Program-made: the position numbers and the translations under genes
Shown: positions 1 to 64,000 of the stretch, piece by piece
Numbering within the stretch: position 1 is the first letter of the stretch
Layout: each line of letters starts with the position of its first letter
Assembly (NCBI RefSeq): GCF_032884065.1
Contig: NC_088882.1
Coordinates: 37,306,519-37,370,518 of the forward strand
Origin: Artemia franciscana
Taxonomy: Eukaryota; Arthropoda; Branchiopoda; Anostraca; Artemiidae
Reading direction: 5' to 3'
DNA: 64,000 nucleotides
Notes under the pieces: generated by a model
Databases searched by the model: none
Told to the model about the DNA's origin: nothing
What the model saw: only the letters and a program-made list of their open reading frames with translations

Positions 1-1176
1 GCAAAAGTCTTAGATACATGATTTACATAATTGGAACGGATCCGCTCTATTGGGGGCGGGGGGTGTAATTCTGAAAAATTTGAAAAAATAACGTATTTTC
101 AACTTATGAAGGAGTTATCGGATCTTAATGAAATTTGATATGTAGAAGGACCTCGTAACTCAGATCTCTTATTTTATATCTCAACCGGATCCAGCGTAAT
201 TGGGGGGGGGGCAGTCTGGGGTACTGGAAATCTTTGAAAATACTCAAAGCGGTGAGGTCATGATGAAACTGGATGGGAAGAATAAAAACCTGTCTAAGAT
301 ACGTGACTGACATAACCGGATCTGCTCTATTTGGTGGAGTTGGGGGGGGGGGGTAATTTTTAAAAATTGAGGTATTTGTAACTTACGAAACGGTGACCCA
401 GATCTTAAGGAAATTTGATATTTAGAAGGATCTTGTGCTTTAAAGCTCTTAATTTTATATTCCGACCAGATCCTGTGACATTGGGAGGATTGGAGGGGGA
501 AACTGAAATTCTTGGAAAACGTGAAAATTGGGGTATTTTTATCTTACGAATAGGTGATCGGATATCAATTCAATTTGATATTTAGAAGGATTTCATGTCT
601 CAGAGCTCTTATTTCAAATCCCGACCAGATCTTTTGACATTGGGGGGAGTTGGAGGGGGAAATCCTGGAAAACACTTTGAGTGGAGGAATCGGGATGAAG
701 CTTGGTGGATAGAATAAGCACATGTCCTTGATACGTGATTGACGGAACAGTACTGGATTCGCTCTCTTTGGGGGACTTGGGGGGAGGGGTTCAGTTATTT
801 GACGAGTTTGGTTCTTTTGGACGTGCTAGGACCATGAAAATTTTTAGCCGTGTCAGGGAGCTGCACAAATTGACTTGAGGAAGTCGTTTTCCCAGATTCG
901 ACCATCTGGAGGGCTAAAGGGAGAGGAAAAAATTAGAAAAAATTAGGTATTTGTAACATACAAGTGGGTGATCGGATCTTAATGAATTTTGATGTTTAGA
1001 AGGACATCGTGACTCAGAGCTCTTATTTTATATCCTGACTGGCATTAAGCCTCTGATATTCCCTTTAAATCAATCTATTGATTCATAGAATTTTGTTAGA
1101 GCTTATACTGTATGATCTCTTGGCTCTTAGCTCTTCATGGCCCGTCACAAGTGCCATATGAGCTCTTAGCTCTTGT
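1..1176. repeat. Family A tandem/dispersed repeat array
   Basis: Degenerate copies of a repeat with a spacing of about 280-300 bp. Recurring landmarks are a 'TTTGATATTTAGAAGGACCT' block, a 'CTCAGAGCTCTTATTTTA' block, 'GGAAATCTTGGAAAACGC', and poly-G runs of 8 or more just after 'GAGTTGG'. Landmarks lie near 137, 417, 578 and 990, so some units are shortened. A second motif set (near 820-910) also recurs at 12020, 19210 and 45640. The array ends in a 'CATATGAGCTCTTAGCTCTTGTT' type tail, found at other array ends. Short open frames here are by-products of the repeat. No gene is seen. Confidence 0.75.
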
Positions 1177-1789
1177 TCTAAATATTTTAATTATCTATGG
1201 CTTCAGTTTCAGTTCAATAGTTCCTGGGCCTTTTTCTTTGTAAAAACAACAAATCATCCTATTAGATAACTGCCTTGAGATTCTTTTATGTTTTGGTTTT
1301 CATTGCACAATTGTCATTAAGATCTCACCCCTTCTTGGGGATTGTAACTTATTATTATAGGTTTGAGCCAATACAATTATTTACTAATTATTTTTTTTGA
1401 TGTGTGCCTTTGAATTTAATAAGTTATATACTTTGTTGGTGCATTAGAAGCGAAAAATTGTTTAAACACAATCTACATATTGTTTAAACAGAATAAACAG
1501 TATGTTGTTCTTTATCTATGGTTTGTGATTATAAATTATTTTATCCAAAAGATATAAACCTTTAACGTTAACCGTTTATTTCTTATCCAGTCCGTGCATC
1601 TTTGCAACCAACCTGTCATCGTTTTTCTTTCTATATCTGCAACCTCTTCTACTCTTTTTAGGGTTTGCGTTTTATGAATTTTAAGGCAAAACTAGGAAGT
1701 CCTTGGGCCAGAGAGATCTTGATATACATTTAATTTTTGTCTTGTGATGAAGGGTCCATAAACGATTTTTTTTTTTCTTTTTTGTATAG

Positions 1790-1835
1790 ACACGTTAAAA
1801 ATGGAACGAAAAGATTCAGAAGAAATTTTTTCCCG
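1790..1835 (+). CDS. Candidate small coding exon (copy 1), unrecognised gene
   Basis: A pyrimidine-rich tract ending TTTTTTGTATAG precedes a 46-nt stretch, and GTAAAA follows it. It contains an ATG at 1801 in a strong context (AAAATGG), giving MERKDSEEIFS and then a phase-2 donor. The phase fits the next candidate exon at 2414. The acceptor, the ATG and the donor are kept in all three units (25541, 51889), with few changes. I do not recognise the protein. Small exons called by eye are risky, so confidence is low. Confidence 0.3.
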
Positions 1836-2413
1836 GTAAAACTAAAACAATTGAAGCTCATTGCTTAAGCCAAAGGAAATAACGGTTTGTTATGAGGAAA
1901 AAAGATATTAGAGAGCCAAAAAAAAAACCTTTGAAACTTTGATAATTTATTTTTTACTTACACCTGTGAGTTCCTGGCAAATTGAAAACCTATTATTAAA
2001 AAGCAACTTAAGGAATAATCCCTAGAAAGGGTAATAAACCTATTTTCTGGTGTAGTCTAAACTTTGACCCTAAAGTCCCTTGGTTAAGATGACCCAAATT
2101 AGTGACTCATAGTAAATAGAAAATTCGTTCCCCTCAAAATCGACCAAATTTTTCTTTGTACGCCTTTTGTATTCATATGAGGTAAACGAGCTCTCATATA
2201 CCTAATAATAAATTGGGGAACGGGCCCCTGAAAACTGGGATTAGAAGCTTCTTTTTTTCGGAAAGCCCAAAAAACAAGGGGACCATAATTGTCGAAAAAA
2301 ATTATTTGCTTTAAAATTGATCGAATATGAGAGTCAATAAACTTTTCTTCTGAACAGACTAAGACTTAAAGTCCTAATTCTCTGAGTTAAGTTGACCCTA
2401 ATGCATATGACAG

Positions 2414-2534
2414 TGTGTTTTCTGAGGCAATGTTTCATCTAGGAAATGGGCGAAAAGAAGAGCAATTTTTATTGGCTGAAAAATGTCAAGTATTGTTGCC
2501 CTGGCTAAGAAGATCGCATATTTTCTATGGAACG
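2414..2534 (+). CDS. Candidate coding exon (copy 1), unrecognised gene
   Basis: A 121-nt stretch lies between an AG (ATGACAG, with a CTAAT branch-like motif upstream) and a strong GTAAGA donor. Entered in phase 2 from the exon at 1790, it reads through without a stop: about 40 residues containing FSEAMFHLGNGRKEEQFLLA and then LLPWLRRSHIFYGT. It leaves in phase 0. All three units keep the frame and both splice sites. Of the differences I saw between units, two are synonymous, and one Glu codon is Lys in unit 2. The acceptor lacks a good pyrimidine tract. No family is recognised, and further exons would be needed for a complete gene. Confidence 0.35.
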
Positions 2535-5349
2535 GTAAGATGTTTTGAGGGGGGGGGGGAGAATAGGCCAAAAACCTCTAGTGTTTTATCAGTCTTAAGT
2601 TTCAAATTGTAGTTCCGTTAGCCAAGTAGTATATAATATAAAAATGGCGTGCATAATAGTCAACCCTGATAAACTCTACCCAATTAATTGAGCCTTCAGA
2701 CGATACCGTCCCTGTTTTATTTCAATCCCCTTGAACTAACCTTCCCTGTAATTCAACTCCCGTGCAATCTATCACGGTACCTAAAACCTATAGTCAAATC
2801 TGACTTGTTGTTGACCTATGAATTAGATTCTTAATCAGTGCAGATGTGGCATAATTTCAAATTGCGGTGAACCTAGTCTTGAATCCCGAATTTTAAACTA
2901 GTTTTGCAATTAAATTAAGAGCTTTATTAATTTAAAAGTGAATGCGAATTTATTTGAAAAGATATTCTCCAAAAATGAATTCATATAAAAACCGAAAAAA
3001 ACAATCTTATTTTCTAAATTCACTACCTCTGATAGATTTAAATATATGATTTGCCGCTTGTCTTTAAAAGAATTAAGCTAAATAAAAGTTTTTTTTTTCT
3101 AAAGATGATACAAAACGAATAAGAATGATTGCTTCTAAGTATAGGCAAAACATAATTTTGACAAATTGGGCAAAATAAATTGGCTCTTCATATTTTCCAT
3201 CATTGGTTGATTTCCGAAAAACTAGGCCTTAACTGATGCCTTTACTAAAAAGACGCAAAAACGCAATATTAGAGACTGAAAATATTCTAAGTGGTACATT
3301 CTTAATGTGCCATCAGAATTGAGGTCGCCACCTTTTAAATATTTTTTTATAGATGGCTCTAAAATTGAATGCGCATTTTAAAGTTCAAAAATGTATGAGA
3401 CTAATGCTTGGTTTTAGATTGGATGCCCCAGAAAAGCAAATCTAGGCGTTAAACTACTCCTGAAGGATAACAGCACAGTCCCGGAAAATACTTGCAGGCA
3501 TTCTAAGTAGGTTGGCCTATTCACTTCTTATATCATTCCTGAAAGTATATCAGTTTACCTAATCCTTACGTCTCCCCTGCATGCAGGGGCGTTGCTTGGG
3601 GGATGAGAGGCGGTTGCCTTCCAATAATGTGGAGAAAAAATTATATATTCCATGCTCCTTAATTTTCTGGATATGTATCCCTCTTTCCCCCCTAACAAAA
3701 GGCTGGAGATTCACCCCTGCTTGTGTGCAAATACAACTTAAAGCCTACCCCATACTTAGATATGTATAGCCTACTTTATGAATTTTCAAAAGCACAACTA
3801 TTGGTAAAGGTTAAGAATAGCCTAGGCTAATGGCTTTTAATAAACAGACCCGCTATAAAACAAGAGATATTTTCAGGTTGTTAATTTTATGCCCATTGGT
3901 ATTATTTGCCTTCTTTGGCTATTCATCCCCAGTCCACCTCCTTTTTATGTAGGCTATATACAAAACAAACAGAAAATACATTTTGTTACCATTAGATGGT
4001 GTAAATATAGGTGTAGTCCAGTGTATAAGGCAACATGTTAAGAAATAATTATTATTTCATAATGTGAAGAGTAATCCTAGTTAACACGTTTTTTATAGGG
4101 AGAACATTTATCTTCACTTTTTTATCTGTTGTACAGATCTTATAACAAAATTCTTAAAAATAAACATGAATATGACTGCATTTTTGGTTTAGATGTAACC
4201 CATATTCCTTGTTAAACACCATTAGTGCCATTTGTCAAAAATATCTTAATGGAAAAATAGCCTATTGAAAATTAAGGTTAGATTAGGGTAGTTGCACTAA
4301 TGATTTGGAAGTGCAATTTCAGAACCACTGTCAAACTTTTTCCTAAAAACAGGATAACTCTATTTAGTTATGACTTGGAATATCATCACTTGAAGCCATT
4401 GTTATATTTTGATAATGCAAAATATGGACACTACATCTAATACCCCCAGATAAGAAAAGAATATTAAGTTCAATCAATTCTGTGTTTTCAACAAGAATAT
4501 ACACAGCTTAGTGCTGTAGTAAGTTCTTAGTAGTACTAAACCAAATTTACTTGATGTAATTTTTGTATACTGAATTTTTTCTTGTTATTGCTTGTTTAGA
4601 CTTTTGGTTTGAGCAGTTTTGCTTTCTTGGAAGTCTCTTGTGGTGTTACCTTCTTTAATTGATTAACTTGTCAACAAAAGGTAGGCTATTTTGTGTTTTG
4701 AAAACACAACTGACAACAAATTTTTTATTTTGCTATTAGTCAAACCCCATAGTTTAACCATAGTTCATTGTAGACCTAACTTGTGGTTATACTCTAGGGC
4801 AAATCAGGCAATGGCCTCTTTTTGTTTATCCATTTGTGTGATTAAACTTGCAAGTTTAATTGATTGCACAGCACTTTTTTCCTTTGCCATAATTCTTTTG
4901 AACTTTGATTTATTTTTGCAGTTTATTAATGAGCAAGGAACTTAAGAAAAAATTTAAGAACAGGAACTTGTATCACCAACTAACCATAGGAAACATTTCT
5001 TGGAATAAATAACTATTTTATAATTTTACCGGAATGTTTCATATATTGCTTACCTCCAAATGATCTGATAAGGATGGTCATAAGCATGACTAATCCTTGT
5101 ATCCATTTCTCTTAATATAACTATTACTACAATACCATTACTACATTAACTAAAGGAGACAACAGTAGCCAAAAGACTTAATTGGCCACCGATTTGCCAC
5201 TGATCAAGAAACCTAAACAGTGGAAACTTACTCTGAGAATCTTCCCACTATAGCACTGTAGCTTATCAGAAGGCCACCCCGTTCTGTCAGACATGTATGA
5301 GTAGACCTATATGGCAGAGATGGCCTTTCAGAAGGCAGACCTACGTTGT
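2535..5349. other. No gene seen; sequence shared by the units
   Basis: AT-rich sequence repeated in the other units, with no credible coding frame. The LINE that interrupts units 2 and 3 is absent here: the uninterrupted site is at 3296/3297. Part of this stretch (about 3650-3960) has a diverged relative at about 9190-9480 (shared 'ATGAATTTTCAAAAGCA' and neighbouring words), so it includes an older dispersed repeat. Confidence 0.5.

Positions 5350-5442
<93 letters not shown>
5350..5442. repeat. (AC)n(AT)n microsatellite
   Basis: Four to five AC units run into about 42 AT units. The unit 2 copies at 31197 and 36556 are pure AT and differ in length. The tyrosine/isoleucine frame across it is an artefact. 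Confidence 0.95.
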
Positions 5443-5445
<3 letters not shown>

Positions 5446-5639
5446 ATTTATTCATACCCTTCTGTATAGTACATTCACCTCTCTTTTGTTAGTATAATAA
5501 AAGAGCGGTGAATATACATTATGCCTTTTAGGAGGTTTTTAAGAATAATCCAGAGATGTTGATTTATATTTATCCTGACCTCTATATAGTTTAGGATGCT
5601 CGAATATGGCAACAAATAATGATTTACCAATTATACATT

Positions 5640-6955
5640 CTTTTAAAATTGACTGTTTTGAAAACTTGTTGTGTTTACTTGATACAGATGCTTCAAAACC
5701 TTTAATTAGAGAGGAAGTTTATAGGGGGTTTTCCTCATAGTTTACAAAATCATGTAAGCAGATGCTAGAATACCCTGACCTCCATAACAGGTCACAAACT
5801 TTCAATTTTGGGGAAATGTTCCTTTAAATTTAGCACAGGGACTAATGAAATAACAGTAACAGCAATAGTATATAGACAGATCCCACTTCCCTGCATTTTG
5901 GAGTGGATGCAATAAGAAAATATGGAACCGTTTGAGATCCAATAACCAATAATATTACTATAACAAAGTCACACGCAGCTAATAGACAAATTTTCGTAAC
6001 AACAGAGAACAGTAGTGAAAACCCCAAATACATTTAAAAATTAAATGGAAAAACCATCGTTGAAGAACAAACGATGTCTCAAGTCTTAGCAACATCAGAC
6101 ACAAAGGAGGGTAATAGCAAAACAATTGACGGTGTAACAGGAGGATACAACGTAAAGGATTATCCCTCAAATTTTCATGGAAAATTAAATTTTCAAAATT
6201 GAGAAAGGTAACACATATTTGAAACTATCCAAACTAAGCAGTGGTAATGTAAAAGTAAATAAAGCAACCTTAGGAAGAGCGAAAAGATTTTAAATACAGA
6301 TATTAAATCACTAAGCAGTCGAAAACTAAGCATAAATTTTAAAAGCCAAGAGCAAATTTCACTGAAATAACAGCAGCTACGGCGTGACAAAAGGTGATAT
6401 TTTTTTTAAGTTTTAATTTAGAACATTTACCAGAAAATATTAAAATCCAGGTAGGAAATGTTTCATGGGACTATAAGTGGACTTTCGTTAGACATAAAGC
6501 TGGTTAGGGCTTAACTTACCTGATACCTCAAAAAATACCAACGCAAGGACCGCCAATTACAAAATCCCCATATAAGACCCCCTAGCATTTAAGATCATGG
6601 CTTGATGACCCAATAAAATAAATGGAAGAACAGGAAGTCAGTAAAGAGGGGGTTAGCAAATGGTGTTTTTCATTAGTAATAGTCATAAAGAAAGACAATA
6701 CCTGGAGATGCTGTGTAGACTTTAGGGCGCTAACTGCAGTCACAGTTAAAGATGTGGAGTTACCAAGAATAGTAAGAATTCTTGGTTCATTAAGAGGGTC
6801 AAAATATTATTCAAGTTTCGACCTGATCGCGGGGTATTGGCAAATAGCCTTAGACCCAGAAACGAATCACAAAGCAACCGTTTTAGACGATGAGAGAACG
6901 TTCACGTTTGAACACGTGCCCTTCAGCTTATCCTTCAGCCCAGACTTTTAGCCGA
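5640..6955 (+). mobile_element. Ty3/Gypsy-like LTR retroelement fossil (protease and RT remains)
   Basis: A fossil pol fragment. Near 5660-5740 there is a protease-like LLDTDAS motif. From 6622 a stretch of about 109 residues matches the N-terminal half of Ty3/Gypsy reverse transcriptase, with KKDNTWR, CVDFRAL, FDLIAGYWQIAL and FEHVPF landmarks. It is broken, with several breaks, and no LTRs, RNase H or integrase are seen here. The copies in unit 2 share the same ends, so it was already a fragment before the segmental duplication and is older than it. Confidence 0.8.
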
Positions 6956-7054
6956 CTAATTAAGTAAGTATTGAAGCATGATAAACAAACAAACACACGG
7001 GAGTCGATACAGAAAGTAAAAGAGATACCTTAGCTTATTTAGATGTTGTAATAT

Positions 7055-7370
7055 TATTCAAGCTGGCAAACCTCTCTACCCAAGTAGAAGCCCACTCTCT
7101 AAGGTGGTATGGCCACCTACTCCGTCTTCCGCTAAGTAGCCCCGCAAGGATCATCTCGGACTTCAACCCCTCGGAAAATGGCTGGAAACGGCCTCGAGGA
7201 AGGCCACGCACTAGATGGGCTGATGTAATAAACCAATGCCTGCTCAATCACAACATCAACCTAAATGAGGCCCCATCCTTAGCCGTGGAAGTTCTGGTAC
7301 GAGAATAGCCTTTGCATTGTAAAATTTTGGATGAGGAAATTAAAGTACGAGAATGAATGAATTATTTAAT
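7055..7370 (+). mobile_element. 3' tail of a LINE joined to the Ty3 fossil
   Basis: The plus strand codes for a LINE C-terminal tail: LRWYGHLLRLP, then GWKRPRGRPRTRWADV, and a stop at 7306-7308. An AT-rich 3' region with GAATGAATGAAT follows. The 'RWxGHxLRxP...GRPxxRW' pattern also occurs at the C-terminus of the LINE at 27056 and 53389, so the two are related families. Only the 3' end is present, as expected for 5' truncation. It starts directly after the Ty3 remnant and is found in the same place in all unit 2 copies. Confidence 0.7.
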
Positions 7371-7999
7371 GAAAACTGAAGTTAGTTATTTTATTTTTGT
7401 CATTATTTCGGTTATTCATTTACTGTAGTTTTGACCGCCACTATTTTACCTTAACTGGTTTTTGGACTGCTTCTGTCTTATGAGAGTATTTTGTTTAATC
7501 TACCGAGGCAACAAGTATTACACAAGTGTTATTAGTTACTTGTAAGTTTATTTAGTAGATTAGTAAGTAAGCATTAAGTAAGTAAGATGCTCCATCTTTA
7601 GTCTATTCATATCTGAAAGAAAAAAATTCTACTATTTTTCTGTTGGTCGTTACAAAATCATGGAGATTTTTCTCGGTATAGGTAAAATCCGCCATTGTTA
7701 CCACACCAAAACATTAAAAAAATTTAGAAACTTTTTAGGTAAGTTTGTTATTTTTTTTCCTGCTTACACAACATAGTCTAGTCCTATGCTCAATGAGATG
7801 GTTTATCCATAAGGAAATCTGATTTCAATAGAAAAATACGTTTGAATGCATCATGTCTGATTCAGTTTATAACAGACATAAATTATTGCGTAAATGAGGG
7901 GACTGCCCCATCATCAATCCCTCATTCGTTGCATAAACTTTTTAAAATGTATTAGACGAGATTCTAAGTCCAATTAAACGGTCCTTGCGTTTCAGAATT
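7371..7999. other. No gene seen; shared with unit 2
   Basis: AT-rich sequence, conserved in unit 2 (33215-33830 and 38572-39180), with no convincing coding frame or RNA gene. The similarity to unit 2 stops at 'AAACGGTCC' near 7986. Confidence 0.5.
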
Positions 8000-9869
8000 C
8001 ACTTTTACAGAATTAGGACAAAAAGCCAAATTTTATGTATAGAGCAAGAGACTAAGGAGTTTGGAGTCCCTTAATATACCAAATTTATTGGGGTCTTTTT
8101 GAGTTTTAATGTTCCTTCTTACTTTCAATTGATAAAAAAATGTAATTTTTCATTTCTTTTTTAATTAGCCCAGGATGGCCGCAGGCACCTACCACTACAC
8201 CAAAATCAAAGCTTGGAAGGCTCAAGTTTTGTCCCCAAAGCATTTGACAAAGGTGTACTGCCAAAGACGACTACCAATCTACCCATTATTAAAATACCGC
8301 CAGAACGCAATGTCAAACTCTGAAATAGCCAACTTGTTAACCCTATAATATAGATGGCATTTATATTCCCTGATATGAATGATTGAATGCATGTTTAACT
8401 ATTTATAAAAACGTAACTTTAAACAGAGGTGACAAGCAGAGAGGTGCAAGCAGAGGTGGAACAGGAAACTGCAAGTAGAGGTGACTTTAGTTGTTATGCA
8501 CAATACGAAGTTGGGATTGTTTTATTAACAGAGTTCATTCTGGATCTTTCAGGAGCCTTACAGTACAATTTTTGTTTCATTCTGTATATCACCTACGACT
8601 GTAGGCTAGTCCTGCCTAGGTGGTTGGCAGGTGAGTTGGGAATCCTTTGTCCACAGGTTTGATTCCTGGCATGGTTGGTTATTTGATTTAATAGTGGGGT
8701 CTATGGCATGACTATAAGCTTGGCCTCAGTCAACCTAGCTCTAAATGGGTAGGCTGGAGAAATCTTGCAAAGTTAAGAAGGAAGGGTGTACTAAAGCACA
8801 GGATGGCTGAAGGGTTATGAAACAGAGATCAGCACTGCTAGTTTGGACCTTGAGGGTCTAGTGCAGCTATTTATTAACTTATTTAAATAGGTGGGAGGGG
8901 AGGGAATGAATTGTCAAAAATGCAAATAGGGTAAGGCCTTCAGTGCTCAGCCAGTAACCCTAATAATATTTTAGCCATTGGCCTAGGCCTATTTAATGTT
9001 TAGCTAAGGTTTTTTTTCTCTAGGCTATAGGCTAAAATAGCCTATGATATTTTCTATTAATCATCTGGTAGTAGGCTATTCTCTTGTCTAGGAGTTACAC
9101 TACTCTCTCCAGAAGGAAACAGTGTAAAATTCTTGAAACTACATTCCAGCATTATAATTAGCCTTTTTACTTGTATCATTCCAAAGACCACTTCAGTTTA
9201 TCTTGTCCCTAGACCCCCCCTTCTTATGTGCAAATATTTGTTATAGCTTTGCTTAAACTTGGCTATGCATAGGCTACTTAATGAATTTTCAAAAGCATAA
9301 TAATTAGTAAAGGCAAGCTAAGGACAGTGGCTCTCCAGAAACAAACCTAGGCCTACTAGTAAATTAGTGATATTTAGATTGCCAATTTTACGCTCTTTCA
9401 GAAACCTAAAGGTACAGTTTTTATTTTCTGTTTGTTTTGTAGGCCTATATAACCTAGGACTATATAAAACAAAGGGAAGCTAGGGATAAATTGTCAAAAA
9501 TGCAAATAGGGTGAGGCCCCCAGGGCTTGGCCAGTGTTTAATCTTTGCCAGGTGTTTTGATTAAAAATTGTTTTTCCTATACATAGACAGGAGGCTCCTC
9601 ATCTTGGACACTATGTGTATAGGGTTAGATATTTGTGATTGGTTGATGATTAGAACTAGACCAGTTGGGATTGGCTAAACTAATCTTGGAAAACATCTGG
9701 TCTTTCAAAATTTGACTTTTGACAAAAGTTAGCTGTGCATTCTAGTTTATATAGCCTACATACAATTATTCTGTTTCACAGCAACAAGTACAGATTAAGT
9801 TCATCCATGGTTGACTGTGTCTTTCATTAGGCCATGTTGTTCAAACTTTACAATCCCATGTCAAAAATT
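8000..9869. other. Unit 1-only block, left part; no gene seen
   Basis: This begins the block (about 8000-13640) that both unit 2 copies lack. It contains scattered repeat words: an approximately 50-bp motif (ATTGTCAAAAATGCAAATAG, near 8912 and 9488) occurs twice. The region 9190-9480 resembles 3650-3960. No open frame of convincing composition was found. Confidence 0.45.
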
Positions 9870-10700
9870 ACCTTAAATTATAGCTTGGAGCAATCTAAGG
9901 GTTTCTCCTTGTAGAGTGCCAGAATGATGAATTGATTTGTTTTCAAAGTTCATCAGTTGAATGATCAGCTGCATCCCAGTTGAGTTTATGCTCTCTGGAG
10001 GACCACTCAGTATCCAGCCTTTGTTTGAAAACATCAGTAGTATCTGCAGTAACTTCTTCAGATAGTTTGTTCCAACTGCTGACAATTTGTGAGGAAAAGA
10101 ATTGAGTATAGACACTGGATATGGTGGACTGTTTGACAAGTTTCAGAAGATGACCTCTAGTTCAGGAATTAGGACCAATAGTAGAGATTAATGCTGGAGA
10201 GTATTAGCTCTAATTAGCTTATAGGCTAACATAGCATCCCCATTATTTCTCCTGTAAACAAGTGTAGGAAGATTGAGCTTTGATAATCTTACAGCATAGA
10301 AAACCTGCTGGTCAGATATCACTTTGGTGGCATATCTCTGCACATCATCAAGGACTTTTATGTTTTTTGTAAAATAAGTGGTTGCTAGAGACCTTCTGAT
10401 TTGAAGCTTAGGATGTACATGTCCCTTGTATAGAAGACTGATGACTTAAGGGGAATAAGTGGAAAGAGAACACTTAATCAGTTCCATGGTTGAACTAGCA
10501 CCAGCAGCAGACCTCTTAGCAGGAGTGCTGAATTTTAGTTCATTGTCAATAGTGACACCAAGATTTTCCTCATTATTTACAGAGGAGAGCAGATGGCCCA
10601 AGAAAGAATAAGAGCAAGAAGGATTCAGTTTGCCAAAGTGAATGATACAGCACTTCACAAAATTGAGTTCAATCACAATTTCTGTCTGTCTGTCTGTCAG
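9870..10700 (-). mobile_element. CR1/L2-like LINE, C-terminal fragment
   Basis: Reading the minus strand, frames shift but the order is that of a CR1/L2-type ORF2 C-terminus. It runs NFVKCCIIHFGK, then ENLGVTIDNELKFS with MELIK, then LYKGHVHPKL, VLDDVQRYATKVI, NLPTLVYRRNNGDAMLAYKL, and finally SSWNKLSEEVTADTTDVFKQ and a stop near 9943. The RT catalytic part is missing, so the element is 5'-truncated and interrupted. It lies only in the unit 1-specific block. Confidence 0.75.
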
Positions 10701-10789
10701 TCCTGGTTTTGCTGGTTCAGGCACTTCCAGATAAGCTAGGACTATGAAATTTGGCTGGCATATCATGGACTACACTACACCAGATTAAA

Positions 10790-12660
10790 TTATAAATAGT
10801 CGTTCTCCAATTTGACCATCTGGGGGAGGATTGGGGGATGGTTAATTCAGAAAAATAAGAAAAAATGAAATATTTTTAACTTATGAACAGGTGATTGGAT
10901 TTTAATGAAATTTGATATTTAGAAGAACCTCATAACTCAGACCTCTTATTTTCAATCCCGACCAGATCCGGTGACATTGGGGAGTTGTAGGGGGGAAACC
11001 AGAAATTTTGGAAAATGCTTAGTGTGGAGAGGTCAGGATGGTGGGAAGAATAAGCAGAAGTTCTAGATACATTATTGACATAACCAGACTAGATCTGCTC
11101 TCTTTGGGAGATTTATGGGGGGGGGGGGGGCATAATTTAGTAATTCAGAAAAATCAGAAAAAATGAGGTATTTTTAACTTATGAACAGGTGATTGGATCT
11201 TAATGAAATTTGATATTTAGAAGGACCTTGTGTCTCAGAGCTCTTATTTTAAATCTTGACCAGATCTGGTGACATTGTAAGCAGTTGGAGGGGGAAAGCA
11301 GAAATCTTGGAAAATTCTTAGAGTGGGGAGATTGGGATGATGCTTGGTGGGAAGAATAAGCGCTGGTCCTAGGTACTTGATTTATCAACCAGACTGGATT
11401 TGCTCTCTTTGGAGGAGTTGGGAAAAATTAGAACAAATGAGGTATTTTTAACTTACAAATGGTTGATCAGATCTTAATGAAATTGGATGTTTAGCAGGGC
11501 CTTCTGTTTCAGAGCTCTTATTTTAAATCCTGACCGGATCTGCTGACATTTGGGGAGTTGGAGAGGGAGACCAGAAACCTTGGAAAATTCTTAGAGTGTA
11601 GAGATCAGGATGGAACTTGGTGGGAAGAATAAGCACATGTCCTAGATACATGATTGACATAACCGGACCGGATTTCTCTCTTTGGGAGAGTTGGGGGGTG
11701 GGGTAATTCAGCTAATTTGGAAAAATTAGAAAAAATGGGGTATTTTTAACTTATGGACAGGTGATCAGATGTTAATGGAATTTGTTATTTAGAAAGACCT
11801 CGTGTCTCAGAGCTCTTATTTTAAATACCAACCGGATCTGGTGAGGTTGGGGGGGGGGGGTTCAGAGGGGGAACTGGAAATTTTGGAAAATGCTTAGAGT
11901 GGAGAAATCGGGATTAAACTTGGTGGGAAGATAACGTACAAGTCCTAGATATGTAATTGACATAAACGGACTGGATCCGCTTGGGGAGTTGGGCGAGGGG
12001 GGGAGATTGCCACTGCTTTGGTGTGTTTGGTGCTTCTGGATGTGCTGATGATGAAAATTGGTAGGCATGTCAGGGACCTGCACAAATTGACTTGATAACA
12101 GTTGTTTCCTTGATTCGACTATATGGGGCGGGGGCTGGAGGGAGGGAAATTGTGAAAATGGAGGTATGTTTATCTTACAAATTGGTGATCAGATCTGAAT
12201 GAAACTTGATATATAGAAAGATTTCATGTCTCAGATGCTCTATTTTCCATTCGGGACATAGAAGGGTGGAGGGGGAAAGCGGAATTCTTGGAAATCGAAA
12301 ATCTTGGAAAACTCTTAGAGTGGAGAGATTGAGATGAAATTTGATGGGTAGAATAAGCACAAGCTCTAGTTACATGATTGACATAACCAGACCTGGTTTG
12401 CTCTCTTTGAGGGAGTTGGGGAGATTTCTAGTACTTTTGCGAGTTCCAAAATAAGTATAAGTTATAGATACATGATTGACATAAGCGGAATAGATCTGAT
12501 CTCTTTGGGGGAGTTGAAGGGATTTCTAGTGCTTTGGCGAGTTTAGTGCTTCTTGACGTGGTAGGGCAATGAAATCGAACTCTAGTACCAAGTCTGATTT
12601 TAGGTTCCAACCTTGTCACTAGTGCCTTATGAGCTCTTGGCTCTTGTTGGTAACCTAATT
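10790..12660. repeat. Family A repeat array (unit 1-only block)
   Basis: About six degenerate copies of the family A unit, with 'GATATTTAGAAGGACCT' landmarks near 10913, 11211, 11489, 11785 and 12207 (spacings 298, 278, 296 and 422 bp). Poly-G runs recur near 11116 and 11847. The array ends near 12630 with the usual 'CTCTTGGCTCTTGTT' tail. Short frames read from either strand are repeat by-products. Confidence 0.8.
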
Positions 12661-15169
12661 CTCTGTATTTTTATAATATCTTCATTATGGGGCTCATGCA
12701 AGTTTTCAGAGTTAAGCAACTGGCATGAAACTCAAAACTTGTCTTTAGATTGTTTCAGACCAGAATAGCCATCAATAGAGATACAGGAGAAATTTATTAC
12801 TGCTGTATTTGTAATGCACTTGTTAATTCCAAGTTTTTGTATTTTCCTTTACAAAATCATATTCTGTAACCTAATTGGATCTCTGATAGGATCAATTTTG
12901 ATAATTTATCACCATTCAAAAAGCTTTATCATGAAGAAAATTTGAATTGAATGTCTGATTGATCATTCAATATTGATTTATTTATTGATTGATTTTTTAT
13001 TCAATTACCTTTTTACCTGTAAAAAAAAAATTGTCTTGTACTTTAGCACTTATTTTTAAGGTTTGTCTCCTCCAAATATTGTGTAAACATTTATCTATAT
13101 GCTTCTTGCGTTTATTCTGAACCAAGGATAGCTCAGGTGATGTCTAAACCAAAATTTGGAAAATTTGGAAAACATTCAATTTGCTTTATCTGACTTGCAG
13201 ATGCAATTCTGAAGATTTCACTTCTACAATACAAAGGTAGTCTCAGGTCATCCAAGTTCTGTACCCAGAGCATTGATTGTTGGAGGAAGTTGTCTCCCTT
13301 TAAATTTTGATTGAAACACTTTTAGGAAATTTCATTGGATAATAATACTTTTTGATATTTTCATGGAATAAAATGAAAATAATTTGCATTCTTAGCTTTT
13401 GAAAAATCTATCCCTCTTTCTTCACTACATTTTTGTGAATGAACATAACTGATACTTCATTTTCCATTGAAGCTTTTGAATTTACCAAATGAATTCTATT
13501 ACTTAGCTGGGTAAAATGTAAAAACACTACTTGGCCCACAACACGTGGTCTTTGAGAATGGTAGATCTGAAGCATAAGAATGGAAGGCTTCTTAGAAGGT
13601 TTCAAAAAAAGGTGACAAGTTATAAGTGAAGACCAGCCCAGGAAATAGTAACCAAGACTCTACAAAAAGAAATCTTGATAACACTTAAGACATTTCAACA
13701 GTTGGCTTTTTATCCTAATTCCAAACTTATTGAATTCATGGTATTAATTTCATGTCCAAAAATTATATTAATAATTTTTGAGTTATTTTTTATATTAATA
13801 ATTATTGTGTAATAATAATATTTGATTAAATAAAGCAATAAGTATATTTATTAAATTAAAACTCATTTAAAGCAAAAAGCCTGAAACATCTGCCTAATTT
13901 TGAAATAAGGGGGAAATACCACCAAAAAGAAAAGGGGCTGTAATGAAATTCAAATAATTGTATTCAGTATATTAGATAACTTTACTGTAGAGTAGTGATT
14001 TCCAGTCTTTTTCAAATGCATGCGTTTTGACAAAAATCTTCATCATTGAACACACTTTTCCACATAGTATTATTAACTACCAATTGGTTTATTTTTTTTT
14101 CAACTTCTTAGTAAAGACTGAGCTTTAAAGGTCCATATTAGACATTCATCATATATGAAAACTGATTATATTCATTATGTCAGAAAAAAATATACTTAGT
14201 CTAAGTAAAATTCTTTTTCAACAAAAATTAAAAAAAGAACTGTTTGTACATTATTGTTGTGATGAAAATTCAATCCAAAATTTATCTTTAAAATAATTTC
14301 AAAGTAATAGAAAATATTGCATATTATTTTTGACAATTTATGCAGGTTTATGAACAGAAAGCTTTATGCCACTCGGTGAAGTCATTTAGCTTAAATATTT
14401 CAGTTCAGACCAATGATGAGACGTAGAGTCTTGAGTCTGAAGTTGGATGAAGCTTATTTCTATGTTTGCTCTTGATAAATGCATAGGACGAAAACACTTT
14501 CTCAAGATATTTTGAGTTTTGGAAAGGCAGCAGACGCTTCAGGGCTACATCACTCTGCTTTTGTAAATCCAAAATTCGAGTGCTATCTTTAGGGAGTCCT
14601 TCTTAATTGTTTGATTTTTAGACTATTTTGAACAAAATATCCTAAATTTCAGTCAGAGGTCCTTATTGAGAAGGTAGTTAAAAAGAGGATTGACCAATGT
14701 TGGTTGACCTCCATTAATGTTTTCTCTAAAGATGATACTAGAAATTTTTCATTAGATATAAGTTTAGTTCCCTGTTGGCCTTAGGCAACCAGTGTTTCAA
14801 TTTAAAGGGGTTCTGGGATAAAAAATAATAACAATAATGCATTGAAGTGTTATGCATTTTACTATGGACTACACTTGAGCATTGCCTCTGAAAGGAATTT
14901 ACTTTTCTAGGAATCTTAGGTTTCCATCACAGTCTTTTTGGGTAAACAAAGAACTAAAGTCTGTTTACCATAAGACTATTTTTATTGCAAGTGGTTAATC
15001 TAAAGATGAAGTGCTAATAAATTGGTTTTGAATTTTGGAATCCATTTATCTATTCTTGTTTTACCTGTTTCTAAAAATATTTTCTAGGTTAGGTCCTCTT
15101 TGTACTCTTTGAAGATATGGCTGTCAAATTCGTTGATTTTTCAATTTATGTCGGTTTTTAATTATCCAG
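12661..15169. other. Upstream region of the zinc-finger gene (copy 1)
   Basis: AT-rich sequence without a credible gene. From 13640 it is shared with unit 2 (33833 and 39188 onwards). A 30-nt stretch at 14346-14375 has an AG before it, GTGAAG after it and is open; it is discussed as a possible micro-exon in the findings. No TATA box or initiator could be assigned with confidence. Confidence 0.4.
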
Positions 15170-15258
15170 AGCTGTGAAGTGAAGCTGACTGTGTATTTGA
15201 ATCAATTAGTGAAAGATGGACACTCTCAACGTCTTTGGAATCACTGCTGTGAAGCAAG
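15170..15258 (+). CDS. Zinc-finger gene copy 1, exon 1 (start exon)
   Basis: An acceptor-like ATTATCCAG ends at 15169, so a non-coding exon may lie upstream. The start is ATG at 15216 (AAAGATGG context), chosen because a TGA lies in frame six bases upstream in both copies, which rules out an N-terminal extension. It codes for MDTLNVFGITAVKQ and one base of the next codon, then a GTAATC donor. The phase-1 end joins exon 2 to give VKQEIEDP. VKQE fits the SUMO-attachment consensus (hydrophobic-K-x-E). Copy 2 has MDTPNV. Confidence 0.7.
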
Positions 15259-16746
15259 GTAATCGATGTTGCAGCTTACCCTCTGATTAATAAACTTATC
15301 ATCAATTTTAATTACATTTTTTCCTCCCGTAAAATTTTTAATGAATTTTTAAGAGAGGTTGAAAGAATATCCCCATTTCCTTGAACAAATGGTTTGAATT
15401 TAAACTTAAAAGTATAATCTATCAGCTAATAATCAGGAGCAATAGGGATCCCAAATATAGAGGATATGCGTATATTGTGTTTCTTGGATTAGAAAAATCC
15501 AAAAACCTATACTTTTAACCTGAGGATAAGTTTACATTGCCTTTAAGTGTATTGCATTTTTGTTTACGCTAGGTTAAACTTCTGATGGATATTAGGCATA
15601 TTCCATTCACTTTTAACACATTTGATGAAGGATCAGTTGTGATCATGGCTCATAGCAGGAAGTCTGACTTATTTTTGACTTCAACATAAACATACAAAAT
15701 AGAAAATAAAAGAATTATATTGATAAATGTTCTTAAAATATTTCTTGAAATAAGTCAATAAGATAACTTGAGAACTCAAAATCATAAGACAAACTTAATG
15801 ACACTCATATATTTCCTAGGGGTCTTAAAATCAACTCACCAAAGCTTTCTCAAGGAAATTTGATATTTTGAGGTTTGTTTAACCTTGAAGTTTCTTCCCA
15901 AATAAAAATTTTTTGAACGAGTATTTTGAACAGATTTGTTACAATACACAAAGTTAATGTGCTATTTATTCTTAACACAAAAAGGACTATGAGAATCTTG
16001 GTGAGTTAATCGAGTTGCGTTTATGTATCGCAATTTCAAGTTGCTTGATTTTGATTTAAGGGTTTTTTCTATACTTGAATTCTTTTTCATTTTTTAAAGT
16101 TAAATTGTTTATTTAACGTATTGGAAGTCAAAATTTCATAAAAACTAGTTTTTTGAAATTAAAAAGCAAAAGCCACGGACTTGTTTCTCCCAGTCTTCAC
16201 ATGAAAATTTAATGTTTGCTTTAGAGGCCTCGGAAAATCAAAATTCCTTTCAACTCCTGCACATTGTCTCTTCATAACTCACAAAAATTCTTCCGAGATA
16301 AACCGAGGGAAATAATGTGTGCTTGGTTTTTAATATCTGACATAATTTTTTTATCATACATTAGGAGCTGTTATGACCTCAGCATGAACTGTTGTGTGAA
16401 GCAAAGATTGTTAGATAGTGTAACTTTTATTATGCTAATTGATTTTGATTGGTAATTTTATATTTTTATTTATCTGGAACTAGTATATAATGTTATTGTT
16501 TGGTGCATATTTAGCTCTTCTTTCTTCTTCTTTTCTTTCTTTGATTCACTTCTATGAGTTACTTTCAGCATTACATATAGTTATATGCCGTATTGTTTAA
16601 TTGTGCAATGACAAAGCCAAAAACAGTCAGCCAATCCATGCGTCGATCTTGCAAAACTTTTTTTGGGTATCAAAAGGGTTTTTGATCATCATTGAATCAT
16701 TGTTCTGAGATTTCTTGCGTAAATTTTCCATTATTCTTTTTTTTAG
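15259..16746 (+). other. Intron 1 of the zinc-finger gene (copy 1)
   Basis: A GT-AG intron of 1488 bp that ends in a long T tract and TTTTAG. It holds no recognisable element. A 63-residue open frame at 16264 is present in copy 2 as well, but it starts without ATG and has no coding character. Confidence 0.6.
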
Positions 16747-16917
16747 AAATTGAAGATCCTCTACCGAATGATCACAAAAGTCTGTTTGGATGTACTAATC
16801 CTATTCTATTACCTGTGGAGGGTAGTAATCTTGTGAATTTTTTTCAAGACATATCTACCAAGCTCGAACCTAATTGCAACCCTGCGAAACCGGAGCCAAA
16901 TGCTGACGTGGACTGTG
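16747..16917 (+). CDS. Zinc-finger gene copy 1, exon 2 (linker)
   Basis: 171 nt between TTTTTTTTAG and GTATGC, phase 1 at both ends. It codes for residues 15-72, starting EIEDPLPNDHKSLFG, then NLVNFFQDISTKLEP and AKPEPNADVDC. The stretch is acidic and Pro/Asn-rich, with no recognised domain; it lacks the paired CxxC pattern of a ZAD domain. I saw no coding difference from copy 2 (42236-42406), which suggests constraint or recent origin. Confidence 0.7.
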
Positions 16918-18578
16918 GTATGCTTTTCAATATTTTTGTCTTATGTTTGCAGGCCACAATAGAATATTCCATTTTGAACTGCCTTGGAAATTCAGTAGAA
17001 ATTGAAGGAGAATTTTATTGTCATGAAGGTAATTAGGTCACAAAGTCAGCGGCTATGAAAATCGTGTCTAGTAGTCCCATTTTTGGAACACTTTTGGAAC
17101 TATTTCTTAAGGGGCTTTGGAGATTGGAATGGTTTGGAATAATCATTTTTGTTTCCCAAAGTTAATTCTTGAAAAAAATTCAAATGAAAAACTTTTTGGT
17201 TAAACTTTAAATTCCTTTCTAACATTCCAGGAATGTGTCATAAAATATATTGTTTTTGGCAAACAGATTAAACTCTATAAAAGATGCCAACAATAATAGT
17301 GGTATGAGTTTTTCTTTTTAGCTCTGTAACACGTGGTTTTATTAATGACAGTTAAGATACATATAATATTAACATCAAACTTGCATTAAAGAATCATAAA
17401 GTGATTTATTGTATATATGTAATTCTTAAAATAGCAGAAGAGAATATAAATATCCGTGAGAAAATTAAAGACAAAGTTATAAAGCTCTCAAGAAATTTTC
17501 AAAAGTAATCATTTTGATACTTTTAATATGTAATTTTGATTATTTATATAACACAGGCAGGGTCATTTGTTTCCAAAGCACTAGTAAACAAAAGGAAAAC
17601 AACAATCTTCCTTGTTGAAGAAGGTGGGGGACTGCAAGTCTCCAGTACAGGATTTCAATGATGATGATGTCAATTGTTTAACTTCTATTAAGGTCTTATT
17701 ACGTGACGTCGGTAGCCTCTTCATTGAAACTACTAAAATTATTTTTCAAAAATAAAAATCACTGCATTGCTAAATTTGAGAAGATGTTTCAAAATATAAT
17801 CCAAAATTTATAACTGATAAAGGTGAAGTTTAAGCACGATATAGAATGTTGTCTACAGTCTAAGAATATGTTTGTTAAAAAAATATGTCAAATAAACTAT
17901 GTCTTTTAACCAGCTAAAATCGCATTTTACATAATTTGATCTTTTCAATTGAATTTTTTGTTGTTGTATACTTGGAGCAATGACATGAACATAGACATTT
18001 TTTATTTTTATTCAAAACGTATAAATTAAACAAAGAATTTACCATTAACGGACACTCTTAAGACAAAAGAGAGCAATACCAACATAATGTCAGTATTGAA
18101 ATCTTACCTATATAAAGTTCCAGACTTGCGTTTTTGGTTGGAATTACATTTCAAAACCTCTAATGAGATAGATGGTGTTGGTTTCTCTTAATTACTAGAT
18201 GGGTAGCTATTCTTTGGCTGCTTTAGTTGTGATTTGTTCTTTGGCTGTTAATTGAGCCAATAGCTCAATGAGATTGCTACTGCGTCACTCAAGAGCAGCT
18301 GAAAACCTACGATAAAGAATGTCGACTACAGTGATTCCAATGGTAGTCTTTCAATCCTTATGCCCCTCTTTTAGGAATTTCTCTTACATTTTTTTTTTTG
18401 TAAACTTAGGCTATTAAAATAAACCGAAATAGCACTCAGTCACCTGAGTGCTAAGTGCCGAGTGCACTAGTCAGAAATGACTAGTTTTTCTCTCTAAACA
18501 GGTTTTTTCAAAAAGTTTTAACAGTAAGTAACTTTGCAGCATTTTTGTTTTTTTTTAATTCTATTTCAACTTTCGTAG
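16918..18578 (+). other. Intron 2 of the zinc-finger gene (copy 1)
   Basis: A GT-AG intron of 1661 bp ending TTTCGTAG. At 18481 (CTAGTT) it has the uninterrupted version of the site where copy 2 carries a 930-bp insertion. Otherwise no element is seen. Confidence 0.6.
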
Positions 18579-18737
18579 AACCCAAAGATGAATCATCAAA
18601 CGACAATAAATGTATTTTCCCTTTACTATCAATGAAACGCGATGATAGTCTTTTGGCTAGTTCTCCTGGCACATTTCCAGATTGCAAACCTAGTTCTGGT
18701 CACCTTAAACTGGAGTCACAAAGTGGCAAGGACAAAG
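18579..18737 (+). CDS. Zinc-finger gene copy 1, exon 3 (linker)
   Basis: 159 nt, phase 1 at both ends, between TTTCGTAG and GTATGT. It codes for residues 72-125, with EPKDESSNDNKCIFPLLS, KRDDSLLASSPGTF and LKLESQSGKDK. It is Ser/Asp-rich and probably unstructured. Copy 2 differs at several residues (K/N, P/S, P/A, L/M). No domain is recognised. Confidence 0.7.
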
Positions 18738-19059
18738 GTATGTTTGAAGTATCTTGAGCTTCTTGTGTATATTTCGGTATCCAAAATAATAAACCAAATC
18801 ATTTCCTTCCTAATTGTGGTGGGGCATCAAAGTTATATGTTTCTGCATCTGATCGTGCTGGTTGAATATGTCTAGTACACATTTATTATCAAACGTCCCG
18901 GATAGTTTTAGTTGTTAGGATATTTTTTATAAATTTATGTATCCCAATTAATTCCTTGAACAAAACGACAAACGTACCTTTATTTGCAATTCTTTTTTAA
19001 CTTTTAATGCTCACTACATCGATTTTATGTCACTTGTTATTAACCAAGTGACATACAGC

Positions 19060-19594
19060 TCTGTTTGGGGGAGTTGGGGATTCCAGGATTTCCAGAAAAC
19101 CGGAAATCTTGGAAAACGCTTATAAATGTCGTAGATACGTGGTTGACGTAACCGGACTGGATATGCTCTCTTTGGGGGAGTTAGGTGGTGGGGTACAGTG
19201 CTTTGGCGAGTTTGGTGCTTCTGGACGTGCTAGGACGATAACAATTGGTAGGAATGTCAGGGAGTTGCAGAAATTGACTTGATAAAGTCGTTTTCCCCGA
19301 TTTGACCATCTGGGGGGCTGAAGGGAGAGGAACAATTAGAAAAATTGAGGTATTTTTAACTTACGAGTGGGTGATGGGATCTTAATGAATTTTGATATTT
19401 AGGAGGACCTTGTGTCCTCCTAAAAAATTGAGGACCTTGGCAGGCGTATCAAGTACCAGACTAGATTAAATTAGAAATAGTCTCTTCCCCGATTCGACTA
19501 TCTTGGGGGTGGGAGGAGTGAGCGAACGAAATAATTGAGAAGAATTTTATTTGCCGATAGAGCAAATAATTGTTCTTTTTAAGTATGGCTTTTG
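19060..19594. repeat. Family A repeats in intron 3 (copy 1)
   Basis: Family A landmarks: GGAAATCTTGGAAAACGC near 19104, the TTTGGCGAGTTTGGTGCTTC motif near 19202, and GATATTTAGGAGGACCTTG near 19399. Near 19400 there is a 21-bp stretch with 8-bp inverted arms (AGGAGGAC / GTCCTCCT) where copy 2 has about 100 bp of normal repeat sequence, so copy 1 carries a local rearrangement. Confidence 0.7.
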
Positions 19595-20903
19595 GTCTAG
19601 GGCAGTGGTTTTCAACCTTTTTTCCCCCATGGACCCCTTTTCCCTTCTTTTTATCTTGGTGGACCCCTTCATAGCTATTTGACATAAGAACATTTTTTAT
19701 TCTTTACTAATATAAATTTTAAGGTTTTAATTATCAAACAAATACCATATGATTTATAAAATTTATAAAATATACGATTTATAAAATTTACAAAATAAAA
19801 AGCTTTATTTTTAAATGAAAACTAATTTAATACAAATAAAATATTCTAATATAATAATCATAATTATTATTATTATTACTATTATTGTGGTAGTAACTAC
19901 AATATTACAAGTTTCTACAAGTTTCTTCGATTGGCAAGCAGCTAAAGCTCATGGAGAGTAGAGCTCCCCAGGCTGTTTAATTCACTCCAACATTATTTAT
20001 GTAAACTGGATAAAAAAAGCAGTTGAAATTAAGTGTGTGATTAAGAAAAAGGAAAAGGCATGTTTATTCAATGAGATTCTTGTGGTTGATTCTTCTCGAC
20101 AAGTTTCTTTATATTTGGTTCTATCGATGTTAATGATAGTAGAAGATCACCCCTTTTCACAATGTCAAGTCTATTGTGAGCTTTTGATAAAATTTGAGAA
20201 AAACGACTGAATCCCAACAAAATAAGATGTAGGAAAAGCAATAACGTAGAACTGCGCTTTATCCCAGAGCAAAGGGTACTTTGTAGCAACATTATTTGTT
20301 TTCCATATATTGTACTTTCCACCTTTGAATTTTGCACGTATTGTTTCATCACTTTGTAATTCGATGAGGGGCTCTTGCAAAGATTATTCATTTTCGGCAA
20401 CATTAACTTCGAAAGGAATTGAAACCCAAATCGGTATATCCATTCCGAGTAGGTCACTAAACCGATTCAAAATAATGTAAATTACAGTAGAAATCAATTT
20501 CTTTAAAATAAAGAGCGTTCTGAGTTGGTTTTCTTCATGCAGAGATTACGGATTTTACGGATGGCTCTTGCAAAGATTATTCCATTTCGGCAACATTAAC
20601 TTCGAAAGGAATTGAAACCCAAATCGGTATGTCCATTCCGAGTAGGTCACTAAACCAATTCAAAATAATGTAAATTACAGCAGAAATCAATTTCTTAAAA
20701 ATAAGGAGCGTTCTGAGTTGGTTTTCTTCATGGACCCCCAAAATATCATTGTGAACCCTCAATTTGTTGTGCTTTGCCTGTGGACCCCTGGAAATATTAC
20801 ATGGATCCCTAGGGTCGATGTGGACCCCGGTTGAAAACCACTGGTCTAGGGGTATGATTCTCGCTTTTGATGCGAGAGGATTAAGGTTCGATTCCCGGAC
20901 CAC
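19588..20903 (+). pseudogene. tRNA-derived sequence split by an hAT insertion (copy 1)
   Basis: If the hAT element and one target copy are left out, GGCTTTT-GGTCTAGGGGTATGA is followed by the anticodon arm CTCGC-TTTTGAT-GCGAG and GGTTCGATTCC. This gives a tRNA-Pro-like A box, an anticodon stem with loop triplet TTG, and an exact B-box word. The acceptor stem and T stem do not pair well, so it is a tRNA relic or the head of a tRNA-derived SINE, not a working tRNA gene. Confidence 0.65.
19603..20843 (-). mobile_element. hAT DNA transposon remnant (copy 1)
   Basis: A 1241-bp element with terminal inverted repeats CAGTGGTTTTCAACC / GGTTGAAAACCACTG and a perfect 8-bp target duplication GTCTAGGG (19595-19602 and 20844-20851), as expected for hAT. 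On the minus strand it keeps only the C-terminal part of a ZBED/SCAND3-like transposase. This includes GMDIPIWVSIPFEVNVAEME, then LIELQSDETIRAKFKGGKYN and AFPTSY, and in another frame NRLDIVKRGDLLLSLTSIEP and KKLVEKNQPQESH (the dimerisation region), ending at 20068. It is frameshifted and lacks the BED finger and the catalytic core. A segment of about 193 bp is tandemly duplicated (20371 and 20564). The rest (19690-19900) is AT-rich. It cannot transpose on its own. Confidence 0.9.
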
Positions 20904-20949
20904 TGCAATTTATACATGAAGAAGATCCGAAACTAGATACATGGTCAAT

Positions 20950-21935
20950 ATAGCGATCGCTGAAAGTTGGCGGGCGTCTCAGGGACCCGACCAGATTTAA
21001 TTAGAAATAGTCTCTTCCCTGATTTGACCATTCTTGGAAGGACGGTTAAGTTTGAAAAATCGGAAAAAGTGAGGTATTTTTAACTTACGAAAGGGTTATC
21101 GGTTTTTAATGAAATTTTATATTTAGAAGGACCTCGTGTCTCAGAGCTCGTATTTTAAAGCCCGACCTGATCTGGTGACATTGGGAGTTGGAGGGGGAAA
21201 CAGGAAATCTTGGAAAACGCTTAGAGTGGAGGGATCGTAGTAAAACTTTCTGAGAAGAAGCTTTTGGCTCTCTCGACCTCGTCGCAAGTGCCATATGAGC
21301 TCTTGTTGAATGAAGAAATATGGTTTATTAGCATTTTTTTTATGAAAAAGGTATAGTGGGAGTATATCTATTTTTTTAATTAATAAATAGTTTGTTGAGA
21401 GTCAAAAGATTGCAGCTGTCTTTTATCAGGCGCATGAAATCTCGGAAAACGCTGAGAGTGGAGAGATCGGAACGAAGCTTGGTGAGAAAAGTAAGCACAA
21501 GTTCTAGATACGTGATTGACATAAACCGGAACGGATCCGCTCTCTTTGGAGGAGTTGGGAGGGGATTAATTCGGAAAATTAGAAAAAAATGAAGTATTTT
21601 TAACTTACGAACGAGTGACCAGATCTTAACAAAATTTGATATTTAGAAGAACATCGTAACACAGACCTCTTATTTTAAATCCTGACTGGATCCAGTGTCA
21701 ATGGGGGAGTTGGGGGGAAGGAACTTGCTGGGAAGAAGCTCTTGGCTCTTCCAACCTCGTCACAAGTGCCATATGAGCTCTTGGCTCTTGTTGAACGAAG
21801 AAATGTAGTTTATCAGTAGATTTTTTTTATGAGAAATGTATAGTGGGAGTATATTTATTTTGTTTTTAATGAATTAATCATTTGTTGAGAGTCAAAAGAT
21901 TGTAGCTGTTTTTTATCAGGCGCATTGGTTTGAAG
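20950..21935. repeat. Family A repeats with a 488-bp tandem duplication (copy 1)
   Basis: Two family A segments, each ending in 'CATATGAGCTCTTG...TTGTTGAA'. Each is followed by about 130 bp of shared sequence (AGTGGGAGTATAT, TTGTTGAGAGTCAAAAGATTG, TTTTATCAGGCGCAT), beginning near 21302 and 21790. A weaker third echo of the last words occurs near 22407-22440. The copy 2 gene has the same arrangement at 47827 and 48313. Confidence 0.7.
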
Positions 21936-22194
21936 GTTTGAAATGTCTGAAAGTATGTCTCTAGGGATAATTTGACTAGTGCACCACCTGGGGTCAAGCT
22001 AGCACATCATGTATTTTGCTCATTTCAAACAGAGGATTCAAATATACATTTTAATGGAAAGATTTCCACCTTATTGATATTATAGTCGTACAAGATTAGC
22101 ATTGTACATGATTTTATGTCTTCTGGACTGTACCTTTTCTACCCTCCACTCTCCCGCTTTTCTAATTCAGAATGTAAGTGACAACGGTAGGAAT

Positions 22195-22395
22195 TACGGG
22201 CAAACCGGTTGGCCCAGTTGAATAGGGTCAACGGTCAAATTTAGTCTATTCTCAACGTTTGCTTTCCATCTAGATCGTATTCCATCAGTGGATTGGATGT
22301 GGTTGACAGGCTCATCCTGGAGGGAGAAAGTCTCGAAGTTCATCTGTTTAGCCAGTTCTTTTACTCTCCGACCTTTGCCATTTAACGAACGAATA
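22195..22395 (-). mobile_element. LINE linker fragment (copy 1)
   Basis: The minus strand reads GRRVKELAKQMNFETFSLQD and then IQSTDGIRSRWKANVENRLN. This resembles the segment between endonuclease and reverse transcriptase in APE-type LINEs, where a '...DGI..RWK...E.L' pattern is usual. It is short and broken, in intron 3 of the zinc-finger gene. The match is a by-eye pattern only. Confidence 0.4.
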
Positions 22396-22896
22396 ATCGG
22401 TTGAAGGCAAAGGATTGCAGCACTCTAGTATCAGACGTATTGTTGCCCTCCCTTGATTGTTGATATAAGCTATGTTTATTAATATGTAGTTTGCAAATAA
22501 ATTAATTACTTAGTCAGTACTGAATTAATTGCAGTTCTTGGATACCACACGGTATTAACACTTTTTAGACAAACTCATATTTAAGTAATAACCTGCACAA
22601 GCCCAATCTTAAGAATTGCAATTACATTACAAGCTTAAGGTTTTAAAATTAAGAGAGTTTTTGTAAAAAAAACGGTTGTTTGCTCTTTACTTAGAAAAAA
22701 AGAAATAAAGGGTTGGTTGAATCACAAGAAAAATGCCTCACATTGGCTCTTACAAATTTGTCACCAAGGCAAGATACATTAAAACTAAATATATAGTCCG
22801 TAATTAGGGTTAAGTATCAATAGTTGAATTGAGTGACCAATAAAAGTAATTGATTTTTGAGTGAAATTTACGTTATTTCAATTTTTCCCCTTGCAG

Positions 22897-23519
22897 ATAA
22901 CCCAAGAAGCGACACTGTGAAAAAACCTTTCGAATGTGATATGTGTGATAAAACATTCCGCTTAAAATGCAATCTATCTTCTCATCGAAGAACTCATACT
23001 GGAGAAAAACCTTTCAAATGTGATATGTGTGATAAAACATTCCGCTTAAAATGCAATCTATCTTCTCATCGAAGAACTCATACTGGAGAAAAACCTTTCA
23101 AATGTGACATGTGCGATAGAACATTCTGCCAAAAGTCTCACCTAACTTATCATCGAAGAAGTCACACTGGAGAAAAACCTTTCAAATGTGACGTATGTGA
23201 TAAAACATTCGATCAAAAATCGAACCTATCGCAACATCAAGTAACTCACACTGGAGAAAAACCTTTCCAATGCGACATATGCGATAAAACTTTCGGTGGG
23301 AAATCTAACCTATCTTCGCATCAAAGAATTCACACCGGAGAAAAACCTTTCAAGTGTTTGACATGTCAGAAAGCATTTCGTCAAAAATCTCATCTATCTG
23401 ATCATCAAAGAATTCATACTAGAAAAAAACGTTTTGAATGTGGTATGTGTGAGAAAACGTTCTGCAACAAATACCACCTATCTTATCATCAAAGAACTCA
23501 TTCTGGTGAACAATGTTAG
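22897..23519 (+). CDS. C2H2 zinc-finger protein copy 1, last exon (seven fingers)
   Basis: A probable nuclear sequence-specific DNA-binding protein. This exon follows CCCCTTGCAG, enters in phase 1 and codes for residues 125-331 of a 331-residue protein (exons 15216-15258, 16747-16917, 18579-18737 and this one; 996 nt in all, no stop inside). Seven C2H2 fingers start at C138 and repeat every 28 residues to H326. Most are joined by TGEKPF linkers; finger 6 to 7 has TRKKRF. All Cys and His ligands are present. The helix residues at -1/2/3/6 are L-C-N-S, L-C-N-S, Q-S-H-Y, Q-S-N-Q, G-S-N-S, Q-S-H-D and N-Y-H-Y. Fingers 1 and 2 are identical, from an exact 84-bp repeat not present in copy 2. The protein ends SGEQC. 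No effector domain (KRAB, BTB, ZAD) is recognised. Target DNA is unknown. Confidence 0.92.
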
Positions 23520-23840
23520 ATGCGTTTCTGAAAAAGTAATTTATTTAAGTATGATATATACATGCAACGTTTTACTTTTAGTTCCCAATTATCTCGTCAC
23601 AAAAGCAATCTGAGGGAAAACTATTTGTTTTTGTCAATGTGTAAGTGTGTTATACATATATTCAATGTCAAAGTTTTCTTGTCAAAGATGTATTAGGCTC
23701 TTTGTAATTTCAAAGTTATGTATGCTCATGTCAATTAGTTGCCTTTGTAAAACTTATTGTATGTATTTTCAATGTTGCTTTTATGTTTTCTTTTATATGA
23801 CCGGCTCCTTTCTATTACTAAATTTACTAAAAGAACAAAC
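23520..23840 (+). other. 3' flank / likely 3' UTR of the zinc-finger gene (copy 1)
   Basis: AT-rich sequence after the TAG, conserved in unit 2. No clear AATAAA close to the stop could be assigned. A 79-residue frame at 23647 is not kept in unit 2, so it is not called. Confidence 0.4.
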
Positions 23841-24949
23841 TTCAATCTTATTTAATGTAAAGATCAAATTATTTTTGCTAGCGTAAGTGAATCCACTGAA
23901 CATAAATAATGATCATTTTTTTTTTGCTGATTGTCTGAAACATATTTTGATTCGGTAAGATTGTTGGCTGTTTTGGTTCTGTAATTTGAACCCTGGAGCA
24001 CACCACACCGATCTCTTTAAGAAAGGTTGTATAGTATAAAGGAAAATTCGTTAACATATCCCTAAGCTTTGGATTTACCCTTGGAGAAATTTATGCATTC
24101 CTAGAATATATTCGTGAGCTTTGTTTGGAACTTAAGTTGTATTGATGACAGAAAGTTTTATTTTGTTAGCATGGAATTCTTTATGAGAAAGTATTCTTCA
24201 AATCTGTTTTCCTAGAGCATCTGAACAAAGGCCAGTAAAGGTTAACTCAAGCAGAGCTTATTTGTGTCTTGCTCTTCATTGTAGTAAGCATAACACATGG
24301 GATATTTGAAGATCTTCATTATGTCCAGCTTAAAACATAATTGACCAATATCCAATAATTGGATTTGGAAAAACAAATCTTGGTTCTGGTTTCTTCAATC
24401 TTACTTAATGTAAAGATCAAATCATTTTTGCTAGCGTAAGTGAATCCACTGAACATAAATAATGATTTTTTTTTTTGCTGATTGTCTGAAACAAATTTTG
24501 ATTCGGTAAGATTGTTGGCTGTTTTGGTTCTGTAGTTTAAACCCTGGAGCACACCACACCGATCCCTTTAAGAAAGGTTGTATAGTTTAAAGGAAAATTC
24601 GTTAACCTATCCCTAAACTTTGGGTTTACCCTTGGGGAAATCGTATTTATGCATTCCTTGAATATATTCGTGAGCTTTGTTTGGAACTTAAGTTGTATTT
24701 ATGACACAAAGTTTTATTTTGTAAGCATGAAATTCTGTATAAGAAAGTATTCTTCAAATCTGTTTTCCCAGAGCATCTGAACAAAGGCCAGTAAAGGTTA
24801 ACTCAAGCAGAGCTTATTTGTGTCTTGCTCTTCATTGTAGTAAGCATAACACATGGGATATTTGAAGATCTTCATTATGTCCAGCTTAAAACATAATTGA
24901 CCAATATCTAATAAATGTTGGATTTGGAAAAACAAATCTTGCTTCTGGT
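23841..24949. repeat. 553-bp tandem duplication at the end of unit 1
   Basis: Two direct copies, 23841-24393 and 24394-24949, each starting TTCAATCTTA.TTAATGTAAAG and ending in a 'CTTCTGGTTT' type sequence. They differ at several sites. Unit 2 has the same pair (50176 and 50734), so this duplication predates the large one. No gene is seen. Confidence 0.85.
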
Positions 24950-25540
24950 TTTTCTAAATATTTTAATTATCTATGGCTTCAGTTTCAGTTCAATAGTTCC
25001 TGGGTCCTTTTTCTTTGTAAAAACAACAAATCATCCTATTAGATAACTGCCTTGAGATTCTCTTATGTTTTGGTTTTCATTGCACAGTTGTCATTAAGAT
25101 CTCACCCCTTTTTGGGGATTGTAACTTATTATTATACGTTTGAACCAATACAATTATTTGCTAAATTTTTTTTTGGTGTGTGCCTTTGAAATTAATAAGT
25201 TATATACTTTGTTAGTGCATTAGTTGCAAAAAAAAATTGTTTAAACAGAATTCAGTTTTGTATGCTGTTCTTTATCTATGGTTTGTGATTATAAATTATT
25301 TGATCGAAAAGATATAAACCTTACCGTTTATTTCTTATCCAGTCCGTGCATCTTTGCAACCAACGTGCCATCGTTTTTCTTTCTATCTCTGTAACCTCTT
25401 CTACCCTTTTTATGGTTTGCGTTTTATGAATTTTAAGGCAAAACTAGGAAGTCCTTGGGCCAGAGAGATCTTGATATACATTTAATTTTTGTCTTGTGGT
25501 GAAGGGTCAATAAACGATTTATTTTTTCTTTTTTGTATAG

Positions 25541-25586
25541 ACACGTCAAAAATGGAACGAAAAGATCCAGAAGAAATTTTTTCCCG
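25541..25586 (+). CDS. Candidate small coding exon (copy 2)
   Basis: The counterpart of 1790-1835: same AG and GTAAAA borders, ATG at 25552, MERKDPEEIFS (Ser to Pro against copy 1). See copy 1 for the reasoning. Confidence 0.28.
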
Positions 25587-26170
25587 GTAAAACCAAAACA
25601 ATTGAAGCTCATTGCTTAAGCTAAGGGAAATAACGGTTTGTTATGAGGCAAAAAGATATTAGAGAGCCAGAAAAAAAAACGTTTGAAACTTGGATAATTT
25701 AATTTTTACTTACACCCGTGAGTCCCTGTCCAATTGAAAACCTATTATAAAAAAACAACTTAAGGAACAATCCCTAGAAAGGGTAATAAACCTATTTTCT
25801 GGTGTAGTCTAAACTTTGACCCTAAAGTCCCTTGGTTAAGATGACCCAAATTAGTGACTCATAGTAAATAGAAAATTCGTTCCCCTCAAAATTGACCTAA
25901 TTTTTCTTTGTACGCCTTAAAACTTGTATTCATATGAGGTAAATGAGCTCTCATATACCTAATAATAAATTGGGGAACGGGCCCCTGAAAACTGGGATTA
26001 GAAGCTTCTTTTTTTCGGAAAGCCCAAAAAACAAGGGGACCATAATTGTCGAAAAAAATTATTTGCTTTAAAATCTGTCGAATATGAGAGTCAATAAACT
26101 TTTCTTCTGAACAGACTAAGACTTAAAGTCCTAATTCTCTGAGTTAAGTTGACCCTAATGCATATGACAG

Positions 26171-26291
26171 TGTATTTTCTGAGGCAATGTTTCATCTAGG
26201 AAATGGGCGAAAAAAAGAGCAATTTTTATTGGCTGAAAAATGTCAAGTATTGTTGCCTTGGCTAAGAAGATCGCATATTTTCTATGGAACG
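26171..26291 (+). CDS. Candidate coding exon (copy 2)
   Basis: The counterpart of 2414-2534, the same 121-nt length, frame and splice borders. It has GRKKEQ where copy 1 has GRKEEQ, plus synonymous changes. The family is unrecognised. Confidence 0.32.
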
Positions 26292-27055
26292 GTAAGATGT
26301 TTTGAGGGAGGGGGGGGGGAGAATAGGCCAAAAACCTCTAGTGTTTTATCAGTCTTAAGTTTCAAATTGTAGTTCCGTTAGCCAAGTAGTATATAATATA
26401 AAAATGGCGTGCATAATAGTCAACCCTGTTAAACTCTACCCAATTAATTGAGCCTTCAGACGATACCATCCCTGTTTTATTTCAATCCCCTTGAACTAAC
26501 CTTCCCTGTAATTCAACTCCCGTGCAATTTAACACGGTACCTAAAACCTATAGTCAAATCTGACTTGTTGTTGACCAATGAATTAGATTCTTAATCAATG
26601 CAGATGTGGCATAATTTCAAATTGCGGTGAACCTAGTCTTGACTCCCGAATTTTAAACTAGTTTTGCAATTAAATTAAGAGCTTTATTAAATTAAAAGTG
26701 AATGCGAATTTATTTGAAAAGATATTCTCCAAAAATGAATTCATATAAAAAACCGAAACAAACAATCTTATTTTCTAAATTCACTACCTCTGAGAGATTT
26801 AAATATCTGATTTACCGCTTGTTTTTAAAAGAAGTAAGCTAAATAAAAGTTTTTTTTCTAAAGATGATACCAAACGAATAAGAATGATTGCTTCTAAGTA
26901 TAGGAAAAACATAATTTTGACAAATTGTGCAAAATAAATTGGCTCTTCATATTTTCCTGCATTTGTTGATTTCCGAAAAACTAGGTCTTGACTGATGCCT
27001 TTACTAAAAAGACGCAAAATCGCAGTATTAGACGCTGAAAATATTCTAAGTGGTA
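26292..27055. other. No gene seen; shared with units 1 and 3
   Basis: AT-rich sequence aligning with 2535-3296, with no credible gene. A minus-strand frame at 26799-27113 crosses the LINE junction and is not real. Confidence 0.5.
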
Positions 27056-29231
27056 AAGGTTCTAGTCCCCAAAGGATGAGACGAAGGCCTGCTGCCAGGA
27101 AAGCCATCAGCAAGGAAAGCTGATGAAATTGAGCTAGCTGCAGAAAAGAAAGACATGGGCAGCCTATTCAAGCATCTCCGAGACCTCACTGAAAATAAAA
27201 CTCCCACCTTGGGTCACATCCTGTCCAGGGATGGTGCACTTCTCTCTGACGAAGGTTCTTGTCTTGAGTGGTGGAAGGACCACTTCTGTTCGCTCCTCAA
27301 CAATACTGGTCCGTCTGCGCCTCCTAATGATAGTCCCAGCGAACCTTGCAGTCAAAGACCTGGAACGGATGTCCCTCTAGATGAGCCTTTCAGCCCCTCA
27401 GAGATTGGACATGCAGTAAAAAGACTCAAGAATAATAAAGCTGCTGGTATCTGTGGCTTAAACTCAGAGCTGCTAAAATATGGAGGTCCTGCAATGCTCC
27501 TGTTTCTACACACCCTGTTCTCTACAATCTGGCAAACAGAGATAGTTCCCGAGGATTGGTGGAAGGGTGTCATCATCCCCTTACGGAAGAGAAAAGGCTC
27601 GAGAAGCGACTGCTCTAACTACCGGGGAATAACCCTACTGTCAGTCCCTGGCAAACTGTTTTCAATGGTCCTGCTGGATCGATGTCGGAGCATCATTCGA
27701 AAAATCCGGCGACCGGAGCAAGCTGGTTTTATGTCGGATCGTTCAACCATCGAGCAGATTTTCACGATTCGACAAATAGTAGAGAAGACCACAGAGTTCC
27801 GACAGAAAGCATTTATTGCCTTCGTTGACTTCCGTGCTGCATTTGACTCAGTCGATTTACGTTATGACAAAAACCACTTCACGTCTCAGCTTTGGGCTCA
27901 AATTCGGAGATCATACCATCTCAGATGTCGATTTTGCCGATGACTTGGCCATTCTGGCCGACTCCATGGAGCAGCTGCTGGAAGCGCTCCGAATTCTGCG
28001 AGAAGAGGCTGCCAAAGTAGGACTGCATATAAACTGGAACAAAACTAAAATTATGGCCATAGAACCGTTTTCTCCTGCTGTTAACTCTCCAGTTAGCCTG
28101 GACAGCACCACTAGCATCGAGGTTGTTAAAGAATTCACCTACCTGGGCTCCGTAATTTCTTCAAATGGATCACTTCTCCCCGAGCTGCAGGCAAGATTAT
28201 CTAAAGCGTCTTCTGTCATGGGTAGACTGAATCGTCACCTGTGGCGAAAACCATAATATCAGTCGCACAACGAAACTGCGGATCTTCAACGCTCTAGTCG
28301 GCTCTGTGATGCTTTACGGAGCTGAGACATGGCAAGCATCAGCTGCAACCATCAAGAAAATAGACGTATTTCATGCAAAGAGCCTGAGGAGGATTGAGGG
28401 CCTACGATGGTCCGACTTCGTCAGCAATGAAAAGTTTCTGCAGCTCACAAAGCAGTCTTGGTTTTCGACTCAAGCAGCCGAGCGAACCTTACGATGGTTC
28501 GGGCATCTGCTTCGAATGCCACCACATCTACCCGCAAAGATGATCTATGACTTCGACCGTAACAAAGTTGGTTGGAAGCGACCTCGCGGCCGACCGAAGA
28601 AACGTTGGTCCAACAGCCTGTCCGAGTTCTTGGCGATGGCAAACATCAGACAGGGCGAAGAACAAATCCTCGCCATGGACCGAAGTGGGTGGAGGAGGCA
28701 GACGTCACTCTCTACACCGAGCAGTGCCCGGCAGGAGACTTAAGTCCAAATAAGTAAGTCCAGTCCCCAGAGCGCCACTACAAAGCTCCTTCTGGAATTT
28801 TGCGAGACACCAACAATTGTGTATTGTGAAAGTCTTTGAAATTGGACCTGTTGGAGTAATTTCAAAATTAAATTCTCTCTAAAAATTTTAAGTGAGACAC
28901 AAGAGTTCAAAAGTGAATCCTTCAAGAGTGAATCCTCTTGAGACGCAAGAGTTCAAAAGTGAATCCTTCAAGAGTGAATCCTCTTGAGACGCCAAGTAAG
29001 AGGAATAAAAAATATTTGGGACATACCTCTGTAACAGGTAGCCTGGGCATACTAGCAAACAAGAATTGTTGTTAGTTCTTCAAACATGTATGTCAGGAGC
29101 AGATTTCATGGTACTAACGGCTATACTATCACAGGAAATGAGTTTATGTGTGCTGCCTTCTGGATTTCAGGTATTTGTGATACCAAAAACCATTTTCAAT
29201 TTAGCGATATATTTTAAAATTATTATAAAAA
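27056..29231 (+). mobile_element. 5'-truncated non-LTR retrotransposon (LINE), copy in unit 2
   Basis: Compared with the empty site in unit 1 (3296/3297), 2176 bp are inserted. They code for the linker (MGSLFKHLRDLTENK, RWKDHFCSLLN-like) and for reverse transcriptase. RT landmarks are NNKAAGICGLNSELLKYGG, then NYRGITLLSVPGKLFS, QAGFMSDRSTIEQIF, FVDFRAAFDSVD (motif A), then VDFADDLAILAD (motif C) and GLHINWNKTKIM. The C-terminal tail has RWFGHLLRMP and GWKRPRGRPKKRW, with a stop at 28741. A 191-bp deletion removes motif B (GVRQGC), which unit 3 still has, so this copy cannot be active. A frameshift near 28250 is shared with unit 3. The 3' region carries a 46-bp tandem duplication (28892-28986). 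No clear target duplication is seen. APE type is likely; the clade is not resolved. Confidence 0.9.
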
Positions 29232-31194
29232 CATTCTTAATGTGCCATCAGAATTGAGATCGCCACCTTTTGAATATTTTTTATATATGGCTCTAAAATT
29301 GAATGCGCATTTTAAAGTTCAAAAATACATGAGAGTAATGCATGGTTTTAGATTGGATGCCCCAGAAAAGCAAATCTAGGCGTTAAACTACTCCTGAAGG
29401 AAACAGCACAGTCCCGGAAAATACTTGCAGGCATTCTAAGCAGGTTAGCCTATTCACTACTTATATCATTCCTAAAAGTACATCAGTTTACCTAATCCTT
29501 ACGTCTCCCCTGCATGCAGGGGCGTTGCTTGGGGGATGAGAGGCAGTTACCTTCCAATAATTTGGAGGAAAAATTATATATTCCATGCTCCTTAATTATC
29601 TGGATATGTTTCCCTCTTTCCCCCCTAACAAAAGGCTGGAGATTCACCCCTGCTTGTGTGCAAATAAAACTTAAAGCCTATCCCATAGGCCTACTTAGAT
29701 ATGTATACTTTATGAATTTTCAAAAGCACAACTATTGGTAAAGGTTAAGAATAACCTAGGCTAATGGCTCTTAAAAAACAGACCTGCTATAAAACAAGAG
29801 ATATTTTCAGGTTGTTAATTTTATGCCCATTGGCATTATTTGCCTTCTTTGGCTATGCATCCCCAGTCCACCTCCTTTTTATGTAGGCTATATACAAAAC
29901 AAACAGAAAATACATTTTTTACCATTAGATAGTGTAAATGTAGGTGTAGTCCAGTGCATAAGGAAACATGTTAAGAAATAATTATTATTTCATAATGTGC
30001 AGAATAATCCTAGTTAACATGTTTTTCATAGGGAGAACATTTATCTTCACTTTTTTATCTGTTGTACAGATCTTATAACAAAATTCTTAAAAATAAACAT
30101 GAATATGACTGCATTTTCAGTTTGGAAGTAACCCATATCCTAGTTAAACACCATTAGTGCCATTTGTCAGAAACATCTGAATGGTCAAATAGCCTATTGA
30201 AAATTAAGGTTAGATTAGGGTAGTTGCACTAATGATTTGGAAGTGCAATTTCAGAACCACTGTCAAACTTTTTCTTAAAAACAGGATAACTCTATTTAGT
30301 TATGACTTGGAATATCATCACTTCAAGCCATTGTTATATTTTGATAATGCAAAATGTGGACACTAGTTCTTAGTAGTACTAAACCAAATTTACTTAATGT
30401 AATTTTTGTATACTGAATTTTTTCTTGTTATTGCTTGTTTGGACTTTTGGTTTGAGCAGTTTTGCTTTCTTGGAAGTCTCTTGTGGTGTTACCTTCTTTA
30501 ATTGATAAACTTGTCAACAAAAGGTAGGCTATTTTGTGTTTTGTAAACACAACTGACAACAAAATTTTTTATTTTGCTATTAGTCAAACCCCATAGTTTA
30601 ACCACAGTTCATGGTAGACCTAACTTGTGGTTATACTCTAGGGCAAATCAGGCAATGGCCTCTTTTTGTTTATCCATTTGTGTGAATAAACTTGCAAGTT
30701 TAATTGATTGCACAGCACTTTTTTCCTTTGTCATAATTCTTTTGAACTTTGATTTATTTTTGCAGTTTATTAATGAGCAAGGAACTTAAGAAAAAATTTA
30801 AGAACAGGAACTTGTATCGCCAAATAGCCATAGGAAACATTTCTTGGAATAAATAACTATTTTATAATTTTACCGGAATGTTTCCTATATTGCTTACCTC
30901 CAAATGATCCAATAAGGATGGTTGTAACCAAGACTATAATCCTTGTATCCATTTCTCTTAATATAACTATTACTACAATACCATTACTACATTAACTAAA
31001 GGAGACAATAGTAGCCAAAAGACTTAATTGGCCACCAATTTGCCACTGATCAAGAAACCTAAACAGTGGAAACTTACTCTGAGAATCTTCCCACTGTAGC
31101 ACTGTAGCTTATCAGAAGGCCACCCCTTTCTGTTGGACATGTATGAGTAGACCTATATGGCATAGATGGCATTTCAGAAGGCAGACCTACGTTG

Positions 31195-31196
<2 letters not shown>

Positions 31197-31288
<92 letters not shown>
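31197..31288. repeat. (AT)n microsatellite
   Basis: About 46 AT units. The matching tract at 36556 is about 90 bp long, and the unit 1 tract (5350) begins with AC units. Confidence 0.95.
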
Positions 31289-31291
<3 letters not shown>

Positions 31292-31479
31292 ATTTATTCA
31301 TACCCTTCTGTATAGTACATTCACCTCTCTTTTGTTAGTATAATAAAAGAGCAGTGAATATACATTATGCCTTTTAGGAGGTTTTTAAGAATAATCCAGA
31401 GATGTTGATTTATATTTATCCTGACCTCTATATAGTTTAGGATGCTAGAATATGGCAACAAATAATTATTTACCAATTA

Positions 31480-32800
31480 TACGTTCTTTTAAAATTGACT
31501 GTTTTGAAAACTTTTTGTGTTTACTTGATACAGATGCTTCACAACCTTTAATTAGAGAGTAAGTTTATAGGGGGTTTTCCTCATAGTTTACAAAATCATG
31601 TAAGCAGATGCTAGAATACCCTGACTCCATAACAGGTCACAAACTTTCAATTTTGGGGAAATGTTCCTTTAAATTTAGCACAGGGACTAATGAAATAACA
31701 GTAACAGCAATAGTATATAGACAGATCCCATTTCCTTGCATTTTGGAGTGGATGCAATAAGAAAATATGGAACCGTTTGAGATCCAATAACCAATAATAT
31801 TACTATAACAAAGTCACACACAACTAATAGACAAATTTTTGTAACAGCAGAGAACAGTAGTGAAAACCCCAAATACATTTAAAAATTAAACGGAAAAACC
31901 ATCGTTGAAGAGCAAATGATGTCTCAAGTCTTAGCAACATCAGACACAAAGGAGGGTAATAGCAAAACAATTGACAGTGTAACAGGAGGTTACAACCTAA
32001 AGAATTATCCCTCAAATTTTCATGGAAAATTAAATTTTCAAAATTGAGAAAGGTATCACATATTTGAAACTATCCAAACTAAGCAGCGGTAATGTAAAAG
32101 TAAATAAAGCAACCTTAGGAACAGCAGAAAAGATTTTAAATACAGATATTAAATCACTAAGCAGTCGAAAACTAAGCATAAATTTTAAAAGCCAAGAGCA
32201 AATTTCACTGAAATAACAGCAGCTACGGCATGACAAAAGCTGATATTTTTTTTAAGTTTTAATTTAGAACATTTACCAGAAAATATTAAAATCCAGGTAG
32301 GAAATGTTTCATGGGACTATAAGTGGACTTTCGTAAGACATAAATCTGGTTAGGGCTTAACTTACCTGATAACTAAAAAAATACCAACGCAAGGACCGCC
32401 AATTACAAAATCCCCATATAAGACCCCCTAGCATTTAAGATCATGGCTTGATGACCAAATAAAATAAATGGAAGAACAGGAAGTCAGTAAAGAGGGGGTT
32501 AGCAAATGGTGTTTTTCATTAGTAATAGTCATAAAGAAAGACAATACCTGGAGATGCTGTGTAGACTTTAGGGCGCTAACTGCAGTCACAGTTAAAGATG
32601 TGGAGTTACCAAGAATAGTAAGAATTCTCGGTTCATTAAGAGGGTCAAAATATTATTCAAGTTTCGACCTGATCGCGGGATATTGGCAAATAGCCTTAGA
32701 CCCAGAAACGAATCACAAAGCAACCGTTTTAGACGATGAGAGAACGTTCACGTTTGAACACGTGCCCTTCAGCTTATCCTTCAGCCCAGACTTTTAGCCG
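31480..32800 (+). mobile_element. Ty3/Gypsy-like fossil, second copy
   Basis: The same broken protease-RT fragment as at 5640-6955, with the RT part from 32468. It has the same ends as the unit 1 copy, so it was copied as part of the block and did not insert separately. Several breaks; no LTRs. Confidence 0.8.
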
Positions 32801-32894
32801 ACTAATTAAGTAAGTATTGAAGCATGATAAACAAGAAAAACACACGGGAGTCGATACAGAAAGTAAAAGAGATACCTTAGCTTATTTAGATGTT

Positions 32895-33215
32895 GTAATA
32901 TTATTCAAGCTGGCAAACCTCTCTACCCAAGTAGAAGCCCGCTCTCTAAGGTGGTATGGCCACCAACTCCGTCTTCCGCTAAGTAGCCCCGCAAAGATCA
33001 TCTCGGACTTCAACCCCTCGGAAAATGGCTGGAAACGGCCTCGAGGAAGGCCACGCACTAGATGGGCTGATGTAATAAACCAATGCCTGCTCAATCGCAA
33101 CATCAACCTAAATGAGGCCCCATCCTTAGCCCTGGAAGTTCTGGTACGAGAATAGCCTTTGCATTGTAAAATTTTGGATGAGGAAATTAAAGTACGAGAA
33201 TGAATGAATTATTTA
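32895..33215 (+). mobile_element. LINE 3' tail joined to the Ty3 fossil, second copy
   Basis: LRWYGHQLRLP and GWKRPRGRPRTRWADV, with a stop at 33153-33155 and the GAATGAATGAAT tail. Same position and ends as 7055-7370. Confidence 0.7.
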
Positions 33216-34567
33216 ATGAAAACTGAAGTTAGTTATTTTATTTTGTCATTATTTCGGTTATTCATTTGCTGTAGTTTTGACCGCCACTATTTTACCTTAA
33301 CTGGTTTTTGGACTGCTTCTGTCTTATGAGAGTATTTTGTTTAATCTACCGAGGCAACAAGTATTACACAAGTGTTATTAGTTACTTGTAAGTTTATTTA
33401 GTAGATTAGTAAGTAAGCATTAAGTAAGTAAGATGCTCCATCTTTAGTCTATTCATATCTGAAAAAAAAAAATTCTACTATTTTTCTGTTGGTCGTTACA
33501 AAATCATGGAGATTTTTCTCGGTATAGGTAAAATCCGCCATTGTTACCACACCAAAACATTAAAAAAATTTAGAAACTTATTAGGTAAGTTTGTTATTTT
33601 TTTTCCTGCTTACACAACATAGTCTAGTCCTATGCTCAATGAGATGGTTTATCCATAAGGAAGTCTGGTTTCAATAGAAAAATACGTTTGAATGCATCAT
33701 GTCTGATTCAGTTTATAACAGACATAAATTATTGCGTAAATGAGGGGACTGCCCAATCACCAATCCCTCATTCGTTGCATAAACTTTTTAAAATGTATTA
33801 GACGAGATTTTAAGTCCCATTAAACGGTCCAGGAAATAGTAACCAAGACTCTAAAAAAAGAAATCTTTATAACACTTAAGACATTTCAACGGTTGGCTTT
33901 TTATCCCAATTCCAAATTTATTGAATTCATGGTATTAATTTCAGGTCCAAAAATTATATTAATAATTTTTGAGTTATTTTTTATATTAATAATTATTGTC
34001 TAATAATAATATTTGATTAAATAAAGCAGTAAGTATATTTATTAAATTAAAACTCATTTAAAGCAAAAAGCCTGAAACATCTGCCTAATTTTGAAATAAG
34101 GGGGAAATACCACCAAAAAGAAAAGGGGCTGTAATGAAATTCAAATAATTGTATTCAGTATATTAGATAACTTTACTGTAGAGTAGTGATTTCCAGTCTT
34201 TTTCAAATGCATGCGTTTTGACAAAAATCTTCATCATTGAACACACTTTTCCACATAGTATTATTAACTACCAATTGGCTGATTTGTTTTTCAACTTCTT
34301 AGTAAAGACTGAGCTTTAAAGGTCCATATTAGACATTCATCATATATGAAAACTGATTATATTCATTATGTCAGAAAAAAATATACTTAGTCTAAGTAAA
34401 ATTCTTTTTCAACAAGAATTAAAAAAAGAACTGTTTGTACATTATTGTTGTGATGAAAATTCAATCCAAAATTTATCTTTAAAATAATTTCAAAGTAATA
34501 GAAAATATTGCATATTATTTTTGACAATTTATGCAGGTTTATGAACAGAAAGCTTTATGCCTCTCGG

Positions 34568-34667
34568 NNNNNNNNNNNNNNNNNNNNNNNNNNNNNNNNN
34601 NNNNNNNNNNNNNNNNNNNNNNNNNNNNNNNNNNNNNNNNNNNNNNNNNNNNNNNNNNNNNNNNNNN
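34568..34667. other. Assembly gap (100 N)
   Basis: Exactly 100 N, the usual placeholder for a gap of unknown size. The left contig ends inside sequence that the right side repeats at 39925, and the right contig begins with a copy of 29398. Confidence 0.98.
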
Positions 34668-36553
34668 AGGAAACAGCACAGTCCCGGAAAATACTTGCAG
34701 GCATTCTAAGCAGGTTAGCCTATTCACTACTTATATCATTCCTAAAAGTACATCAGTTTACCTAATCCTTACGTCTCCCCTGCATGCAGGGGCGTTGCTT
34801 GGGGGATGAGAGGCAGTTACCTTCCAATAATTTGGAGGAAAAATTATATATTCCATGCTCCTTAATTATCTGGATATGTTTCCCTCTTTCCCCCCTAACA
34901 AAAGGCTGGAGATTCACCCCTGCTTGTGTGCAAATAAAACTTAAAGCCTATCCCATAGGCCTACTTAGATATGTATACTTTATGAATTTTCAAAAGCACA
35001 ACTATTGGTAAAGGTTAAGAATAACCTAGGCTAATGGCTCTTAAAAAACAGACCTGCTATAAAACAAGAGATATTTTCAGGTTGTTAATTTTATGCCCAT
35101 TGGCATTATTTGCCTTCTTTGGCTATGCATCCCCAGTCCACCTCCTTTTTATGTAGGCTATATACAAAACAAACAGAAAATACATTTTTTACCATTAGAT
35201 AGTGTAAATGTAGGTGTAGTCCAGTGCATAAGGAAACATGTTAAGAAATAATTATTATTTCATAATGTGCAGAATAATCCTAGTTAACATGTTTTTCATA
35301 GGGAGAACATTTATCTTCACTTTTTTATCTGTTGTACAGATCTTATAACAAAATTCTTAAAAATAAACATGAATATGACTGCATTTTCAGTTTGGAAGTA
35401 ACCCATATCCTAGTTAAACACCATTAGTGCCATTTGTCAGAAACATCTGAATGGTCAAATAGCCTATTGAAAATTAAGGTTAGATTAGGGTAGTTGCACT
35501 AATGATTTGGAAGTGCAATTTCAGAACCACTGTCAAACTTTTTCTTAAAAACAGGATAACTCTATTTAGTTATGACTTGGAATATCATCACTTCAAGCCA
35601 TTGTTATATTTTGATAATGCAAAATGTGGACACTACATCTAATACCCCCAGATAAGAAAAGAATATTAAGTTCAATCAATTCTGTGTTTTCAACAAGAAT
35701 ATACACAGCTTAGTGCTGTAGTAAGTTCTTAGTAGTACTAAACCAAATTTACTTGATGTAATTTTTGTATACTGAATTTTTTCTTGTTATTGCTTGTTTG
35801 GACTTTTGGTTTGAGCAGTTTTGCTTTCTTGGAAGTCTCTTGTGGTGTTACCTTCTTTAATTGATAAACTTGTCAACAAAAGGTAGGCTATTTTGTGTTT
35901 TGTAAACACAACTGACAACAAAATTTTTTATTTTGCTATTAGTCAAACCCCATAGTTTAACCACAGTTCATGGTAGACCTAACTTGTGGTTATACTCTAG
36001 GGCAAATCAGGCAATGGCCTCTTTTTGTTTATCCATTTGTGTGAATAAACTTGCAAGTTTAATTGATTGCACAGCACTTTTTTCCTTTGTCATAATTCTT
36101 TTGAACTTTGATTTATTTTTGCAGTTTATTAATGAGCAAGGAACTTAAGAAAAAATTTAAGAACAGGAACTTGTATCGCCAAATAGCCATAGGAAACATT
36201 TCTTGGAATAAATAACTATTTTATAATTTTACCGGAATGTTTCCTATATTGCTTACCTCCAAATGATCCAATAAGGATGGTTGTAACCAAGACTATAATC
36301 CTTGTATCCATTTCTCTTAATATAACTATTACTACAATACCATTACTACATTAACTAAAGGAGACAATAGTAGCCAAAAGACTTAATTGGCCACCAATTT
36401 GCCACTGATCAAGAAACCTAAACAGTGGAAACTTACTCTGAGAATCTTCCCACTGTAGCACTGTAGCTTATCAGAAGGCCACCCCTTTCTGTTGGACATG
36501 TATGAGTAGACCTATATGGCATAGATGGCATTTCAGAAGGCAGACCTACGTTG

Positions 36554-36555
<2 letters not shown>

Positions 36556-36645
<90 letters not shown>
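36556..36645. repeat. (AT)n microsatellite
   Basis: About 45 AT units; the counterpart of 31197-31288. Confidence 0.95.
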
Positions 36646-36648
<3 letters not shown>

Positions 36649-36839
36649 ATTTATTCATACCCTTCTGTATAGTACATTCACCTCTCTTTTGTTAGTATAA
36701 TAAAAGAGCAGTGAATATACATTATGCCTTTTAGGAGGTTTTTAAGAATAATCCAGAGATGTTGATTTATATTTATCCTGACCTCTATATAGTTTAGGAT
36801 GCTAGAATATGGCAACAAATAATTATTTACCAATTATAC

Positions 36840-38157
36840 GTTCTTTTAAAATTGACTGTTTTGAAAACTTTTTGTGTTTACTTGATACAGATGCTTCACA
36901 ACCTTTAATTAGAGAGTAAGTTTATAGGGGGTTTTCCTCATAGTTTACAAAATCATGTAAGCAGATGCTAGAATACCCTGACTCCATAACAGGTCACAAA
37001 CTTTCAATTTTGGGGAAATGTTCCTTTAAATTTAGCACAGGGACTAATGAAATAACAGTAACAGCAATAGTATATAGACAGATCCCATTTCCTTGCATTT
37101 TGGAGTGGATGCAATAAGAAAATATGGAACCGTTTGAGATCCAATAACCAATAATATTACTATAACAAAGTCACACACAACTAATAGACAAATTTTTGTA
37201 ACAGCAGAGAACAGTAGTGAAAACCCCAAATACATTTAAAAATTAAACGGAAAAACCATCGTTGAAGAACAAATGATGTCTCAAGTCTTAGCAACATCAG
37301 ACACAAAGGAGGGTAATAGCAAAACAATTGACAGTGTAACAGGAGGATACAACCTAAAGAATTATCCCTCAAATTTTCATGGAAAATTAAATTTTCAAAA
37401 TTGAGAAAGGTATCACATATTTGAAACTATCCAAACTAAGCAGCGGTAATGTAAAAGTAAATAAAGCAACCTTAGGAACAGCAGAAAAGATTTTAAATAC
37501 AGATATTAAATCACTAAGCAGTCGAAAACTAAGCATAAATTTTAAAAGCCAAGAGCAAATTTCACTGAAATAACAGCAGCTACGGCATGACAAAAGCTGA
37601 TATTTTTTTTAAGTTTTAATTTAGAACATTTACCAGAAAATATTAAAATCCAGGTAGGAAATGTTTCATGGGACTATAAGTGGACTTTCGTAAGACATAA
37701 ATCTGGTTAGGGCTTAACTTACCTGATAACTAAAAAAATACCAACGCAAGGACCGCCAATTACAAAATCCCCATATAAGACCCCCTAGCATTTAAGATCA
37801 TGGCTTGATGACCAAATAAAATAAATGGAAGAACAGGAAGTCAGTAAAGAGGGGGTTAGCAAATGGTGTTTTTCATTAGTAATAGTCATAAAGAAAGACA
37901 ATACCTGGAGATGCTGTGTAGACTTTAGGGCGCTAACTGCAGTCACAGTTAAAGATGTGGAGTTACCAAGAATAGTAAGAATTCTCGGTTCATTAAGAGG
38001 GTCAAAATATTATTCAAGTTTCGACCTGATCGCGGGATATTGGCAAATAGCCTTAGACCCAGAAACGAATCACAAAGCAACCGTTTTAGACGATGAGAGA
38101 ACGTTCACGTTTGAACACGTGCCCTTCAGCTTATCCTTCAGCCCAGACTTTTAGCCG
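36840..38157 (+). mobile_element. Ty3/Gypsy-like fossil, third copy
   Basis: The same broken protease-RT fragment, with the RT part from 37825. It is nearly identical to the copy at 31480 and probably its allele. Confidence 0.8.
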
Positions 38158-38251
38158 ACTAATTAAGTAAGTATTGAAGCATGATAAACAAGAAAAACAC
38201 ACGGGAGTCGATACAGAAAGTAAAAGAGATACCTTAGCTTATTTAGATGTT

Positions 38252-38572
38252 GTAATATTATTCAAGCTGGCAAACCTCTCTACCCAAGTAGAAGCCCGCT
38301 CTCTAAGGTGGTATGGCCACCAACTCCGTCTTCCGCTAAGTAGCCCCGCAAAGATCATCTCGGACTTCAACCCCTCGGAAAATGGCTGGAAACGGCCTCG
38401 AGGAAGGCCACGCACTAGATGGGCTGATGTAATAAACCAGTGCCTGCTCAATCGCAACATCAACCTAAATGAGGCCCCATCCTTAGCCCTGGAAGTTCTG
38501 GTACGAGAATAGCCTTTGCATTGTAAAATTTTGGATGAGGAAATTAAAGTACGAGAATGAATGAATTATTTA
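38252..38572 (+). mobile_element. LINE 3' tail joined to the Ty3 fossil, third copy
   Basis: The same C-terminal tail as at 32895, with a stop at 38510-38512 and the GAATGAATGAAT tail. Confidence 0.7.
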
Positions 38573-39187
38573 ATGAAAACTGAAGTTAGTTATTTTATTT
38601 TTGTCATTATTTCGGTTATTCATTTGCTGTAGTTTTGACCGCCACTATTTTACCTTAACTGGTTTTTGGACTGCTTCTGTCTTATGAGAGTATTTTGTTT
38701 AATCTACCGAGGCAACAAGTATTACACAAGTGTTATTAGTTACTTGTAAGTTTATTTAGTAGATTAGTAAGTAAGCATTAAGTAAGTAAGATGCTCCATC
38801 TTTAGTCTATTCATATCTGAAAAAAAAAAATTCTACTATTTTTCTGTTGGTCGTTACAAAATCATGGAGATTTTTCTCGGTATAGGTAAAATCCGCCATT
38901 GTTACCACACCAAAACATTAAAAAAATTTAGAAACTTTTTAGGTAAGTTTGTTATTTTTTTTCCTGCTTACACAACATAGTCTAGTCCTATGCTCAATGA
39001 GATGGTTTATCCATAAGGAAGTCTGGTTTCAATAGAAAAATACGTTTGAATGCATCATGTCTGATTCAGTTTATAACAGACATAAATTATTGCGTAAATG
39101 AGGGGACTGCCCCATCACCAATCCCTCATTCGTTGCATAAACTTTTTAAAATGTATTAGACGAGATTTTAAGTCCAATTAAACGGTC

Positions 39188-40718
39188 CAGGAAATAGTAA
39201 CCAAGACTCTAAAAAAAGAAATCTTTATAACACTTAAGACATTTCAACGGTTGGCTTTTTATCCCAATTCCAAATTTATTGAATTCATGGTATTAATTTC
39301 AGGTCCAAAAATTATATTAATAATTTTTGAGTTATTTTTTATATTAATAATTATTGTCTAATAATAATATTTGATTAAATAAAGCAGTAAGTATATTTAT
39401 TAAATTAAAACTCATTTAAAGCAAAAAGCCTGAAACATCTGCCTAATTTTGAAATAAGGGGGAAATACCACCAAAAAGAAAAGGGGCTGTAATGAAATTC
39501 AAATAATTGTATTCAGTATATTAGATAACTTTACTGTAGAGTAGTGATTTCCAGTCTTTTTCAAATGCATGCGTTTTGACAAAAATCTTCATCATTGAAC
39601 ACACTTTTCCACATAGTATTATTAACTACCAATTGGCTGATTTGTTTTTCAACTTCTTAGTAAAGACTGAGCTTTAAAGGTCCATATTAGACATTCATCA
39701 TATATGAAAACTGATTATATTCATTATGTCAGAAAAAAATATACTTAGTCTAAGTAAAATTCTTTTTCAACAAGAATTAAAAAAAGAACTGTTTGTACAT
39801 TATTGTTGTGATGAAAATTCAATCCAAAATTTATCTTTAAAATAATTTCAAAGTAATAGAAAATATTGCATATTATTTTTGACAATTTATGCAGGTTTAT
39901 GAACAGAAAGCTTTATGCCTCTCGGTGAAGTCACTTAGCTTAAATATTTCAGTTCAGACCAATGATGAGACGTAGAGTCTTGGGTCTGAAGTTGGATGAA
40001 GCTTATTTCTATGTTTGCTCTTGATAAATGCATAGGACGAAAACACTTTCTCAAGATATTTTGAGTTTTGGAAAGGCAGCAGACGCTTCAGGGCTACATC
40101 ACTCTGCTTTTGTAAATCCAAAATTCGAGTGCTATCTTTAGGGAGTCCTTCTTAATTGTTTGATTTTTAGACTATTTTGAACAAAATATCCTAAATTTCA
40201 GTCAGAGGTCCTTATTGAGAAGGTAGTTAAAAAGAGGATTGACCAATGTTGGTTGACCTCCATTCATGTTTTCTCTAAAGATGATACTAGAAATTTTTCA
40301 TTAGATATCAGTTTAGTTCCCTGTTGGCCTTAGGCAACCAGTGTTTCAATATAAAGTGGTTCTGGGATAAAAAATAATAACAATAATGCATTGAAGCGTT
40401 ATGCATTTTACTATGGACTACACTTGAGCATTGCCTCTGAAAGGAATTTACTTTTCTAGGAATCTTAGGTTTCCATCACAGTCTTTTTGGGTAAACAAAG
40501 AACTCAAGTCTGTTTACCATAAGACTATTTTTATTGCAAATGGTTAATCTAAAGATAAAGTGGTAATAAATTGGTTTTGAATTTTGGAATCCATTTATCT
40601 ATTCTTGTTTTACTTGTTTCTAAAAATATTTTCTAGGTTAGGTCCTCTTTGTACTCTTTGAAGATATGGCTGTCAAATTCGTTGATTTTTCAATTTATGT
40701 CGGTTTTTAATTATTCAG
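39188..40718. other. Upstream region of the zinc-finger gene (copy 2)
   Basis: The counterpart of 13640-15169. The join to the preceding sequence ('AAACGGTCC' then 'AGGAAATAGTAACC') marks the place where unit 2 lacks 5.6 kb present in unit 1. The possible 30-nt micro-exon is at 39895-39924. No promoter element is assigned. Confidence 0.45.
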
Positions 40719-40807
40719 AGCTGCGAAGTGAAGCTGACTGTGTATTTGACTCAATTAGTGAAAGATGGACACTCCCAACGTCTTTGGAATCACTGCTGTG
40801 AAGCAAG
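40719..40807 (+). CDS. Zinc-finger gene copy 2, exon 1 (start exon)
   Basis: ATG at 40765 in the same AAAGATGG context, with the upstream in-frame TGA conserved. It codes for MDTPNVFGITAVKQ and ends in phase 1 before GTAATT. The acceptor-like sequence before it is ATTATTCAG. Leu4 of copy 1 is Pro here. Confidence 0.7.
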
Positions 40808-42235
40808 GTAATTGATGTTGCAGCTTACCCTCTGATTAATGAACTTATCATCAATTTTAATTACATTTTTTCCTCCCGTAAAATTTTTAATGAATTTTTA
40901 AGAGAGGTTGAAAGAATATCCCCATTTCCTTGAACAAATGGTTTGAATTTAAACTTAAAAGTATATAAGCTAATAATCAGGAGCAATAGGAATCCCAAAT
41001 ATAGAGGATATGCGTATATTGTGTTTCTTGGATTAGAAAAATCCAAAAACCTATACTTTTAACCTGAGGATACTTTTTCCATTCATTTTTCCATTCACTT
41101 TTAACACATTTGATGAAGGATCAGTTGTGATCATGGCTCATAGCAGGAAGTCTGACTTATTTTTGACTTCAACATAAACATACTAAATAGAAAATAAAAG
41201 AATTGTATTGATAAATGTTCTTAAAATATTTCTTGAAATAAGTCAATAAGACTACTTGAGAACTCAAAATCACAAGACAAACTTAATGACACTCATATAT
41301 ATACTAGGGGTCTTAAAATCAACTCACCAAAGCTTTCTCAAGGAAATTTGATATTTTGAGGTTTGTTTAACCTTGAAGTTTCTTCCCAAATAAAAATTTT
41401 TTTGAATGAGCATTTTGAACAGATTTGTTACAATACACAAAGTTAATGTGCTATTTATTCTTAACACAAAAAGGACTATGAGAATCTTGGTGAGTTAATC
41501 GAGTTGCGTTTATGTATCGCAATTTCAAGTTGCTTGATTTTGATTTAAGGGTTTTTTCTATACTTGAATTCTTTTTCATTTTTTAAAGTTAAATTGTTTA
41601 TTTAACGTATTGGAAGTCAAAATTTCATAAAAACTAGTTTTTTTAAATTAAAAAGCAAAAGCCACGGACTTGTTTCTCCCAGTCTTCACATGAAAATTTA
41701 ATGTTTGCTTTAGAGGCCTCCGAAAATCAAAATTCCTTTCAACTCCTGCACATTGTCTCTTCATAACTCACAAAAATTCTTCCGAGATAAACCGAGGGAA
41801 ATAATGTGTGCTTGGTTTTTAATATCTGACATAATTTTTTTATCATACATTAGGAGCTGTTATGACCTCAGCATGAACTGTTGTGTGAAGCAAAGATTGT
41901 TAGATAGTGTAACTTTTATTATGCTAATTGATTTTGATTGGTAATTTTATATTTTTATTTATCTGGAACTAGTATATAATGTTATTGTTTGGTGCATATT
42001 TAGCTCTTCTTTCTTCTTCTTTTCTTTCTTTGATTCACTTCTATGAGTTACTTTCAGCATTACATATAGTTATATGCCGTATTGTTTAATTGTGCAATGA
42101 CAAAGCCAAAAACAGTCAGCCAATCCATGCGTCGATCTTGCAAAACTTTTTTTGGGTATCAAAAGGGTTTTTGATCATCATTGAATCATTGTTCTGAGAT
42201 TTCTTGCGTAAATTTTCCATTATTCTTTTTTTTAG
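40808..42235 (+). other. Intron 1 of the zinc-finger gene (copy 2)
   Basis: A GT-AG intron of 1428 bp, slightly shorter than in copy 1 through small deletions near 40960 and 41070. No element is seen. Confidence 0.6.
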
Positions 42236-42406
42236 AAATTGAAGATCCTCTACCGAATGATCACAAAAGTCTGTTTGGATGTACTAATCCTATTCTATTA
42301 CCTGTGGAGGGTAGTAATCTTGTGAATTTTTTTCAAGACATATCTACCAAGCTCGAACCTAATTGCAACCCTGCGAAACCGGAGCCAAATGCTGACGTGG
42401 ACTGTG
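42236..42406 (+). CDS. Zinc-finger gene copy 2, exon 2 (linker)
   Basis: 171 nt, phase 1 at both ends, coding for the same EIEDPLPNDHKSLFG to NADVDC linker as copy 1. Sequence after the donor differs: copy 2 has a TAA in the read-through frame where copy 1 has GAA, which supports splicing at GTATGC. Confidence 0.7.
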
Positions 42407-45009
42407 GTATGCTTTTCAATATTTTTGTCTTATGTTTGCAGGCCACAATATAATATTCCATTTTGAACTGCCTTGGAAATTCAGTAGAAATTGAAGGAGA
42501 ATTTTATTGTCATGAAGGTAATTAGGTCACGAAGTCAGCGGCCATGAAAATCGTGTCTAGTAGTCCCATTTTTGGAACACTTTTGGAACTATTTCTTAAG
42601 GGGCTTTGGAGATTGGAATGGTTTGGAATAATCATTTTTGTTTCCCAAAGTTAATTCTTGAAAAAAATTCAAATGACAAACTTTTTGGTTAAACTTTAAA
42701 TTCTTTTCTAACATTCTAGGAATGTGTCATAAAATATATTGTTTTTGGCAAACAGATTAAACTCTATAAAAGATGCCAACAATAATAGTGGTATGAGTTT
42801 TTCTTTTTAGCTCTGTAACACGTGGTTTTATTAATGACAGTTAAGATACATATAATATTAACATCAAACTTGCATTAAAGAATCATAAAGTGATTTATTG
42901 TATATATGTAATTCTTAAAATAGCAGAAGAGAATATAAATATCCGTGAGAAAATTAAAGACAAAGTTATAAAGCTCTCAAGAAATTTTCAAAAGTAATCA
43001 TTTTGATACTTTTAATATGTAATTTTGATTATTTATATAACACAGGCAGGGTCATTTGTTTCCAAAGCACTAGTAAACAAAAGGAAAACAACAATCTTCC
43101 TTGTTGAGGAAGGTGGGGGACTGCAAGTCTCCAGTACAGGATTTCAATGATGATGATGTCAATTGTTTAACTTCTATTACTGTCTTATTTCGTGACGTCG
43201 GTTGCCTCTTCATTGAAACTACTAAAAATATTTTTCAAAAATAAAAATCACTGCATTGCTAAATTTGAGAAAATGTTTCAAAATATAATCCAAAATTTAT
43301 AACTGATCAAGGTGAAGTTTAAGCACGATATAGAATGTTGTCTACAGTCTAAGAATATGTTTGTTAAACAAATATGTCAAATAAACTATGTCTTTTAACC
43401 AGCTAAAATCGTATTTTACATAATTTGATCTTTTCAATTGAATTTTTTGTTGTTGTATACTTGGAGCAATGACATGGACATAGACATTTTTTATTTTCAT
43501 TCAAAACGTATAAATTAAACAAAGAATTTACCATTAACGGCCACTCTTAAGACAAAAGAGAGCAATACCAACATAATTTCAGTATTGAAATCTTACCTAT
43601 ACAAAGTTCCAGACTTGCGTTTTTGGTTGGAATTACATTTCAAGACCTCTAATGAGATAGATGGTGTTGGTTTCTCTTAATTACTAGATGGGTAGCTATT
43701 CTTTGGATTCTGTAGTTGTGAGCTGTTCTTTGGCTGTTAATTGAGCCAATAGCTCAATGAGATTGCTACTGCGTGACTCAAGAGCAGCTGACAACCTAAG
43801 ATAAAGAATGTCGACTATGGTGATTCCAATGGTGGTCTTTCAATTCCTTATGCCCCTCTTTTTGGAATTTCTCTTACATTTTTTTTTTTTTTTTATAAAC
43901 TTAGGCTATTAAAATAAACCGAAATAGCACTCAGTCACCTGAGTGCTAAGTGCCGAGTGCACTAGTCGGAAATGACTAGTTGTGTTGCGGAGCAACACTA
44001 CTGCTTTCGTAGTTTTTTTTTTTTTTTTTTTTCACCGTGATCAGCGACCTGTAGCTCCGAAGTGGTAAGAGTTAAAAATTTGAGATTTTTCAGAGGGAAG
44101 GGAAACGTGAAACAGAGTAAAAAAGTTCCAGAGAAGTTCCTAAAATTTCTAACAGTTTTCCATAAAAAAAAATAAAACGGTTTTTTTCTTAGAAACTGTG
44201 CGTTCGATGTTTGGCGTCAAGTTAAGACGACCCTAGCTTCGGAAATAAACTTGTTAGAAATACAGTTATGCTGAACTCATATAGAACTTTCATTTGTCTC
44301 TTCGAGAACCGGAGCACAAAATTCCGTAGCTCTTACAGATTTCCCGGAAATAATTCCGGAAAAGTCCATCTCGTTCCGATTTTTTTTTGGAATTTTCTCA
44401 AATTTTTGATTTTGATGTTTCTTTTATTTTTATCGAGTAGTGCTATGAAAAGTATGCAAGAAGAAGTGAAGTGTTCTATATACCAAGTTGCTTCGTTCTC
44501 TTAGAAATAATTTCCCAAGTTTCGACGTTCTAGAGGTAACTTCTGTTCTGGACCAGCTAGAATTTTTTTTTCCAACGCGGTTCGACAGGTCTCGATCTCC
44601 TAACAACTGGAGCCTAAAATAGTTTCTCCGAAATAAAATTCCTTCTTTGGGTTTTTCTATTTGGAAGTTTTGTCATGCCCTCGGGGCAATTTAATTTTTT
44701 TGGTGAATTTGGTTTGTTTTATATTTTCCTGGTTTAGACCATCAAAAGTTAAGCAGAAAACTATAAGACGTTATTTCCGTATCTCTTTCAGATTTCCCGG
44801 AAATAGCAACTGTGTCCCGTAGGGCACAGTTGCACGTGTTGCTCCGCAACTGTGCCCTAAGGAACAGGGCACAGTTGCTGCAACACTTCCCGTTGCACTG
44901 GCAACGGAGGTCTAGTTTTTCTCTCTAAACAGGTTTTTTCAAAAAGTTTTAACAGTAAGTAACTTTGCAGCATTTTTGTTTTTTTTTTATTCTATTTCAA
45001 CTTTCGTAG
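42407..45009 (+). other. Intron 2 of the zinc-finger gene (copy 2)
   Basis: A GT-AG intron of 2603 bp, longer than in copy 1 because of the 930-bp insertion at 43982-44911. The splice sites are unchanged. Confidence 0.6.
43982..44911. mobile_element. 930-bp hairpin-ended insertion, perhaps Helitron/Helentron-like
   Basis: Absent from the same place in copy 1 (18481). The left end has GTGTTGC-GGA-GCAACAC, a perfect hairpin. The right end has several: AACTGTGCCC / GGGCACAGTT arms near 44855, then CCGTTGC-ACTG-GCAACGG followed by AGGT and CTAG. A hairpin close to a terminal CTAG is the Helitron 3' signature. CTAGTT occurs on both sides (43976 and 44912) and once in the empty site, so a 6-bp target duplication is also possible, which would argue against a Helitron. 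It carries a long T tract and no recognised protein; an open frame at 44268-44504 is unremarkable. Non-autonomous. Confidence 0.6.
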
Positions 45010-45168
45010 AACCCAAAGATGAATCATCAAACGACAATAATTGTATTTTCCCTTTACTATCAATGAAACGCGATGACAGTCTTTTGGCTAGTTCTTCTGG
45101 CACATTTGCAGATTGCAAACCTAGTTCTGGTCACCTTAAAATGGAGTCACAAAGTGGCAAGGACAAAG
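45010..45168 (+). CDS. Zinc-finger gene copy 2, exon 3 (linker)
   Basis: 159 nt, phase 1 at both ends, between TTTCGTAG and GTATGT. EPKDESSNDNNCIFPLLS and then SLLASSSGTFADCKPSS and KMESQSGKDK. It differs from copy 1 at four to five residues with no indel, which suggests both are kept in frame. Confidence 0.7.
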
Positions 45169-45479
45169 GTATGTTTGAAGTATCTTGAGCTTCTTGTGTA
45201 TATTTCGGTATCAAAAATAATAAACCAAATCATTTCCTTCCTAACTGTGGTGGGGCATCAAAGTTATATGTTTCTGCATCTGATCGTGCTGGTTGAATAT
45301 GTCTAGTAAACATTTATTATCAAACGTCCCGGATAGTTTTAGTTGTTAGGATATTTTTTATAAATTTATGTATCCCAATTAATTCCTTAAACAAAACGAC
45401 AAATGTACATTTATTTGCAATTCTTTTTTAACTTTTGATGCTCATTACATCGATTTTATGTCACTTATTATTAACCATG

Positions 45480-46119
45480 TGACATATAGCTCTGTTTGGG
45501 GGAGTTGGGGATTCCAGGATTTCCAGAAAACCGGAAATCTTGGAAAACGCTTATAAATGTCGTAGATACGTGGTTGACGTAACCGGACTGGATATGCTCT
45601 CTTTGGGGGAGTTAGGTGGTGGGGTACAGTGCTATGGCGAGTTTGGTGCTTCTGGACGTGCTAGGACGATAACAATTGGTAGGAGTTTCAGGGAGTTGCA
45701 GAAATTGACTTGATAAAGTCGTTTTCACCGATTTGACCATCTGGGGGGCTGAAGGGAGAGGAACAATTAGAAAAATTAAGGTATTTTTAACTTACGAGTG
45801 GGTGATCGGATCTTAATGAATTTTGATATTTAGGAGGACCTTGTGACTCAGAGCTCTATTTTAAATCCCGACCGGCATTAAGCCTCTGATTTTCCTTTTA
45901 AAGTGGGTTTGGGGGGGATTTGCCAGTTTAGGCACTTCTAGATAAGCTAGGACTATGAAAGTTGGCAGGCGTATCAAGTACCAGACTAGATTAAATTAGA
46001 AATAGTCTCTTCCCCGATTCGACTATCTTGGGGGTGGGAGGAGTGAGCGAACGAAATAATTGAGAAGAATTTTATTTGCCGATAGAGCAAATAATTGTTC
46101 TTCTTAAGTATGGCTTTTG
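45480..46119. repeat. Family A repeats in intron 3 (copy 2)
   Basis: The counterpart of 19060-19594, but with the full segment (CTCAGAGCTCTATTTTAAATC, GGCACTTCTAGATAAGCTAG) that copy 1 has lost. Confidence 0.7.
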
Positions 46120-47407
46120 GTCTAGGGCAGTGGTTTTCAACCTTTTTTCCCCCATGGACCCCTTTTCCCTTCTTTTTATCTTGGTGGACCCCTTCATAGC
46201 TATTTGATCACTAATATAAATTTTAAGGTTTTAATTATCAAACAAGTAGCATATGATTTATAAAATTTATAAAATATACGATTTATAAAATTTATAAAAA
46301 AAAAGCTTTATTTTTAAATGAAAACTAATTTAATACAAATAAAATATTCTAATATAATAATCATAATTATTATTATTATTACTATTATTGTGGTAGTAAC
46401 GACAATATTACAAGTTTCTACAAGTTTCTTCGATTGGCAAGCAGCTAAAGCTCATGGAGAGTAGAGCTCCCCAGGCTGTTTAATTCACTCCAACATTATT
46501 TATGTAAACTGGATAAAAAAAAGCAGTTGAAATTAAGTGTGTGATTAAGAAAAAGGAAAAGGCATGTTTATTCAATGAGATTCTTGTGGTTGATTCTTCT
46601 CGACAAGTTTCTTTATATTTGGTTCTATCGATGTTAATGATAGTAGAAGATCACCCCTTTTCACAATGTCAAGTCTATTGTGAGCTTTTGATAAAATTTG
46701 AGAAAAACGACTGAATCCCAACAAAATAAGATGTAGGAAAAGCAATAACGTAGAACTGCGCTTTATCCCAGAGCAAAGGGTACTTTGTAGCAACATTATT
46801 TGTTTTCCATATATTGTACTTTCCACCTTTGAATTTTGCACGCATTATTTCATCACTTTGTAATTCGATGAGGGGCTCTTGCAAAGATTATTCCATTTCG
46901 GCAACATTAACTTCGAAAGGAATTGAAACCCAAATCGGTATATCCATTCCGAGTAGGTCACTAAACCGATTCAAAATAATGTAAATTACAGTAGAAATCA
47001 ATTTCTTAAAAATAAAGAGCGTTCTGAGTTGGTTTTCTTCATGCAGAGATTACGGATTTTACGGATGGCTCTTGCAAAGATTATTCCATTTCGGCAACAT
47101 TAACTTCGAAAGGAATTGAAACCCAAATCGGTATGTCCATTCCGAGTAGGTCACTAAACCAATTCAAAATAATGTAAATTACAGCAGAAATCAATTTCTT
47201 AAAAATAAAGAGCGTTCTGAGTTGGTTTTCTTCATGGACCCCCAAAATAAAATTGTGGACCCTCAATTTGTTGTGCTTTGCCTGTGGACCCCTGAAAATA
47301 TTACATGGATCCCTAGGGTCCATGTGGACCCCGGTTGAAAACCACTGGTCTAGGGGTGTGATTCTCGCTTTTGATGCGAGAGGATTAAGGTTCGATTCCC
47401 GGACCAC
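46113..47407 (+). pseudogene. tRNA-derived sequence split by an hAT insertion (copy 2)
   Basis: Same structure as copy 1: GGCTTTTGGTCTAGGG, the hAT, then GTCTAGGGGTGTGATTC, the CTCGC-TTTTGAT-GCGAG arm and GGTTCGATTCC. Poor acceptor and T stems; a relic. Confidence 0.65.
46128..47347 (-). mobile_element. hAT DNA transposon remnant (copy 2)
   Basis: 1220 bp with the same terminal repeats (CAGTGGTTTTCAACC) and the same target duplication GTCTAGGG (46120-46127 and 47348-47355). It keeps the same transposase C-terminal remains on the minus strand (LIELQSDEIMRAKFKGGKYN, NRLDIVKRGDLLLSL), with the same frame break and internal duplication. It was therefore already decayed before the block was duplicated. 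Confidence 0.9.
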
Positions 47408-47449
47408 CGCAATTTATACATGAAGAAGATCCGAAACTAGATACATGGT

Positions 47450-48450
47450 CAATATAGCGATCGCTGAAAGTTGGCAGGCGTCTCAGGGACTCGTCCAGAT
47501 TTAATTAGAAATAGTCTCTTCCCTGATTTGACCATTCGGGGCGGGGGGGGGGGGGGGTGGAAGGACGGTTAAGTTTGAAAAATCGGAAAAAATGAGGTAT
47601 TTTTAACTTATGAAAGGGTTATCGGTTTTTAATGAAATTTTATATTTAGAAGGACCTCGTGTCTCAGAGCTCGTATTTTAAAGCCCGACCTGATCTGGTG
47701 ACATTGGGAGTTGGAGGGGGAAACAGGAAATCTTGGAAAACGCTTAGAGTGGAGGGATCATAATAAAAATTTCTGAGAAGAAACTCTTGGCTCTCTCGAC
47801 CTTGTCACTATTGCCATATGAGCTCTTGTTGAATGAAGAAATATAGTTTATTAGCATTTTTTTTTATGAAAAAGGTATAGTGGGAGTATATCTATTTTTT
47901 TTAATTAATAAATAGTTTGTTGAGAGTCAAAAAATTGCAGCTGTCTTTTATCAGGCGCATGAAATCTCGGAAAACGCTGAGAGTGGAGAGATCGGAATGA
48001 AGCTTGGTGGGAAAAGTAAGCACAAGTTCGAGATACGTGATTGACATAACCGGAACGGATCCGCTCTCTTTGGAGGAGTTGGGAGGGGATTAATTCGGAA
48101 AATTAGAAAAAATGAGGAATTTTTAACTTACGAACGATTGACCGGATCTTAACGAAATTTGATATTTAGAAGAACATCGTAACACAGACCTCTTATTTTA
48201 AATCCTGACTGGATCCTGTGTCAATGGGGGAGTTGGGGGGAAGGAACTTGCTGGGAAGAAGCTCTTGGCTCTTCCAACCTCGTCACAAGTGCCATATGAG
48301 CTCTTTGCTCTTGTTGAATGAAGAAATGTAGTTTATCAGTAGATTTTTTTTATGAGAAATGTATAATGGGAGTATATTTATTTTGTTTTTAATCAATGAA
48401 TCATTTGTTGAGAGTCAAAAGATTGTAGCTGTTTTTTATCAGGCGCATTG
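47450..48450. repeat. Family A repeats with a tandem duplication (copy 2)
   Basis: The counterpart of 20950-21935. The 486-bp direct duplication starts near 47827 and 48313. A long G tract (near 47540-47556) is expanded relative to copy 1, where it is missing. Confidence 0.7.
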
Positions 48451-48704
48451 GTCTGAAGGTTTGAAATGTCTGTAAGTATGTCTCTAGGGATAATTTGACT
48501 AGTGCACCACCTGGGGTCAAGCTAGCACATCATGTATTTTGCTCATTTCAAACAGAGGATTCAAATATACATTTTAATGGAAAGATTTCCACCTTATTGA
48601 TATTATAGTCGTACAAGATTAGCATTGTACATAATTTTATGTCTTCTGGACTGTACCTTTTCTACCCTCCACTCTCCCGCTTTTCTAATTCAGAATGTAA
48701 GTGA

Positions 48705-48915
48705 CAACGGTAGGAATTACGGGTAAACCGGATGGCCCAGTTGAATCAGGGTCAACGGTCAAATTTAGTTTATTCTCAACGTTTGCTTTCCATCTAGATC
48801 GTATTCCATCTGTGGATTGTATGTGGTTGACAGGCTCATCCTGGAGGGAGAAAGCCTCGAAGTTCATCTATTTAGCCAGTTCTTTTACTCTCCGACCTTT
48901 GCCATTTAACGAACG
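48705..48915 (-). mobile_element. LINE linker fragment (copy 2)
   Basis: The counterpart of 22195-22395. The minus strand reads MNFEAFSLQDEPVNHIQSTD, GIRSRWKANVENKLN and onwards for about 60 residues without a stop. A by-eye match to the LINE region between endonuclease and RT. Confidence 0.4.
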
Positions 48916-49211
48916 AATAATCGGTTGAAGGCAAAGAATTGCAGCACTCTAGTATCAGACGCATTGTTGCCCATGTTTTTAAAAATAATGGTTGTTTGCT
49001 CTTTACTTAGAAAAAAGAAATAAAGGATTGGTTGAATCACAAGAAAAATACCTCAAATTGGCTCTTACAAATTTGTCACCAAGGCAAGATACATTAAAAT
49101 TAAATATATAGTCAGTAATTAGGGTTAAGTATCAAAAGTTGAATTGAGTGACCAATAAAAGTAATTGATTTTTGAGTGAAATTTACGTTATTTCAGTTTT
49201 TCCCCTTGCAG

Positions 49212-49834
49212 ATAACCCAAGAAGCGACACTGTGAAAAAACCTTTCGAATGTGATATGTGCAGGAAATGTTTTCCTACAAATTCTCTTTTAATTCGTCAT
49301 CAAACAACGCATAGTGGAGAAAAACCTTTCAAATGTGATATGTGTGATAAAACATTCCGCGTAAAATGCAATCTATCTTCTCATCAAAGAACTCATACTG
49401 GAGAAAAACCTTTCAAATGTGACATGTGCGATAGAACATTCTGCCAAAAGTCTCACCTAACTTATCATCGAAGAAGTCACACTGGAGAAAAACCTTTCAA
49501 ATGTGACGTATGTGATAAAACATTCGATCAAAAATCGAACCTATCTAAACATCAAGTAACTCACACTGGAGAAAAACCTTTCCAATGCGACATATGCGAT
49601 AAAGCGTTCGGTGGAAAATCTAACCTATCTTCGCATCAAAGAATTCACACCGGAGAAAAACCTTTCAAGTGTTTGACATGTCAGAAAGAATTTCGTCAAA
49701 AATCTCATCTATCTGATCATCAAAGAATTCATATTAGAAAAAAACGTTTCGAATGTGGTGTGTGTGAGAAAACGTTCTGCAACAAATACCACCTATCTTA
49801 TCATCAAAGAACTCATTCTGGTGAACAATGTTAG
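49212..49834 (+). CDS. C2H2 zinc-finger protein copy 2, last exon (seven fingers)
   Basis: The paralogue of 22897-23519, with the same gene model (40765-40807, 42236-42406, 45010-45168, 49212-49834), 331 residues and no stop. Finger 1 is CDMCRKCFPTNSLLIRHQTTH, unlike any other finger, with helix residues T-S-L-R and an SGEKP linker. Finger 2 has V where copy 1 has L at -1. Finger 4 has K where copy 1 has Q at position 6. Fingers 3, 5, 6 and 7 keep the contact residues. All Cys/His ligands are intact, so the protein should fold. It is likely nuclear and DNA-binding, with a specificity that differs from copy 1 mainly at the finger 1-2 end. Role and target unknown. Confidence 0.92.
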
Positions 49835-50175
49835 ATGCGTTTCTGAAAAAGTAATTTATTTAATTATGATATATACATGCAACGTTTTACTTTTAGTTCC
49901 CAATTATCTTGTCACAAAAGCAATCTGAGGGAAAACCATTTGTTTTTGTCAATGTTTAAGTGTGTTATACATATATTCAATGTCAAAGTTTTCTTGTCAA
50001 AGATGTATTAGGCTATTTGTAATTTCAAAGTTATGTATGCTCATGTAAATTAGTTGCCTTTGTCAAACTTATTGTATGTATTTTCAATGTTGCTTTTATG
50101 TTTTCTTTTATATGACCTTTTTATATGACTTTTATATGACTCCTTTCTATTCCTAAATTTACTACAAGAACAAAC

Positions 50176-51300
50176 TTCAATCTTATATAATGTAAAGATC
50201 AAACTATTTTTGCTAGCGTAAGTGAATCCACTGAACATAAATAATGATTTATTTTTTTTTTGCTGATTGTCTGAAACATATTTTGATTCGGTAAGATTGT
50301 TGGCTGTTTTGGTTCTGTAGTTTGAACCCTGGAGCACGCCACACCGATCCCTTTAAGAAAGGTTCTATAGTTTAAAGGAAAATTCGTTAACCTATCCCTA
50401 ATCTTTGGATTTACCCTTGGAGAAATTTATGCATTCCTAGAATATATTCGTGAGCTTTGTTTGGAACTTAAGTTGTATTGATGACAGAAAGTTTTATTTT
50501 GTAAGCATGGAATTCTTTATGAGAAAGTATTCTTCAAATCTGTTTTCCCAGAGCATCTGAACAAAGGCCAGTAAAGGTTAACTCAAGCAGAGCTTATTTT
50601 GTGTCTTGCTCTTCGCTGTAGTAAGCATAACACATGTGACATTTGAAGATCTTCATGGTGTCCAGCTTAAAACATAATTGACCAATATCCAATAAATGTT
50701 GGATTTGGAAAAACAAATCTTGGTTCTGGTTTCTTCAATCTTATTTAATGTAAAGATCAAATCATTTTTGCTAGCGTAAGTGAATCCACTGAACATAAAT
50801 AATGATTTTTTTTTTTTTGTTTGCTGATTGTCTGAAACATATTTTGATTTGGTAAGATTGTTGACTCTTTTGGTTCTGTAGTTTAAACCCTGGAGCACAC
50901 CACATCGATCCCTTTAAGAAAGGTTGTATAGTTTAAAGGAAAATTCCTTAACCTATCCCTAAACTTTGGGTTTACCCTTGGGGAAATCGTATTTATGCGT
51001 TCCTTGAATATATTCGTGAGCTTTGTTTGGAACTTAAGTTGTATTTATGACACAAAGTTTTATTTTGTAAGCATGGAATTGTGTATGAGAAAGTATTCTT
51101 CAAATCTGTTTTTCCAGAGCATCTAAACAAAGTTCAGTAAAGGTTAACTCAAGCAGAGCTTATTTTGTGTCTTGCTCTTCGATGTAGTAAGCATAACACA
51201 TGTGACATTTGAAGATCTTCATGGTGTCCAGCTTAAAACATAATTGACAAATATCTAATAAATGTTGGATTTGGAAAAAACAAATCTTGCTTCTGGTTTT
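50176..51300. repeat. 558-bp tandem duplication at the end of unit 2
   Basis: Direct copies starting at 50176 and 50734, matching those at 23841 and 24394. They lie in the 3' flank of the zinc-finger gene. No gene is seen. Confidence 0.85.
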
Positions 51301-51888
51301 TCTAAATATTTTAATTATCTATGGCTTCAGTTTCAGTTCAATAGTTCCTGGGGCCTTTTTCTTTGTAAAAACAACAAATCATCCTATTAGATAACTGCCT
51401 TGAGATTCTTTTATGTTTTGGTTTTCATTGCACAGTTGTCATTAAGATCTCACCCCTTCTTGGGGATTGTAACTTATTATTATACGTTTGAACCAATAAA
51501 ATTATTTGCTAATTTTTTTTTTTTGGTGTGTGCCTTTGAAATTAATAAGTTATATACTTTGTTAGTGTATTAGTTGCAAAAAAAATTGTTTAAACAGAAT
51601 TCAGTTTTGTATGCTGTTCTTTATCTATGGTTTGCGATTATAAATTATTTGATCCAAAAGATATAAACCTTACCGTTTATTTCTTATTTAGTCCGTGCAT
51701 CTTTGCAACCAACGTGTCATCGTTTTTCTTTCTATCTCTGTAACCTCTTCTACCTTTTTTATGGTTTGCGTTTTATGAATTTTAAGGCAAAACTAGGAAG
51801 TCCTTGGGCCAGAGAGATCTTGATATACATTTAATTTTTGTCTTAAGGTGAAGGGTCCATAAACGATTTTTTTTTCTTTTTTGTATAG

Positions 51889-51934
51889 ACACGTTAAAAA
51901 TGGAACGAAAAGATCCAGAAGAAATTTTTTCTCG
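51889..51934 (+). CDS. Candidate small coding exon (copy 3)
   Basis: The counterpart of 1790-1835, ATG at 51900, MERKDPEEIFS, with a synonymous TCC to TCT change. Same splice borders. Confidence 0.28.
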
Positions 51935-52516
51935 GTAAAACCAAAACAATTGAAGCTCGTTGCTTAAGCTAAGGGAAATAACGGTTTGTTATGAGGCAAA
52001 AAGATATTAGAGAGCCAAAAAAAGACGTTTGAAACTTTGATAATTTATTTTTTACTTACACCCGTGAGTCCCTGTCCAAATGAAAACCTATTATAAAAAA
52101 ACAACTTAAGGAATAATCCCTAGAAAGGGTAATAAACCTATTTTCTGGTGTAGTCTAAACTATGACCCTAAAGTCCCTTGGTTAAGATGACCCAAATTAG
52201 TGACTCATAGTAAATAGAAAATTCGTTCCCCTCAAAATCGACCTAATTTTTCTTTGTACGCCTTAAAACTTGTATTCATATGAGGTAAACGAGCTCTCAT
52301 ATACCTAATAATAAATTGGGGAACGGGCCCCTGAAAACTGGGATTAGAAGCTTCTTTTTTTCGGAAAGCCCAAAAAACAAGGGGACCATAATTGTCGAAA
52401 AAAATTATTTGCTTTAAAATCTGTCGAATATGAGAGTCAATAAACTTTTCTTCTGAACAGACTAAGACTTAAAGTCCTAATTCTCTGAGTTAAGTTGACC
52501 CTAATGCATATAACAG

Positions 52517-52637
52517 TGTGTTTTCTGAGGCAATGTTTCATCTAGGAAATGGGCGAAAAGAAGAGCAATTTTTATTGGCTGAAAAATGTCAAGTATTGTT
52601 GCCTTGGCTAAGAAGATCGCATATTTTCTATGGAACG
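52517..52637 (+). CDS. Candidate coding exon (copy 3)
   Basis: The counterpart of 2414-2534 with the same length, frame and GTAAGA donor. The upstream bases read TATAACAG instead of TATGACAG, but the AG is kept. Its downstream partners may be missing, as unit 3 ends near 57211. Confidence 0.32.
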
Positions 52638-53388
52638 GTAAGATGTTTTGAGGGGGGGGGGGAGAATAGGCCAAAAACCTCTAGTGTTTTATCAGTCTTA
52701 AGTTTCAAATTGTAGTTCCGTTAGCCAAGTAGTATATAATATAAAAATGGCGTGCATAATAGTCAACCCTGTTAAACTCTACCCAATTAATTGAGCCATC
52801 AGACAATACCATCCCTGTTTTATTTAAATCCCCTTGAACTAACCTTCCCTGTAATTCAGCTCCCGTGCAATTTAACACGGTACCTAAAACCTATAGTCAA
52901 ATCTGACTTGTTGTTGACCTATGAATTAGATTCTTAATCAGTGCAGATGTGGCATAATTTCAAATTGCGGTGAACCTAGTCTGGACTCCCGAATTTTAAA
53001 CTAGTTTTGCAATTAAATTAAGAGCTTTATTAATTTATAAGTGAATGCGAATTTATTTGAAAAGATATTCTCCAAAAATGAATTCATATAAAACCGAAAC
53101 AAACAATCTTATTTTCTAAATTCACTACCTCTGAGAGATTTAAATATCTGATTTACTGCTTGTCTTTAAAAGAATTAAGCTAAATAAAAGTTTTTTTTTC
53201 TAAAGATGATATCAAACGAATAAGATGATTGCTTCTAAGTATAGACAAAACATAATTTTGACAAATTGTGCAAAATAAATTGGCTCTTCATATTTTCCTG
53301 CATTTGTTGATTTCCGAAAAACAAGGTCTTGACTGATGCCTTTACTAAAAAAACGCAGTATTAGAGGCTTAAAATATTCTAAGTGGTA

Positions 53389-55692
53389 AAGGTTCAAGTC
53401 CCCAAAGGATGAGACGAAGGCCTACTGCCAGGAAAGCCATCAGCAAGTAAAGCTGATGAAATTGAGCTAGCTGCAAAAAAGAAAGACATGGGCAGCCTAT
53501 TCAAGCATCTCCGAGACCTCACTGAAAATAAAACTCCCACCTTGGGTCACATCCTGTCCAGGGATGGTGCACTTCTCTCTGACGAAGGTTCTTGTCTTGA
53601 GCGGTGGAAGGACCACTTCTGTTCGCTCCTCAACAATACTGGTCCGTCTGCGCCTCCTAATGATAGTCCCAGCCAACCTTGCAGTCAAAGACCTGGAACA
53701 GATGAGCCTTTCAGCCCCTCAGAAATTGGACATGCAGTAAAAAGACTCAAGAGTAATAAAGCTGCTGGTATCTGTGGCTTAAACTCAGAGCTGCTAAAAT
53801 ATGGAGGTCCTGCAATGCTCCTGTTTCTACACACCCTGTTCTCTACAATCTGGTAAACAGAGATAATTCCCGAGGATTGGCGGAAGGGTGTCATCATCCC
53901 CTTATGGAAGAGAAAAGGCTCGAGAAGCGACTGCTCCAACTACGAGGGAATAACCCTACTGTCAGTCCCTGGCAAACTGTTTTCAATGGTCCTGCTGGAT
54001 CGATGTCGGAGCATCATTCGAAAAATCCGGCGACCAGAGCAAGCTGGTTTTATGTCGGATCGTTCAACCATCGAGCAGATTTTCACGATTCGACAAATAG
54101 TAGAGAAGACCAAAGAGTTCCGACAGAAAGCATTTATTGCCTTCGTTGACTTCCGTGCTGCATTTGACTCAGTCGATCGAAAAGCTCTTTGGCGGATTCT
54201 AGAGTTGACTGGCCTACCCGAGAAATATTGCAGACTTCTCAAGGCGCTGCACCATGGGACGGAGAGCTGTGTACAAGTAAATGGTCGGCGCAGCCTGTTC
54301 TTTCAAATCACGACAGGGGTGCGCCAAGGATGTGCAGTGGCCCCAGAGCTCTTCAATGTCATCATAGATTACGTTATGACAAAAACCACTTCACGTCTCA
54401 GCTTTGGGCTCAAATTTGGAGATCATACCATCTCAGATGTCGATTTTGCCGATGACTTGGCCATTCTGGCGGACTCCATGGAGCAGCTGCTGGAAGCGCT
54501 CCGAATTCTGCGAGAAGAGGCTACCAAAGTAGGACTGCATATAAACTGGAACAAAACTAAAATTATGGCCATAGACCCGTCTTCTGCTGCTGTTAACTCT
54601 CCAGTTAGCCTGGACAGCACCACTAGCATCGAGGTTGTTAAAGACTTCACCTACCTGGGCTCCGTAATTTCTTCAAATGGCTCACTTCTCCCCGAGCTGC
54701 AGGCAAGATTATCTAAAGCATCTTCTGTCATGGGTAGACTGAATCGTCACCTCTGGCGAAAACCATAATATCAGTCGCACAACGAAACTGCGGATCTTCA
54801 ACGCTCTAGTCGGCTCTGTGAAGCTTTACGGAGCTGAGACATGGCAAGCATCAGCTGCAACCCTCAAGAAAATAGACTTATTTCATGCAAAGAGCCTGAG
54901 GAGGATTGAGGGCCTACGATGGTCCGACTTCGTCAGCAATGAAAAGCTTCTACAGCTCACAAAGCAGACTTGGTTTTTGACTCAAGCAGCCGAGCGAACC
55001 TTACGATGGTTCGGGCATCTGCTTCGAATGCCACCACATCTACCCGCAAAGATGATCTATGACTTCGACCCTATCAAAGCTGGTTGGAAGCGACCTCGCG
55101 GCCGACCGAAGAAACGTTGGTCCGACAGCCTGTCCGAGTTCTTGGCGATGGCAAACATCAGACAGGGCGAAGAACAAATACTCGCCATGGACCGAAGAGG
55201 GTGGAGGAGGCAGACGTCACTCTCTACGCCGAGCAGTGCCCGGCAGGAGACTTAAGTCAAAGTAAGTCAAGTCCCCAGAGCGCCACTACAAAGCTCCTTC
55301 TGGAATTTTGCGAAACACCAACAATTGTGTATTGTGAAAGTCTTTGAAATTGGACCTGTTGGAGTAATTTCAAAATTAGATCCACTCTAAAAATGTTAAG
55401 TGAGACGCAAGAGTTCAAAAGTGAATCCTTCAAGAGTGAATCCTCTTGAGACGCAAAGCAAGAGGAATAAAAAATGTTTGGGACATACCTCTGTAACAGG
55501 CAGCCTGGGCATACTAGCAAACAAGAATAGTTGTTAGTTTTTCAAACATGTATATCAGGAGCAGATTTCATGGTACTAACGGTTATACTATCACAGGAAA
55601 TGAGTTTATGTGTGCTGCCTGCTGGATTTCAGGTATTTGTGATACCAAAAACCATTTTCAATTTAGCGATATATTTTAAAATTATTATAAAC
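53389..55692 (+). mobile_element. 5'-truncated LINE, copy in unit 3
   Basis: 2304 bp inserted at the same site as in unit 2. It keeps the RT segment lost in unit 2, including ALWRILELTGLPEKYCRLLK, GVRQGCAVAPELFNVIID (motif B) and VDFADDLAILAD. It has its own stop in the linker (TAA after TIW near 53855) and a 12-bp deletion near 53700. It shares the frameshift near 54765 with unit 2. The C-terminal frame ends at 55255. The 46-bp 3' repeat is single here. Inactive. Confidence 0.9.
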
Positions 55693-57211
55693 CATTCTTA
55701 ATGTGCCATCAGAATTGAGATCGCCACCTCTTGAATATTTTTTATAGATGGCTCTAAAATTGAATGCGCATTTTAAAGTTCAAAAATACATGAGAGTAAT
55801 GCATGGTTTTAGATTGGATGCCCCAGAAAAGCAAATCTAGGCGTTAAACTACTCCTGATGGAAACAGCACAGTCCCGGAAAATACTTGCAGGCATTCTAA
55901 GCAGGTTAGCCTATTCACTTCTCATATCATTCCTGAAAGTATATCACTTTACCTAATCCTTACGTCTCCCCTGCATGCATGGGTGTTGCTTGGGGGATGA
56001 GAGGCAGTTACCTTCCAATAATTTGGAGGAAAAATTATATATTCCATGCTCCTTAATTATCTGGATATGTTTCCCTCTTTCCCCCCTAACAAAAGGCTGG
56101 AGATTCACCCCTGCTTGTGTGCAAATAAAACTTAAAGCCTATCCCATAGGCCTACTTAGATATGTATACTTTATGAATTTTCAAAAGCACAACTATTGGT
56201 AAAGGTTAAGAATAACCTAGGCTAATGGCTCTTAAAAAACAGACCTGCTATAAAACAAGAGATATTTTCAGGTTGTTAATTTTATGCCCATTGGCATTAT
56301 TTGCCTTCTTTGGCTATGCATCCCCAGTCCACCTCCTTTTTATGTAGGCTATATACAAAACAAACAGAAAGTACATTTTTTACCATTAGATAGTGTAAAT
56401 GTAGGTGTAGTCCAGTGCATAAGGAAACATGTTAAGAAATAATTATTATTTCATAATGTGAAGAATAATCCTAGTTAACATGTTTTTCATAGGGAGAACA
56501 TTTATCTTCACTTTTTTTATCTGTTGTACAGATCTTAGAACAAAATTCTTAAAAATAAACATGAATATGACTGCATTTTCGGTTTGGAAGTAACCCATAT
56601 CCTAGTTAAACACCATTAGTGCCATTTGTCAGAAACATCTGAATGGTCAAATAGCCTATTGAAAATTAAGGTTAGATTAGGGTAGTTGCACTAATGATTT
56701 GGAAGTGCAATTTCAGAACCACTGTCAAACTTTTTCTTAAAAACAGGATAACTCTATTTAGTTATGACTTGGAATATCATCACTTGAAGCCATTGTTATA
56801 TTTTGATAATGCAAAATGTGGACACTACATCTAATACCCTCAGATAAGAAAAGAATATTAAATTCAATCAATTCTGTGTTTTCAACAAGAAGATACACAG
56901 CTTGGCGCTGTAGTAAGTTTTTAGTAGTACTAAACCAAATTTACTTAATGTAATTTTTTGTATGCTGATTTTTTTCTTGTATTGCTTGTTTGGACTTCTG
57001 GTTTGAGCAGTTTTGCTTTCTTGGAAGTTTCTTGTGGTGCTACCTGCTTTAATTGATAAACTTGTCAACAAAAGGTATTTTGTGTTTTGAAAACACAACT
57101 GACAACAAAATTTTTTTTGCTATTAGTCAAATCCCTTAGTTTAACCATAGTTCATGGTAGACCTAACTGGTGGTTATGCTCTAGGGCAAATCACCCAATG
57201 GCCTCTTTTTT
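55693..57211. other. Shared sequence to the end of unit 3; no gene seen
   Basis: It aligns with 3297-4820 of unit 1 and 29232-30650 of unit 2. No convincing gene. Small frames are also shadows in the other units. Confidence 0.5.
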
Positions 57212-58189
57212 TTTTGATTGTCAGCAAGGTTTGCAAGACAATTTTAAGGTAGAGTCATGACACCAATGATGTGACATTTTTTAAAAAGCCACTACTTCCA
57301 CTCCAGAACACTTAATTTATAGACTTTTTGTTTTAAAGGTGTTTCAGTATGTTGAAAAACAACTAGGAATCTAATTGTTTGTTTAGAGATTTGAAGATTT
57401 ATTAGAAAAGGGACAAGACTCCAATTTTCTGAAATTGTGGAGATTTTTTTCACCTTCAAATTTGACATAACAAAAACTTTATTTGTTTTTGATACAAGTT
57501 GGAACTTAATTTGGTACATGTGAAAATACTCAGGGAATGCTTGTGGGTAGGACTGGTTCTAATTCAAAATTATTCAGTAATAAATGAATTATGATATTTG
57601 AGTCCAACCAAGTCAAATGCTTAAAAATATGAAAATGGTATGAGACCAAGCAGCAGTTCCTTAGATGATGGAAAAAATCAAGCATCTGAAACTAAAACTG
57701 CAATTAAAAAAAAAGTTTTTGTGTTTTTTCATCTGACTTGTAGTTCAAAATAATAATTGTTAGTCTCTTGTTGTTGAGAAAATTCCTATTTAACAGTTAG
57801 GTTTTTGTCAGGAGACCCTTGAATTCAATCAAAAGAGTCACCTACATTTTGATATTTGATCTGTTGCTGTCTGTCAAAAAATTCAAGAAGGTTACTACAA
57901 GATATTCTGAAAGGAAGTTTTTAGTTGGCCTGGTATTCCAGTACATCAGACATTAATTCTTGACACTTGGAACATAGTTTTCTCAATGTAATATTTGCTT
58001 TCATTTTAATTTAATCTTGTCTAGAAAAAGCCAATATATTTTAGACAAGATCTGATGTATGTTGACATATTGCTCCCTCTCATTTCAATTGCCAAATCAG
58101 TCCATCTCCTCAGTCCTGTTATTTGCATCTAATAAATCCAAAAATCTACAACAAGTATCCAATAGCAAATCAAGAAACCCTGGTATAAC
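57212..58189. other. Single-copy sequence, no gene seen
   Basis: AT-rich sequence with no match elsewhere in the window. It may hold the 5' part of the LINE that follows, but I could not recognise an ORF1. Confidence 0.4.
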
Positions 58190-60970
58190 AAATCACTCCC
58201 CTCTACTCATTTCCTAGAATCCTTCTTGCAAATTTAAGGTCACTGGTAAATTAAATGGATGAACTACAAGTTAGTCTTGACAAAAACCAGATGATATTGC
58301 TTGCCTTCCCAAAACATGGTCTGCCACTGAAGGTTTTTGCTTGATTCCTAATTATTACTCCCATTTTAAGCCCTGATTGGACAAAAAATGGTACCCCTCT
58401 ATCTCATGGTGGAGTTGTGGCTTTTTTTGTTAGTTGAGCTTCCATAGTTAGATTCTTTCTTTTCTGAAATAGAGAACAACTTCAAAACCAAAGTTCTATG
58501 GCTTTGGACCAGACACAAAAACTCCCCAAAGAAGTATAATGGATGACTTTTTGTATTGTTTATTATCCTCCTTTAGTGGATTTAAGAAGGGGCTGACAGC
58601 ATATCTGCAACTTTATACTGACAGAATTTGCTGCAAGTATCCTGATGCTGAAATTACATTATGTGGTGATTTTAGTGAGTTAGGCCAAAATTGGCTTAGC
58701 TCAGCTGTTAGCCTTGATGAAGTGGTCAGGTCACTTACATGCAGTGATAAAACTCTAGACTTCATTTTAACCAACATTGAAGATTACTACTTTGTCCCCA
58801 AATTAGCTGCTTCATTAGGGGTAAGTGACCATCAATGCGTCTTTTGGATCTCTTTATCATTCTTTCTGCCAAAACCATAGATCAGTTATTTGTATGGACC
58901 CATCACTGACAAGAGGATCATCCATTTCAAAGTAAAACTTGGCTATAAGTCTTGGGCCAATATCCTATGTCTTACCAATGGCAATGAACTGGCTTCTAGG
59001 GTTTCAGCTGAACTTTTCCAGTTATAGTGTGACACCTTTCCAGTGAAAAAGGTTAATCACAAATCTAATTGCAAACCATAGATAAATAAAAAAATTTAAT
59101 GCCTAATAAATGAATGTGATAATCTCTTTAAGAAAGGATTTTTCCAAAAATCTTGGAAACTTTGTAACATTGTTGTTAGTGAAATCTGTAAAGCAAGAAA
59201 GGAGCATGGTGTTTGTGTGCTCAATAAGTTATTGTATTCTAACCCTAAGAGATTCCGCAAAAGTGTCCAAGATCCCATGGGGAAAGTCTCTTTAAAGTTT
59301 TTCTTACTGGATAGTAACAGGGACCCAGTGAGTGCTGATATCATAAATGATTATTTTGCTTCAATTTGTAAAATTCACCCACCTCTCCAAAATATGCTGG
59401 CCAATAGTGCAGTGAGTGACAATACTGTGATTGAAATACGTCTGACCCAACTTAAATGGGAAAATTCTGACACAAATAAGTCAGTAGGCCTATACCCAGG
59501 GGATATTCCTACCAAATAGACTGTGAAATGTGCCCAGTATTTAAGTGTACATCTAACTGCTATTTTTAACCAATATTTTGTTGATGGTATTCTTCCAGGG
59601 TGTTTTAAACAAGCTATTATATCACCTATATAAAAAAATAAGGCTCCAATAGTTCCCTCTGACTTAAGACCAATATCAAAAACCTTTATTTTCTCTAAAA
59701 TTTTTGAAAGTTTTATTTGCAATTTCTTTTTGATGATATTCTAGATAAAATCAACCCAAATCAGTTTGGCTTTAAGCTGATTCATAGCACCACGCATTGC
59801 TTAACTTATATACTTGACACTGTTTTCAAACATCTTGAGGTAAATAGTTCCTATGTTGAGGCTTTGATATTAGCAAAGCCTTTGACTACTTGTATCGACT
59901 GACAGAGCAAGTGCTTTAGGTGCCAGAGATTTTGTTTTATGTATGGTAGCTAATTTTTTGTCTGGCCATGAACAATATGTAGTCCTCCCTAATAGGGATT
60001 CATCAGGTTTTTCCACAATTTGACTCAAGGGACTAAATTAGGTTCTTTAACATTTTTAATTATTTTTATTATTGTTTTACCAAGTTTTGACAACACTTTT
60101 CAATTTGTGGATGGTTTAACATTACTTAACCTTTGTCAAACCTCTAAAACTTCAGATGTTTAACTTGACTCACTCATTAACAGCTTAAAGAATGATCTTG
60201 ACAATGTTAAACTCAACCTAAGCATACCAAAAAGCAGTTTAATGCTCTTCTCCTTTTAAAAAAATATACCCCCTATCAATAATCACCTTTGCATACCATA
60301 TTTAAATACAACTAAACTGCTTGGTGTGCAGTTAGAGAATGACCTTAAAAGAAAGTTCAACACTTCCCACTTATTTAAATCTGGTGGTTATTTCCTTAAA
60401 TCTTTCTCCCTTCTCAAACGGTTCTCCATATCAATCCAGAACCTGAAAATCATTTATTGTTCTTATATAAGACCATGTCTTCAAAATGCTTGCCCTGTCT
60501 GGCACCCTGGGCTGACCAAAGTTCTAAAATTGAAAGCATTAAAAAAAAAAGCCATAAAAATTATACTGGGGACTTCTTATACTACATATGACAAACGTTT
60601 GGCTATAGTTGAATTTACTACTTAGGAATCATGACATCACACCCTTGCCATGAACTTTGGTCATAAGTGTCTTAGTTCTCAGACTATCATCAACGTTTTC
60701 TTCCCCCCTTCAAAGAAAATCCCCAATCCTCCTTAATACAAGGCTTAATGCTTGTAGAGCTCCAAATACCCAACTTAATTTGTGTCCCCATATGTTGACC
60801 ATGAGATACAAAAATTATTTTGTCCCCTATTTTGTTTCCAATTCTCATAATTGATTTTAACTTTTTGTTTGATGTTTATCCCCTAACATCTGTTTTATCA
60901 TTGTAACTGTTCTGACGTCCTTATGCTAACTTTTTTGCTATCTTAGCTAATAAATCATATTCTATTGGTG
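58190..60970 (+). mobile_element. Decayed CR1/Jockey-like LINE
   Basis: Successive plus-strand fragments follow the order of a LINE ORF2. Endonuclease: NLRSLVN, MDELQVSLDKNQ (58256 onwards), ITLCGDFSELGQNWLSSAVS, LDFILTNIEDYY and GVSDHQCVFW. RT: INDYFASIC, IPSTK-like linker, KQAIISPI, SDLRPIS, FSKIFES and INPNQFGFKLIHSTTHCLTY. C-terminal part: LGVQLENDLKRKF, YCSYIRPCLQNACPVWHPGL and LKALKKKAIKIILGTSYTTY. Many frame breaks and stops; the RT motif A and FADD core are not clean. The 3' end is placed near 'TAGCTAATAAATCA' (60945), without certainty. Long dead and outside the tandem block. Confidence 0.8.
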
Positions 60971-61224
60971 CTGATCCCAACTTTCTTTTTCAAAAAATAA
61001 CCAAGTAATGCCAGTTTGAAAATTACATAGCTAAAAAATTGTTGGGAGCTCCTTTCGTGTCAAAAACAGGAAACTGATCAAATCTAATCTTATTTTCTTC
61101 TCTGCTTGTATTGGATATAGTGTCCACGCTATGTATTGCCAAAATATAATGAAGGCTTCAAGAGATGACACTCCAAGTCAGAGGCAATGGTATATCATTG
61201 CTTATAGTAAAGGCCACACAGATC
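60971..61224. other. Short stretch with nothing recognised
   Basis: Between the LINE 3' end and the family B array. No gene or repeat landmark. Confidence 0.4.
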
Positions 61225-63480
61225 CAATGTTTATTATTATTTTTTTCCAAAGGCGCTTTATATGAGAGGGGTTGTTGTGTAAACTTCAAAAGGGGTTCAT
61301 TTGATTGAAAATTTAAAGTTCTTGTGCCCATTCAAGAGTCAAAAGTAATCAGAGGGCAGCTAGCCCCCCCACTCCCTTTTTTCCCAAATACACCCAATAA
61401 AAATTTTAAGTTTGCCATTTGTTAAAAATAGTTCAGGGATTGTAAAACAAAAACTCCAGCATCAACACAACCCCACTGGGCCCAGGGCAGGTGTTGTAAT
61501 TTATGCCCTGGGGGCATACATGGTCCTTATTGAAGCAATACTTGTATATACTTCAGAGAAGGCTCATTGGATTTGGAATTGAAAGTTCTCGTTCTCTTTT
61601 TAAGAGTCGAAAGAGATCAGAGGGTAACTAGCCCCCCATGACCTTTTCTCCCCAAATGCATTCAATAAAAATTTTGAGATAGCCATTTTGTTAAAAATAG
61701 TTCAAAGATCATATAAGTAAAACTTGAGGGTCAACAAAACCCCTCTGGGCCCTGGGGACAGGCATTGTACGTTCTGCTGTGGGGGCATGTATAATTCTTA
61801 TAGATGGGAAACTCATATAAGCTTTAGAGGGCACGTGTGACTGGGAATCGAGAGTTTTCGTTCAATTTTGAAGTGTCAAAAGAGACCAGAAGTCAACTAG
61901 CCTCCCTCCTTCCCTTCTACGTCATTTTTTCTCCAAGCCCATCTGATAAAAATTTTGAGACAGCCATTTTGTTAAAAAAAAAGTTCAAACATCAGATATC
62001 AATACTTTGGGGTAAAAAAAACCCTGGGCTATTTTTAACACTTTGTTAAAATAGCCCAAATATCAGATATTAAAATTCTAGGGTAAAAAAAACCTTATGC
62101 CCGGGGTGTATATGGTTCTTATAGAAGGGATGCTTGTATAAACATTAGAGGGCTCCTTTGATTGGAAATTGAAAGTTCTAGTTTACTTTTAAAAAGCAAA
62201 AAGAGACCAAAGGATAACTAGTTCCCCACACCCTTTTTTCACCAAACGCATCAGTGAAAATTTTTAATAACCATTGTATCAAAAATAGTTAAAGATCAGA
62301 TAATAAAACTTTGGAGTCGACACAAATCCCCAGAGTCTGGGGGCAAGAGGTTTAAGTTATGCCCCAAGGGTATATAAGGCTTTTGTGTAAGGGAGGTTGT
62401 ACAAATTTCACAGGTGGCTCATTTGATTGGAAATTGAAGGTTCTTGTTACCTTTTTATGAGTCATAAAGAATTGGGGAGTATCCCCCCGCTCCCCCACAC
62501 ATACACATACACACCCTGTTTTCTGCAAATGCATCTAGATCAAATTTTGAGATTGGCAGTTTGTTTGAAATACTTCAACAATCAGATAACAAAACTTCAG
62601 GGTCAGCATACCCCCCCCCCTTAGAGCCTGGGGGAAGGGTCGTAACTTATGCCCTTGGGGCATATAATTTTTTTATGGAAGAAGCGGTTATATAAACCTT
62701 TGAGGGGACACAAATAACTAGAAATTGAAAGTTCTAATTCCCTTTTTAAAAGTCAAAAGTGATCCAGTTAAAACCAGACCCCTCTTAGCCCCAGTTAAAA
62801 CTAGCCAATCCTCTTCCCAGATGCATTCGATTTAATTTTTTATATAGATATCTTGTTCAAAATAGACCAAAGTTAACATAACAAAAACTCCACAGATAAC
62901 ACAGCCCACCAAAACCTGGGAGTAAGTGTTGTAAATTATGCCCCAGAGGTATATAAGGTTTTTATGGAAGGGGTGGCTGTATAAACTTCGGTAGGGGATC
63001 ATTCGATTGTAAATCGAAATTCCTAGTACTCTTTTTAGGAGTCAAAAGTGATCCGAGGGGCGAATTTTTCCCCAAATGCATCTGATCAAAATTTTGAGAT
63101 AGCTATTTTTTCAAAAATGTTTAAAGATCAAATGATAAAAACTCAGGGGTCAGCACAGTCCCCCAGAGTCTGGGGGAAGTGTTGTAAGTTATGCCCTGGG
63201 GGAATATAAGGGTTTTTTGTAAGGGGTAGTTGTATAAACATCTCAAGATGGCACGTTTGATTTGAAATAGAAATTTCTTGTTACTTTTTTAAGAGTTACA
63301 AAAGTGATTTGAAGGCGTATACCCCCCCCCCCACTCTCTCTTCCCCAAATGCGTCATATCAAAATTTTGAGATTAACATTTCGTTTGAAATATTCCAACA
63401 ATCAGATGAGAAAATTTTGGGGTCCACATACCCCCCCCTCCCCAAACACGTGGGAAGAGTTAACTTATGCCTTGGGGCCA
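61225..63480. repeat. Family B tandem repeat array (about 280 bp unit)
   Basis: About eight degenerate direct copies. The landmark 'TTATGCCC(C/T)GGGGGCATAT' recurs near 61503, 61777, 62097, 62358, 62649, 62938, 63191 and 63467 (spacings 253-320 bp). Other shared words are 'TTTGATTGGAAATTGAAAGT', 'AAGAGTCAAAAG', 'AAATTTTGAGATAGCCATTT' and poly-C runs after 'CAGCATACC' type words. It is not the same sequence as family A, though the period is similar. Open frames inside are by-products. Confidence 0.85.
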
Positions 63481-63484
63481 AATT

Positions 63485-64000
63485 GAATTGAATTTATTTA
63501 TAACCCATTATAATACACATGAAAAACGGAGTATAATGTGAATAAAAGAAAAGAGGAAAAATAAAATGACCTAACAAACTAAACGACACTTCATCTTATT
63601 TTAAAACATAAAATAGCAAAAGTAAAACATTCATTGTATCAAAATAGTGCTCCATGGGTGCCGACCAATTCTACTATTATAAGCTTCTATGCTTTTTCTG
63701 ATAGAAGCATTCGAGTCTATGATGCCGTATCTTTTAATGACCTAGGAGTTGCTTGACCATGGTGGAAGGGCAAGCAGGTATTTGGCATACCTAAAATAGA
63801 TTCGCCAAAGCTTCTTCGTCTCAGTTATCGTAAATGTACGCCAAAAAGGTGCAAGGTATAGGAAATTCGGAAGTGCAGAAGCATTGTAAAGTTTAGCTAG
63901 CAGTTTGCGGTTGAGTCAAAATTTGTTTGCTACCAAGCTCCCGTCTGAAGTTGCTGTTTGACGCTGGAAATGAAGGATCAAGAGCCTTCTAGCTGCTTTA
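63485..64000 (-). mobile_element. LINE 3' end (runs off the window)
   Basis: On the minus strand a C-terminal LINE frame runs from the window end to a stop at 63631: KLYNASALPNFLYLAPFW, then LWRIYFRYAKYLLALPPWSS, one TAG near 63743, then DSNASIRKSIEAYNSRIGRH and PWSTILIQ. The 3' untranslated part ends in repeated AATTC/AATTG words (63481-63500), a common LINE tail. The pattern 'YFRYAKYLL.LPPWS' is typical of the C-terminus of some arthropod LINEs. The RT part would lie beyond 64000. Confidence 0.7.

Follow-up and report, generated by a model that had tools for sequence, protein, structure and literature searches.

Finger 1 of a tandem zinc-finger paralogue in Artemia franciscana: a probable gene conversion from the neighbouring finger

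Two tandem poly-C2H2 zinc-finger copies, here called copy 1 and copy 2, lie in a stretch of 64,000 nucleotides of Artemia franciscana DNA (contig NC_088882.1, positions 37,306,519 to 37,370,518; GC 0.350), which was analysed as a whole and is referred to as the window; a third, copy 0, lies upstream of it. Finger 1 of copy 1 is an exact duplicate of finger 2 of the same array, and it was very probably made by non-allelic (intragenic) gene conversion from that finger. The recipient is in the derived state, the transfer was one-way, the tract has readable limits, a marker places the donor in cis, and the length of the array was kept.

The doubled finger of copy 1

The exon of copy 1 and the two finger slots concerned are as follows.

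22895-22896, forward strand: predicted splice acceptor AG of the copy 1 exon, read from the sequence and the same in copies 0 and 2
22897..23519, forward strand: zinc-finger exon of copy 1, an ORF with 7 Pfam zf-C2H2 stretches, containing a leader (..DNPRSDTVKKPFE), then seven C2H2 fingers and the stop TAG
22935..23018, forward strand: finger 1 of copy 1 with its linker (slot 1), overwritten with slot 2 sequence
23019..23102, forward strand: slot 2 of copy 1, the donor, still present

From 22933 to 23023, every base is identical to the one 84 positions further on, a run of 91 consecutive matches, and the whole stretch involved in this perfect repeat is 22933-23107. An earlier note on this DNA had described an exact 84-bp repeat over finger 1 at 22930-23105; the repeat is there, and its coordinates were off by at most 3 bases. 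Slots 1 and 2 of copy 1, counted from the first Cys (22935), have 0/84 differences, while slot 1 differs from that of copy 2 at 26 positions and from that of copy 0 at 27. The longest run at the same lag in the copy 2 array is 27. When the match vector of copy 1 (498 positions, 393 matches) was shuffled, a run of 91 was obtained in 0 of 100,000 shuffles.

The pair is also exceptional within its family. It is the closest (0/84) of 327 adjacent finger pairs, the next closest having 1, 2, 3 and 5 differences in 84 and the median being 24. The pairs counted are those at the exact 28-residue spacing, drawn from 57 arrays (399 fingers) in 40 stretches that were chosen by similarity to copy 1, and the ranking is thus one within the family, not genome-wide. 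When the assembly was searched with 22900-23120, the only full-length match at 100% among the matches listed was the site itself. These results confirm the doubled finger as a real feature of the sequence.

Copy 2 provides the contrast, through the following two features.

49212..49834, forward strand: zinc-finger exon of copy 2 with the ancestral finger 1
49250..49333, forward strand: slot 1 of copy 2, the ancestral RKCF-type finger (1/84 difference to slot 1 of copy 0; slot-1 clade with support 100/99)

The exon of each copy consists of a short leader and seven fingers, and Pfam zf-C2H2, in a run on six chosen ORFs of the window, finds 7 stretches in each. The fingers are tandem C-x2-C-x12-H-x3-H units joined by TGEKP-type linkers, the linkers being read from the translation. 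Some Pfam rows other than zinc fingers, BolA in both copies among them, pass the whole-protein cut-off with 0 stretches individually, and were rejected as the sum of weak repeat matches. Finger 1 of copy 2 is CDMCRKCFPTNSLLIRHQTTH, which differs from finger 2 of that copy at 24/63 bases; in copy 1, an unconverted finger 1 would be recognised by RKCFPTNSLLIRH. Slots 2-7 of the two copies align without gaps and with 11 differences in 504 bp, compared with 26 over the 84 bp that make up slot 1, and the flanks agree well (6/182 differences on the intron side, 20/579 on the 3' side). The earlier note was therefore correct that copy 2 carries a clearly different finger 1 between matching flanks and that the finger number stays at seven. 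Given 11/504 elsewhere, at least 25 differences in 54 bp have a binomial P of 2.7e-27, a conservative figure as 26 were observed, and this rules out in practice an origin of the copy 1 finger by separate point mutations.

Outside slot 1, copies 1 and 2 differ by 7 nonsynonymous and 4 synonymous changes (pN 0.016, pS 0.039), which suggests mild constraint at most, the numbers being too small for more. A search for upstream exons, by blastn and tblastx of the paralogue flanks against the window, gave no clear coding exon among the matches listed, which were mostly repeats matching on both strands. The copy 2 protein, scanned as 6 peptide patterns against viral contigs, gave 0 matches, as expected for an animal gene.

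Polarity, tract and donor

Which finger 1 is ancestral can be read from the third tandem copy (L003/L009), which has the start of its array about 2.4 kb upstream of the window. Copy 0 was found by a whole-genome search with the copy 1 array as query (1,270,528,402 bases in 6,468 contigs). In noncoding sequence it differs from copy 1 at 16/182 and 35/595 positions and from copy 2 at 15/182 and 39/578, compared with 6/182 and 20/579 between copies 1 and 2; copy 0 is thus the most diverged of the three and serves as the outgroup. Its finger 1 is of the copy 2 type, with a single, silent difference in 84. The earlier note had proposed to ask which finger 1 is ancestral: an outgroup from the same genome is without the doubled finger and has the RKCF type.

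The wider family agrees. The RKCF-type finger 1 is present in 10 of the 11 arrays that share the leader, namely copy 0, copy 2 and 8 further paralogues, copy 1 being the exception. Slot 1 of these ten has 0-11 differences in 63 to the ancestral finger 1 and 21-27 to finger 2, the reference fingers being those of copy 2, whose own fit is trivial; slot 1 of copy 1 has 25 and 2, respectively. The 11 arrays come from the 57 (40 stretches) for which the copy 1 array was the query, and the count leaves out arrays that lack a recognisable leader or at least two intact fingers in a row. In a finger tree the ten slot-1 fingers form one clade (support 100/99), and finger 1 of copy 1 falls outside it, identical to finger 2 of copy 1; the tree is built on 63 columns only, and many of its other forks are open. 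Five more leader-bearing exons, some of them broken, also begin with an RKCF-type finger, but they were chosen by likeness to that finger and are not independent evidence; distances were computed for two of them, and three were judged by eye from translations. Since copy 0 and 10 of the 11 leader-bearing arrays have the other type, finger 1 of copy 1 is derived.

Several other features of the family were seen in passing. The detected arrays have 2-16 intact fingers, some arrays being cut by frameshifts or region ends. An RKCF-type finger, a type seen elsewhere at slot 1, occupies the second place in one array (L020, reverse complement, 3067-3549), an arrangement that insertion or fusion of a finger 1 might have produced. 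On C6, at 38.9 and 40.5 Mb, there are near-identical array pairs on opposite strands, 1.5 Mb apart (L023/L029 and L035/L040, with 7/1176 and 1/924 differences), which may reflect either an inverted duplication of recent date or a haplotype put in the wrong place. Finger 10 of L023/L029 was considered as a further conversion and dropped, as it rests on 3 differences.

The limits of the overwritten tract in copy 1 follow from diagnostic sites, at which slot 1 has the same base in copies 0 and 2 but another in copy 1.

22946..22999, forward strand: minimal overwritten tract, from the first to the last of 26 diagnostic sites
22933..23023, forward strand: maximal overwritten tract

All 26 diagnostic sites are of the copy 1 slot 2 type. 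The borders are marked by a slot 1 base retained at 22932 and a slot 2 base at 23024, and together with the diagnostic sites they set the tract at 54 to 91 bp. The donor can be identified through a private change: copy 1 has T both at 22962 in slot 1 and at the matching slot 2 position, 23046, whereas slot 2 of copies 0 and 2 has G there. As this T is common to both slots and private to copy 1, the donor was copy 1's own slot 2. Slot 2 itself has 2 differences each to slot 2 of copy 2 and of copy 0. The transfer is non-reciprocal, with the donor retained, and the sharp limits, ancestral flanks and gapless alignment of seven units mean that the length is unchanged.

The simplest order of events is duplication, then the V-to-L change in finger 2, then the overwriting. 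In the proposed mechanism, the ancestor of the three tandem copies would have had the conserved RKCF-type finger 1. A G-to-T change (V to L) would have arisen in finger 2 of copy 1 after copies 1 and 2 separated, and 54-91 bp of finger 2 would then have been copied over the matching part of finger 1, leaving the donor unchanged and altering neither length nor frame. The pathway was most likely break repair or a template switch, in which a broken finger may pair with its neighbour one 84-bp register out. Dating is poor: if the overwriting were as old as the split of copies 1 and 2, the probability of 0 differences between the slots would still be 0.05-0.16, and the identity of the slots therefore gives no useful limit.

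The replacement is predicted to alter DNA recognition. At helix positions -1, 2, 3 and 6 of finger 1, where contact with bases is predicted, T,S,L,R gives way to L,C,N,S, and the copy 1 protein would accordingly be predicted to read the finger-2 triplet twice.

A second event and the alternatives

Another replacement is found in copy 0, whose finger 5 is a copy of finger 6 that replaces the GGKSNLSSH finger of copies 1 and 2. Its minimal tract is L009:7407-7472, with the slot 5 state retained at 7391 and 7475, and this event too preserved length, the three-way alignment of the arrays being gapless. Finger 5 of copy 0 is identical over 63 bp to finger 6 of copy 1; the donor may or may not have been in cis. 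In both events a finger was copied onto its upstream neighbour (F2 over F1, F6 over F5), but two cases are too few for a directional rule. That fingers of this cluster are repeatedly overwritten by the next finger downstream, with array length kept, holds for 2/2 resolved events among the three tandem copies and is offered as a tentative, rather doubtful generalization. If true, short conversions would re-deal binding specificity while array length, frame and flanks stay as they are. In copy 0 (L009:6972-7565 and beyond), moreover, a Cys of finger 2 has become Arg and a stop codon follows finger 6; judging from its sequence, this copy is probably decaying.

The earlier note had offered gene conversion or unequal exchange within the array after the duplication. 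The outgroup and the private T bear out an event after the duplication, and conversion is the part that we retain. Unequal exchange is the less probable option, as a single exchange alters the number of fingers and a second event would have to compensate for the first: finger 2 would be duplicated and finger 1 deleted, in either order, by exchange or slippage, to return to seven. If a deletion had broken within the shared TTTCRAATGTGATATGTG and 84 bp had then been duplicated in tandem, the final sequence would by our reasoning be the same, and since finger number varies widely among the arrays of the family, expansions and contractions do occur. However, seven would have to be restored by coincidence, and the coincidence repeated in copy 0, and no array of six or eight finger units exists among the three copies. 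Although the end products are identical, parsimony and the copy 0 event favour conversion, and we consider the two-event route unlikely. Gene conversion is favoured since one step gives the one-way transfer, the kept donor, the short tract, the sharp limits and the same length.

It is improbable that copies 1 and 2 are two haplotypes placed end to end, their difference being allelic, a reading that would itself be compatible with conversion in one allele. Alleles could conceivably differ by the roughly 3.4% seen in noncoding sequence of the two copies, which have a run of N between them.

34568..34667, no strand: 100-N scaffold gap between the stretches of copy 1 and copy 2, the only gap in the window

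The two flanks of the gap match each other over 5.2 kb and reach exactly to it: 29398-34567 corresponds to 34668-39925 at 99.76-100%, apart from an extra 88 bases, whereas the in-phase segment 3464-7984 matches the second stretch at only 97.07%. Because the end-to-start identity exceeds the in-phase identity, the second stretch continues the first, and the apparent overlap of contigs across the gap speaks for a true order of copy 1 followed by copy 2. Copies 0 and 1, moreover, are on one gap-free stretch, so tandem copies exist anyway. The gap flanks look like the unmerged overlap of dovetailed contig ends, that is, a false duplication; the spacer is probably repeated falsely, and copies 1 and 2 are probably nearer than they look. 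The available part of one A. franciscana genome report describes Peregrine assembly, Purge Haplotigs, Pilon polishing and RagTag scaffolding on A. sinica (PMC11492255). If the present assembly is that one, its scaffolding would explain such a gap join.

Reverse-transcriptase fragments at 27080-27943 and 32468-32797 (RVT_1, E 6e-10 and 5e-5, the latter below its cut-off) mark retroelements, now broken, within the tandem unit. AT-rich repeats, which are about 70-85% alike, occupy 1-1029, 10843-12246, approximately 20960-21930 and 47465-48450, and are also found upstream of copy 0. A further stretch, 61257-63435, shows internal repetition at 64-77%.

We regard as very improbable an assembly or polishing error in which finger 2 was written twice and finger 1 dropped. 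The flaw at the join, with its 5.2 kb overlap on both sides, is nearby, and the likely source assembly was made from PacBio Sequel reads with Pilon polishing and reference-guided scaffolding, according to the part of its report consulted (PMC11492255). The site is, however, 11 kb inside a gap-free stretch; the left flank base at 22932 retains the slot 1 state; and with 24/63 differences between fingers 1 and 2 of copy 2, polishing should not confuse them. The usual assembly error in a repeat array gains or loses a whole unit, changing the finger number. Among the matches listed, 54 places resemble the ancestral finger 1, and identity above 90% is found in copies 2 and 0 only. Of 100 candidates 40 were scored, and among the matches listed nothing was seen of a separate allele of copy 1 that still has the ancestral finger 1.

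Known systems and significance

Copying between fingers is already known, especially in PRDM9, and copy 1 is a clean new instance of it. In PRDM9, KRAB and PR/SET domains precede the finger array; the tandem Artemia family is not shown to be PRDM9. In what is available of the studies on concerted evolution of PRDM9 fingers, identical fingers occur within one array (PMC2779102; PMC3890296), and the authors of PMC2779102 favour non-allelic gene conversion as the explanation. The likeness to that account lies in the tandem C2H2 units and in fingers of identical nucleotide sequence in one array. In the Artemia event, by contrast, an outgroup copy makes it possible to name the donor and the recipient and to set the tract limits, and the family is without sign of runaway homogenisation (median 24/84 between neighbours).

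In mammalian poly-ZF clusters, as far as the accessible part of one survey goes, short conversions were detected by GENECONV in a few genes of many sets, and deletion or duplication of whole fingers was the commonest source of number differences (PMC2604467). Tandem clusters, short conversions and gain or loss of fingers among paralogues are shared with the present family. Here, however, a finger is replaced with the number kept, and the donor is in the same array, in contrast to what that part of the survey reports. Arthropods have ZF271/APEZ-like poly-ZF expansions in tandem clusters, described in the consulted part of PMC6444547. By that description the Artemia family resembles them in its many C2H2 repeats, tandem clusters, disrupted members and an exon with no clear non-zinc-finger domain; it differs in the leader and the RKCF-type finger 1, which set apart a subfamily that this analysis saw in a single genome. 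In the literature searched, no work on zinc-finger arrays of Artemia was found, and "zinc finger" has 0 occurrences in the main text of PMC11492255.

Conversion in zinc-finger arrays has often been inferred from overall similarity, as repeated turnover erases both donor and order. The present case allows the donor and the recipient, the tract limits and the sequence of events to be read directly, because its three copies are young and the finger-1 type is conserved; its value is the resolved donor and order. It is a single case of a known process, with an effect on function that is predicted only. As the sequences suggest, one step of 54-91 bp can shift the predicted DNA target of a tandem paralogue while its length is unaltered. 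If the overwriting of fingers by their downstream neighbours proved general, register-shifted conversion, and not gain or loss of fingers, would be what first drives tandem zinc-finger paralogues of this lineage apart in function.
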